Of a stretch of DNA of 64,000 nt, positions 1 to 64,000 are shown one piece after another. Under the pieces are notes generated by a model. It searched no databases. It had not been told where the DNA came from and saw only the letters and a program-made list of their open reading frames with translations. A program made the position numbers and the translations under genes. Source of the stretch: Phragmites australis (taxonomy: Eukaryota > Streptophyta > Magnoliopsida > Poales > Poaceae); contig NC_084927.1 of assembly GCF_958298935.1 (NCBI RefSeq), forward strand, positions 16,210,001 through 16,274,000. The letters run 5' to 3'. Position 1 is the first letter of the stretch. Every line of letters begins with the position of its first letter.

Positions 1-3000
1 TAACGCCACATGTGCAAGCTTGCTGCTTTACTTCAGACGTGGTGCTCCCATCATGATGAGGATCTTTAGCAAGTTTAGCTTTTTTCCGAGTAACCATCTC
101 GGTGTTTGCAATTTCTGACTGCCTTCTGAGTTTTTTTACTGTACTTTTGGATATAACTTTCTGCTCATATACTGATACTGCTGAAGGCATACCAGGCTTT
201 TCATCAGAATCAATGTCTTTGCTTTCATCCTTAATCTGTGATGATGATTCTGGAAAATAGGGGCAGTATTAATAACACTATCATTAACAGAAACAATGTT
301 CTAAAAAGCGCTAGGCAAGCGACAGCGTGGCGCCTACTGGGAGTGATAAGGCGGACACTTTTAAAATAGTGAACAGAAGTGTTAAAAATAACAGATTGAT
401 AGGTATGACTGTTAGAAATTATCCATCACTAGAAGCAAGTGCATGGAGTTAAGGGAGGTTGTCGTATAAATTAGGTTAAATCGGCTTTGTGACATTTATT
501 GGCATTTGCTGGTGGACACCGCGAAGTCAATATTACACTGAGTGACACTACAAAATTGCAGACATTTCCAGAGCTGTTAGGATAAACACCAGCCGAGAGG
601 ATAGCCGGGCGGCATTGGCTACTAGGGGAGGGACTGGACTATAGATTGGGGAGACTTAGAAATATTGGGGGAGACTAGATTAATTCTTCATGCTTCGTTT
701 GATCTAGGTGCAATGCCACATATATATAACCGGCTAGGGAGTATCCCAGCCAGCATACAAGTCCCAATTCAAACCCACTTCTATCTCTGAACTCTATCTC
801 TAATTCTTATCCTGATTTAAACTAACTAATCCTATCTTATCTCCTAAACCGAATTGATTTAAACCAAACTGGACTCTTATCTCTAAACCGGACTGATTTT
901 ATCTCCTAAACCGACTAGACTTCCTCTTCTAAACAGTAATCCTTCACATAACAAGAGCACTGTCCATTAAAATACTAATTTGCAAAATTTTGGAGGGGCA
1001 TGGGGGGAGGTGGGAGGTGTTGCAAATTCATATTTTCTCATGGATACGGATCACTTCTGTGTGTCAGTGCAGTTAAGATCCCATCCAAATGGGGCCTGTC
1101 TAAAATAGTAAAAAATGACTTCTCCACAAGTCTTTATTTTTCTGGAAAAAGTCCACTTTACTCCCCTAAACTATTTCACCGGCTGTGTGTTCCAGGAAAT
1201 GACCCTGATTTCATTAAGTCACTCATTGAATTGACTTTGCAATGCCCTCCAGCGATCAGTAGTTAGAAAACAAAACCTTGCTGCACTGCATCCAACTGTT
1301 CAAGAAAGAAGACAGGATACAGCACTGTCATAGTGTCATGAAGCTTCATACCTATGAATATGTGTCTATAAACTGTCCACATTTCTATGCAAAACAGAGT
1401 CATAAGAGTGGCAGACAAGTTCAAATGCAAAAACTCAACCATGCACCCTGCTGAGGTACGACCACTGAACTGTTCTGCCACCTCAACATTTAGTAGAAGA
1501 AACAAATATGGTAATGGAATAAAATGGGTTGCATCAGAACGAAGTATTAAAAACACTAGCAGTTTGAAAATAAACAATATAGTATAAGATAAAACTGACC
1601 GGATTCAACAATTGAAGAAGGTTGAAGGATATTCACAGATAGATCAGCTAATGTATGTAATGCATCTAGAGCTGAGCTTTCATCTGCAAAACAAGGGCAT
1701 ATGGAAGGTTTGCACGTATAGATGGAATGAAAGCAAGAATCCAACAGGTTGACCTTACAATTTATCCAGCATCACACAAAAGTATAACATTATAAAAACA
1801 ATAAATTCTCAATCAGGCCATTTGCATAGCAGCAAACTCTTTTGAGTGTGATAAGTGACAACTGATAACAATGTATGGTTCTATTTATGTTTCCCATGTG
1901 AGAGATATCAATAAATATAATTTTATAGTGCGTCAAACCAATTAGAGACGGCGAATATTCTGAAACAGATTGTTTTATGAGATCATTCTGAAACAGAAAT
2001 TGATGATGACAAAGATGGTATAGAACATATTTATTTTTGTATTCCAAAAATTGAGAAAATTTTGTACTGCACAGTTTCTAAATGTTTGTCCACCACTCAA
2101 CCTTGATGAAACTTTTGCCTCGCGCTAGAAGAAAGAGTTCTCTTGTCATTACATAATATAGGACATGTTTGCTTTTATGCTTTACATTTCACTTCCACAA
2201 ATTGAGAAAGTACTGTGATGTACAGTCTCAGAAAAACCTACCCCAACTTGATTGGGACTAAAAGGCTTTGTGTTGTTGTACAGTTTCAGAAAAGAAACAA
2301 AACCAATTTATCCATTGTTCAATTTCCAACTTGCTTGGGAAAGAGAACGCTGTTGGCATTCGATAATTCAGTACTGCTCAACAGAAAATAAAATATAAAC
2401 ATTAAATTGCTAGAGTAGTCATACCGCAAAAAAACAGTTGACTTCTTTTATTCGATGTGCTAGATGGCCATGCAGTTTTACTTCCCAATGCCTCCAGCTC
2501 TGATTCCTCTTTAGCCTTTCTCGCACTATGCCCTTCTTCAGTGCCACTGCAAGCCTCTCTGTCATCCTCAAACTGATCACCTTTTTTGTGTGCAGCTTTT
2601 TTCCTCCTCTTCTGAGATCTCTTTACTTTTTTCTGAGACTTACCAGATGCAGCACCTTCGTTAGTCATCAAATAGGATGCACCTTTGGAATAGTCACCAG
2701 TTTCAGCTTCCCTACTTCCTAAGCTACCTTCAGGGTAATCAGCATCCAAATGAAACCCATGCAACTTTGAGCTTCCCATCTCTGAATCAGCATTCTGCAA
2801 ATGCCATACAGGGATCTTGATCGTACAATCACTTTACTAAATGAGTGACTAAGAAAAATAAGAGAAGGCACATATTCTACTTTCTTACATTTCGGTCACT
2901 AGTTTTAACAGGAGACGTGAACATACAATCACCAGATCTTCCAGGTGTTTGAGAAGCCTGAGGTGAGCCTCCCCTTTGACCTACCTCTGCTAGAGCAAGC

Positions 3001-6000
3001 GCAGCTCCATGAGCTCCTTCATCATCACCATTGTTAGCATCTGGTTTTGCTTGTCTATTTGCTACACCCCTGTCATCTCGATGGTACATACTTGCGACAG
3101 GTACTCTTGGAGTCCTTTTTCCAACAGCATGTGGCCTGTTCCCTACAAAAAGGTCTAGAAAGACTTCAAGACCTGAAATCCTCAATCTTATTGTCACTGT
3201 TTGAGGAACACGAGACTACAACATTCTTTTTTATGGTATGGCAGTGTTAGGTTCTAATATCTGATAGAAAGTAAGTTGTTATATCTTAACTTCAGTTAAG
3301 TTCACAAGCATTTAAGAGTTGTTGATATTTGCGGGGAGGGGGGGGGGGGATGCAACCACATATATGGGGCGCAAATATGAAAACGTTTTAAGGAAAAATG
3401 TAAAATAAGTGTTTCGTTTCGGGTGATCTATTTATGGTCCAGGAACAAAATGAATTGTGACAAAAGTAGCTTTGCTAAAAGAGACATAAATCCCATGTGC
3501 AATTGCAAGGCTTGCGGTTGACTCTATTGAAATCAAGACTAGCTGGATTTGAAGCACATAATCTTCAATAGTGCTCTGCTTCTTTCCCCTATTATTATTC
3601 TCAAGAATAAGCATGCAGATGATAAAAACTAACGAACGATGCCTAATAAACAAGGGTTAATTAGATCCATGCCGTTGCAATTTCACCGGTTTTGAAACAT
3701 GCCACTACAAAGTTGGAAATTGTAAACATGCCATCGCGATTTGCTTCTTCTTCGAGATAATGTCATTATGTTACGTTTTTTTGGACCAAATTGCCCATAC
3801 CTCCTTCCTCCTCCCTCCTTATTGTCTTCCTCCTCCTTCCACTCACTCTCTACAAGCAGCTCACCGACCACTTTGGCTTGCTGAAGCTCAGGCTCGCGCC
3901 CCACTTTGATGTGCTCTACACTCGTCGCCGTGCCTTCAACGCATGCACCCACCGCACGCTCGAATCCTTACACCGCTAGGAGTCCTCCATCAACAGATCT
4001 CCCACGCACTCGACCACCTCGATTTAGGGACGTTCCTCGGGTTCATGGTCATAAAGCTCGAGGAGGCGGACGCAATGCCTGCCGAGATGTTGTCCACGCT
4101 CAAGTGTTGCGTTGATCCAATCAAGTTTGTCATGGACACGGTTGCCAACGTGTTCCCGGTGGATGGCCATGAGTTGAAGAACCACGCGGACTTGGCTTGG
4201 GCGTGTGTGTTCATTCTCGAGGCGACCATGCCAACGCTGGCGGACCCAGACCAAGAGATCAGGGTGGCGCAGACCTAGACCTAGAAGATTAGAGCAACCT
4301 AGATCTAAGTGGATCGGGTTCGGGAAGCTCTAGATCTAAGCGGCAGGGAGGACGGTGACGAGGCCGGTGCTGACCATGACACGAGCAGCAACGACAGGGT
4401 CGCCGGACAACTCACTGATGGCAGGACCGCCGCTGCTACCGTTGTCACCCTTAAGAGGGTGTTGCCCCGCTATTACGGCTGAAACGACGACCTCGAGACA
4501 ACGGATTTGTCAAACAATGAGAATATATCGTCTTCGGACATGAGAGCGGGAGGGTAGTGCGGCGAGCAGTCGTCATTGTTGACACTGGTGGTGGTGGGAG
4601 GAGGTGTTCGCTGGAAGCCATGGAGGGGAGTGGAGGATCTCGTTAGCGGTCATGGACGAGAGGAATGAGTTGGGGAATGGGAGAGCTAAGAAGGGAGATG
4701 GGGGTAGTTTGGTCCAAAATTTAACATAATGGCATGGTTACAATTTCGAAAGTGGTCGTGGCATATTTCGAAACTGGTAAAATTGCAATGGCATGTATCT
4801 AAACAATCACTAATATTTTGTTCCCACATTAGCTAGGTAATATAATAACTGATTTCACAAAATGTGAGTATCAAAGAGAGGTTACGGTATTTTGCTCTTG
4901 GGACTGGGTATATCACAGAAAGATGAGTCATAGGTACATGGGAATATCTCAAATTACCTCCAAAACATTTCTTCTTCAACAAAGAAAGGCATCCATAGCT
5001 CGATGAATCAGGCTGAGATTGCAATAAATCAGGGTAACGTGTATCAGATGTTTTAGACACAGATTGAAACTTAGCACAGCCACGCTTCTGTGGCTTCCTA
5101 GAAGCTTTTGGTGAACCATTGCTTTCACAATCACTGTGACTTCCATCCTACAGTTCAGAACAGATGTCCTTGTGAGTATTTTCAATAAATGTAGCGAAAC
5201 GATATAACATTATTCTAGAGTGTAAATCAAGGCTGCTCAAACCGCATATGCCACCACATAAGAAGTAGATCCACCATTCTGTGACACCATTTCAATCAAT
5301 GACACTGAATGCCTGACAATATTTGAACAAGTGCCAAATGTTTCACAACCAATTGAGATTTTAGCATGGAACTAGTAAATACAGGTGACAATTACAATCA
5401 GGTATTTGGAGCTGCCAAGCATTTCAGTACAACTATACTGACGAATGCAACAAACAGTTCTAGATCTTAGAATTTGTTATTGATGCCAAACTAATTACTG
5501 ATTTTGCATATGCCAAAACTCAAAAGAACAGGTTTCTAAGACTTCTCTTATGATACTACTTTTTAGTCAATGCTCACAAAGATGCAAACAGAAAAGAAAA
5601 ATTTCTCATTCAAGCTTCAACTTTTTAAGAACATTCACAATACTTTTCAAGTATTAGAGAAAAGAATTACAGAAGCAGTAGATATAGTAAATAACTAAAT
5701 CTTGAAGTGTATGACCATTTAAAAATTCTTACCAGAATATTGTAGTGATCAGTCATCATCGCTATTAACCCCGCAGCAGTAGCGGTTCCCTCCGGAAGAG
5801 ATAAATATGCCTGGATATGCCCCACATCTAAGTCTAGCACAACAAATCGTATATAGGAAAATACTAATGAAATAGCAGAAAAAATATGAATTCAAGCAAA
5901 TTAAGGTTTGCTACCTAAGTGAGCTGATCTACTGAACTGATCTACCGAAATTTAGGTTATTAAATGGAAAAGTCGGCTATATATAATGTGACCAACCCAG

Positions 6001-9000
6001 TATTTACCTTATTAATGTTGTACAGAGCCTCCACCATTTCAGATGTTCTATCACGGATAGCACCAGCAATCTAGAGAGTGAAATGGAAAATCAGTACATT
6101 GAAAGGAGGTCACAAACTAGATATAAATTTCTCAGGTGATCATGTTGAATGTAGGGCACGTGCAACCACATAAGCGCCTTTCTGTTGTCTGAGTTCTGTC
6201 TAGAGAAGCATAAAACAAACCTTTCTCCAATCTTTTCCATATTTTCTGTAGGCTCCATAAAAGCGCTCGAGCTCATCTTTGCTCCACTGAGACCCAAGCA
6301 TGTCTGAAAACTTTTTCTTCTGCAAGTGAGTTTTTCTTTGATCAATGACCAAGATGAAGTTAAGGTACTGCTAACAACTCGAATGCATTAGCAGTACGCC
6401 AGTACCCGAAACGATGCTTGAAACCGCACTTTTTCCTTGAAAGCATAAGTCTTCTAGAAAAAATTACTATCACTTGACAGTCCACATGATACTACCATAT
6501 CATGTAAACAAGCAGAAGTCGATAATGTTCTTTACAGAATATGAAAAACGAAGAAAAGAAATTGCATGTGAGAAGAAACAATATTGATTTTCGCATATAC
6601 TTACTCGCACTTTACTTTTATGTACATTTGTTTCATCTTTATCCTTCCAATCTTCATTGATTTTGGGATAGCGTTTATTTGCATTTCTCATTTTTCTTGA
6701 TGGGATAAGTCCTTGTGCTGCTGCATGGTCTTTGTGGGGCTGCATCTAGGACATTAGGACAGCATCTAGGACAGCATCTTAGACTAGAGGACAGCATCTA
6801 GGACAGCATCTAGGACAGCATCTAGGACAGCATCTAGGACAGCATCTAGGACAGCATCTTAGACTAGCATCTTAGACTCTCATCTTAGACTAGCATCTTG
6901 GCATATGCTTGGCTGGCCATGGGCCTATAAATATGTATCCCCAACCCCTCAGGTTGGCATGGCATTGTATGAGAAGTGAGAAATAGACCAGAAAAATTTG
7001 CCCCAACTCCTAGTGTCATCCTCTCTATGAGAGTAAGAATTCTGCTACTACCAAGAGTAAGAATTCAGCGACTTACAACTGGTATCAGAGCCTGTTTATC
7101 CTGTAGCCTGAGCATCTCTTGCTCATCTCCCCCCTCAGCCTCGCAGCAGCCCCAGCTAAGAGCAGCAGCAGCCCCGGTTGCTCCTGCTCACTCCTCTCCC
7201 TCTGCACAGACGAGCAGCAGCTCGTCTGAAGCAGCCCTCTCCCCACGCAGCAGCTCTCCCCCGGTAGCGCGTCATGTCCGCAGGGCAGTCTCAGCGCTCG
7301 GTCGCCTCGAGCACGCGGCGTCGGCAGGAGGCCGAACTTGCCGCGGCAGAGGAACGCAAGCGAGCGGCGGAAGAGACCGCTGCGGCGGCGGCAAGGGCGT
7401 CGAGGCTAGCAGCGGCGGAGCTGGCAGCAGCCAGAGCGGAGGCAGAAGCAGCGGCGGCGGCGGATGCAGCGCGTGCGGCGGCAGCGGAGGTCGAGGCTCT
7501 GCGCGGCAGCACCGGCAGCTCCATTTCTGCTGACGACAGCGCCGACGCGGATCTCGAGCTGCCGGAGGCAGAGGCAGCGCGAGAGCGGGCGGCACAGTGG
7601 GCAGCCGCGCACACCCACGAGCGCGGCGGCAGCCCAGACAGGCGCGGACGCGCCGGCGGCGCTCCTGGAGGAGGCGCGCACGCCGGCGGCGCTCCTGGAG
7701 GAGGCGTGCATGGCAACGGTGGCGGACGGGTCGATGGAGAGCGCGGCCTTCACAGGCGGCGTGGCTCTCTCTCCCCGGATCGGTACCGTGGTCACCACGG
7801 TTTCCAGGCTGTTGTCAGGGACGTCGGCCCCGGCGGTGGGTGGCCTACCCTCACTAAGACCAACTATGTTGAGTGGGCTGCGGTGATGAGGGTAAAGCTC
7901 CAGGTGCGGCACATGTGGGAGGCAGTCCGGTACGGCGACGTCGACTACGACCAGGATCGACGGGCGCTGGATGCCCTCATCGCTGCAGTCCCGTCCGAGA
8001 TGCAGTTCTCGCTTACCAATAAGCGGACTGCCAAGGAGGCTTGGGATGCCATCGCTGCGGCACGCATCGGCAGCGACCGCGCCCGCAAATCCACACTGCA
8101 GGCACTTCGCAAGGAGTGGGAGAACCTGGCCTTCAAGCCAGGTGAGGACGTTGATGACTTTGCTCTCTGTCTCAACACTCTGTTGCAGAAGATGGTGCAG
8201 TTCGGCGACGACACCTACGGCGAGGAGAGAGCCGTCGAGAAGCTCTTCCGCTGCGTCCCCGAGAAGTACAAGCAGATGGCTCGCTCGATCGAGTCTCTGC
8301 TGGATCTCTCCACGATGTCGATCGAGGAGGCGATAGGTCGCCTCAAGGTCGTCGACAGCGATGAGCCACAGTCTCTCTCGGGGCCCATCACCACTGGCGG
8401 GAAGCTCCTTCTCACTCGGGAGCAGTGGGATGCCTGCCAGGGTGACCGGAGGAAGGGGGAGCCTTCTTCCACGACAGGCGGCCGCAAGCGTGGCAAGCCG
8501 CGCAAGGCGCGCAGAGACGCCGAGGCCGGGGCGCGAGGACGTGCCGAGGGTGATGCCCGCGGAGGCGCCCAGGGCGGCGCCGCCGGCAAGCACAAGCCGG
8601 CACGAGACGACACCTGCCGCAACTGTGGCCGGCTTGGCCATTGGGCCAAGGACTGTCGTCAGCCACGACGCGGCCAGGCCCACGTCGCACAAGCGGAGGA
8701 GGAGGAGCCGGCTCTGTTCATGGCTCATGCGAGCATAGAGCTACCTCCAGCGGCACCGGCCGCAGCGGCTCTCCTCCACCTTGACGAGCCAAAAGCCCAC
8801 GCCCTCCTCGGTGACGGCTCCGGCAGCGACAAGACTGACGGGTGGTGCCTCGACACCGGCGCCACCCATCACATGACCGGTCGACGGGAGTTCTTCACCG
8901 AGCTTGACTCCAGCGTCCGAGGCTCCGTCAAATTTGGGGATGCCTCCGGCGTGGAGATCAAGGGCGTCGGTTCCGTCATCTTCACCGCCGTGTCTGGTGA

Positions 9001-12000
9001 GCACAGGCTGCTCACCGGAGTCTACTACATTCCCGCGTTGAGGAACTCTATCATCAGCTTGGGACAGCTGGATGAGAACGGTTCGCGCGTGGTGGTTGAG
9101 GATGGAGTCATGAGGATTTGGGATCGCCGTCGTCGCCTTCTTGCCAAGGTAACCAGAGGCACAAATCGACTCTACGTCCTTAACGTGCAGGTGGCACAAC
9201 CCCTCTGTCTCGTCGCTCGTCGGGACGACGAGGCGTGGCAGTGGCACGAGCGCTTCGGGCACCTTCACTTCGAGGCCCTGAAGCGGCTCAGTGCCGCAGA
9301 GATGGTGCGAGGCCTGCCGTGCCTCGACCATGTGGAGCAGCTCTGCGACGTCTGCGTGTTGACGAAGCAGAGGCGACTCCCCTTTCCCCAGCAGGCGAGC
9401 TTTCGAGCCAAGGAGAGGCTCGAGCTTGTGCACGGGGACTTGTGTGGCCCGGTGACACCGGCCACACCGGGAGGACGACGCTACTTCCTGCTGCTCGTCG
9501 ACGACCTCTCCCGCTACATGTGGGTGATGGTCCTCGGCAGCAAGGGAGAGGCTGCGGACGCCATCAGGCGCGCGCAGGCTGCTGCGGAGGCGGAGTGCGG
9601 CCGCAAGCTGCGCGTGCTGCGCACCGACAACGGCGGCGAATTCACGGCGGCTGAATTTGCGTCGTACTGCGCTGACAAGGGCATTCAGCGCCACTACTCC
9701 GCGCCGTACAGCCCGCAGCAGAACGGCGTCGTCGAGCGGCGCAACCAGACGGTTGTGGGGATGGCTCGGGCCCTCCTCAAGCAGAGGGGGATGCCGGCTG
9801 TCTTCTGGGGAGAGGCGGTGGTGACGGCCGTCTATATCCTCAACCGCTCGCCTACCAAGGCGCTCGACGGCAGGACGCCGTACGAGGTTTGGCATGGGCG
9901 CAAGCCGGCGGTCTCCCACTTGCGGGTCTTCGGCTGCCTCGCGTTCGCCAAGGAGCTTGGCTACATCAGCAAGCTCGACGACAGGAGCACTCCGGGAGTG
10001 TTCATCGGCTACGCGGAGGGCTCGAAGGCCTACCGCATCCTCGACCCGAAGACACAGCGTGTGCGCACGGCGCGCGACGTTGTGTTCAACGAAGGGCGAG
10101 GATGGGCGTGGGACAAGGCGGTGGACGACGGCTCGGCTCCAACGTACGACGACTTCACTGTCGAGTACGTCCACTTCGAGGAAGCTGGGGGAGTAGGCAG
10201 CTCTTCTTCGACGAGCGTGTCTACCCCAGTCCCCGAGCCTCCACCGACCCCGGCGCCTGCTACTTCAAAAGCACCACGCTCTCCAGCCAGGACCTCGGCT
10301 GCGATGAGTTCTTCGCCAGCTCCACCACAGCCGGCAACGCCACGCACTCCAGCACCGACAGGCACCTCTCCGGGCACGTCTACTCCAACACCAGCTCGTG
10401 TCGAGCACAGCCCGGTTGAGCTCGCTACTCCGCTCTCTCACGACGAGGAGCGCATCGACGCGTACCACGACGGCGAGCCGTTGCGGTACCGTACGATGGA
10501 GAACCTTCTCGGCGACCAGCCGGTGCCGGGACTGGTGCCTCACGATCTGGAGGCGCAGTTGCACCTTGCGTGTGACGACGGCGAGCCTCGGTCGTTTGCA
10601 GAGGCCGAGAGACACGCGGCATGGCGCGCCGCGATGCAGTTGGAGATGGATGCGGTTGAGAAGAACCGCACCTGGGAGCTTGCTGACCTCCCTCGTGGTC
10701 ACCGAGCGATCACCCTTAAGTGGGTGTTCAAGCTGAAGAGGAATGAAGCCGGCGCCATCGTCAAGCACAAGGCTCGCTTGGTGGCACGAGGTTTCGTGCA
10801 GCAGGAGGGGGTCGACTTCGACGACGCCTTCGCTCCCGTGGCACGGATGGAGTCCGTGCGACTCCTCCTTGCGCTAGCTGCCCAGGAGGGCTGGCGTGTT
10901 CATCACATGGACGTCAAGTCGGCGTTCCTCAACGGCGACTTGAAGGAGGAGGTCTACGTGCACCAGCCGCCGGGATTTACGATCCCCGGCAAGGAGGGCA
11001 AGGTGTTCCGCCTGCGCAAGGCCCTCTATGGCTTGCGACAGGCGCCGAGGGCGTGGAATGCCAAGTTGGATTCCACGCTAAAGGGGATGGGCTTCGAGCA
11101 AAGCCCGCACGAGGCGGCCATCTACCGACGGGGCAGTGGAGGAACTGCTCTGCTGGTGGGTGTCTACGTCGACGACTTGGTGATCACCGGCACCAAGGAT
11201 GCGGAGGTGGCGGCATTCAAGGAAGAGATGAAGGCCACCTTCCAGATGAGTGACCTGGGGCCTCTCTCCTTCTACCTGGGGATCGAGGTGCACCAGGATG
11301 ACTCCGGGATCACGCTTCGACAGACCGCCTACGCCAAGCGCGTCGTTGAGCTAGCTGGGCTCACCGACTGCAACCCAGCTCTCACTCCGATGGAGGAGAG
11401 GCTGAAGCTGAGCCGCGACAGCACGACGGAGGAGGTGGACGCTACGCAGTACCGGCGTCTTGTGGGGAGCCTTCGCTACCTCGCCCACACACGGCCGGAC
11501 TTGGCATTCTCCGTCGGCTACGTTAGTCGGTTCATGCAGCGACCGACGACGGAGCACCAGCAGGCTGTGAAGAGGATCATCCGCTACGTTGCGGGGACTC
11601 TCGACCACGGCCTCTACTACCCTAGGTGCCCTGGGGCGGCCCACTTCGTCGGGTACAGCGACAGCGACCACGCCGGCGACATCGACACCAGCAAGAGCAC
11701 GAGCGGGATCCTCTTCTTCCTCGGCAAGTGCCTCGTTAGCTGGCAATCGGTCAAGCAGCAGGTGGTGGCCCTTTCCAGCTGCGAGGCCGAGTACATAGCG
11801 GCCTCCACCGCTTCGACTCAGGCGCTCTGGCTCGCTCGACTGCTTGGTGATCTCCTCGGCAGAGACACTAGAGCGGTGGAGCTCAGGGTGGACAGCAAGT
11901 CCGCTCTAGCCCTGGCAAAGAATCCCGTCTTCCATGAACGGAGCAAGCACATCCGGGTGAGGTACCACTTCATCCGAGGCTGTTTGGAGGAAGGGAGCAT

Positions 12001-12541
12001 CAAGGCGAGCTACATCAACACCAAGGATCAGCTTGCGGACCTGCTCACCAAGCCTCTTGGGAGGCTCAAGTTCCTTGAGCTCTGCTCCAGGACCGGGATG
12101 GTTCAATCTTCCCACAAGACGACGCACAAGACTTAGGGGGAGAATGATGGGATAAGTCCTTGTGCTGCTGCATGGTCTTTGTGGGGCTGCATCTAGGACA
12201 TTAGGACAGCATCTAGGACAGCATCTTAGACTAGAGGACAGCATCTAGGACAGCATCTAGGACAGCATCTAGGACAGCATCTAGGACAGCATCTAGGACA
12301 GCATCTTAGACTAGCATCTTAGACTAGCATCTTAGACTAGCATCTTGGCATATGCTTGGCTGGCCATGGGCCTATAAATATGTATCCCCAACCCCTCAGG
12401 TTGGCATGGCATTGTATGAGAAGTGAGAAATAGACCAGAAAAATTTGCCCCAACTCCTAGTGTCATCCTCTCTATGAGAGTAAGAATTCTGCTACTACCA
12501 AGAGTAAGAATTCAGCGACTTACATTTCTCACCAAAGCCAT
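1..12541 (-). CDS. ALY: ALWAYS EARLY / LIN9-type chromatin regulator, 5' half, interrupted by a retrotransposon
   Basis: Plant relative of animal LIN9/fly Aly, a subunit of MYB-E2F-RB (DREAM/MuvB-like) complexes acting on nuclear chromatin. Coding exons read on the minus strand with GT-AG sites and matching phases: 12541-12525 joined to 6692-6605 across the inserted element, then 6319-6221, 6070-6008, 5810-5733, 5147-4958, 3142-2889, 2794-2425, 1683-1600 and 249-1, giving about 497 residues before the left edge. The start is the ATG at 12541 (MALVRKMRN...). Residues about 36-115 form a SANT/MYB-like domain ([19 protein letters not shown], then [30 protein letters not shown]). Next come the family signatures DGCLSLLK-like (here [10 protein letters not shown]) and [11 protein letters not shown], a Lys/Arg-rich tract (2425-2794) and [17 protein letters not shown]. 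The DIRP domain expected downstream lies outside the window. The family assignment rests on motifs I recognise; exon joins are inferred without transcripts. Confidence 0.88.
250..1599 (-). other. ALY intron with imperfect pyrimidine-rich repeats
   Basis: This intron lies between the exon ending at 1600 (donor gtcagt) and the exon starting at 249 (acceptor ttttccag). It shows no convincing coding potential. At about 775-935 a CTCTTATCTCNTAAACCG-like phrase recurs several times at irregular 30-50-base spacing, preceded by tatatataa near 720 and followed by a G-rich tract near 990-1020. This resembles decayed LTR sequence, but I cannot define the ends. Confidence 0.35.
2237..2283 (+). mobile_element. 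3' tail of an Au-like SINE in an ALY intron
   Basis: The sequence ccccaacttgattgggacta followed by aaaggctttg and a TTG-rich end matches the well-known 3' terminus of grass Au SINEs. The A and B box half was not found upstream, so this is a 5'-truncated copy within the intron between the exons ending at 2425 and starting at 1683. Confidence 0.55.
3662..4801 (+). mobile_element. Pack-MULE-like element in an ALY intron
   Basis: The left end (from 3662) and the reverse complement of the right end (to 4801) align for about 100 bases. Shared words include catgcc, ttgcaatttt/c-acc, cgaaa/tgaaac-atgccac, gaaattgtaa-catgcc, ttatgtta and ttttggaccaaa. The left arm has an extra ~30 bases. Long imperfect terminal inverted repeats around a GC-rich, gene-like core are typical of Mutator-like Pack-MULEs. 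A clean 9-bp target duplication was not found. The element lies wholly in the intron between exons 5147-4958 and 3142-2889 and points opposite to the gene. Confidence 0.68.
3830..4278 (+). pseudogene. FRIGIDA-like gene fragment carried by the Pack-MULE
   Basis: The core carries an open frame from 3943 (111 codons, stop after 4278) preceded in other frames by a related segment ([20 protein letters not shown]). Its phrases, such as [38 protein letters not shown] and [11 protein letters not shown] followed by a Pro/Ala-Asp-Pro tail, resemble the FRIGIDA-like domain of plant FRL proteins, where a Cys-x-Asp-Pro-x-Lys-x-Val-x-Asp stretch and an ELAWACVLILE-type helix are typical. The frame changes and the lack of the family's flanking regions indicate a captured, non-functional fragment. 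The family call is from memory of motifs and could be wrong. Confidence 0.5.
6698..7077 (+). repeat. 5' LTR of the copia element in ALY
   Basis: It runs from tgatgggataag to gcgacttaca. Positions 6740-6899 hold a tandem array of a 12-bp unit (ggacagcatcta) with diverged cttagactagcat units at its right end. A TATA-like cctataaatatg is at 6924-6935. On the opposite strand, an ATG at 6745 opens a frame that runs out of the LTR into ALY exon 2. Confidence 0.95.
7080..7092 (+). other. Primer binding site of the copia element
   Basis: tggtatcagagcc, complementary to the 3' end of initiator methionine tRNA, sits two bases after the 5' LTR end and is the standard minus-strand primer site of plant copia elements. 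Confidence 0.92.
7274..12136 (+). CDS. Intact Ty1-copia gag-pol polyprotein, 1620 aa
   Basis: Single uninterrupted frame, GC-rich compared with its surroundings. Residues 1-189 are an unusual Ala/Arg/Glu-rich, coiled-coil-like then Gly-rich extension. The copia gag begins near residue 190 ([16 protein letters not shown]). A CCHC knuckle ([14 protein letters not shown]) is near 448 and the aspartic protease (DTGATHHM) near 526. The GAG-pre-integrase region is near 660. Integrase catalytic residues lie in HGDLCGP (about 719), RTDNGGEF (about 782) and VVERRNQ (about 819). Reverse transcriptase has YVDDL near 1298, and RNase H (SDSDHAGD) is near 1462. The end is marked by [11 protein letters not shown]. 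The order PR-IN-RT-RH is copia-type. Earlier in-frame upstream starts were not found; the ATG at 7274 opens the frame about 180 bases after the PBS. The lineage within copia is not assigned. Confidence 0.96.
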   Translation: MSAGQSQRSVASSTRRRQEAELAAAEERKRAAEETAAAAARASRLAAAELAAARAEAEAAAAADAARAAAAEVEALRGSTGSSISADDSADADLELPEAEAARERAAQWAAAHTHERGGSPDRRGRAGGAPGGGAHAGGAPGGGVHGNGGGRVDGERGLHRRRGSLSPDRYRGHHGFQAVVRDVGPGGGWPTLTKTNYVEWAAVMRVKLQVRHMWEAVRYGDVDYDQDRRALDALIAAVPSEMQFSLTNKRTAKEAWDAIAAARIGSDRARKSTLQALRKEWENLAFKPGEDVDDFALCLNTLLQKMVQFGDDTYGEERAVEKLFRCVPEKYKQMARSIESLLDLSTMSIEEAIGRLKVVDSDEPQSLSGPITTGGKLLLTREQWDACQGDRRKGEPSSTTGGRKRGKPRKARRDAEAGARGRAEGDARGGAQGGAAGKHKPARDDTCRNCGRLGHWAKDCRQPRRGQAHVAQAEEEEPALFMAHASIELPPAAPAAAALLHLDEPKAHALLGDGSGSDKTDGWCLDTGATHHMTGRREFFTELDSSVRGSVKFGDASGVEIKGVGSVIFTAVSGEHRLLTGVYYIPALRNSIISLGQLDENGSRVVVEDGVMRIWDRRRRLLAKVTRGTNRLYVLNVQVAQPLCLVARRDDEAWQWHERFGHLHFEALKRLSAAEMVRGLPCLDHVEQLCDVCVLTKQRRLPFPQQASFRAKERLELVHGDLCGPVTPATPGGRRYFLLLVDDLSRYMWVMVLGSKGEAADAIRRAQAAAEAECGRKLRVLRTDNGGEFTAAEFASYCADKGIQRHYSAPYSPQQNGVVERRNQTVVGMARALLKQRGMPAVFWGEAVVTAVYILNRSPTKALDGRTPYEVWHGRKPAVSHLRVFGCLAFAKELGYISKLDDRSTPGVFIGYAEGSKAYRILDPKTQRVRTARDVVFNEGRGWAWDKAVDDGSAPTYDDFTVEYVHFEEAGGVGSSSSTSVSTPVPEPPPTPAPATSKAPRSPARTSAAMSSSPAPPQPATPRTPAPTGTSPGTSTPTPARVEHSPVELATPLSHDEERIDAYHDGEPLRYRTMENLLGDQPVPGLVPHDLEAQLHLACDDGEPRSFAEAERHAAWRAAMQLEMDAVEKNRTWELADLPRGHRAITLKWVFKLKRNEAGAIVKHKARLVARGFVQQEGVDFDDAFAPVARMESVRLLLALAAQEGWRVHHMDVKSAFLNGDLKEEVYVHQPPGFTIPGKEGKVFRLRKALYGLRQAPRAWNAKLDSTLKGMGFEQSPHEAAIYRRGSGGTALLVGVYVDDLVITGTKDAEVAAFKEEMKATFQMSDLGPLSFYLGIEVHQDDSGITLRQTAYAKRVVELAGLTDCNPALTPMEERLKLSRDSTTEEVDATQYRRLVGSLRYLAHTRPDLAFSVGYVSRFMQRPTTEHQQAVKRIIRYVAGTLDHGLYYPRCPGAAHFVGYSDSDHAGDIDTSKSTSGILFFLGKCLVSWQSVKQQVVALSSCEAEYIAASTASTQALWLARLLGDLLGRDTRAVELRVDSKSALALAKNPVFHERSKHIRVRYHFIRGCLEEGSIKASYINTKDQLADLLTKPLGRLKFLELCSRTGMVQSSHKTTHKT
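12131..12144 (+). other. Polypurine tract of the copia element
   Basis: acttagggggagaa directly precedes the 3' LTR, and the stop codon of gag-pol (TAG) is embedded in it. It would prime plus-strand DNA synthesis. Confidence 0.85.
12145..12524 (+). repeat. 3' LTR of the copia element in ALY
   Basis: It has the same 380-bp length as the 5' LTR and two adjacent base differences. It carries the same 12-bp tandem array (about 12187-12346), ends acttaca, and is followed by target repeat TTTCT and the intact first codons of ALY. Confidence 0.95.
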
Positions 12542-12560
12542 TGAAAATTGCACAACCTAC

Positions 12561-15500
12561 CTGAAAACAGAATTTACTGAAGATTATTGCTAAATCTCTT
12601 CACTAGATCTTTAGTGAACAATGCAAAAGGAGAATTTCAATAGGATAAGTGGACTGTAAACACTATTTTCCCAGGATAAAACAAGTTTTACTTATAGAGA
12701 ATGGCTTTTTCTACTTGTACATGTTGGTACATGCACAATCACCATCATGAAATATGCAAAGGGATTGAGAAATTTCAATGATCCAAACCACAGTCACATC
12801 TTGTAATCATTGCAATGTCCATGCACACATCATGAGGCACTTTATAGGGCTAAGATGGTACATGCACCTACATGTATGAGTGTCTTACCATTTTTCTTTA
12901 ATTGTATATACAATCTTCTGGAACTAATTTTACAAACCAATAGCATAAGGAATTAGCTAACAAGCTTGGCTCTTGAAATTTCTCAGCATTCATTGCATCA
13001 TACAAATAACTCCAAAAACTTTGTCATAGTTAAGACAACAATAACAGTCAATAGCATATGGATTTACATGACAAGTACGGAATGCAGATAGGGAATGATG
13101 CATGGTATAGAAGGGGGAAATAACACTCAACAACAAATATTATAAGTGTCATGTGCATCCCATTAGGATCCATGTGATGGAGGAAGGAGCAGCAATGTAC
13201 CTTCCTAAGGCTGGCACCCTAAGAAGCTACGGTGTTGTTCCTTCCTCCATCACATGGACCTAATGGGCAGTACATGACAACTTCTACCTCACTTCACAAC
13301 AGCTCGTCCTCAAGATGTGGTGGAGGCTATGGCAGCGCTGAATTTGGCTGTAGTTATGTCACACTTGGGGGTGACAACAAGGACCAGACATAGTAATATC
13401 ATCATGTGCAACCATGCAAGGAAGAACTTTTCTGTTTTGACTCAGCATACCTGCTCCAAGTAAATTCCTTTTTACCATTAATATTCATCCTCTACCTCCT
13501 TTCAATGTTTGGTTAGGACTCATTTTTGTTTTGTCACTCAAAACAGCAACATCTATCGATTATTAGGAATAGCAACTTGTATTCAATAGTAGCCTCATGG
13601 GGGCAATATATGGAGTACATGAGGAGTACAGGATAAGGACCCTAGTAACCTAACTTATACGTCATGGATAAGGACTATATATTCCTAACATCAATATCAT
13701 AGGACTATTGCATCGTCCACCAAGATTAGCACAACAAAATCATAGAAGTGTTACACTGTCAATGTTTTGCTAATTTCACAGTACCATAACCATATTTAAG
13801 CATTTTTGGCAATTGTTGGTGGCTTGGTGCCACTTCATGGTTGGCGGATATTGACAAAGTAAGTAGTATAATATATTGTGATCCGTATTATCAATCAGTA
13901 GATGGCAATGTATAAGTTGCATTTTCAAGGTGCATGCATCAACAGGGAAAAATCGATGTTGGAAGGTTTTGAATACTGTTGAATAATGAAGAGTAACAGC
14001 TTTCTTAAGGTCTAACACAAGTAATAAGTATTTTCCTTCCATGGATTTGGTGCAGTGTCACTAGAGGATGTCCATTTGAATTTAGGAATTAGGATAATAA
14101 TGTGACTCAAACACTCCAGAATTAAGATGCACTATTATTCTCAGAGTACAAAATTAAATGTGTGCTTGCTGGGGAGCTTTGTTACTTCCACAGAGGGTGA
14201 TGCAATGATGATGAAATTTTATTTTAGTTCAGTTCCCAATCCATCGTAGTGCCCTCAACTAATTTTAGTTCCAGTGAGCTTTGAGTTCACTTTGACAATG
14301 GACAGGCAAAAGATATGGGAAGCATGGAGGGTATATCAATGCTACCAGAGGCAACAGCGAGCTAACAGTTACAGCAAAAAAAAATAGTGGCCCTCCTTGT
14401 AATGGCACTCAGCATTAAGACGCATTGTTATTCTAAGACTATGCAAGAAATTGACCTTGACCAGAAAATAGAAATGAGTAAAAAACATCACAGAACAGGC
14501 AGGAGGAGATGCAGGGCTTTCCAGCACTTCCACAGAAGAATATATCACACTAGCATAGTCTGATAACACCACCTTTCATAGATGGTAACACCAAGCATAA
14601 TACATTATACTAGAGCTATCCCCAGAGCTTAAGTGGTAATTACTTAAGCACCATGATTTACACCCTTCATATAGAGGTACCTAGAGCTATCCTCATTATC
14701 TTCTTAGCGTGACAACTGACAGCTATCAAAATTATCAAGGATGAATCGTTGCCATTAGATTTAACCCTACAAAAAATTAATGGCAGTGATCATCTTACTA
14801 TTCAAAATATATTTGCCACAAGTTTTTACGGGTGTCAATTTTAGCAATACATCATTCTAACAGTACATGTCATTTAGGCATTTCCAAGTGATGCTCTGAA
14901 AGCAAAGACACAGCCAGATAGATAAGGTTGGCATTTCAACTATAAAAATTTAACTTGATTTTTCTGTTTAAAACAATTCTATAGATAGAGAACCTTTAAA
15001 GCTGACACCAACAAACTCGACATACGTGCAAAGTGCAAAAGATATCCTATTCTAAATTCTCTCATAAAGGTAATTTGCTACCTTTTTATCAGAAGAAAGG
15101 CTCTGATATAAGGAATTATGCATGTTCAGCTCCCAACCAGCTAGATTACAATTTACAAAGCCATGGAATGGAATTGAGATACCCGGAACAGCTCAGTATT
15201 AGGAGCGAAATAGGAATCTAATGCTTGTCCTGATAGTCAAAGCAATCGAAAGAGGTACTTGAGTTTAACAACTGGAAGCTAAAATGCACTATGCCTCCTG
15301 CCAAAAAAATGTGCCTGAGTCAGAAGGGCAAAAAAATGCGTTTCTCCACCTAAGGTGAGCAAGCTCGTGCAGAGAACAAGCCGAGGCACACACACGCTCG
15401 AGTGCCTGACTCAGCAGCTTCGTATCACTAGGGCGAAATAAACAAAACGCGCAAGGGCACACCAATTCCACGCGCGGCACTCGATCAACGACTCCAGCAA

Positions 15501-15608
15501 CAGCGAAGTTGAACAACCCACACCACAACCAGGGGTTGATTGAACCGCTGGCCGCTTTGGAATTGGGGATGGGGATGGGGATGGAGTGAATCAGTAGCTA
15601 GGGCTTAC
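12561..15608 (-). other. ALY intron 1, about 3 kb
   Basis: AT-rich sequence between the putative UTR exon and the exon holding the ATG. No coding region is supported. It contains the hairpin at 13148-13278 and, near the donor, a G-rich repeat (three to four copies of ggggat at 15563-15585) that could form a G-quadruplex on the plus strand. Nothing else is recognised. Confidence 0.4.
13148..13278. ncRNA. Pre-miRNA-like hairpin candidate in ALY intron 1
   Basis: The arm 13148-13198 pairs with 13229-13278: about 43 of 51 positions match, with one bulge, including an unbroken stretch tccatgtgatggaggaagga opposite its complement. The loop is about 30 bases. Size, arm length and scattered mismatches resemble a plant pre-miRNA, but the arm sequence does not match any miRNA I recognise and it may be a small MITE. 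The strand is undecided because an inverted repeat folds either way. Confidence 0.35.
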
Positions 15609-16200
15609 CAGGAGCGATCCTGATCTCCGACAGTCGATGAGTCAGGAAATCGGGGAGCCGGAGAGTCCCGAATCCCCGGAGATGGCCGCGGGGGAGCACC
15701 GCGAACGGCGGCGGCGCTTTTCCAGTTAGGACGCGAATCGGGGTGGCTGTCCGTCGGCTCGCGTAAACGGAGGCGAGGTCGAGCCGGCTGCTCTCCCTTC
15801 AGTGCGAGGCCACGGAAGAGGATGCACCCGTGCGACTGCGAGCCTCCGCCGGCGAGCGGCAGCTGCGGGATGAGGGGCGGTGAGATGGGGGAAAACTGGG
15901 ACGAGGAGGGGAGTGGGGTGCGAAGAGGAGGGAGAAGTGGAGGAGGGAACCCACCGAGACACGGGCGGGCAGCTGACGCAGACTCGCCGGAGAGGGAGGA
16001 GGAGCCGCCTCGCCGGAGACGAAGAGGGAGTGGAGGGTGCGAGCTGCGAAATGGCGAGGGGAAGCGAGGCGAAGAAGCGGAGGTGTGGTTTCGCGGCCTG
16101 GGACTGGGGGAGAGGAGCAAAAATTGATGATTTGCCATTCGAAGCTGCTGCTCTGCTTTGCTGCATGGACTTTGCGGGCCACAGGATCTTGAGCCTGTGG
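15609..16200 (-). other. Probable 5' UTR exon and promoter-proximal region of ALY
   Basis: The minus strand has a good 5' splice site (CCTG then gtaagcc) after 15609, and the next exon begins at 12560 after ctgttttcag, 19 bases before the ATG at 12541. This implies a non-coding first exon and a first intron of about 3 kb, including nothing of the element that sits farther downstream. The stretch 15600-16130 is GC-rich, unlike the AT-rich introns, as expected for a grass 5' UTR. A TGGGCC site-II-like motif lies near 16203. A long open frame runs through the exon (Met near 16219) but meets a stop at the splice junction, so it would be an upstream ORF and not coding. The transcription start is a guess. 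Confidence 0.5.
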
Positions 16201-16572
16201 GCTGGGCCGCCGGCCACAAATGACTCTTGTTCCTTTCTTCCTTCAGCTGCTTTTTTTATTAAAAAAAATAGAAAGCGAATTCCATTAACGAGCAAAAAAC
16301 CAAAGGAATTACATGTCCAATGGTAGCTAGCTTGTGAGCTACCTTATTATGCAGCATTCTAATCTAATTTTGAAACTAGTAAATATGAGGAATTTAATTT
16401 AATCTCTCTAAAAGCACACCGATGGCTGTCGAATCTAATTTTGAACTGACGATAGCAGTCTTTAGAACAGTCACGTCCGTCTCAAGTTCAGTACCCATCA
16501 TACCAGCATCACTTGCAAAATCGAGTGTTTGTAAACATGCTTCACTTTCAGTTTCAGTTTCAGACTGCAGGC

Positions 16573-17510
16573 TGTAACATCCCGATTTTTAGAGCTTTTT
16601 AAAATTTAATTTATATAAAGGAAAATAAATAAATACAATAAGTGAATTATATATTAAAAAGTTTACTAATTTTTATTTGCAAAGTTTTTTATGTTGTGCT
16701 TGTTGGATTTATGATGTATAATAAATAGTATACAGTATATATCCAGGAAATAAAAGAAAGAAATAGAAAGTAGAAAAGAAAAGAAAAAACTTTTCAACAC
16801 TCTCGGGCCAAGCCCATTTCCTTCGGCCCACCTCTCCTCCTCTCTTCCAGCCCAACCTAGCTAGCCGCCCTCTCTCTCCTAGGCCGAAGCTGCGCCGTCG
16901 TACCCACTTTCCGCGCAAGGACGTGGCCCACTCGCACAACGTCGTCACCCTCCTCTCACTCTCAGTTTTCGTCCAGTATGCGTGCAACAACGGTGACTCC
17001 TGTGTCGACCCAAATCGAACTCGAGATGGATTCCAGCCGAGCTTAAGCCAGATGGACTCCATGTATCCTCCACTATCTTTAGCCTACAACATCTACAATG
17101 AAGCTCGTTTCAAAGGTGAGATCGAGTTTGACATGTACCCATCGCTAAGCCGAAACCCTTTTCAAATTGAGGCGAATTTGTGAAGATATCGTTCCAGGAG
17201 CCGGTGGAAATAGATTCCCTGTGATCTTCACGATGTTTTGCCCAACTTATCTCTAATCGAGCTCGTTTGGACTTAGAGATCAACTCGGAATTAGAATGTA
17301 TATCCATCAGACTCACCGAAACACTGTCCATCTCTAATCTGAACTCCTCAAGCCTCCTAGATATAAATATGTGATCCCTACCCCTCCTCTCCATATCATG
17401 CTCCTTGTGTCCAAGTCTCCAAGACAGATTAGCCATTAGAACCCCTTCATCAAGGAGCTCTAAGGAAGAACTTTGTCATTCATCGTCGCTAACTGTAGTG
17501 AAAATTGTTT
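16573..17510 (+). repeat. LTR-like remnant beginning TGTAACATCCCG
   Basis: The start tgtaacatcccgattttt is characteristic of many plant Ty3/gypsy LTRs. A TATA-like tagatataaatatgtg occurs near 17358, followed by a C-rich leader-like tract. No second copy, PBS or target repeat was found, so this may be a solo or truncated LTR. The right end is uncertain. ORFs here have no recognisable domains. Confidence 0.35.
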
Positions 17511-17511
17511 T

Positions 17512-19060
17512 ATTAGGCCATGATTCTGATTAATGACAATATAGTAAATAGGACTAATATATTTGTCAAAAATATATGTTAGTATGTCTCATTGATGCAA
17601 TACATTAAAAAGTCATCGTAGCCGGGACAAAGTTTGGTCAAATTGGAAAAGTCTGAGGAAGATTTGCCGCACCGAATGGTTCAGTGCTGTGGATATTGAG
17701 ATCATAAGAGCATATTTGACAAAGTAGAAAGAGGCCTGAAGATCTCACCAGAAAGTTCGATGATTTGCAAGTATGCTCACCGGAGCAATTCTTCCAGAGA
17801 AGAGTGCCATGCTGAAGAATGAAACAACACATCAGATAGTCCGGTAATCAGAGGAAGATACATACCAGAGCATTTCTACCAGAGAAGGTTGCAGCCGTGG
17901 AAGATCGAAGATCAACACGCTGGAAAGTCTGGTGATGAAGTAAGGCTACACCGGATAATGAATAGTACAAAGAGGTAGAACGAAGTTTAAGACATCGGAT
18001 AGTCCGGTGATGAAGTGATGTACACTAGAGGCTTATACCGAAGCAATTTACACAGAGAAGCTGCAAAGATGCGGTATGACTCAGATAACTCACTAGATAG
18101 TTCGGTGATAGGGATGAAGTATATACCGGAGTGTCTGGTGTTCAGGATGACTTTGAGTGGAAGTACAATAGCTAGTTTCTGAAGATGTACTCACTAGATG
18201 ATCCGATGTTAGTACCACTGTTCTTACTGGATCATCCGGTGTTAACAACTTTTCTTAACCATTGGGTTAACGGCTAGTGCACGAGTTTGAGACCATAAAT
18301 ATCTGTCCACTCAGTCATTTGAAGGTGTGGCATGCAGCTGGAGTCCTGAGAAGTTCATGTACACTTGAGAAGACATACAAGTCACAAAAGTGATTAAAGT
18401 GATTATCTAAGGCGATTAAGCATACCATTAGAGAGTGATTGGTGCTTATAGACCTAGAGAATGTGTTGCTAGGTGATTGCTGCCTAGAGAGTGAATTAAG
18501 GAGTGATCCAAGCTTGTACCTCTTGGTACGCCAGTACCTTTGAGTCTTGGTGACTTACCGGCAAACTTGTTGATCCTCTGACTTGGTGTGGAGCGGCAGC
18601 AAGACACGTGTACGTAGACACGGAGACCCTTGCCTTGGTAGCTCAAGCTTCGAAGTGATCACGGCGGTAAAAGACCGGAAGAGAGGCTTGTGGTGGGGCC
18701 TTATCTTGGTGGCTTGATGGCTCATCCGGGTTGAAATATTATCTTTGTGACTTAGTGGCCTAATAACCATGATTGGGTACCGACCAATTATGCCATCGAT
18801 ATCATGAGATAAAAAAAACCTTGTGCCGAGTTTGCTCTCTCTATCTTATTTATGTTTTCGCATTTACTTTCTTGCAATTTACCTTCCTAGATAGGTTGCA
18901 AGCTCTTTTAATTGGTAGAGTAGACTCACTAGATAAACGTAATGGATATTTAGATAAAAATTGATATATATTTATCTTGTGTAGTTTTTAGAGCCAAATA
19001 TATTCTAAGTGTCCTAATTTACCTCCTCTTAGGACGTCATCGATCCCTTCACCAACCTTC
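17512..19060 (+). repeat. Sirevirus-type (Opie/Ji-like) LTR remnant
   Basis: The start resembles grass Sirevirus LTRs (ttaggccatgattctgatta, tatatgttagtatgtctcat). Between 17,680 and 18,250 there are repeated half- and full palindromes of the type ccggatagtccggtg/ggatcatccggtg. Later come cataaatatctgtcc, the cttggtacgccagtacc-type tract and the gtgtggagcggcagcaagac-type tract typical of these LTRs. No internal region follows; it is a decayed solo or truncated LTR. Confidence 0.55.
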
Positions 19061-19108
19061 TCTGAGCATCATCGACAACAACATATTGCTCAAGTAAGTT
19101 TGTTGTTG

Positions 19109-19112
<4 letters not shown>

Positions 19113-19152
<40 letters not shown>
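19113..19152 (+). repeat. (CT)20 microsatellite
   Basis: Forty bases of perfect alternating CT. Confidence 0.95.
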
Positions 19153-19157
<5 letters not shown>

Positions 19158-21766
19158 CAGTTGCTAACATCATAAATAGTGTCGACGATTGGTGAATCGT
19201 CGATCTTACGAACTTGTATGAAGGATGGGATGCTTCGAGTAAACGAATCATAGAACACATAGAGGATTCTTATACAAGTTTAGTCTTCCCTTAAGATAAT
19301 AGTCTTACATCATGTTGGTCTTGTATTGTACTCTATGACTATTTACAAGGGGGTGTGTGACTAGCCTAGATAGATCTAAATCTAGTCGGAGGGCTCTTTT
19401 ATATGTAGTCGGAGAGAGTTGCTAATACAGATCTAAATTGTAGATGGCTTTGAGCATCAAAGCTTCCGCAAGCTTGAATGGTATGTATGAACTTGTACGA
19501 CTTGTTCCTCCGTAGGTTCTCCTGCCTCCATATATATAGGAGGTTTTTTTGTATGGCCACATGAGTCCTTCCTTCCCAATTTTGGAGATTAACTTCCCTG
19601 TTTACAGGATATCCTGAGTATTTGCGGTCAGTTTCCATGCGTCAAGGAATTCTCTTCCCAGAGATAAAGATATATCCTGATAATGATGAAAAATCATATG
19701 GTATTCAGATGGTGGCTTGTGCAACTTCTAATGACTTGCACGGGTGGTTTCATTTCATCTAGGGATCTCTTTTATGGAGATAAAGATATGCCCCGAGAAT
19801 TACGAGAAAATCTTAGATACATAGATATGGTAGTTATCCAGTAGTGCTTGTTAGTTTTGTTTTACAAACATGAATGCTAATAATATTGTTGGAAATCCCA
19901 TGTTAGGTTATACCCTTTGTTTTTCTTTAACATCCTTGTCACCATGGTTATTATTTGGTTATGGAAGGGTAGATGATGCTTAGACTTGCCTTGGAATGGT
20001 GATAATAATATTTGTTCAACTACATTTGCTAATGGCTAATGGTCTTATGCAATTATGATACAAGATGATGGGATAATATTTTTTTACAATATGGAATTAG
20101 GATTTGAGCAATTGGTTTGAATGAGACCGGTATATGTTGTATGGTTGGTTTTTGTGGTAGTCATGCTCAAATCTAAGGATCGGTCTGTGGAATGATCATT
20201 TTGAGTAAATAGTACAACTGCGAGCCTAGTATGAGACGGGCCTAGCTGATTAATTTGCTTTACTCTCAACATGTGTAGACTAGTTGGTGGTATGGGGAAT
20301 AGAAGGATGTACTTCATGGGATCCATAAGATGTAAGAGAGGGCTTTTTTGTTGTTGAGGTGTATTCACGCAACGGTGAAATCTTAGTGTGTATGCACATG
20401 TTGATAGGAACTTTGCAGTAATTCCTAGCCACATACCTCATAAGTGTGTAAGTGTTTCATGAACACAGGTAAAATAGGTTATCATAACTTTATGGGTAAA
20501 GTGTATAATCTCTATACAGTGTAAAATTGATTAATTAGCAGTACTCACAGTCACGAGTGGTAAGAAATCCTCACATGATTAGAACTTGATAGTCTTGTTG
20601 GTTTGGTCTATCATGGTGGTGGGAACTGTGATTGAGGTGTTGGTAATGGTCAACTAAGGTGGTGAGAACCTTGGTTGAGATGGCCTGTTTTGTGGTTAAG
20701 TCAAGATGGTTGAAATCTCTAGGTTAGATGTTTAATTTATGTTTTTCACTCAATTCATTACTCACTTTTAACCGTTTTAAGGAAATGTTGTTTTCATGCA
20801 AAAGAGCCATATTATTGTTCCAACCTTGATATTCATATTTTTCTTGTCGAAGAGGGAAACCTTCCTCCGATATGTAACTATTATTCAAGTATGCAGCTTG
20901 TATTTGTTGTTGAAGAGTGAAACCTTCCTCCAATATGTTTTTGAGTGACATAGGAGGTGCTTAGGGCAAGGTGGATTTTTCCTAAGATCCGAAAAGCTGT
21001 ATTTTCTTGATTGTCTGCAGAATGCGAACCTGACCGATCTTCATTCATCGAGGTGCATACTCTATTGGAGCAATCAATCAGTTGGGGCTAGATGCATCGA
21101 ACATTTAGAGTAGAATTATTTTGTCTTGAATATATGCCCTTCTTGTTCATTCATTCCTTAGTTCTCACTTCGCCCCTTCTCCCGCTTAGCGGGCTTGGAA
21201 CAGATCAACGAGTAACGCTCCTATACCGCTAACTAGTATATACCTGAACTTATAAAACCCAAATTTAGGGTTTCGTTTTTAGACTCTTTTAATTGTTCCA
21301 AACTAATAGAAGTTGCATTAATAAAAAAAAAATCTCGTTCTATCTGAGAGTATCACGAGGCTACCGACTGCACGGACGCTAGGAGGAGACGTACAAGAAA
21401 TAATGGTGGGAGAGGTGGCGTGTGGGAAAGTATCCTAAAGGAAGTAAGGGCTTTCCAAATTAATATTTTGGAAGGATGGCTAGTGGGGGATTAGATGGAA
21501 AGTTAATTATGTTGATTAAGGAATTAATTGATTGGTACAGTACAGTTTGTGAGGGTGGATTCAATCAGCTTAATTAATCAGCATGATTTGTGTGTGAAGG
21601 GGGTGTGGGGGGGGGGGCAACTTTGGATCTCAGCCATGCGATTGAGTTTGACTGACGGTCGAGATCAAAAGTTCCCTACCAAACACATGATTTTTTTATT
21701 AGTATAGATATATATTTTCTGTGCCTATTCGGTGGCAATCATCTACCCTCATGCAGAGCTGTGACA
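19153..21766. other. Intergenic stretch without a recognised feature
   Basis: AT-rich sequence with only short open frames lacking motifs. Minor G-run near 21600-21618. Phrases such as gaggattcttatacaagttt suggest decayed retroelement DNA, but no termini or coding domain could be identified. Confidence 0.3.
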
Positions 21767-21904
21767 ATGGCCAGCGAGTACTACGATTCAAAGTTGGCTG
21801 TGGCCAAGTACGAATGTGATCGCCTTGTGTGTGCATTGCTCTTAGCGAGCAACTTCGCAGACCGAGGCAGCAACGACGATGACGAGATGGCTCCAGCTGC
21901 ATAG
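21767..21904 (+). CDS. Short hypothetical ORF, 45 aa
   Basis: The ATG at 21767 opens MASEYYDSKLAVAKYECDRL and ends ...DDDEMAPAA before TAG. Composition (acidic C-terminus, few rare residues) and higher GC than the flanks look coding-like, but there is no recognised family, no visible splice partner, and the length is compatible with chance or with a captured exon. Confidence 0.2.
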   Translation: MASEYYDSKLAVAKYECDRLVCALLLASNFADRGSNDDDEMAPAA

Positions 21905-22331
21905 TCAGGTGTACCAAGAGGTTTTGCAGCTATTTGATGCCTCACTTATTTTATACGCGTGGAATCATTTTAGTATAAAGAGGTATGATAATTGTTATTT
22001 GCAACAGTGCGCTAACTCTGATATAATTAAATTCGAGTACCTATATTCTAACGGAAATATGTAGTTGTCTCCACTCCCAGGTGGGGAGCTACCCACTCCT
22101 TTATAGTTTTGCTTTGTTTGTTTTTTTCACTTTGGAAGTTCCCGCCCTAAAAAATGAGTTGGAGTTTCTTTGAATTTTTACGTTGAAGAAAAGGTTTCGA
22201 TTTTGAGTTTAGTCTTCATTTTCTAGTTAAAAGTTCCCAAATTCTTAAAACTGAAGGTTATCAATTTCTTGTTTAAAGAAAAAAATTGTTGAATTTGAGT
22301 TGAAAGTACCCAAAATTGCAGGCTATACTGA

Positions 22332-22456
22332 TGAAACAAATCCTGCATGCTTTCTCGGTATTCACTGGCCTAAAGATGAACTTAAGCCTCCATCCAAGGA
22401 ACAAGATTGTCCCAAAGAGGCAGTGAACATTCTGGTGCTTGGCATCCTTCTGGGAT
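22332..22456 (+). pseudogene. Exon-like remnant next to a Sirevirus LTR
   Basis: After an acceptor-like tttgagtt...aaaattgcag, an open frame of about 43 codons runs (TDETNPACFLGIHWPKDELK, then acidic/basic residues, then NILVLGILLG) to TAA at about 22456-22458, exactly where the LTR begins. Codon-like composition in AT-rich DNA suggests a host exon truncated or flanked by the LTR. No family is recognised. Confidence 0.3.
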
Positions 22457-22459
22457 AAA

Positions 22460-24430
22460 TGTAGGAATGAGATTGATGACTAGATGAGTGAATAAACGGT
22501 TTAATATATTTCTTACGAAATCGATATTTTTCTCCTATTTAGATCACCTAACGCACCTCAAAACTCAAACGGAAGTAAAAAATTAAGAGAAATTTTAACA
22601 AGAGAAAATAGAGGCAACACGATTCCACTGATGGTATATGAACATATGTTTCATTTAAGATCAATCCATGTGTCTTAGTACTTAAAAGATCACAACTAGC
22701 AAAGAAACAAGAAAAGATGAACACCGAGCAACGAAACTCTCCAAATTGATTGTCTAGAGGCAAAAGAATTCAAGACCCTATCACATAAGTGTGTATGTGA
22801 ATTTTATGTCTCTAGTAACAAGAGAATGATCTCATAAGGTGCTGAAATTTTAACTCAAAAATAAAAATGAAAATCAAAACTGGAAAAGAAAAACTTACAC
22901 ACAAGACAAAAGAACAAAACTAGAATGAGGGGAATTCAAGTACATGAAACAAAATAAATTTCATTACTCAAAGATGTCAGTTCTATTTTAAACGGGTTAC
23001 AAAGATTTTCTCAAAAACTCTCACATATTACAAAGGCTAAGCACTCATCCTTCTCTCTACTAAAACCCTAATACAATGCTCTCATATGAGTGACACAAGG
23101 TGCTCAAATGGCTAGTTCATCCTCTCCCATAGCCCTATTCCTCTATTTATAGGTCTAGGAAACTTAACCCATATATTTTCTAATTTTTTTTCCAAAATAT
23201 CCCTCTCTTGTAGTACATTACTATCTACCATCAAGGGTATTTTGATCTATTTTCTCTTGCATCGATCAAACGATCTTGGCGCCTTCATGACATAGCTTCG
23301 TCTTGACACAAGCTTCACGATGATACCATGTGCACACCATCTGCCCACAGTTTTGTGGCCAAACCGGGAAACTAGCACACGCTTCTCAAGGCGTGACTAA
23401 CAGCTGCTTACTTTGACCTCAAGCATGTCTTTTGATATTGACGTGTGTCCTCTATTTTGCGATCCTGACTACCGACAAGTCTCTCTCGATCCCGATCCCT
23501 CGGACCGCCTTGTCACTTGCACCAGCATCACCTTCGCTTGACTTTGTCAACACGCCGTCTTCATCCTTCACCTAATGCTTTACTTGACCTCCATGTATAC
23601 AGCCAGGATCACCCTTGACTCCGCTCGACCTCCTTAATCGTCTGGCACCAAGCACCCCGCTTGGCCCCGATCACCCGTCATCGACCCTCAAGTTGCATCC
23701 AACACATGCACATTATTAGACAAGCAAACATGCATCTCGAGAATCATATAATATCATCACATGTTAGTCCAAATCAAAATCAAGTTAAAAAAGATAAGAC
23801 GTAACAAAAATGTGAACACCAGATGATCCGGCGTTCACACCAGTGCAACACCGGACCATCTGGTGAGTACAATTCTATTAGAGCCCGGTTTGCATTTCTT
23901 TGTGAAAAAATTAGTCCAATGACCACTTTCGGTGCTCACACTGTCAACACCGGACCATCCGGTGAGTACAACTACTCTTGTTACACACATTTTAGCCATT
24001 CTAAAAATATTAGTCCAGTGTGCACCCATTGTCAACACCGTACTATCCGGTGCTTTCTCCAAATTTAGCGTCAAAATCCTTCTCTGCAAGAATTAGTCTG
24101 ATGCTCACTCTCATCTACACCGAACCTTCTGGTGAATGAATTTTTTCTCTACCTCTATATAAAAAAACTCTAGTACACATAAATAGTATATACCGGACTA
24201 TCCAATAAGGTCAAACAGACTCACACTAGATTATCCGATGAGTGTAAACTTCTTGCATCGAGACAACGACATAATCTTCAATTCTTTGCTACTTTAGTTA
24301 CACAAGACCAATCATTGCATACATAACTATGCATTTATAATCAGATGGACACTCAATCAAAACCACATATTATCGATCACGCATTCCAAACGATAAACCA
24401 AGACTACCTCAACTTAATTTCTCAGTAACA
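22460..24430 (-). repeat. Sirevirus LTR, minus orientation, with CACCGG palindromes
   Basis: Read on the minus strand it matches the LTRs at 38595-40055 and from 62680 throughout: atggatgcaacttg, gtgttgacaaagtca, tataaatagagg, ttttgaggtgcgttaggtgatctaaatag, ending cattcctaca. It is about 500 bp longer because 23,810-24,240 contains repeated caccggaccatccggtg-type palindromes absent from the other two. No PBS follows its inner end and no clear 5-bp duplication was found, so it is probably a solo or truncated LTR. Confidence 0.72.
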
Positions 24431-25130
24431 AAATAAGAGCACACAAAAACTGCCCGGCGTGGTGGAGTCAATGGCGCACATTTCTCTCAAGATCGATGTG
24501 AGCTTTGCCTCGCACGTCTGGACTCAACCTTGTTAGACTTGTACAGTTTCTGCCTTAAGGCTTAGACAGACATGGCCAGTTTCCTTTGCTGCTTGCCTGC
24601 GCTTAACTTGGAGCTGTGGTCCGCTAGAGGCATGGAGAATGGATGGAGACAAGATAGGGTGGAAGAGCGCGCGAATCTTGGAGTAAAAATCCAATGCTGC
24701 CGTGCCCGTCTTCGTCGTCGTCGAGCAGAGAGGCTTCACTTTGAAACTGACTGCTCCTTGTATGAGGAACCACACCTCATACATGATAATTGTGGACCGT
24801 CCATTCTGTTTGATCCGAGATATGAGGAACCACACGCCAAGGTAGAGCATTCAGGGGGGTGGGCCCCACCTGCCACTTCACGTTCCTCACGTGCCAGCTT
24901 GAGCTAGCAAGCCTCGACAGACCCAGCCACACACGCACACGGACAGACTATCAGCAGCGTACGTTCCCATGCGCGCGGCGCGGGACCTGGAGTGGAGTGG
25001 CCAAACAAAACGAAGCGCCCAGCCAGCCTCGCACCTCGCCACCACACACGCTTCTCCTCCTGGCTTCTCGCTCGGCGAGTGGGCTAGCGACTGATCGAGC
25101 TACAGCCTACAGGAGGGCCAGCGCCCAGCG
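24431..25130 (+). promoter_or_regulatory. Upstream region of the aldo/keto reductase gene
   Basis: The region becomes GC-rich toward the ATG at 25131, as grass promoters and 5' UTRs often do. A direct repeat (tatgaggaaccacac) occurs at 24761 and 24820. No TATA box can be assigned with confidence. Open frames here lack motifs. Confidence 0.3.
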
Positions 25131-27419
25131 ATGATGATGGCCTTGCACGTCGCCGGCGCCGTGGGCTACTGCTGCCGGCCTCCTCTCCCTGCCCGGCGGG
25201 GGCTCCGTCCGCCCCGCGCGGCGACCTCCGAGGCGACGAGGAGGAGGGCAAGGTGAGGCTGGGCGGGTCCGGCGTGGCGGTCACCAAGCTCGGCATCGGC
25301 GCCTGGTCCTGGGGCGACACCACCTACTGGAACGACTCCGAGTGGGACGGTACGTGCCTGCCACTCTGCCTCTGCCTCTGCCTGCTCGGGTTCTCGGGAG
25401 AGCAGAAAGAGTGACCACCAACGAACGTTCTGAAATCCCGGTCATGCTTCCTATGCCACCCATAAGGTGCCTGTTGCATTGCCTGAAAGAAACCGTGTGT
25501 AACTTGCACGCATGTCGTCGATTCAACCAAAATGAAATTGCCATGTTTTTCCTTCTTTTTATGATCGCTCCACTCCAGGCAGATATGTTGTCGTCTTTGC
25601 GTTTAATTGTGACAGAATTATATCGTTGCTACTTTTACAGCATTAAGCGTGTCAATGATCGATGTACCTCCAATGTAAAAGGTGCATATACACTTTCTTT
25701 GAGTTTGTCAGATAGGAGACTGAAGGAGGCACAGGAAGCATTCGATGCCAGCATCGATAACGGGATGACCTTCTTTGATACCGCAGAAGTATACGGTACA
25801 GCGGTAAGATATTATACCAGCTACCTAGCTCACTGGCACATTCTTCCCTGCTCTTTCCGAATTCTTAAGGCACATTGAACTGAAAGTTCTTCTGTCCTTC
25901 AGCTGATGGGAGCAGTGAACTCTGAAAGTTTACTGGGAGGGTACGTATGCCATGTTCCGTTGTTTGTCACTTCAAAATTCGGCAAAAATTATGTGCATCA
26001 GTACGTAACCATCTAGTGATCGATGCATGTGTTGCCATCAGGTTCATTAAGGAAAGGCAGCAGAAAGAACAGATTGAGGTGGCCGTCGCAACAAAGTTTG
26101 CTGCCCTTCCTTGGAGATTTGGCCGAGGAAGTGTTCTTTCCGCGCTGAAGAAATCGCTAGACCGTCTTGGCCTATCCTCAGTTGAACTCTACCAACTTCA
26201 CTGGTCGGCTCGTCTGCTCTCTCTGATACATGTATATGTTTGTATATTCTTAGCAGTTTTGACTAAGCTGTTTTCATTATCTCCTTTTCAGGCCAGGGAT
26301 ATGGGGAAATGAAGGTACCGAATGCAACCTACCCTTTGCTAAAATCTGATTTTCTAGTACCTTCTAGCGTGAGTAAACTTCATTGTTCTGACATGACTGA
26401 GCATGATCCAGGTTACCTTGATGGCCTTGCAGATGCTTATGAGCAAGGCCTTGTAAAGGCTGTTGGAGTCTCAAACTACAATGGTTTGCATTCTGACTTT
26501 GGCTTGCAAATGATCTTTCATGTTACTTTAATTGGCTGCTTCTTTTTCAGTAAAGCTCATTGGAATAACAGTCTCCATTATGGTTTCATATAAGAGAAAC
26601 GCCTTCGGGATGCATATGCGCGCCTGAAGAAGAGAGGGGTTCCACTTGCTGCAAACCAAGTGAATTACAGCCTGATATACAGGACTCCTGAGATGAATGG
26701 TGTAAAGGAAGCTTGTGATGAGCTTGGTATCACCTTGATTGCTTATTCCCCAATAGCCCAAGGTAGGAACTTGCAGTTTCTTAGTTTTCTTTACCCAATT
26801 GTTCAATCGTATTGAGTGTTTTGATTTTCAATACAGTGGGTCCAATCTAGTTCTTGGTTTTCCAGTCTCATTTCTTGTACTAACTGATTCCCGTTATTCA
26901 GGTGTTCTGACAGGAAAATACACCCCGGAAAATCCGCCTACCGGTCCTCGAGCAAATACATACACTCCTGAGTTCCTCACCAAGGTCAGATATTTGTAAA
27001 TCTTAAGCTAGCTTCAGCCTCTGCAATGGAACTTTGCTATCTGAAATCTGAAGATGTTTCACGTCACATATATACACAGCTCCAACCACTAATGAACAGG
27101 ATCAAAGAGATTGGAGGAAGCTATGGGAAGAGTCCAACCCAGGTGCTTCACCTACAAAAGCTCATCGATCCATACAAGAAAAGGAACATATCCTAATCAA
27201 AGGCATCGAGGTCTTCACTTTCTTTATTTCTTTCAGGTGGCTCTGAACTGGCTGACCTGCCAGGGGAACGTGGTGCCGATCCCCGGAGCCAAGAATGCCA
27301 GCCAGGCCAAGGAGTTCGCAGGCGCGCTCGGGTGGAGCCTGACCGGCGAAGAGGTCGAAGAGCTACGGTCTCTGGCGCGCGAGATCAAGGGCATCAAGAT
27401 GCCCATCGAGGAGTCGTGA
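25131..27419 (+). CDS. Plastid-type aldo/keto reductase, ten exons, with a frame break in exon 1
   Basis: Similar to plant chloroplast aldo/keto reductases of the At1g06690 type, NADPH-dependent oxidoreductases with a TIM-barrel fold; the substrate is unknown. Exons: 25131-25349, 25712-25803, 25903-25940, 26042-26203, 26292-26314 (23-base microexon), 26412-26483, 26595-26762, 26902-26984, 27080-27142, 27237-27419. All junctions are GT-AG and keep frame. Catalytic tetrad residues are visible: Asp and Tyr in FFDTAEVYG, Lys in VAVATKFA, His in YQLHWPG. Cofactor-side motifs include [32 protein letters not shown] and the C-terminal [11 protein letters not shown]. The Met triplet at 25131 opens a plausible transit peptide (Ala/Arg/Pro-rich), but that frame reaches TGA at about 25254, while the mature domain ([12 protein letters not shown]...) is in another frame, a net loss of one base near 25230. 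This is either a real frameshift or an assembly error. Confidence 0.9.
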
Positions 27420-28589
27420 ACATGAGTTCTTGCTTTTACTCTGCATTTCACCATACAAGGGTATAACGCTGATAGGAGACTACTGTGCCATGCAGCAGTA
27501 AACGTTTTTCTGCGAGGAAAAACGTAAAGATGTAGAAATGAGCCAGAAGTTTCTGAGAGAGACTCAAAAGAATTGGAGGACACGCCACACAATCGGGGCG
27601 ATCTCTCTATCGATATATATATATATAGCGAGTTAGATCGTGTACATCATGTGCAACAACCTGATAGCAACAGCCGTGATCACGGTGAACAAACTAAAGA
27701 TAAAGCTAGCAAATCTTAATAACATGAAGCCTTATCTCACTGAACCGGTACAACAGCATACGACAAGAGTATATCTCCAACAGTTTCAGCCTGTGTAAGT
27801 ACAAAAATATGGTTTAGATGTCAATGATTCTCATCCCTAGACACTGTAAATCTGTAATATAAGTATGTCGACATTTTCATTTGCATAAAGCAGGAGTCCG
27901 ACGTCCACAATCCATATGTGAAGTGCGGTGTGAGTTGAAGTGCGGTGTGAGTTGTGATGAGCAACTAGGATAGCTTCGATCAAGATAAGCAGCACAGTAA
28001 CAATCACATGCACAAATGGCACAACCATTCACGTGAAAGAACGTCCTCAAGGTGTGGAGTAAAAAAAAAAAGATCAATCAGTCCAGTTCAAACTTCTAGA
28101 GGATTACGACAGCAACAACACATTTATCAAGTTACAAACTTGACATCAACAACAACAATCATTCACAACTAACAAGAGATACGACAACTATTAATTAGAG
28201 AAGACACAATTTTTGTCCCTTTCGATTGTCTTCTCATATCTCAAAAATCATAGGTTCATGTGCATGAAATTTGGTAGTAATGTAGTTCCATGTAGACCAG
28301 CAAAAGGTTGGTTTGTTTTGGGCCTAAAACATGTGCCCAGACTTGGGCTAGACAGCTATTCTGCATGCATTTGTAACCGAAATAAGCCGGGCTCAGGCTA
28401 GACCACTCAATCAATTTTACATGTAAAAGTAAATAAAAATTTTGTTTCGAACCTGGCTCGAACTAGGTCTGATCATTTCGGGCTTGCTGACCTCTGCCTA
28501 GGCCTGTCCATTAAGCCACATTGGGCTAGCGTTTTCGGGCGAGGCTTCGGGCTCGGTTAACGAGAAATCTCGTTTGTCTGATCATTTCG
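27420..28589. other. 3' UTR and intergenic spacer
   Basis: The reductase 3' UTR probably ends within the first few hundred bases. A short (TA)n run lies near 27612-27628. The remainder is AT-rich without ORFs showing motifs. Confidence 0.35.
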
Positions 28590-28850
28590 ACAAACGAGTT
28601 TATTTTTATTTTTATATTTTTTCATTAAAAATTTAAATAAATAGATTTCTCATGAAAAAAATTGCAAAACAGCTGCAGCCCTCTGAAAGGGCGGTTAGAC
28701 CTGCGCCCCTAGGAGGGTGGGTGGCTTAACCGCCCTATCAGAGGGCAGCAAGACTGTTAACCGCCCTCTAAGGGGACGGGATAGGGCCTGGGAGGACGGT
28801 TAGCAGCCTAGCAGCTCTTTGAGTGGGCGGTAATGGCATATTTTTTGCTA
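28590..28850 (+). repeat. Left terminal inverted repeat of the MULE
   Basis: It pairs with the right terminus. It consists of an AT-rich outer 100 bases and then repeated ccgccctnt(a/c)gaggg-like GC blocks that are themselves partly palindromic. Confidence 0.68.
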
Positions 28851-29239
28851 AAAGTTGTAAAATTTTGTGTATTTCATCAAAATTTAAAATAGGAAATTTG
28901 CAAAATTTGGAATTAAAAAAGTTGAAGAGTAGTGAAAATGGTATATTGAGGAAGCGAGAATTTGGAGTAGGTTACGTAATTTTTGGAGGATAAAAAATCA
29001 GTATTTGTGAACAAATTGTATATGTGAAGCACTCGCAGCATATTACACGGGTATGAGTTTGCGAACGGCAACAAACATAATATTAAACATATGGTGAAAA
29101 ATATCACATGAGACTGTAACCACGATGACATGACGAGGAAAAGAAGGTGGCATGTACGGTTCGCACAAAGACCTACTTATTAGTGCGCCGCTCCTAATCA
29201 TAACATGCCTAAGCGAGTGGAAATATATCGGGTTACATT

Positions 29240-30076
29240 AGATACTCTCTACTGAGTGTACGGCACAAGGGTCCTCGCAACCAGATGACCTTGGCCGCTG
29301 GTGAACATAACCCAGCTAAACAGCCAAAGCAGATAGGCCTCCAAATACATGGATACCGAGTTTGTGTTGGTCTGTGTGTGCATGTACGCCGGCTGCAAGT
29401 ATGACAGGTGACAATAAGGATCATAACTAGATACTCGAATAGTAAATGAGAGGTTGTATTGTACGGTACCTGAAACTGTAGGATCCACTTCTTTGTTGGC
29501 CCTCGTGCATCGGACAAGAACTCAGGCACGTAGGGGGGTGCGTCGGCCGTCCGCTCAACCGGGCCATAGCGTTGATGCATGACGTTGATCTAGTCAGCAT
29601 CCATGTCGATGACCCCAACCGCATCTCCAGCGCAAGGCAAGCCCAAGAGGTAGGCTACGTCCTGCAAGGTTGGGGTCATCTCGCCATAGGGGAGGTGGAA
29701 CGTATGTGTCTCTGGCCTCCATCGGTCAACCAGTGCTGCTATCAGCGAGAGGTCAAAGTAGAAACGACGCGCCGCTGCCTCGGGGTTCTCCGTCGATCGA
29801 GCCTCAACCAAACGGCAAAGCGGTAGGAGTCTTGCTACTGCCAACCTGAACCATTGGGAATATAAATAAACTGGGGAATGCAATAGATCAATGATATGGT
29901 AAATTCGTATAAAAGTATGGATACCTGTGCTTCCACCGATCGTCGATCGTAAGTAGCTCTCCAGGGCCACGTGGTCGGAACACTCCTAACTCCATCTGGT
30001 GCTCAGCGGACAAGAAGCTACGGTGCCTCTTGTCCACTGCAGGGTTGAGAAGCTCGGGAGTCGCAGGGTCCACCAT
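29240..30076 (-). pseudogene. Plant mobile domain (PMD/MAIN-like) gene within the MULE
   Basis: Minus-strand exons encode DPATPELLNPAVDKRHRSFL and later RPRGPGELLTIDDRWKHR, then RLAVARLLPLCRLVEAR, RRFYFDLSLIAALVDRW, RPETHTFHLPYGEMTPTLQD and VAYLLGLPCAGD. These are hallmarks of the plant mobile domain, found in MAIN/MAIL proteins and in many MULE- and gypsy-borne genes (ETHTFH, GEMTPTLQDVAYLLGL). A stop follows a DMDAD stretch at about 29590 and the frame then continues toward 29480. The intron position between 29850 and 29935 is inferred. It lies downstream of the transposase on the same strand, as in other PMD-bearing MULEs. Confidence 0.68.
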
Positions 30077-30289
30077 ATCTGCATTTGAACGACATGTACA
30101 TTAATACATTGCAACATGTAGACAAGAACAAAATATATTGAATGCCAAGTCACTTTACAACTATATGTAACATGAATATATTGCGACATGTACTTACAAA
30201 TGAAAGGTTCAAATGCTAGATAGCGAAGTACAATTAAGGCAGCAAGCTATGCTAAATACAATCACACTAGAACGCGTCATAATACTCAC

Positions 30290-32874
30290 CTACACAACAG
30301 GTGCATTTTTAGGACAGTACTTGTACGTGTGACCTGTTTCATTGCACTGACTACATCGCTTGACCCTAGGACACGCTTCGGATTCATCCATATCATTGCG
30401 AATCCGGTGAGTTTGTTGACGGCCTGGTGCGTTCTTCATCTTTTCCAAATCAGGCACATAGATTTGTGAAGGCCTTGGATTACTTGTAAAAGTGTCAACA
30501 ATGCCGTAACCATACATCTCATGATTCCAGGGGTTCAGTATTTGATCCTTCATGAAATACTTTGAAACATATTGCCTGGGAAGCATATTGTGCTCCGCAC
30601 ACGAGCTATGATGTGTGTGTACAAGGTTTGTGCAGCAATTGTGGCTTCTGGCAAGTACAAATGCATGTCCCACTCCTAAGCACGCACTCTTGCACATGCT
30701 GCTCACGTCTTCCACCCCTCCGACCCTTATCCCGGCACAGGACATTGAACCTGTGCTCCGCAGTCCCCTCTTGATTTGCGCGATGCATGTGGGCCTTCTC
30801 CATATACTCATATAGCATCCATCCATAGAGCATACGATTATCCTCCATTACATTTTTAGCAGCTGCGTACCGATCAATAGAGTACTTACAAGTCCCATGT
30901 AAAATGCCTTCTACAATTCTAACAAGTGGGAGGGACCTCATTCCTCGCATGACCTAGTTATAAACCTCAGCAAGATTGGCTGTCATTACTCCATATCTTG
31001 CCCCACCACTATCGTATAGCAAAGCCCATTTTTTATTTGGCTCATTACGTATCCACTGTGAAATGCTCCTAATAGCTGACCCTGACCTACTTATTATCTG
31101 CAGTCCAAGAGCTATCGGTTCATCACCAGTAGGTGCAGCCTCCACTGTCTGTTTCAGAGTTAGTTCATCCAGTCTTGCCCATAGGGCATTGAACTTCCGT
31201 TGCTGGTTTTGACTGCACAACTTTTTGAAAAGCTTCATCAACTCTTTGTTTTTGAACTGTCTATAGAAGTTTGCACCCATATGACGCATGCACCACCTAC
31301 TCTTCAGGTCGGGCCACTATGCTGCTACACCCCGTCGAACACTACCATGTTGCATATCCAGCAAAGCCTGCAACAACCCTGCATATCTATCATGAATCAA
31401 ACACACATCTGGCCGGTCAAGAACAATAGCATGTTTCACCCACTCAAGGAACCAATACCAGTTGTCCCCGTTCTCACTCTCCACGAAAGCAAACCCTAGT
31501 GGTAGGATTTGGTTGTTACCGTCGACCCCAATTGCAGACAATATTTGTCCTTTGTACTTCCCAGTCATGAATGTTCTATCCAGGCAAATGATGGGTCGAC
31601 AGTACCGAAATGCTTTGATGGATGCAGCGAATGCAAAGAAAGCACGCTGCAATACTCGTTTCCCGCTGTACTCCGCATCAGTGGAGGGATAATGCTTGAT
31701 ATCATAGTAACTGCCTAGGTTCCTTCCACATATTGTAGCTGATTGACGAGGTAGATTGTGATATGATTCTTCATATGTTCCGAACCTCATCTCAATAGCC
31801 TTCTGTTTCGCCCTCCATGCCTTCGCATAGTTTATTGTGTACTGGAAACTTTGCTCAATAGCACGGATTATTGATCGTGGCTCATACCTTAGGTTGTCCA
31901 TAATCTCCCCCATACATAACATTAGCAATAAAGACAGATGACAGGTTCCGGTGGACGAACTCTATTTTCTTAATGTGACAATTATGTTCCTTGACTATTG
32001 AGCAATGCTAGTAGTCTACCCATTTCCCTCTAAATGCGTGCACCCGTCAAGGACATTGAGGCACCAAACACTTCACATCATACTCCCTTTTACTAGATTT
32101 AACAACCTTGAACTGCCTCCGAAGAGACAACGACCAGAATTTAACTGCATCAATAACATACTCCTTTATAGGGTACATAGCATCCTAAGACACCTCGTTC
32201 TCATGGTACTGCCACGGTGTCCGATCAGCCTCGCTAACCACCAGCTTTAAAAATTCATGATCTCTCCGCTCTGCAGGCACTGGAGCATTACCCTCCTCGT
32301 CAGATGAAACCCCATCGGCAACGGCTTCCTCCAGCTCTTGATCCTCCAACTCCATCTCTTCAATTATACTAGGGATATGCTCCCTCTCATCGGCTACACC
32401 CATCGAATGCATCTCAGGAATATCCCTAACATCTGCCCTGGTCCCGACGTTTACTGGGTCTGATTAATCTTCCACTGCCTCACTTGGTGCCGCTACTGCT
32501 TTCACAGAGTTCACCTCTGTTTGATCTTTTCGTTACACCTCAGCTAACAAAATCAGAGGCAGGCCACGTTCACAAGATATATCTATATACTGCCTCTAAG
32601 TTGATGTGGCTTCGATCGGAACCACCTCGCCAAAGTATCCATGACTAGCACAGTTGAGGACAGCTTTCAGCTTAAGATCATGTTGTTGTGGATCCAGTTG
32701 GAAAAACTGCATGAGCCACTTGCACACACCCGCAATGGTCCTCTCATTAGCTTCACTAAAACCCTTCATAACATGACGAAATCTAGACAGATCTACATCG
32801 TTAGGACCGTACCTAATTTCACCATCACCATAATATATCTGAAAAATTAATTTATCTGCCATCCTTGGAAACAT
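30290..32874 (-). pseudogene. MuDR-type MULE transposase, degenerate
   Basis: Pieces in order on the minus strand: an N-terminal PB1-like/MuDR domain (32874-32596, IYYGDGEIRYGPNDVDLSRF); an acidic linker (32412-32185); a DNA-binding region in about 32180-31960 (CLVPQCPWRVHAF-like); the MULE DDE domain (31928-31317, ICLDRTFMTGKYKGQILSAI, FVESENGDNWYWFLEW, LIHDRYAGLLQAL); CMRHMGANFYRQFKNKELM (31289-30954); a SWIM-type C-x-C...C-x-H; and a CCHC knuckle (CSQCNETGHTYKYC) at about 30330. In-frame TAG codons occur at about 31314-31316 and 30951-30953, and frame changes occur near 30606 and 31930-32185, so it is inactive. The core catalytic Asp residues remain. Confidence 0.8.
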
Positions 32875-33504
32875 CCGTAAATATAACCAATGTTAAGACC
32901 GACGAACTATATTTCTCAGTATCGGAAATAAAAAATTTACCGACACCGATTCATACCTAACAATAGGTTCTTCAATACTACCCCTACCCAAACTTACCTA
33001 CAAATATTACTCTATACAATCTACATTTAATAGCTATCCTACCATGTCAGAATTAATATTCATAGTATACTACCATTTTCTAAACACTACATCCTAGGTC
33101 ATACCATTATCATACAGTGCTAAATCCTATGTCACATAATACTACCCTACAATTATTACTCTATACAATCTACATATTCAAAACTAACCCATACTACAAA
33201 TAATATTCTATATTTCATTGCTATCCTACCATGTCGTAAGTAAAATTGACAATTTTCTACTAAATACATCATTTTCTAAACCCTAGATCATACATGTCTA
33301 AACCTATGTTATACAGTGCTACTGTACTAATTAACAACAATAAAAATATAGAAGAACTTATCAGAAAAGTGATCTTCAAATCCGCAGATCAAATGCAGCA
33401 GGGTTCCACCGCGCTCTCTTCCTCACCTCTCTTCTCCTCTCCTCCCTCTTCAGAGCTTTCTCTTTTTTCGGAATAAAATGAGGATTTCACCTCATTTTTT
33501 GCCC

Positions 33505-33803
33505 TCTTATAGAGGAGGGGGAAGGGGGGAGGCGGGTGGGCAGTCACCTTACTGCCCCCTCAGAGGGTGGCAAGGAGCCGTAACTGCCCTCTCAGGGGGT
33601 GATAAGGCCACGGCTCGGGCGGGCAGGTTGTAGCCGCCCTCTGAGGGTCGGTTAGGTCATCCGCCCTCCCGGGGGCGGTAAGTAGGCCTAACCGTATTCT
33701 CAGAGGGCTGCAACCCTCTAGTTTTGTAATTTTTTCCACGAGGAATATATTTATTTAAATTTTTAATCAAAAAAAAAATATATAAAAAAACTCGTCAACA
33801 AAC
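33505..33803 (-). repeat. Right terminal inverted repeat of the MULE
   Basis: Reverse complement resembles 28590-28850, with the same order of AT-rich outer part and ccgccct/gagggcgg blocks and about 75-80% similarity by eye. Confidence 0.68.
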
Positions 33804-34219
33804 TATCAAAATCAAGCTCAATCGGCGCCCTTTCACCACCCAAACTGACATTTGCGCCAAAATTGCTCATAACTGAAATTGTAGTAGTCCGAACAAAACA
33901 CCCCTCAAAACTCAAAAATCGGTGCTCTAGGCAACAAATCCTCAAACTCCCTTAATAAACCAGAGCTCATCAAATTTGATGCCGATTCAACCACATTTTT
34001 ATTGTATGTCCCATTCTGTCTCCTTTGTGTTGTGCCTTGGGAAGTGGGTGGAAAAACAGGAGAGAAACGCGTCATAGGGATTATAAAAGCATGATGAAAT
34101 GCCCTGGATTTGGGCGCAGATAGTGCAGGGACTATAAATCATTTTTTCAGAAGGGTATAATATAATGTTTCCTAGGCAAGCTAAGAAATCACCGTACATA
34201 CTACAGTATTTTACTCCAT

Positions 34220-34496
34220 TTCTTGTCAAACAAATTACGCCGCCAAAGACAAAGAGCACGAGAAACCTCCAGGCCGCCTTGTAAAACCTCTCCGCTCACT
34301 CGAATCCCCAAACCCTTCTGGCCTCCCCATGGAATCCGACGGCCACAACACCTCCACCGTCGCAAAAGTGCAGCGTGGGCCACCGCGCCTCGCACCCGCT
34401 GTCGACCTCGGCGGGCAGCCGCGTCTGCCTCTCCTATGCCGCGGTGCTCCTATCCTCCGCGCCGTCGTGCACACTCTCGCCGACCCGACACGGGCT
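34220..34496 (+). other. GC-rich gene-like fragment cut by the chromovirus
   Basis: This abrupt GC-rich island has several overlapping open frames (one from ATG 34329), and the sequence stops being gene-like exactly at 34497 where the chromovirus LTR begins. It could be the first exon or UTR of a disrupted host gene or a captured fragment. No family is recognisable in any frame. Confidence 0.25.
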
Positions 34497-34690
34497 TGTA
34501 ACACCTGTTGCCGCCGGCGTTGATCACGGGGATGTGAGTTAGAGGATCGCACTTATGAAGAACTGGAGGGCGAAGAGAACTCAAGAGAGAAGAAGACAGG
34601 AGGTAAGTGTTCTGAATGTTTTCATGTCTGAAACTCCAATTCGGTTAAAGGTTGTGTTATATACTCAGCAGCTACTCACTGGCCATAGGG
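34497..34690 (-). repeat. Probable 3' LTR of the chromovirus
   Basis: Plus-strand start tgtaacacc equals a minus-strand LTR end of ggtgttaca. A TATA-like gtatataacac on the minus strand is near 34655. The inner border is not certain; the LTR looks short (about 200 bp). Confidence 0.4.
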
Positions 34691-35430
34691 CCCCACCCAT
34701 GCCAGCTAGACACATACACCACGCCAGCTCATCAACCGATCGCTGCCAACCAACTTGTTTGAATCGGTTAGCGCCCGCACTGCTCTCTGGAGATGCTCCT
34801 GTGGCAGGTCCGACATCTTCCCCCGCTTCAGACATAGCTTGACCCCAAGCAATGGCGTTAGGAAAATATTGCTGAACCACATAGAAATCCGCCCAGGTAG
34901 CACAATCAGCTGGCAAAGAGATCTACTTGATTAGCTCTTGTGGCTTCACCTAATTGCCCTTCTTAACCAAGGGTCGGTCCAAAATAGCTTCAGGCAACAC
35001 ATCTCGGCCATCCAACTCAGCAATCTGCGGCAAATGAGCATACACTGGAGTTTAATTAGGTGTAAATGGTTTCAATTGAGATACATGAAACACATGATGA
35101 ATTTTGGCTTCAGCAGGCAACTCCAGGCGATAGGCAGATGCCCCAATTTTCTGAACCACCTTGTAAGGACCAAAAAACTTATAAGCCAGCTTAGGAAAAG
35201 GCCTATTGACCACTGATGTCTGGGCATAGGGCTAAAGCCTGAACAGAACCTGTTCCCCAATCACAAATTGTCGGTCATACCTTTTTTTGTCAGCCTGGAC
35301 CTTCATGCGGTTCTGAGCTACAACCAATTGAGATTTCAGGGCTAATTGCTGTGTTTCTCGTTCCTTCAGAAATTCACCTACTGACAATTGAGTGGCCTTG
35401 GAAGGCCCATCAGTCTAGTCATAACCGTTT
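34662..35430 (-). pseudogene. Chromovirus pol C-terminus (post-integrase and chromodomain-like region)
   Basis: The minus strand shows SVGEFLKERETQQLALKSQL, then [69 protein letters not shown] and finally WADFYVVQQYFPNAIAWGQA, the usual tail after integrase in chromoviruses. Stops interrupt it near 35053 and 34930. It is joined directly to an RNase H stub, so the catalytic integrase core is absent. Confidence 0.72.
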
Positions 35431-35640
35431 TTGCAAGTTAGATTGCAAGTGCTGCTCATCCAAGTAACTCTCGTAAATGGATAAGTGTTGATGCACTTCT
35501 CTGAGAGCCTTATTAAGGAATGCCATTGGTTGTCCCCATTGCATAAGAACAACCCCAATCCCAGAGGCACAAGCATCAGTTTCCACCACAAAAGTATTAC
35601 TAAAATTAGGCAGGGCTAGAACAGGAGTGCTACTCATTGC
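35419..35640 (-). pseudogene. Chromovirus RNase H stub
   Basis: PVLALPNFSNTFVVETDACA followed by SGIGVVLMQWGQPMAFLNKA is the RNase H N-terminal part with the first catalytic Asp (ETDAC). After HLSIYES the frame runs straight into unrelated pol C-terminal sequence, which marks the deletion junction near 35460. Confidence 0.75.
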
Positions 35641-35847
35641 CTGCTTGAGGTGATCAAAAGCTGCCTATGCTTTTGCAGTCCACTGAAAGTGTTTCTTTTT
35701 CAATAGATTGGTCCTTGTGACAGTGACGAGTCCCTCCTGCAGGAAATTCTCCATCACGGTAACCGTCTAAAGGTTTAGCAATGATCCTATAGTGTTTCAT
35801 AAATTTTCTATAATAACCAGTGAGACCTAAAATTCCTCTCAACTCAG

Positions 35848-36624
35848 TCACATTGGTTGGAGTAGGCCACTTAAGCATACCTTCAGTTTTGCTTTGATCA
35901 ATTGCCACCTCTTCATAGAAATAATATGGCCTAAATAGACCAATCTGTCTTGGGCATAAGAACACGTAGATCTCTTAATGTAGAATTGATGCTCTCTTAA
36001 TTTATCCAAGACCTGTCTCAAATGATCCACATGATCTTCCAAGGTAGCACTATAGACTAATATGTCATCAATGAACACCAATGCAAACTTCCTCAAAAAG
36101 GACCCAAGAATGTCATTCATAGCACATTGAAATGTAGCTAGGGCATTTGTAAGCCTAAAAGGCATGACCCTAAATTGGTAATGGCCATGATGGGTTTTAA
36201 ATGCAGTCTTGTATTCATCCTCCACATTCATTATTACTTGATGGTAACCAGCCTTCGTATCTAAGCTAGTAAACCATTTTGCTGCAACCAACTCATCCAA
36301 AATTTCATCAATGATAGGTATACGAAATCTGTTTTTGATAGTCAAAAAGTCCAACTTCCTATAGTCCACACAAAAATGCCATGATCCATCTTTTTTTGGG
36401 ACCAAGAGTACTGGAGAAGCAAAAAGGCTAGAGCTAGGAATAAGGAGACCAGACTCTAGAAGCTCCCTAACATGCTTTTTTATCTGATCTTTATGGAAAG
36501 GTGAATATATATAAGGCTTAGAATTAACTAGGACATCATTAGGGATGAGGGGTATGGAGTGATCACAAGTTCTGGCAGGTGATAAGGTACTGGAAACACC
36601 AAAACCATTTTGATATTCAGACAA
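35848..36624 (-). pseudogene. Chromovirus reverse transcriptase
   Basis: The 258-codon open segment contains [60 protein letters not shown] and the active-site FIDDILVYS, matching gypsy RT. The frame breaks near 35848, beyond which thumb/connection sequence ([18 protein letters not shown]) continues in another frame to about 35800. LTNALATFQ replaces the usual LTNAPATFQ. Confidence 0.85.
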
Positions 36625-36675
36625 TAAGTGCTGAATTACCTCAGCTGCAGAAGAATCAGCAGGTGAAGAAGGGGA

Positions 36676-37174
36676 CTACAACACTGCTAAAGCCCATATT
36701 TCATTGCCTTGGCACCATTTCAGAACTTGTACTGCATACATCTCATTGATCCCAGTTTTAGGCACTCCCAACCCATGCAAAGTGATATCTCTCCCTTTGT
36801 ACTGAAATTGGAGATATTGATCCTCCCAATGGGGAACCATTGGACTGTAATGCTTCAACCAGTCATAGCCCAAGATTGCATCATAGGCACCCAAATCCAA
36901 CACCCTCATATCAGTCTAAAAGGTGTGGCCTTGTGTCCACCACTCCAACTGAAGGACAGCCTTTTTCACTGAGCAATGTATCACCATTAGCCACCCTCAC
37001 CTGAGTAGGTGATATCTGAACTGGTTGCACCCCAATTCTAGGTAACAAGGCAGCATTCACAAAACTATTAGAGCTACCACTGTCCACAAGAATAAGCATG
37101 ACTTGATTTTTGACTAAAACTCTAATCCTCATTTGATCCTTGGACATAGTACCAGATATAGCATTGAGAGACAA
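36676..37174 (-). pseudogene. Chromovirus protease
   Basis: ILVDSGSSNSFVNAALLPRI (37100-37040) contains the D-S-G active site of retropepsins. After a frame break, VLDLGAYDAILGYDWLKHYS follows, the typical C-terminal D-x-ILG-x-DWL motif. A stop separates this from RT. Confidence 0.75.
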
Positions 37175-37216
37175 ATGATAAGAAGTAGAAGTCTAAATAT
37201 CTTCCAACTCTAATTG

Positions 37217-38254
37217 CTATAACACTGAATCAGACAATTCCATCTGAAAATCCTCCAAGGCCAAAGCATTCACCTGAGTCTGTGGTTTCTTAGGACAATG
37301 TTGAGCATGAGTAGAATCAAACTTGTCTCCACAATGACAGCAAAGACCATTGGCCCTTATGTAATCACGTAGTTGGCGTTCTTTCCACAGATTGCTCCTA
37401 GCTGTACTCAGTTTGGTGCCTTCTTTCCCTGAACCCCGAGTACCAGGTCCTTGGTAGGGAAATTTAGATTTACCCTGGGCCAACAACTGCTGCTGCACTC
37501 TAGCAAGAAAAGCTACCCTATCAACTGAATCAGAAAGCTGAGACTGAACGGCCCCTCTCAACTCATATTTCAGTTCTTTCATGAACTGAGACACAAAAAA
37601 CACTTAATCATAGCCTATGTTATGCATTGACAACTGATATCTAATCTCTTCAAACTCCTTAGTACAGTCCTCAACCGAACCAGACTACTTAAGATCCAAC
37701 ATATCAACAATCGCTCTTCGGTAATCACCCACACTGAATTTAGTCTCCACAACGCCAATAAACTTCTCCTAAGTTCCCATCCCAAGAGTCACCCGATAAA
37801 TTTGCAACCACTTAGCAGCGTTGCCTTCCATATGCAATGAAGCTACTGTCGGCCACATCGATGCATCCACATTATACAAATGGAAATAATCGAGACACTT
37901 CTCCTTCCAAATACACGGGTGATACCCATCAAACTTGGGAAACAACAACTTGGGCACATAATTGCATTGCATATGGGTAAACTGAGTACTACTGCGATGT
38001 GGACCAAATGTCGAGTAGGTAATTGAAGGCTCACCTGCAGATGCAGTCGATGCTAGTGGTGGCTGACGAGGAACTGGACATGGAAGCAGTAGATCCCCAT
38101 GCATATTGACGAGACACAGCGGACTGCTTCCACGATGCTCCAAGGGCCCGGACATGTTCAATTTTTCCTCCAATTGACTTGTAGTCGCCATCAGTTGCAT
38201 CAAGTGTTGATGGTCACGATTGGATTGATCAACTGACTTCATGGTGACTTCCAA
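37217..38254 (-). pseudogene. Chromovirus gag
   Basis: The capsid-like segment is at 38254-37769 (LLFPKFDGYHPCIWKEKCLD, MEGNAAKWLQIYRV) and continues after stops with LKYELRGAVQSQLSDSVDRV and the zinc knuckle CCHCGDKFDSTHAQHC at about 37330. Several stops and a frame change lie between 37603 and 37769. The protein is non-functional. Confidence 0.75.
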
Positions 38255-38594
38255 TTGGGCGTGCAGCTACCGCTGAGCGTCATCGATCAAGCCCACCCGC
38301 GCAAACAACATGTCCAAACTCTCCAAAATGTGCTCTCAATGATCTTTAGATTTCTTCTCTGACACCTCCATCGCCACCAAAACAAACGATTTCTGAGGAG
38401 ATGGTTTCGGAGGGGTCGTGGTCACCACACCTCAAACTCACCAAACCAGCAGGGACTATTGGGACGTCAAATTGAGACAAGAGAACTCGGACGAAGTCAA
38501 TCTCAACTACCCCACTGGATTTACTGACTAGCCGAAGGAGTTCTGCACCAACCAGACGCAGTGCCCGCCGAGGACCGCAGAATCTGATATCACT

Positions 38595-40055
38595 TGTGAT
38601 AAACCAAGTTAAAATATGTCTTGATTTATTTATGATGGGTGATTGATATTAGTATTTATTTAGTTTGATGATCTTTAGTTTTGCATGAGCTTTGATGTGA
38701 TTTGAATTGATATGGGATTTCATTCGAGGATATTGATTATGGACTAACTGGAACTAGAGTTGAGGATATATGTTTTCTTATCTCATAGTGTACAGGTGAT
38801 GGATGCAACTTGGCGATCGACGGGGGGATGAGCAGGACCAACCAGAGTGTTTGTTGCCGGATGATCAAAGAGACCGGACAGATTCAATGATGATCCTAGC
38901 TGAACACGTAGAGGTCAAGCAAATCATGAAAGGCGGATAGAGACAGCATGTTGACAAAGTCAAGAGAAGGGGATGCCAGTGCAAGCGACAAGACGGTCCG
39001 AGAGATCAGGAGCGGAAGAGACTTGCCGACGGTCAGGATTGTAAGACGGAGTACACGTATCGATATCAAAGCATTTGTTTAAGGTGTAGGCAAGTGGGGA
39101 GTCACGCTTTGAGAAGCGTGCTAGAGTTTTGTGGTTTGGCCTCAGTCATGGGAGGACTAGAGGAGTATGTGTCACCATCATGAAGCTTGCATCGAGGTGA
39201 AGCTAAGTCATGAAGGCACCATAGCCATTTGATGAATCGAGAAGAAAATAGATCAAAATACTCTCAGTAGTAGGTAGGAGTATACTACAAGAGAAGGATA
39301 TTTTGGGAAAAAGTTAGAAAACTTATGGGTCAAATTTTCTAGGCTTATAAATAGAGTGGTGGGACTATAGGAGGAGAGAAACCAACCATTTTGACCCCCC
39401 CTTATGCCATCTATATGAGAGCCTTGTGATAGAGTTTTGGAGGAGATAAAGAGGAGTGCTTAACCTATGTATTAGGTGAAAGCTTTATGAGGAAAAATCT
39501 TTATAATCTACCTAAAATAAGGCTAACCTCATCTGCAATGAAGTTTATTTTTCTTCATGTTATTGTGCTCATCTCCTTCTAGTTTCCCTCTATTGGTCCC
39601 CTTGCAAGTTTGCAAGTTTTTCGGTTTCCGTATTTGATTTTTGTTTGGATTTTTGGGCTGAAATTTTAGCGCCTTGTGAGGTCGCTCTTCTTGTTTCTAG
39701 AGGCATAAAATTTGCATACACAAGCTTATGTGATTGGGTCTTAAATCCCCTTGCCTCTAGACAATCAACTTGGAGAGCTTCGTTGCTCGGTGTTCATCTT
39801 TTCTTGTTTCTTTGCAAGTTGTGATCTTTCAAGTGCTAAGGCACATGAATTGATATTAGATGGACCCTATGTTTCATATACCATCTGTGGAGTCGTGTTG
39901 TCTCAATTTTCTCTTGTTAAAACTTCTCTCTATTTTTTTTTCCACTTGAATTTTGAGATGCGTAGGGTGATCTAAATAGCAGAAGGCCATTGATTTCGTA
40001 AGAAATTTATTGAGACTTCTATTCACCTCCTATAATCGCTAATCTCATTCCTACA
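38595..40055 (+). repeat. 5' LTR of the Sirevirus
   Basis: It starts tgtgataaaccaagtt, contains tataaatagagtgg near 39350 (TATA box), and ends cattcctaca. It is homologous to 22460-24430 (minus) and to 62680-64000. Confidence 0.8.
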
Positions 40056-40056
40056 A

Positions 40057-40070
40057 TTAGTATCAGAGCC
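40057..40070 (+). other. Primer binding site of the Sirevirus
   Basis: ttagtatcagagcc directly after the LTR differs at one base from the usual ttggtatcagagcc complementary to initiator Met tRNA. Confidence 0.75.
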
Positions 40071-40099
40071 AGTTTGATCACTTATTGACCTTTACCGGC

Positions 40100-42150
40100 T
40101 TTACGATTTGTAGGCAACAATTGGGAGAAGTTGGAAGATTCCTCTATTTAATAGTCGAGAGTTTTTTTACTGGAAGGTGCGCATGAGCGCTTATCTTCTA
40201 AGCCAAGGAAGTGCAATTTGGGAAATTGTTGATTCCAACTGTGTGATTCCGGCTGCTCGCACAACTCAGATTCAAATCGAATAGTATGAGGCCAACAACA
40301 AGGTCAGAAATATTTTGTCCACAAGTCTAAGTTGGAATTAGTTTAATACGGTTCAGCACCTCCGTATTGCCCGGAAGATCTGGTCTACTCTGAGTGTCTT
40401 TCATGAAGGCAGTAATCAGATTAAGGCTAGACACCAAAGCACATAGAACTAAGAATATCAAATATTTATGTAAGGCCCCAGAGAGTGTTTGGATGAGATG
40501 TTTTCTCGCTTTGATGGTTCATTAGTAATCTTCGATCCACTGAAGTTGTGCCCTATTTTGACCACAAGAGAGTGATCAAGCTTCTCTATGCTCTTGACCG
40601 TAGCACATGAGAAGTGAAAATCTTAAGCATTTAAGAGTCACCAAGTTATGACATATTAACTTGTGATGAACTCTTCAGCAAGCTCAAATCCACCAAGATA
40701 GCCAAGGTAGGTTTTGGAAACTCCCTATTTCGGAACATGGTGTTAGTTTCTGGATCGAATGGTGGCAATCTGGCTGGAGCTAGCTTCTCTTGTGCTAACA
40801 CTTCATCGAGTTGTTTTGCATTGTTTTCTTTTGTTTCTATCATAGAAGAGCAAGTAGACACTTTAGATGATGAAGACCTTGCTCTTATTGTGAAGAAGTT
40901 CATCCGCTTCTACAACAATCGCCAAGACCAGAGGAGGGGCGGTTCTCGTGCCTGCTTTGAGTGTGGTGATACCACCCACTTCAAGGTGGATTGCCCTAAG
41001 CTCAAGAAAAGGGAAGATCACGACCACAACTACAACAAACACAAGATGAGGAAAAAGAAGCCCTTCTTCAAGAAGAACTGCAACAAGATGGCCAAGAAGG
41101 CGACCAAGACGGCTTCTAGGGCATTTTTGGCTGCTCTCAGTGACATCGACATCTCTTCTAGCTCGGAGGAGGAGGAGCTGCCCTTGAAGGACAAGAAGAA
41201 GAAGAACAAGGACTTCACCGGTCTCTGCTTCATGGTGGATGACAACAATGACAGTGACCTCGAGCTTGATCCCTCTGAGGTATTACCTTCCTATGATCAG
41301 CTCTCTTTCCAAGTTGATACCTTGAATGATGCTCTCATTAGCCAGGATATGTTACTTATGAAAGCTATGCGTGAGTTGAAAGAGCTTAGGCCTAAGTATG
41401 AGTTGTTTCTTCTGAGCTTGCATTGCTTAGGTCTGGGTTTGATGATGAGGAGTGTGAGAGTTGTTTGTTGGTTATGACTGAACTTACCGAGCTTCAGAAT
41501 GTGCATGCTTAAGTCACTAGTCGGCTTGTGAATGTCGAGAAGAAGCTCCTTGAGTAGGAGTCTAGGTCTACTCTTTTAGGTGCTTGTAAGAATTACCCTT
41601 TACTTGTAAAGGATATTGAACTGAAATACAAGTGCCTTAAAGAGCTAGAATCTATATTGGCAAGTGATGGGTGTTCGAAGGATGTGCAGCCGAACTGTTC
41701 CACTTGCATATTCTTTCAGGACAAGCTCAGCTAGGTTAGAGGGCAAGTTCAGAAACTCTTGGATGAGAATGACTATCTCCTTTCTCTAGTGGAGAAGTAC
41801 TCAGGGGGCAAGAGAAAAATGAATTAGATCTTGGCCGAGACCAAGATGTGTGCTGATAAGGCAGGTTTGACTCTTGGATTGAGATTTGAGAGGGTTGCTT
41901 ATAATGGGTATAGTAAGACTGTTTTCACCACACCTACTACCCTAGAAGCTGAGAAGTCCAAAATCAATGTCATATCACAACCCATCAAAAAGAAATCCAC
42001 ACCACAACCTACTAAGAATCCAGCACCACAACCCAAGAAAACTCCACAACCTAAGGTGAGAGCCCCAGTGAGAGAGCCTAGAGTGACCGGCACTGCACCT
42101 ACTACTAGAGAGAGGGTCACCTTGTTAGGTTTTCCTTTCATCGTATGAGA
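40100..42150 (+). pseudogene. Sirevirus gag, degenerate
   Basis: The frame opens after the PBS with NNWEKLEDSSI-like sequence at about 40120 but soon meets stops. The largest open piece (40737-41477) has VKKFIRFYNNRQDQRRGGSR, the knuckle CFECGDTTHFKVDC and a Lys-rich then Glu/Ser-rich segment, as in Opie-type gag. A coiled-coil-like C-terminal region follows in broken frames to about 42148 with a Pro/Lys-rich end. Confidence 0.8.
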
Positions 42151-42479
42151 GATGAGCGACATGAGTGGGAGTGGAGTCCTCGGGATATGATTTGTCTCTC
42201 TGTTGGTGTACATGAGTCTTTTTCTCGCTCTCGCCCATGAGTCTTAGATGCTTGTCAGTTTTGTTCCAGTGGTTTTACGTGGTGTGGATTTTACCATGAC
42301 TCATATGGTTTTGATCCACATGTAAGAGGCTTTGAGTCCCACCCCTAGCGTGCTAGTGTTGATCTACATTCACTTGCTTTCACTGCTTAAAGGTGGATGA
42401 CCCAATATTGGATTCCCAAGGGATTTTTGTCTAACCCTAGTACTCATCCACTTACTATTCTTCTCATATGTAGGTGGCA

Positions 42480-45133
42480 CATTGAGGCCTAGAGAATAAG
42501 TGGCTCATTGACTCCAGTTGTTCAGGTCATATGAGGCTAAAGCCAATGGTTTCCCTTTGTGGACGAAATTCATGTCGTGAAGGGATTTTCGTTCCCTTCA
42601 GCGCTCCAACAGTTTCCCTTCACGGTTCTAGTCATTAAGGGATTCCCAAGGTCATTCCCTTCAGGATGGGATTCTCTCTCCTTTCCCATCGCGGTTCTCC
42701 TTGAAGGGAAGCTATTGAAGATGAGAGAAAATAAAGGGAATGAGAACGGGGAAGGGAATCAGGAAGGGAACAAAATGAAGGGAATATTGTTGGAGATGGT
42801 CTGACTGGAGATGCATCATGGTTCTCTAGTCTCACCTCGATGAAGAAGAACGAGTACATCACTTTCGGGGATGATCGGAAAGGAAGAGTGAAGACCAAAG
42901 GTATGATAAGGGTGAGTGAGAGTTTGACTCTCAAAGATGTGGCTTTGGTGTAGCATCTAGAATACAATCTTTTCTCTGTATCTTAGTTGCTAGATGAGGA
43001 CTTGGAAGTGCGTTTGAAACACGATACTTCTCAAGTTCTTGATTCTTCTGGTGCTTTGATTCGCCAAATTTTTAGAGTTGAGAGAGTTTTTGGAGCTGAT
43101 TTTTTTGAGTCTCTTGGTTCCTCTTGTTGTTTGATTGCACAGCCTTCTTCTGAGCTTTGGATGTGGCATAGGAGACTAGGTCACACAAGCTTTGATTTGC
43201 TTACTCATTTGAGTGCCCTAGGTTTAATCCGAGGATTGCCCAAGATCATGTATGAGAAGAACCTTATTTATGCTCCTTGTCGTCATGGCAAGATGGTTGC
43301 TGCTCCTCACCCACCAGTCAATCTGGTGATGACTGAACGACCAGGAGAACTTCTCTATATACACATTGTTGGTCCTTCGTGGGTTCGTTCGGCGAGCGGG
43401 AAGTGGTATGTTCTTATCATTGTTGATGACTTCTCTCACTACTCTTGGGTCTCCTTTCTTGTGTGTAAGGATGAAGTGTTATCACACTTTCGAAACTTGG
43501 CTTTGAGATTGTTCAAAGAACTCTCTGATGCATTGAAAGCAATTCCTAATGATAATGAAACCGAATTCAAGGACTATATCTTTTTGCTTTCTGTCTAGAG
43601 CATGGCATTGAGCATCAATTTTCTTCCCCACACGTTCATCAACAGAATGATGTGGTGAGAGGAAGAATCGCACATTGATGGAGATGACTAGGATGATTCT
43701 TGATGAGCATAGGACTCCTAGGAAGTGTTGGTCTGAGGTTATTAGCACGGTGTGCTACATCTCCAATCGAATTTTCTTGTGCTCGATCTTGAATTTGACT
43801 TCTTATGAGTTGCATTTTGGGAGGAAGTCAAATATTTCGCATTTGAGAGTTTTTGGGTGTCGGTGCTTTATCCTAAAGCGCGACAATCTTGATAAGTTCG
43901 AGTCGCTTTCTTTCGATGGTATTTTCTTGGGGTATTCTCTTCATGGTCATTCTTATAGGGTCTTTAATCTTGACACTAACACCATCATTAAGTCATGTGA
44001 TGTGACTTTTGATAAATCAACCCGTTGTGGTAGCCTTGTCTTTGAGTGTGCAGGTGACTAGGAGATGAGCGAAAGTATCTTTGTAGATGACAACCTTCCA
44101 GTTTTCGGGGACAACGAGGATGATCCACTACTTTCTACTACCACACTTGCTACCGAGCTGGTTCCTGCATCCTCTATATCGGCAGAGGGTCCTGCAACCT
44201 CTACTTCCACTTTAGCTACTTTTGAGACTACACTAGCAGTGTTTAAGAGGGAGATCATCTCGCGGCGTGAAGCTCCTCAACAAATTCAGCGGCGACACCC
44301 TCCACAGATGATGATCGGTGACATGATTTAAAGGGTAACGAGGTCCAAATCTGCTCATTATCCTCATTTTACTGATTTTGCATTTGTTGTTTCTTTTGAG
44401 CCCCATGATGTTGGACATGCTTATCTGATTCGAGTTGGGTCAATGCTACACATGAAGAGCTAGAAACTTTGAGAAAAACCAAGTTTATGTCCTTGTAGAG
44501 CCACCCCAAACTATAGGCACCAAATGGATTTTTGAAAACAAACAGGGGGAGGATGGGTCTGTAGTAAGAAACAAGGCTAGACTAGTAGTTCAGAGTTTCA
44601 CTCAGGTAGATGAGATAGACTTTGGAGAGAATTTTGCTCCAGTAGCTAGGCTAGAAATCATTAGGATTTTCCTTGTATTTGTGGCATCCCAAGGTTTCAA
44701 GTTGTATCAAATAGATGTCAAGAGTGCTTTTCTAAATGGTTTTGTAGAGGAAGAGGTCTATGTCAAACAACCCACATGCTTTGAGCATCCCAAATACCCT
44801 TATAGAGTATACAAGCTTTAGAAAGTTTTGTATGTGCTTAAACAGGCACCTAGGACTTGGTATGATAGGCTTAGATCTTTCTTGCTAGGGCATGGGTATG
44901 TGATGGGGTCAACTGATAAAACTTCGTTTACTCTCAGGCATGACAATGATTTCTTACTTGTTCATATTTACGTGGATAATATCATTTTTTGTGGCTCTTC
45001 TCTTGCACTTGTGGCTAAGTTTGCAGAAACTATGAGCTGAGAGTTTGAGATGTCGGTGATGGGTGAGCTCAACTTCTTCCTTGGACTTCAAATCAAGCAA
45101 TGCAAACAAGGCACCTTCGTCCACCAAGCAAAG
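42480..45133 (+). pseudogene. Sirevirus protease, integrase and 5' part of RT, degenerate
   Basis: Protease WLIDSSCSGHM (about 42505) is interrupted by a MITE and resumes at DASWFSSLTSMKKNEYITFG. GAG-pre-integrase (MWHRRLGHTSFDLLTHLSAL) is at 43160-43230. Integrase is at 43300-43600 (IIVDDFSHYSWVSFLVCKDE), with a frame break near 43598-43675, then KCWSEVISTVCYISNR and HLRVFGCRCF. RT is at 44480-45133 with [19 protein letters not shown] and a mutated active site (IYVDNIIF instead of YVDDIIF). Frames are broken at several points. The reading continues beyond the gypsy insertion at 53186. Confidence 0.82.
42535..42801 (+). mobile_element. MITE inside the Sirevirus protease
   Basis: It interrupts the conserved protease phrase between catatga and tgactggagatgc. 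Both ends have a TGA that would be a 3-bp target duplication (42532-42534, 42802-42804). The ends (ggctaaagccaatggtttccc and, reversed, gaccatctccaacaatattcccttc) are imperfect inverted repeats, and ttcccttc/gaagggaa recurs within. A Tourist/Harbinger-like origin is likely. Confidence 0.55.
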
Positions 45134-46047
45134 TGATGAGCCCATAGATCCTTTGGATACAATCAATATCGCCAATAATCCTCAAATCATACAAGGTCCA
45201 ATTACAAGAGCACATGCACGACAATTAGACTACCAGGTGAACTCATTTCTCACTGTTCATGTTTCCTTGGATGAATTACTACTAAATTCTTGTGATATTT
45301 TATTGTTTAGGAACGTGGGAGAAGCACTACAACCTTACCCGGAGGTCACCCCTCAAAGGCCAAGTCTACTCGGACTCGATGCTAAACTCCAGTCGAAATC
45401 GTGGTCGTAGTCAAGTCTCAAGACAGCACGTCAGTAAAACATGCATAACTCTCTCATAAAAAAACCGTTTAGGCGTTCTTGGACTTGCTGAAAAGCTTAT
45501 GTCGAGCCCTTTCCAATGGATCTATTCTTGACCAAATATTCCTTATGGTTTAGTCAGAGTCAAAGGAATAAAGTGCTGTATCACCGTTTTGGACCTTGTC
45601 GAGTCTTGTAATCATGTCAGGGTCGGAGTCCAGGTTGTGCACGCCTGTTTCCATGGCTGCACAACCCTAGGTCGATCTCCTCACATCCTCAATATATATA
45701 TATAGTAGCCATCGTAGTTTAGGCTTGGGTTTAGCTTAGATTATTCTGTTTTAGACAGTTTCACCGTTTATTGGTTTGTTGAACCCCAAACTCAAGCACT
45801 TCATTGGTAATTAGCAATATTCAGATTGCATCTACATGTTCTTGCTTGTTTTCTCAATTCGCTTGCAGAAAAAAACCTTCTTGACGAGGTCAACCACGTC
45901 TTGGCACGATTGATAACCACAAAGTAGTGGTGTAGAGGTTGTGAGGGTTCTTGATCTGTTCTGGTCGAAGCCTTTGGATCATCAACGTCGAAACTCCATC
46001 AATCGACTTATCATATTATCTTCGGAAGATCGGGCAAACGCGCATCA
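45134..46047 (+). repeat. 5' LTR of the nested gypsy element
   Basis: 914 bp. The first ~110 bases are still open as pol C-terminus (TINIANNPQIIQGPITRAHAR), because the element's pol frame overlaps its 3' LTR. A TATA-like tatatatatatag is near 45700. Confidence 0.9.
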
Positions 46048-47274
46048 AGTGGTATCAAAGCCTCGGTTGCCCGTTAGGTAATTTCAGTTATTCCCTTTGT
46101 TGTTTTGTTCCATTACCTAGAGTTCAGAAAAATTGCCCCACAAAATATTAGATCATAGTTTTTCCGCTATACAAACCACTTTGAGCTTTTCACAATTTTG
46201 TTTTCAGTTTTCACGTTATTGAGTTTGAGTTCATTGTCGGTGTCTTTATTGCTAGACGAGTCATCGTGTTCTAGTTTCTAGCGTTGAGTCTTTGCTAATT
46301 TAGTTGTTAAGTTACTTGGCTTGCCCTAGTCTGCTATAGCCGAGACTGTATCTCTAGTCGAGTCGACCATCAACTCTTTTTCGACCACTAGTTACTTTGA
46401 CCATCTACTCGAGTTCGACCACTAGTCGAGTCGACCATCAAGTCGTGTTCGACCACTAGTCGCTTCAACCATCTACTCGAGTTCGACCACTAGTCGAGTC
46501 GACCATCTACTCGGGTTCGACCACTAGTCACTCCGACCACCCACTCGAGTCCGACCACCTAGTCGCTGCGACCACCTAGTCGGTTCGCTCACCTTCTCGG
46601 ATCCGACCACTTAGTCAAAGTCGCCCACCTTCTCGGATCCGAACACCATAGCCAAACCAAAGGTAGCCAAAGGTCAGGGAGAGAGACAGGGAGAGTGAAC
46701 CATATACCCCTGCTCTCTGAAAAAAGGTTGTGACCCATATACCTCTTTCGACTTAGAAAAGTTAGTAGAAGAGTTTTGAGTTTGTGTCACATTCATAAAA
46801 AAAAGAAGAAGCAAAGAGTGCTAAAAAAAAGAAAGCAAAGAGTGCAAAAAGAGAGAGAAAAAAAAGAGAATCAGTTTGCATTGCGATTTTTGTTCCATTG
46901 TGCTTGTGTCTGATATAGTCTTCGGCTTGCTTAAGCTAGTTCTAGAAACGTGATCGGGCCAGCAACTGTGATGAGTACTTTGAAATTTTATTCAGCTTTG
47001 CTAATCTGATTTAATTAATTGCTATTCCTTGCTACTAAATATTGCCTGTCCAAGCTACACCTTCTCTCGATCAAAACGGTATCTTCCCTTGCAACTACCT
47101 CACTCGCACCCGATAAGGTATCATGAACCAGCCACCGGTTGTACCAACTGCGGTGATTGGTAAGAACACTTGCAAGAGCGTGGTAAGATGCTTGAGAGTA
47201 TGTGACTCCACCTCCACCACCTAGTAATCGATAGGGATAATTTATCTTTCGTTGTTTTCTATCTTTGACTAACC
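46048..47274 (+). other. Untranslated leader of the gypsy element with a minisatellite
   Basis: PBS at 46050-46062. Positions 46360-46640 are an irregular tandem array of tcgaccactagtcgagtcga-type units about 32-36 bp long. Purine-rich A/G tracts follow at 46795-46870. No coding region before the gag ATG at 47275. Confidence 0.7.
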
Positions 47275-48951
47275 ATGGCAGGAGAAGCATCGAATGCACA
47301 TGAGTGTGTTTTGAGAGAAGAACTCACAATGTTGTTGGATGATCATCAAAAAACTATTAATGACGATATTGACAAGAAGCTTGCAGGAATCAATACCGTA
47401 TTACAGCGACTCAATGAAAGCATTGCAATGCTCAATACACGCTTTGATCGATTGGTTAATCCGCCACCGAACAATGGTCGTGTGGATCCTCATGGTGCAG
47501 CCTACGAACAAGATGAGTCCATCGTGGATAATGAAATTTTGAGACAAGAACGTGACGCCTTTGATGAACGACAAAGGAACCGATTGAACTTCAACCGTCA
47601 AGGTATGAGAGGTAATAATTTTTAGCAATATACCCATGTATTAATTTGATCTATTTGCTAAGGTTAAGTTTACTATATCATGTTTTGATGGTACTTATGA
47701 TGCTGAATGGTATTTAAATTTGGAAGATGATGGTAGAACAGAAGTTTAATACTTATTTAGTTCCTAAAGTGCATAAAGCTAGGCAAGCCACTAGTGAATT
47801 GAAATTTTTTTGCAATCATCTGGTGTAATAGAGTTTGCATCGATGGATTAGCACCTCATACATGAAAATGCTTTAAAGGTTACTATGCGTAACAGATTTG
47901 TTCCATCCTCTTTTAAATGTGATTTGCGTAAGAAATTACAGCGCTTAAACCAAGGTGATAGATCCGTAGAAGAATATTATCAGGAGCTTCAAATTAGTAT
48001 GTTGCGTTGTGATATTATTGAGGATGAAGAGGCTACAATGACACGCTTTTATGGAGGGTTAAGGTGGGAAATTCAGGACATAGTTGATTACAAAGAATAC
48101 GATAGTGTTCCTAGATTGTTCCAACTTGCGTGTTTGGCAGAAAAAGAATTGCAGGGACGAAAAAGAGGCCAAGGATCAATTTTAGAAGGATGACTACTTC
48201 AAAATCAACACCAGGACAAGTCAAAATAGCCCCACGTTCAGCTACATGATCTCCTGCCCCCTTCTCGAGTAGGGCGCATTTAGCAGTACCTTCGACACCA
48301 TCACACGCTCCTGAGGTAAGCAAATTCGTAAGTGTGCAGGGTCCAGCCAAGAGCTCTTCTTTGGTTGCTTCTATAGGCCGATCGACCGGGATTGTATGCC
48401 ACCGATGCAAGGGAATGAGCCACATCATGAAGGATTGCCCAAGTCAGCGAGCGTACATTGTAACAGAAGACGGTGGATATGTAAGTGCTAGTGATGTTGA
48501 GAATGAATATGCTCTTGTAGCTAACCATGCAGGTGACGAGGATGGACTTGAGACGGATATCGACCATGAGGAAGTGTTCAATGCCACTGCCACGAAGAAT
48601 TATAGGACCCTCATTGTGCAACGAGTGTTAAGCACTCAAATAGAGCAAGTAGAACAGCTACAACGCCACAATTTATTTCAGATGTTTCTCATAGTCAAGG
48701 ATTATCGTGTTCTAGTCATTATTGATGGAGGGAACTGCAATAACTTGGTAAGTTCAGATATGATCAAGAAACTTGCCTTGCCGACAAGAAACCATCCTCA
48801 CCCTTATCACATTCAATGGTTCAACAACAGTGGTAAGGTGAAGATAATGCAAACAGGTAGGGTGCATTTTTCTATTGGTTCATATCATGATTGTACTGAT
48901 TCCGATGTAATACCCATGCAAGCATGTTCACTTTTGTTAGGACGACTATAG
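47275..48951 (+). pseudogene. Gypsy gag and protease region, degenerate
   Basis: The N-terminal part (47275-47625: DIDKKLAGINTVLQRLNESI) is followed by a stop-rich gap, then capsid-like FVPSSFKCDLRKKLQRLNQG and RSVEEYYQELQISMLRC (47885-48193). After another break come the zinc knuckle CHRCKGMSHIMKDC (about 48400) and the protease-like VLVIIDGGNCNNLVSSDMIK (about 48715), in which the usual D-[ST]-G is D-G-G. Confidence 0.8.
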
Positions 48952-49219
48952 AAGTTTGATACTAATGCAACACATTATGGTAGAAGTAATAAATACACCC
49001 TTATGCATAAAGGAAAGAAAATAACTTTCTACCTTTAACACCTGCTGAAATTGTAAAATGTGAACAAGAGATAGCTAAAAATAACAGAAAAGAGTTTGAG
49101 AATGAATCTGAAAATCAGCAAGTAGCGAAAAAAGTTTTTCCACCCAAAAAGGAGAAAATAACAACAATTTCTAAGTCCGATGGAATTAGACTAAAAGGAT
49201 GTGTTATGCTTGCTACTAA

Positions 49220-49519
49220 GGCTGTGTTTGTTTCTGCTTCTGAAACTGCTTCTGCTAGTGGCAGAAGCCAGAAGCCAGAAGCCAGAACAAACGAGGTTCT
49301 GGAGAAGTGGCTTCTAGAGAAGCCAGAAGCCTGTTTCTGAGGAAAATGAACTAAAGCTGAGAAGCTCGCTGAGATGTGCTTCTCTGAGAAGCTATGTGCT
49401 GAGAAGCCAAAAATTTATTGCAGAAGCCAACAACCTATTTCCAAAAGCAGCTTTTCAGAAAAGCCAAAAGCACTGCTTTTCAGAGAAGCTCAAAAGCAGA
49501 AGCTCAAACAAACACGGCC
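49220..49519 (+). mobile_element. Tourist-like MITE, 300 bp, in the gypsy element
   Basis: The ends ggctgtgtttgtt and aacaaacacggcc are inverted, and the 3-bp duplication TAA is at 49217-49219 and 49520-49522. The interior is built of agaagcc/ggcttct-like words, so nearly the whole element can fold on itself. Terminal motif and TAA target fit PIF/Harbinger-derived MITEs. Confidence 0.78.
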
Positions 49520-49529
49520 TAAATCTGAT

Positions 49530-51065
49530 CTTGCTGAAATTTATGCTAATAAGTTGTCATGCCATGCTTTGATATGCAAAGAGGCCTTAGTTTCACTCAA
49601 GAATATATCTAGCTCTTCGCCTCCTGCTGTTGCTAACCTTTTGCATGAGATTTTAGATGTATTTTCAGCTGAAGTTCCCCCGGGATTACCACCAATTTAA
49701 GGGATAGAACATCAAATTAATTTGATTCTAGGAGCAACTTTGCCAAACTATGCTGCATATAGGATCAACCCGGAAGAGACTAAGGAAATTTAGCGACAAG
49801 TCCAAGACATTTTGGATCACGGGTACGTACGAGAAAGTCTTAGTCCTTGTGTTGTTCATGTTCTTTTGGTTCCTAAGAAAGATGGTAGTTGGCATATGTA
49901 TGTTGATTGTAGAGTCATTAATAATATTACTATAAGATATTGTCACCCTATCCCTAGGTTAGATGATATATTTGATGAGTTGAGTGATTCTATAATTTTT
50001 ATTAAAATTGACTTGCGAAGTGGATACCATCAAATTAGGATGAAACTTGGACATGAATGGAAAATTACGTTTAAAACGAAGTTTGGCTTGTATGAGTGGT
50101 TAGTAATGCCTTTTGGGTTAACTAATGCACCTAGTACTTTCATGCGATTGATGAACAAAGTTTTACGTGCTTTCATTGGAAGATTTGTGGCGGTATACTT
50201 TGATGATATCATGATTTATAGTCAGTCACATGAGTCACACTTTGATCATCTATGTGCTGTTTTTAATGCTTTGAGAGATGTATGTTTGTTCGGTAACCTC
50301 GAAAAGTGCATCTTTTGCACGGATCGAGTCTTTTTTCTTGGCTGTGTTGTTAGTCCATATTTAATAGAAGTAGAGGAAGCAAAAATTAAAACCATAAAGT
50401 GCTGGCCAATCCATAATACTGTTACTCAAGTGAGAAGATTTCATCGTCTTACGGGTTTCTATCAGCGCTTTGTGCGGGATTTCACCACCATTGCTGCCCC
50501 ATTGAATGAATTGATGAAGAAAGGAGTGGTTTTCAAATGGGGACCTACACAAGAAAAAATATTCAAGTTGTTGAAATAGAAACTTACCCATGCTATTTTA
50601 CTCCAACTCCCTGATTTTGGTAAGACCTTTGAGCTAGAGTGTGATGCTAGTGGGATTGGAATTGGAGGTGTGTTAATTCAAGAAGGTAAATCTGTTGCTT
50701 ATTTCAGCAAAAAATTAAGTGGGCCAAGTCTGAATTATTCCACTTATGATAAAGAATTGTATGATTTAGTTCGTGTGCTTGACATTTGGCAACATTATCT
50801 ATGGCCCAAAGAATTTGTTACACATTCTGATCATGAATCGCTGAAATATATTAGGAGTCAAGCTAAATTGAATAAAAAACATGCTAAATGGGTCGAATTT
50901 ATTGAATTTTTTCCATATATCATAAAATATAAGAAAAGAAAGGACAATATGATTGCTGATGCGCTTTCTAGGCGTTATACCATGTTATCTCATCTTGATC
51001 ATAAGATTTTTGGTTTGGAGACCATTAAGGACTTATATGCTGTTGATTTGGATTTTAAATAAGTG
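49530..51065 (+). pseudogene. Gypsy reverse transcriptase and RNase H
   Basis: [75 protein letters not shown] and the active site YFDDIMIYS within the open piece 49812-50579, which ends in a nonsense codon (TAG) at 50577-50579. RNase H continues 50581-51062: [64 protein letters not shown]. Confidence 0.87.
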
Positions 51066-52311
51066 CTTGAACATTGTAAAGAGTGGAAAATATGGAATAA
51101 ATATGTGCTGAATGAAGGATTGCTCTATCGTGCTAACAAGCTAGCTCCGTTCGTCTTTTGTTGTTACAGGAGGCGCATGAAGGAGGATTGATGGCACATT
51201 TTGGAGCAAAGAAGACTGAAGATGTGCTGGCCACTCACTTCTTTTGGCCAAAGATGAGATGAGATATCAAATGCTACGTGTCCCGATGCACCACTTGCAA
51301 CAAAGCTAAATCTCGCTTGAATCCACATGATCTTTACATGCCTCTCCCTATTCCTAGTGAACATGGGAGGATATTTCTATGGATTTTGTTTTAGGACTAC
51401 CTAGGAAAATGAGGGGGGATAGCATATTTGTAGTTGTGGATAGGTTTTTCAAAATGGCACATTTTATACCTTGTCACAAGAACAATGATGCTACAAACGT
51501 AGCTAATTTATTTTTCAGGGAAATCGTTCGACTACATGGAGTGCCTAATACTATCGTCTCAGATCGTGACACAAAGTTTTTTAGTCACTTTTGGGGATCA
51601 CTTTGGAATAAATTGGGGACGAAACTGCTGTTTTCTACTACGTGTCATCCCCAGACCAACGGTCAAACAGAGGTTGTCAACCGTACATTATCGACCATGT
51701 TATGGGTTGTTCTAATGAAAAATTTAAGGATGTGGGAAGAGTATTTACCGCATATTGAATTTACTTACAATAGGTCGGTACACTCTACCACCAAGGTAAG
51801 TCCGTTCCAGGTAGTGTATGGATTTAATCCCTGTGCTCCTATTGATTTGCTACATTTGCCTACTTTTGAAAGACTTAATTTAGATGCTAAGAAATGTGCT
51901 GAATTTATTCTTAAGTTGAATAAATCAACTAAAAAGAAAATAGAGAGCATGACTAAAAAGTATAGGATTGCTGGAAGTAAATGTAGGAAGGAAATAAAAT
52001 TTGAACCGGGTGATTTAGTTTGGTTGCATTTGAGGAAAGATAGGTTTCCAGAACTAATAAAATCAAAGTTGATGTCTAGAACTGATGGAACATTTAAGAT
52101 AATTGAGATAATCAATGATAATACATACAAATTGGATCTACCTATAGATTTTGGGGTTAGTCCCATATTTAACATTTCAGATCTGAAGTCCTACTTAGAA
52201 GAAGAAGACAAGTTTGAGTCTGGGACGACTCCAATTCAAGAGGGGGAGGATGATGAGCCCATGGCTCCTTCAGATACGATCAATACCACCAATAATCCTC
52301 AAATCATATAA
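51066..52311 (+). pseudogene. Gypsy integrase and pol C-terminus
   Basis: The HHCC region is broken at about 51160-51320 ([35 protein letters not shown]). The catalytic core is in the open piece 51379-52311: first Asp in MDFVLGLP, second in [10 protein letters not shown], and Glu in [13 protein letters not shown]-terminal [20 protein letters not shown] follows. No chromodomain is seen. The frame enters the 3' LTR at 52251 and stops at 52309. Confidence 0.87.
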
Positions 52312-53180
52312 GGTCTAATTATAAGAGCACGTGCATGATAATTAGACCATCAGGTGAACTCGTTTCTCGCTGTTCATGTTTCCTTAGATGAATTACTACT
52401 AAATTCTTGTGGTATTTTATTATTTAGGAACGTGGGAGAAGCACTACAACCTTACCCGGACATCACCCCTCAAAGGCCAAGTCTACTCGGACTCGAGGCT
52501 GAGCTCTAGTCAAAGTCGTGGTCATGGTCGAGTCTCAAGACAGCACGTTAGTAAAACGAGTATAACTCTCTCATACGAAGTCCGTTTTAGGCGTTCTTAG
52601 ACTTACTGGAAAGCTTATGTCGAGCCCTTTCCAATGGATCTATGCCTGACTAAATATTCCTTATAGTGTTAGAGTCAAAGGAATAAGGTGTTGCATCACT
52701 GTTTTGGACCCTGCGTCACTATTTTGGGCCCTGTCGGGTCTTGTAATCGTGTCAGGGTTGAAGTCCAGATTGTGCATGCCTCTTTCCATGGCTGCATAAC
52801 CGTAGGTTGACCTCCTCATGTCCCTCCTATATATACACAATAGTCATTGTAGTTTAGGCTTGGGTCAGCTTAGATTATTCTGTTTTAGACAGTTTTGCTG
52901 TTTATCAGTTTGTTGAACCCCAAACTTGAGCACTTTATTGGTAATTAGCAATATTTAAATTGCATCTACCTATTCTTCCTTGTGTTCTCGATTCGCTTGC
53001 AGGAAAAGTCTTCTTGGCGAGGTCAACCACGTCTTGACATGGTTGATAACCACGGAGTAGTGGTGTAGTGGTTGCGATAGTTCTTGATCTATTCTGGTCG
53101 GAGCTTTTAGATCATCAACGTCGAAACTCCACCAATCAACTTATCATATTACCTTCAGAATATCGGGCAAATGCGCATCA
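52251..53180 (+). repeat. 3' LTR of the nested gypsy element
   Basis: 930 bp, homologous to 45134-46047 and about 10% diverged by eye. It includes a small local duplication near 52690-52735 (tgttttggaccctg/tattttgggccctg) that explains part of its extra length. Confidence 0.9.
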
Positions 53181-53185
53181 CAAAG

Positions 53186-53974
53186 TACACCAAGGATCTG
53201 CTGAAGAAGTTCAACATGAGCAATGCAAAGCCATTGGCGATGTTGATGGCTACCTTGACCGTGCTTGAGCCGAATGAAGATGGCGAGGAGGTGGAATGGT
53301 GGGAGTACAGGAGCATGATCGGCTCCCCCCTTTATCTGACGGAGACAAGACTAGACATCCACTTTCTCGTATGCTTGTGTGTTCGCATCCATGCTTCACT
53401 GAGGACGTCTCCCCGCCTAGTGGTGAAACGCATTCTAAGGTATCTCAAGCACACTCTCGAGTATGGCCTTTGGTTTTCTGCATCCTCTTTGCTTTCTCTT
53501 CGTGGCTTTTTGAATACAGATTTTACTGATTGTAGAATTGACAAAAAGAGTACCTCTAGTACTTATCATTTCTTGGGTAGTTCTCTTGTGTGTTGGTCTT
53601 CTTGTAAGCAATCTAGTATTACGCAGTCTACTGCTGAAACCGAATATGTATCTATTGCTAGCTGTTGCTCATAGATTTTGTAGATGGTTGCTACTTTGAG
53701 GGATTTTAGGTTAGATTTCAGGAGTATGCCGCTTTTATATGACAACACTAGTGCCATAAGTTTAGCCAATAACCCAATTCAACACTCTAAAACCAAACAC
53801 ATAGATGTGAGATTCCACTTCCTGAGAGACCACAGTGAGAAAAAAGGCATTGAGTTGATCCACATAGATACCCAACACCAGCTAGCCGATATTTTTACCA
53901 AGTCTCTAGATGCAACAAGGTTTGCCTTTCTGAGGGGAGAGCTTGGTGTGTACCATCCCTATGACATTATGTGA
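53186..53974 (+). pseudogene. Sirevirus RT end and RNase H
   Basis: Continues the Sirevirus after the gypsy insertion: YTKDLLKKFNMSNAKPLAML, LRYLKHTLEYGLWFSAS, FTDCRIDKKSTSSTYHFLGS and AETEYVSIASCC, then a stop near 53673. After it come LLYDNTSAISLANNPIQHSK, KHIDVRFHFLRDH and HQLADIFTKSLDATRFAFLR, ending with TGA at about 53972. RNase H motifs are present, but stops break the frame. Confidence 0.85.
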
Positions 53975-55342
53975 GAGGGGTTGTCTTTGTATATACTTTA
54001 TCTTACTTATATTGCATTTGCATTGTATAGCATTTTGTAAGATAATCATGTTAGCAAGCTTCACTTATATGTTCTTTGCACTTTCTTGTACTAGTTGTGA
54101 ATTTGTACTAAGTGCAGTGGATGTATAACAATTTGTGCAAGCTTAGGCTCTTATTGAAACATGGTATAAAATATGTTGAACAAGCTTGTCTTTTCTAAGA
54201 ATGAACTTGAAATGTGAACATAATCTTATGTCACTTTTGAGTATTTATTTTAGCTTTATTAGTGCTTAAATTATGGCTAGTTCTGTGAAAAGTTTGTGCT
54301 AGGTCGCTTTGTTCAGTTCAGTGGATTAGGGGTCTTTAACCTTTGTCTATGTAAATATTTATCCTATGATTAACCATTAGGAGAGTATGCACTCTTTTAT
54401 GTCGCAAAGGCGTAACTTATTTTGGCTTTGTGAAAAATTGCATATTTTGAATCCTATATTGAGTTAATAAAATGAATGATCAAGTTTTGAGCTAAAATTG
54501 AATTCAATATGGTGACTTAAGACTTCATGTGGTTTGCCAAAGAAGTGAATCTATGGTTGCTTAAAACTCACTTGAGAATAGTTAAATGATCAAATGAGAA
54601 AGTTAACTTGCGTTTTCTAATCTGCAAAGAATGTTCTTTTTCATGTTGTTAAACTAAGGCTTGGATTGATATGTGGGTGTTTGCATAGCCTGTCGGGTTG
54701 AATTTGGTTGCTTAGTTTGAATTTGACATAGCACTAGTTTTTCTAATCTTTGCACAGGTCATAAAACGGTGGATGCTTTTATGGTGATATCTTTTGGATA
54801 ATTGAACAACATGATCAAAACTTGCTTCACTCCTAGTGTCTGTGACATGAACTAACTTCGAGACTTTGTGCGTCTTTGAGTTATATTGTTTACTCCTCAT
54901 AGTGCTTTGACATCTCTAGTCCTTGCAAATTCTTTGTGATCTATATGTGAAGCTTTATAGGCTTGCATTTCATTTGCACATCTTTCATATTGTCTTGAAT
55001 CCTTGAAGTTTGCATTTCTAAAGGGGAGAAAATGTGCCAAAGATATTATGCACAAATATTCAATAGAGGGGGAGAAAATTGCATTTATCTAGAAATGTAA
55101 GGGAAAAAAAGGAAAATGTGCAATCATCAAATAGGAGAATGGGAGTTTTGGGGTTTTGACTTTTTCTTGTCATTTTGAGGTTTTTAGCTCGTCTTTACCT
55201 CTCTTGGGGTATTTACAACCTTTATTATGCCAATTGATATGTTTTGCTGTTTTTTGAGTTTTTTGTCACTTGAATGAGCTTATCTTGTTTTAATTTCTTC
55301 AAACCAAAATCTTTGTGCTTTGAGAGTTGTTAATGCACTCAT
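53975..55342 (+). other. Sirevirus 3' non-coding region
   Basis: About 1.4 kb between pol and the copia insertion. No env-like ORF is seen. Polypurine-like words (aaaggggagaaaa, agagggggagaaaa, aagggaaaaaaaggaaaa) cluster at 55020-55115, as is typical of Sireviruses, which often carry several such motifs upstream of the 3' LTR. Confidence 0.6.
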
Positions 55343-55899
55343 TGAAGGGTTACGGGTAGGCTACGCTAGCATAAAATAAATTTTCTCTACCGCATTCAAC
55401 CAGGAAGCCATGCGAGTAGGGGATCATGAATCGTTACCACTTGACGAGCAGTGCAACGGAAGAAGAGTTGGAGCAGACCAATCCAACGTCGTGCGCGTCA
55501 AGTAGTCGATTGTCAACCTCGTCCCGAGCACGTCCCGAGCACCTTTCGAGTACTCGTGGGTACGTCCCGAGTACTCCCGAGCAGATCAGTACCGCAATAG
55601 TAGCAGCGCCTCTACGGTATCCACACGTACAAGGATGGAATCGTCGTGCGTCGGTGTGCTAGCACCGCGCGCCCGGCTAGGGTTTCGAAGGGAGTTCGGG
55701 AATAGGAGGCGGCCAGGGTTTCTAAAAAACTCAATGCGTCTTGACCCCTGCCTATTCTTATATAGAGCACGCTAATGGGCCTTTAATCAACATTAAAGCC
55801 CATTATGACTCTAAACCCTAATGGTCCTTTAATCAATATTAAAGCCCATTAGCAGATCCAATCCGCAAACTCAATCGCCTCTAGGGCATATCACCAACA
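55343..55899 (-). repeat. 3' LTR (sense of the element) of the minus-strand copia
   Basis: In plus orientation it reads tgaagggttacggg ... catatcaccaaca. It contains a GC-rich block with repeated cccgagcac/cccgagtac words at 55516-55575 and a repeated aatcaa(c/t)attaaagcccatta phrase at 55786-55853. Confidence 0.93.
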
Positions 55900-56813
55900 A
55901 TCTCCCACTTGCACTAGAGTCAGTACAAGTTTTATATTCCATCCCCTTAAGTGTGTGACCCGTTAGGTTCATGTGTAAACGGCCGCTATCCGGAAACCCT
56001 TTTCCGAATTGCAAGTCAATAGCGGTACCTAGCAGGACATATTGACTCCCGAATGCACACAAAGATCATATCGGCTGAACCTTGATATACTCATGCACCA
56101 ATCCCTTTACCACACGATACCAGTCAAGCTCAAGGCGAGATTCGTGCCACCCTTGTGATAGCTCGACCATTCACTCGATCAAGTAGTGGATTCACCATGA
56201 TTAACTCTTTAATCACATTGGCATGGCCATGCACTTTCCAATCCAACTACCTCGAGGGGCCCAGAGATATCTCTCCCGTTATTTAGGAGGGGTAAATTCC
56301 ATCTTGATCACTCACATCCCACGACATGTTTCATAACATACCCGAAAGCAACCTTTATAACTACCCAGTTACGGAATAGCGTTTGGAAGCCCCTAAGTGT
56401 GTTACTACACATTCTGGAATCAATGATGATCTCAGGTCAAAGGATTCTGTAGGTACACCATTTGAGATAACAACTGATGGCACATTAAAAATAACAATCC
56501 CAGCAGTATCTCAGGGTGGGTCTATCCAACATCATGTTCTCTAACATGTGTCCACATTACTGATTTGATATCTCCATATCTATGATCCGTGAAACATGAT
56601 CATCATTCAGTCAAATGTGCTAATCTATAAATCATTATTGTCCCACACAATGATATGAGATTAGGGACTATTTAGAATAACATCATAAAAACAAAGAGTT
56701 TCACAAACAAGTCACATACTTGCTGATCAATGTAAATGATAATTATTCATGGAACCAGATAACAATTATCCAAAAGTACATTAGCATAGACAGAACACAT
56801 TCTCTCACATGCA

Positions 56814-59800
56814 CTAGAGTCTATCCCGCAAGTATCTAATACCCATAGAGCTCAAGTGTGCCTCATGCTTGGGCTGTGGGAGAGGCTTCGTCAACGGATC
56901 AGCAATATTCGAATCCGTGTGCACCTTGCATATCTTTACATCACCTCTATCAATAATCTCTCGAATGAGGTGATAGCGCCGAAGTATGTGCTTGGACTTC
57001 TGGTGCGACCTAGGCTCCTTGGCTTGTGCAATGGCACCACTATTGTCACAATAGAGGTACATTGGACTGGACGCACTAGGGACCACACCCAACTCAGAAA
57101 CAAATTTTCTGATCCAAACAGCCTCTTTTGCAGCTTCCGAAGCTGCGATATACTCGGCCTCCATCGTGGAATCAGCAACCGTTTCTTGCTTGGAACTCTT
57201 CCAACTCACCGCACCTCCATTAAGGCAAAACACAAAACCAGACTGCGATCTCGAGTCGTCCTTGTCGGTTTGGAAGCTAGCATCGGTGTAACCATTTACA
57301 ACGAGCTCCTCCTCACCTCCATAGACTAGGAACATATCCTTAGTTCTTCTCATGTACTTGAGGATACTCTTTACTATAGCCCAGTGACATTCACCTGGGT
57401 TCGATTGATATCTGCTCGTAACACTTAGAGCATAGGAGACATCTGGGCGTGTACAAAACATAGCATACATGATGGAACCGATAGCAGAAGCATACGGGAT
57501 CGCACTCATCCTCTCGAGCTCATCAGATGTCTTAGGACATTGATTCTTGCTGAGAGTGATGCCATGTGACATTGGCAAGAAACCTTTCTTGGAATCTTGC
57601 ATATTGAACCGATTCAATACCTTGTCAATGTATGTGCTCTGGCTTAATCCGATTAGTCTTTTCGACCTATCTCTATAGATCTTTATGCCCAATATGTATG
57701 CTGCCTCTCCTAAATCTTTCATTGAAAAACTCTTTTTCAATGAAGATTTGACAGCATCGAGCATTGGAATATTATTTCCGATCAATAATATGTCATCCAC
57801 ATATAAGACCAGAAACACAAGTGCGCTCCCACTAGTCCTTTTGTAAACACAAGGCTCTTCTTCATTCTTGATGAAACCAAACCCTTTGATTACTTCATCA
57901 AAACGAAGATTCCAACTCCGAGAAGCTTGCTTTAGTCCATAGATGGACTTTTGCAGCTTGCAAATCTTCCCAGCATTTTTCGGATTGACAAAACCTTCAG
58001 GCTGTGTCATGTACACATCCTCACTTAGGTTTCCATTAAGGAAAGCCGTTTTGACATCCATTTGCCATATCTCATAGTCGAAATATGCAGCAATTGCTGG
58101 GAGAATCCGAATAGACTTTAGCATTGCGACGGGCGAAAACGTTTCATCATAATCAACACCTTGAATTTGCCTGAAACCTTTCACCACCAATCGTGCCTTA
58201 TAGATGTGAACATTTCCATCAACGTCTATCTTTTTCTTAAAAACCCATTTACACTCGATAGTTTTCACACCATCAGGTGGATCGACCAAGTTCCAAACTT
58301 GGTTTTCTCGCATGGATTCTAACTCGGATCTCATGGCTCCAAGCCATTTTTCGGAGTCTGGTCCCACCATTGCTTCCGAGTAAGTCTTAGGTTCATCATT
58401 GTCCAACAATAATATGTCGCGATGCCCCGTGGTTAGGAACATAAACCGCTCGGGTGCACGACTGAACCTTTCCGACCGACGTGGGGCTGGTGTCTCGACA
58501 ACAGGTTCTGCAACATCTTGCATACCGAGTTGTGGTTCAATAGGAGTTGAAGCACTTTCAAGTGGTTCCCGAATTTCTTCGAGTTGCACCGTACTCCCAC
58601 TAACTCTCTTCGCGAGAAACTCTTTCTCAAGAAAGATACCATTCCGGGCGACAAACACTTTGCCTTCTTCCCGGTTATAGAAATAATATCCTTTGGTTTC
58701 CCTAGGATACCCCACAAAGAAGCATTTATCAGATTTGGGAGTGAGTTTATCAGACGACAAACGTTTTACATAAGCCTCACAACCCCATATCTTAAGGAAA
58801 GACAATCCGGGACGCTTCCCGGTCCATATCTCATATGGTGTCCTCTCTACAGCCTTAGATGGAACCCTGTTTAACGTGAAAGCAGCAGTTTCTAGAGCGT
58901 ATCCCCAGAAGGACAATGGAAGATCAGATTGGCTCATCATCGACCGGACCATGTCTAACAAGGTTCGGTTCCTCCGCTCGGACACCCCGTTCCATTGTGG
59001 CGTACCCGATGGAGTCAATTGTGGAACGATTCCACATTGCCTTAGATGATCACCAAATTCGTGGCTCAAATATTCGCCTCCACGATCTGATCGCAGAAAT
59101 TTAATTGTCTTGCCTATATGATTTTGTACTTCATTCTGGAACTCCTTGAACTTTTCAAAGGATTCAGACTTGTGCCTCATTAGGTAGATGTAACCATATC
59201 TACTAAAGTCATCGGTGAAAGTAATGAAATACTGAAAACCACCTCTAGCTGTAGAACTCATCGGTCCACATACATCTGTATGTACTAGGGCCAATAATTC
59301 ATTTGTCCTCTCACTTTGACCAGTGAAAGGCGTCTTAGTCATCTTGCCAAGTAAACAAGACTCGCATGTATCAAATGATTCGAAATCAAATGAATGTAGA
59401 AGACCATCTTTATAGAGCTTCTGCATACGCTTCTCATTTATATGACCTAATCGACAATGCCAAACAAAAGTGGGATTCAAATCATTAAGCCGAGGCTTCT
59501 TTGTATCAATGTTATAGATAGTTATATCCTCAAGATCCAATATATATAATCCATTTACTAATGGACAATTACCATAGAGCATACCATTCAAAAATATCGA
59601 ACAACACTTGTTCTTTATTATGAATTCATAACCGTCTTCTTCCAAACATGAAGAAGAGATAATGTTTTTGCCCAAGGCAGGAATATAATAACAATTATTT
59701 AATTCCAAAACTAATCCTGAGGGTAGCGATAAGGAGTAAACGCCAACAGCCAACGCAGCAACTTTTGCACCATTGCCGACGCGAGCATCCAGTTCGCCTC

Positions 59801-60776
59801 TTGCACACTTCCTAGTCCTTTTCAGTCCCTGCAACGATTTGCAAGTATGAATCATTGATCCGGTATCAAATACCCATGAATCATCAGGACGAGTAGCAAG
59901 ATTAATTTCAATAACATTTATACCTGAAGATGAAGTCTTACTTCCCTTCTTCTTTTTGAGTTCTTCCAAGTACAATTTGCAGTTCCTCCGCCAATGACCA
60001 GTCTTATGGCAGTGGTGGCAAGTGTCAGAAGCGGCAGGGCTAGCCTTGGGCTTTCCAACAGGTTTAGGCTTAGAACTCGAGATCTCATCCGAAGTTTTAG
60101 CCTTGTCCTTGCGCTTTCTCTTCTTGCTATCCTTTTGAACCATCATCACATGACTAGAGCTCTTCTTAATGCTTTCCTCAGCAGTTTTTAGCATCCCATG
60201 CAATTCAGCCATGCTTTTCTCCATGCTGTTCATATGAAAGTTCAAAATGAACGGCTCGAAGCTCGCAGGGAGCGATTGGAGAATTACATCCGTAGCCAAC
60301 TCAGGGCTAAGGGGAAAACCAAGTTTTTCCAGGCTTTCAATGTAACCAATCATTTTGATCACATGAGGACTGACTGGACTGCCTTCTGTTAACCTGCACG
60401 CAAACAAGGACTTTGAGGTGTTGTACCTCTCGGCCCGAGCTTGGTTCTCAAACATGCCTCGGAGTCCCACAATCATATCATGGGCATCCCTGTTCTCATA
60501 TTGCTTCTGAAGCTCAGAGGACATACAGACAAGCATGAGGCAGCTAACATCCAGTGAATCGTTGGTGTGCTTCTCATAAGCCCTCCGATCCGCGGCAGGA
60601 GCATTATCAGCTGGTTCATCAGGATAGGGGACCTCTAGAACATATTTCTTTTTCTCTTGTTTGAGAACAATTCTCAGATTTCTATACCAATCAATAAAGT
60701 TTGTTCCAGAAAGCTTCTCTTTTTCAAGAATTGATCGCAAATTAAAACTGGAAGTGTTACTAGCGTCCGGTGCCAT
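56814..60776 (-). CDS. Intact Ty1-copia gag-pol polyprotein, 1320 aa
   Basis: Single open frame from ATG 60776. Gag is at residues 1 to about 240 (FNLRSILEKEKLSGTNFIDW near the start). The CCHC knuckle CHHCHKTGHWRRNC is near 252 and the protease WVFDTGSMIHTC near 305. GAG-pre-integrase (WHCRLGHINEKRM) is near 440. Integrase acidic residues lie in HTDVCGP (about 500), RSDRGGEY (about 562) and NGVSERRNR (about 598). RT begins near 840 (ECKWVFKKK, MDVKTAFLNG) with catalytic YVDD near 993. RNase H is at about 1195-1310 ([39 protein letters not shown]). Domain order is copia-type. Length and intact motifs suggest an autonomous element. The lineage is not assigned. Confidence 0.95.
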   Translation of the reverse strand: MAPDASNTSSFNLRSILEKEKLSGTNFIDWYRNLRIVLKQEKKKYVLEVPYPDEPADNAPAADRRAYEKHTNDSLDVSCLMLVCMSSELQKQYENRDAHDMIVGLRGMFENQARAERYNTSKSLFACRLTEGSPVSPHVIKMIGYIESLEKLGFPLSPELATDVILQSLPASFEPFILNFHMNSMEKSMAELHGMLKTAEESIKKSSSHVMMVQKDSKKRKRKDKAKTSDEISSSKPKPVGKPKASPAASDTCHHCHKTGHWRRNCKLYLEELKKKKGSKTSSSGINVIEINLATRPDDSWVFDTGSMIHTCKSLQGLKRTRKCARGELDARVGNGAKVAALAVGVYSLSLPSGLVLELNNCYYIPALGKNIISSSCLEEDGYEFIIKNKCCSIFLNGMLYGNCPLVNGLYILDLEDITIYNIDTKKPRLNDLNPTFVWHCRLGHINEKRMQKLYKDGLLHSFDFESFDTCESCLLGKMTKTPFTGQSERTNELLALVHTDVCGPMSSTARGGFQYFITFTDDFSRYGYIYLMRHKSESFEKFKEFQNEVQNHIGKTIKFLRSDRGGEYLSHEFGDHLRQCGIVPQLTPSGTPQWNGVSERRNRTLLDMVRSMMSQSDLPLSFWGYALETAAFTLNRVPSKAVERTPYEIWTGKRPGLSFLKIWGCEAYVKRLSSDKLTPKSDKCFFVGYPRETKGYYFYNREEGKVFVARNGIFLEKEFLAKRVSGSTVQLEEIREPLESASTPIEPQLGMQDVAEPVVETPAPRRSERFSRAPERFMFLTTGHRDILLLDNDEPKTYSEAMVGPDSEKWLGAMRSELESMRENQVWNLVDPPDGVKTIECKWVFKKKIDVDGNVHIYKARLVVKGFRQIQGVDYDETFSPVAMLKSIRILPAIAAYFDYEIWQMDVKTAFLNGNLSEDVYMTQPEGFVNPKNAGKICKLQKSIYGLKQASRSWNLRFDEVIKGFGFIKNEEEPCVYKRTSGSALVFLVLYVDDILLIGNNIPMLDAVKSSLKKSFSMKDLGEAAYILGIKIYRDRSKRLIGLSQSTYIDKVLNRFNMQDSKKGFLPMSHGITLSKNQCPKTSDELERMSAIPYASAIGSIMYAMFCTRPDVSYALSVTSRYQSNPGECHWAIVKSILKYMRRTKDMFLVYGGEEELVVNGYTDASFQTDKDDSRSQSGFVFCLNGGAVSWKSSKQETVADSTMEAEYIAASEAAKEAVWIRKFVSELGVVPSASSPMYLYCDNSGAIAQAKEPRSHQKSKHILRRYHLIREIIDRGDVKICKVHTDSNIADPLTKPLPQPKHEAHLSSMGIRYLRDRL

Positions 60777-62093
60777 GATCTACAACAGAAAATGCAGGTT
60801 CAGCACTATGCCTATGTGAATCTTCTATTAAACAATTTAACAAAAGATACTCCACTATATGTGTTTTCCCTCTAACAACATATAGAGGATCAAGATCCAT
60901 ATTCAACTAAGTTCTAGTGAGCTTTGGCATCACTGCTAGAAACTTAGTGACATAGGTAAGCAACGCCTTGCTAATCACATCCCTATGTGACTCTTGTTTG
61001 CTGGGTGGCATCGAATGCCCCGGCGCCCAACATCATGCCCCAAAGCCCAAAACCGTTTTGATAGCTTTATCAAGTAAACCAATACTATGCGTGTGGATGT
61101 CTGACATCCACTCTAACTGGTTAAGATAAATGATGGCACCCTGCTTTGGCAGACCTACCACACAATGATCAAAACCTTTGTAGGTGCAGCTATTGGAAGG
61201 GCATCAATTACTCTTGATTTTTCTGAGGGAAACTACTCTATCATGAAAATCATATCCACCACATATAAAACATGAAAGAATAGTATGACAGGAACATAAA
61301 AACATCACAGGCAATCATATTAACTGTGACATAGTATGGCCCCTTCACATGGTGATCTTCATCGCCACGGTTCCTGTCCTCCGGGTCATCATGCTTCAAA
61401 TCTCCATGATCTTGTTCTAGTCTATTACACCTAATAGCACTAGATAAATTACATGAGAAGAAGCATCACAAGTCGACACGCATGCCGTTATACAATAACA
61501 TGACAGCCTTGGGCTGCAATTAACCATGACACGCAGGCCATGAAAAATTACACACATGCATCACATATCACAAGGCCATACCAGTCACAACATTCTCTGC
61601 AAAAACGAGTTAAGCGTAGAATCGAATTCTAATGTCGTGATGGGATCATGTTATTACAACAATCTATGCGTGTACGCGACGGCGGTCCCGCTATGAAAAT
61701 CTCATCGGATCGATCGTATCGAGCCAATTCCGAGTCATTCATAATGCCTCAATTTCCATTAGATCAATCCCATTGATCATCGCGTGAGGTTTTTCCAGAA
61801 ACGATGACAGCACACACGACCTCGATCTGCTGTTCTCCCGACCATGTCGCGATGCACGCAGTTAGCCCCGATGGTGATTCCAGCCGGTAGGGGCAAGTCG
61901 CATGCAAAACCAGGTGGGAGATCGAGCTAATCTTTTTGGCTATGTGGTTTCATCGACTGGCATCTCATCCGATCTCTAATTCACCAACCGTGCATTGATC
62001 AATCCATCATATGAACTGATCAAAAACAATAGATCTAATCTATTTCTATCACATATCTTCTATATGTGACTGATCCAGATCGAAAACTACGCA
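60777..62093 (-). other. Long untranslated leader of the minus-strand copia
   Basis: About 1.3 kb separates the PBS from the gag ATG. No ORF longer than about 60 codons with any motif is present. It probably contains packaging and translation signals, but none can be identified from sequence alone. Confidence 0.6.
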
Positions 62094-62095
62094 GG

Positions 62096-62109
62096 ATGGC
62101 TCTGATACC
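62096..62109 (-). other. Primer binding site of the minus-strand copia
   Basis: The plus strand reads ggctctgatacca just inside the right LTR, i.e. tggtatcagagcc on the minus strand, complementary to initiator Met tRNA. Confidence 0.9.
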
Positions 62110-62111
62110 AC

Positions 62112-62668
62112 TGAAGGGTTGCGGGTAGGCTACGCTAGCATAAAATAAATTTTCTCTACCGCATTCAACCAGGAAGCCATGCGAGTAGGGGATCATGAAT
62201 CGTTACCACTTGACAAACAGTGCAGCGGAAGAAGAGTTGGAGCAGACCAATCCAACGTCGTGCGCGTCAAGTAGTCGATCGTCAACGTCGTCCCGAGCAC
62301 GTCCCGAGCACCTTCCGAGTACTCGCGGGTACGTCCCGAGTACTCCCGAGCAGATCAGTACCGCAATAGTAGCAGCGCCTCTACGGTATCCACACGTACA
62401 AGGATGGAATCGTCGTGCGCCGGTGTGCTAGCACCGCGCGCCCGGCTAGGGTTTCGAAGGGAGTTCGGGAATAAGAGGCGGCCAGGGTTTCTAAAAAACT
62501 CAATGCGTCTTGGCCCCTGCCTATTCTTATATAGAGCACGCTAATGGGCCTTTAATCAACATTAAAGCCCATTATGACTCTAAACCCTAATGGTCCTTTA
62601 ATCAATATTAAAGCCCATTAGCAGATCCAATCCGCAAACTCAATCGCCTCTAGGGCATATCACCAACA
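62112..62668 (-). repeat. 5' LTR (sense of the element) of the minus-strand copia
   Basis: 557 bp, about 98% identical to the left LTR; ends tg...ca. Confidence 0.93.
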
Positions 62669-62679
62669 CTCATCAAGGG

Positions 62680-64000
62680 TGAGATTGATAAACTAAGTTG
62701 AAATATGCCTTGGTTTACTTGTGATGAGTGATTGATATTGATATTTATTTACTTTGATGATCTTCGGTTTTGCATGAGCTTTGATATGGTTTGAATTGAT
62801 TTGGGATTTCATTTGAGCATATTGATTATGGACTAACTAAAATTGGAGTTAGAGATATGTGTTTGCTTGTCTCATGGTGTGCAGGTGATGGATGCAACTT
62901 GACAGCCAATAGCGGGATGATCTGGACCAAGCGGAGTGCTTGGTGCAAGAACACATAGAGGTTAAGCAAAACATGAAAGGCGGATGGAGACGACGTGTTG
63001 ACAAAGTCATGCGAAGGGGATACCGGTGTAAGTGACAAGACGGCATAAGGGATCGGAAGCGGGAGAGAATTACCGGCGATCAGGATCGCAAGACAGAGTA
63101 CAAACGTCGATATCGGAGCGCTTGCTTAAGATGTAAGCAAGTAGAGAGTCACGCTTTGAGAAACGTGCTAGGGTTTCGCAGTTTGGCCTCAAAACCATGA
63201 GAGGACTGGAGGAGTACGTGGTACCACCGTGAAGCTTGCATCGAGGTGAAGCTAAGTCATGAAGGCATCGTGGCCGTCCGATGAATTGAGAAAAAATAGA
63301 CCAAAATACTATCGATGGTAGGTAGAAGTGTACTACAAGAGAGGGTTGTTTTGGGAAAAAAACTAAAAAATTTAAGCGTTAAGTATCCTAAGCTTATAAA
63401 TAGAGGGGTAAGGCTATGAGAGGAGAGGAACAAACCATTTTGAGCCCCTTGTACTATCCATATGAGAGATTTGTGCTAGGGTTTTAAATGAGATGAAGAT
63501 AAGTACTTAGCCTATGTATTGGGTGAGAGCATTGTGTGGAAAAATCTTTGTATCTGTCTAAAATAGGGCTGATGTCTACTACAATAAAATTTATTTTCTT
63601 CATGTTATTGTGCTCACCTCATTCTAGTTTCCTTCCATTGGTTCTTTTGCAAGTTTACAAGTTTTTCGGTTTCCGGATTTGATTTTTGTTTTGATTTTTG
63701 GGCCGAAATTTCAGCACCTTGTGAGGTCATTTTTCTTGTTGTTAGAGGCATAAAATTCACATACACACATTTATGTGATGGAGTTTTGAATTCTCTTAGC
63801 TCTAGACAATCAACTTGGAGAGTTTTTCTTTCTCAGTGTTTATCTTTTCTTGTTTCTTTGCAAGTTGTGATTTCGGTGTTAAGACAAATGAATTGATCTT
63901 AAATGAAACCTATGGTTTATATATCATCTGTGGAGTCGTGTTGCTTCGATTTTCTTTTATTAAAACTTATATTTATTTTCGCTTTCGCTTGAGTTTTGAG
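62680..64000 (+). repeat. 3' LTR of the Sirevirus, truncated by the window edge
   Basis: It begins tgagattgataaactaag after a short purine tract (caaggg) and follows the 5' LTR (38595-40055) in order: gatgcaacttg, gtgttgacaaagtca, gaagcttgcatcgaggtgaa, tataaatagagg, caatcaacttggagag. By comparison roughly the last 100 bases lie outside the window. Confidence 0.82.

Follow-up and report, generated by a model that had tools for sequence, protein, structure and literature searches.

What becomes of a regulatory gene when a retrotransposon cuts through its first few codons? The question is raised by a copy of ALWAYS EARLY (ALY, LIN9-type) in Phragmites australis, read on the minus strand of the window, by which we mean the whole 64,000-nt stretch of DNA analysed. 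Genome search places this window at C7:16210001-16274000 of an 848-Mb, 28-contig assembly. A preliminary description had put a copia element in codons 5-6 of the gene, and its LTR pair, target repeat, open reading frame (ORF) and joined flanks confirm that it lies there.

The two copia insertions in ALY

The element, here called A, spans 6698..12524 on the plus strand (5,827 bp), antisense to ALY, as delimited by its LTR pair, target repeat and ORF. Its 5' LTR (6698..7077, plus strand, 380 bp) lies on the gene side and its 3' LTR (12145..12524, plus strand, 380 bp) on the promoter side. The LTRs differ at two adjacent bases over 380 bp. They start with TG, end with CA and are flanked by a short target repeat, as is usual for Ty1/copia elements. 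The repeat reads TTTCT on the plus strand (left copy 6693..6697, right copy 12525..12529, both strandless) and AGAAA on the minus strand. A primer-binding-type sequence, TGGTATCAGAGC, which we take to be a tRNA primer-binding match, starts 2 bases past the 5' LTR, and a purine-rich (polypurine) tract, AGGGGGAGAA, abuts the upstream edge of the 3' LTR.

A single, unbroken gag-pol ORF of 1,620 codons runs from 7274 to 12136 on the plus strand (7274..12136). Searched as five separate pieces, it matches the Pfam families Retrotran_gag_2, zinc knuckle, gag_pre-integrs, rve and RVT_2, that is, gag, zinc knuckle, pre-integrase, integrase core and copia-type reverse transcriptase (RT) in copia order. 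The rve match falls within 9104-10003, upstream of RVT_2 within 10004-12133 in the same polyprotein, the integrase-before-RT arrangement of Ty1/copia. Protease and RNase H gave no Pfam match in the five pieces at E 0.001. Element A is a very young Ty1/copia LTR retrotransposon. At a rate of 1.3e-8 per site per year, its own LTR pair gives an age of 0.1-0.2 My. Divergence from the sister element described below yields a range of some 7-26 thousand years, bounded above at roughly 58 thousand, assuming no gene conversion. Gene conversion between older copies could also make the elements alike, but the long, uninterrupted ORF of A argues for youth.

The insertion splits codons 5-6 of ALY. As the preliminary description held, the repeat AGAAA falls here on the minus strand. 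It takes in codon 5 and two of the three bases of codon 6; the positions it gave for the start codon (12541), the end of exon 2 (6605) and the start of exon 3 (6319) also stand. Joined across the element, the flanks encode a sequence that lines up with the start of ALY proteins from grasses. The upstream fragment of exon 2 (12525..12560, minus strand) holds a 19-nt leader, codons 1-5 and part of codon 6, with the ATG at 12541; the downstream fragment (6605..6692, minus strand) contains a methionine codon, Met7, at 6691. The gene continues on the minus strand through exon 3 (6221..6319), where the Myb/SANT domain starts (PF00249, E 6.7e-8), exon 4 (6008..6070), exon 5 (5733..5810), exon 6 (4958..5147), exon 7 (2889..3142), exon 8 (2425..2794), exon 9 (1600..1683) and exon 10 (1..249), which runs off the window. 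Exons 2-10 read without a stop up to the window edge, and the DIRP domain (PF06584) follows beyond it in two exons at C7:16199298-16199670. The window ALY is 78-88% identical to 17 aligned grass rows, and a tree nests it among grass ALY proteins.

All residues of the gene model P0001 are encoded in C7 DNA, the final one at C7:16192834 (the stop codon was not displayed), and the model exons hold no premature stop. P0001 and P0002 include an extra 48-nt exon (6406..6453, minus strand), which is missing from the other 118 of 120 proteins among the matches listed. This exon is in frame and lies within a stretch of C7 intron 2 that is partly unalignable with the corresponding gene on C13; intron 2 measures 285 nt in C7 vs 229 nt in C13.

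The window holds many other transposable-element remains. In the ALY intron between exons 6 and 7, positions 3661-4802 form an element whose inverted ends are 84% complementary over 74 nt; it carries a FRIGIDA-like fragment (PF07899, E 1.3e-10; ORF 3943-4278, plus strand) and looks like a gene-capturing DNA transposon; an 8-11-base target repeat was sought at its ends and none was found. Far from the gene, a second copia-type element at 55340-62671 has an unbroken 1,320-codon ORF (56814-60776, minus strand) and is bounded by direct repeats resembling LTRs, which agree at 97.7% over 563 bp. A MULE transposase fragment, RVT_1 reverse transcriptase fragments and an integrase piece are found at 31320-31928, 35851-36624 and 49812-52308.

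The surprising part of the case is that element A has a twin. Sister element B (C7:16202660-16208485, minus strand; window coordinates -7340 to -1515) lies past the window in intron 10 of the same gene, 8.2 kb from A, in sense orientation relative to ALY and thus opposite to A. Its LTRs (16202660-16203039 and 16208106-16208485 on C7) are both identical to the 5' LTR of A, and across 5,067 bases the internal regions of the two elements show a single mismatch and a single gap. Both differences fall within the ORF, and the one-base gap breaks the frame of B. The target repeat flanking B is TGGGC, unlike the TTTCT of A. We considered and rejected a local inverted duplication or inversion, as A and B each have a matching repeat pair and their flanks are unrelated. 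The 3' LTR of B, which precedes the next exon by ~2.6 kb, could terminate or initiate transcripts there.

Such exact target repeats and unrelated flanks at both elements would not be created by misassembly, which weighs against an assembly or haplotype effect in which the insertions sit on one haplotype or at low frequency and the question of function hardly arises. That reading is an improbable one, in our judgement. Reed is outcrossing, and our view comes from a single assembly. Excerpted text of PMC11330502 adds that ploidy varies from 3x to 12x, which also counts in its favour.

How did two near-identical copies come to lie in one gene? Four matches to the LTR query at 99-100% were found, all inside this ALY gene. 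The next-best matches listed are 91% (full-length) and 93% (partial), plus one 46-base end piece at 100%, in a search that scored 40 of 195 candidates and therefore lists the weaker matches incompletely. Other young pairs exist in the wider family, with 5/10 compared LTR pairs above 99%. For two close copies, the chance of landing 8.2 kb apart is near 3e-5 under uniform targeting and 3e-4 with a tenfold smaller target space. In a family of 100 copies, chance alone would put 0.14 pairs in one such span, so that two older insertions, later homogenised, become less unlikely as a coincidence. The co-location could reflect a hotspot for insertion, chance following a burst, or conversion of one copy by another.

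Candidate routes to a residual protein

The ALY models on the gene's own contig, P0001 and P0002, both begin exactly at Met7 (6691), beside the junction; P0001 represents 9 members from a single contig, and the start was read in P0001 and P0002. The conceptual protein from Met7, with the 48-nt extra exon included, equals P0001 residues 1-507 letter for letter. The preliminary description had called this methionine native. Its position and frame are as described, but native it is not: the position is Val in 55/55 canonical-start grass rows (the 62 rows P0003-P0064 minus seven with other starts), and the codon is ATG in the C7 window and GTG in C13. Three rows from short contigs that start MRN are probably cases of GTG read as a start. 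Judging from the sequences compared, Met7 is private to the C7 copy and not ancestral.

The frame on the gene side of the 5' LTR is open, as had been noted, and an ATG within the LTR (6743..6745, minus strand) is in frame with ALY, immediately preceded by a stop at 6748. Of the suggestion that an almost complete protein could be translated from the gene side, the general part fits P0001 and P0002, which start at Met7; the part that relied on the LTR ATG is unsupported, given its weak context and the stop just upstream. Under that alternative, an antisense promoter in the 5' LTR would drive translation from 6745, adding LTR residues and an RK over the target repeat before Met7. The open, in-frame ATG speaks for it. 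However, read antisense, the 5' LTR lacks the TATA-like motif TATAWA, of which its sense strand carries one copy (at 6926). Of the 17 ATGs that precede 6745 in the antisense LTR, 14 are out of frame. The LTR ATG itself has a weak context, TAGATGC, whereas Met7 has A at -3, and both models begin elsewhere. The LTR ATG is in frame yet unsupported as a start, and we regard this route as very unlikely.

Met7 is the start we favour. If the annotation picks the longest frame, the Met7 models would imply an exon start 3' of 6745, in the last ~50 LTR bases. Met7 may also just be the first ATG usable by annotation.

The preliminary description had also expected the native promoter to read into 5.8 kb of foreign DNA. 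This was incomplete, as it overlooked an in-frame splice donor at the LTR edge. In antisense, the edge of the 3' LTR reads TGTAAGT, and with the adjoining host bases it forms AAT|GTAAGT, a putative phase-0 donor (T|GTAAGT, 12518..12524, minus strand) that would end the exon at base 12524 and keep the frame of exon 3. This donor matches 8/9 consensus positions, the top score among 347 GT sites in antisense element A, and none of the nine ALY donors scored, which range from 5 to 8 of 9, does better; the donor of ALY exon 7 is the near-identical AAT|GTAAGA. Joining 12524 to 6319 is phase 0 on both sides and would leave an open product.

We therefore weighed a route in which the native promoter is used and exon 1 and the exon-2 fragment are spliced from the donor at 12524 to exon 3 at 6319, skipping 6.2 kb. 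The predicted product would be without residues 7-35 and would keep the Myb domain, and inclusion of the extra exon 6453-6406 would likewise preserve the frame. Besides the consensus match, phase and open product, this route gains from the lack of AATAAA, AATGAA, AATAAT and ATTAAA in antisense element A, motifs of which few are expected at 62% GC, and from the TGTAAGT edge being a subfamily trait. Yet the U1 duplex energy of the donor is ordinary (-5.1), and 10/14 of the top-listed antisense GT sites pair more strongly. The element portion of the would-be intron has 62% GC, compared with 33-47% for the remaining ALY introns in the window, which makes it a poor plant intron, and P0001 and P0002 include the downstream exon-2 fragment that this route skips. 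Insertion at 12/103 points in exon 2 would give such an in-phase LTR donor at random, so no design is implied. On balance, splicing out seems unlikely to us.

The LTR ends were read at 30 of the 48 LTR-query matches. TGTAAGT-type ends occur at 6/30 loci, namely the four ALY LTRs and two LTRs of one C14 element, and TGTTAGT-type ends at 24/30 (four of these 24 being reversed partial matches judged by eye). By this sample, the TGTAAGT edge marks a subfamily. The copia family divides by its antisense LTR end, and only the TGTAAGT type yields a full GTAAGT donor. A bolder reading holds that the new LTR end, ACTTACA on the sense strand, lets genes splice an antisense copy out in frame, so that it is tolerated in exons, with a hotspot or the co-landing of sisters behind the pair. 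This reading would cover two hits within a few tens of thousands of years and the finding of only two close copies, but we give it slender odds. Among the papers listed, literature searches found no matching published case of a spliced copia insertion in an exon, which does not prove absence.

The C13 homoeolog and the state of the C7 copy

Genome search gave ten DIRP matches forming five loci, on C7, C13, C1, C2 and C24. The second, intact ALY copy that the preliminary description had advised looking for is the one on C13: its exon 2 is whole and starts MASARKVRN, and the homoeologous target site is unbroken. Protein P0003 (Phragmites australis) agrees with C13 at 35/35 residues of exon 2 and at 95/95 and 58/58 residues of the last exons; the remaining stretches agree at 70-100%, with the lower values where the alignment enters introns. 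The loci on C1, C2 and C24 are more distant, 44-66% identical over the aligned stretches. An earlier view, formed from the best 120 of 702 matches, of a single-copy grass ALY whose loss would be lethal, by analogy with the Arabidopsis triple mutant, was dropped once the five loci were found.

Between C7 and C13, dN is 0.062 and dS 0.170 (471/497 codons), and dN/dS is about 0.37, on codons kept after a local-identity filter, which trims poor alignment and may lower dN. An excerpt of PMC11330502 describes P. australis as an allotetraploid whose subgenomes are separated by about 31 My, with the Ks peak at 0.2. The dS between C7 and C13 is close to this peak, as would be expected of homoeologs.

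The loss of C7 ALY is probably buffered by C13 and the further DIRP loci. In Arabidopsis, as excerpted from PMC8500230, the aly triple mutant is lethal (citing Ning et al. 2020), and aly double mutants grow on DNA-damaging media like wild type. Given these phenotypes, the C13 copy and the redundancy among DIRP loci, tolerance of a broken C7 copy is expected. Subgenome-specific roles of C7 and C13 could still make the loss matter.

Is C7 ALY already decaying? Against C13, it has 73 vs 32 changes with Zizania as outgroup, and each of the five outgroups gives it about twice the changes of C13. When the rival is Eleusine, Panicum or Stipagrostis, 0/5, 0/5 and 1/5 outgroup tests, respectively, exceed chi-square 3.84. 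With the asymmetry unclear against other grasses, a prior relaxation of the C7 copy is unsupported. Private changes number 31 in the window copy and 17 in the next row (957 columns, 18 grass rows), its branch length is 0.082 vs about 0.077 for the chloridoid path, and it has 7 private indels including the extra exon, as many as Aegilops. We considered an accelerated pseudogene and rejected it, as the copy is the lone member of its branch, the branch length is close to that path and, of the rivals tried, only the contrast with C13 is consistently significant; what is kept is the asymmetry. The tree puts the C7 copy beside Eleusine and Eragrostis (support 96/97), with the placement of C13 unresolved; subgenome history or a long-branch effect may lie behind this position. 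A 15-residue microexon, LKDRKNTLKDVEKTE, at C13:12185223-12185276 has no credible match in the C7 ALY gene, which also carries in-frame deletions in its C-terminal half; a deletion of 10 residues falls at a conserved place.

A plain null allele heading to pseudogene, with the Met7 models a mere product of annotation, could draw on the two insertions, the missing microexon, the 10-residue deletion and the faster change of C7 than C13. Set against this, every model residue is encoded, the exons lack premature stops, several isoforms are modelled, and dN/dS of about 0.37 points to constraint over most of the homoeologs' history. We hold a plain null to be somewhat unlikely, though a serious contender.

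The outcome we favour is a buffered, damaged C7 copy with a Met7 product. A member of a recently active copia family integrated antisense in codons 5-6, and a near-identical element integrated in sense in intron 10 of the same gene. The plant would tolerate the damage, the C13 copy being whole and further LIN9-type loci present. The remaining C7 gene still encodes every model residue to the C-terminus, presumably because the insertions are too young for decay. Residual protein would most likely come from Met7, on a transcript with its 5' end or a splice acceptor in the last few dozen LTR bases, and would be ALY minus the first six residues, with Myb and DIRP intact. The Met7 product is inferred from gene models, and a gene model is not a transcript. 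Taken as a whole, recent loss of integrity in one ALY2-like homoeolog, buffered by C13 and with a residual Met7 product, is in our view the probable reading, by some way short of certain.

The kind of event is ordinary, a young retrotransposon in one homoeolog; the twin insertion and the consensus-type donor at the element's edge are unusual. In C7 ALY, the loss of one homoeolog of a duplicated regulator to retrotransposon insertion can be dated and is still under way, and the sequence offers three escape routes open to testing (Met7, the LTR start and the LTR splice donor). The twin insertion is a concrete test of random target choice by sister copia copies.

Comparison with known systems

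As in known LTR-initiated chimeric transcripts, an LTR here adjoins a coding exon and the frame is open. The difference is that the model start is the gene's own derived Met7 and that an antisense promoter is hypothetical in this case. In maize waxy and Adh1 alleles, Ds/dSpm or retrotransposon insertions are spliced and partial function is left. The Phragmites case resembles these in having an element in the transcribed region, but splicing is known there and predicted only here, and it differs in that an antisense copia element lies in a coding exon with a donor at its very edge. That transposable elements carry splice donors and acceptors is stated in an excerpt of PMC6888579.

Excerpted text of PMC11742667 describes a wave of insertions in P. 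australis, dominated by copia elements and dated to 0-500,000 years ago, that often struck genes or their vicinity. Element A resembles the Ty1/copia elements of this wave in its uninterrupted gag-pol, short LTRs, 5-bp repeat, youth and position in a gene. Two features set this locus apart from the wave as excerpted there: two near-identical members lie in opposite orientations in one gene, and the LTR edge offers a consensus-type antisense splice donor. The gene itself belongs to the same family as Arabidopsis ALY1/2/3, the LIN9 homologs of the DREAM complex, in which, from the excerpt of PMC8500230, redundancy is shared among three genes; in Phragmites it would be shared between subgenome homoeologs and three further DIRP loci.
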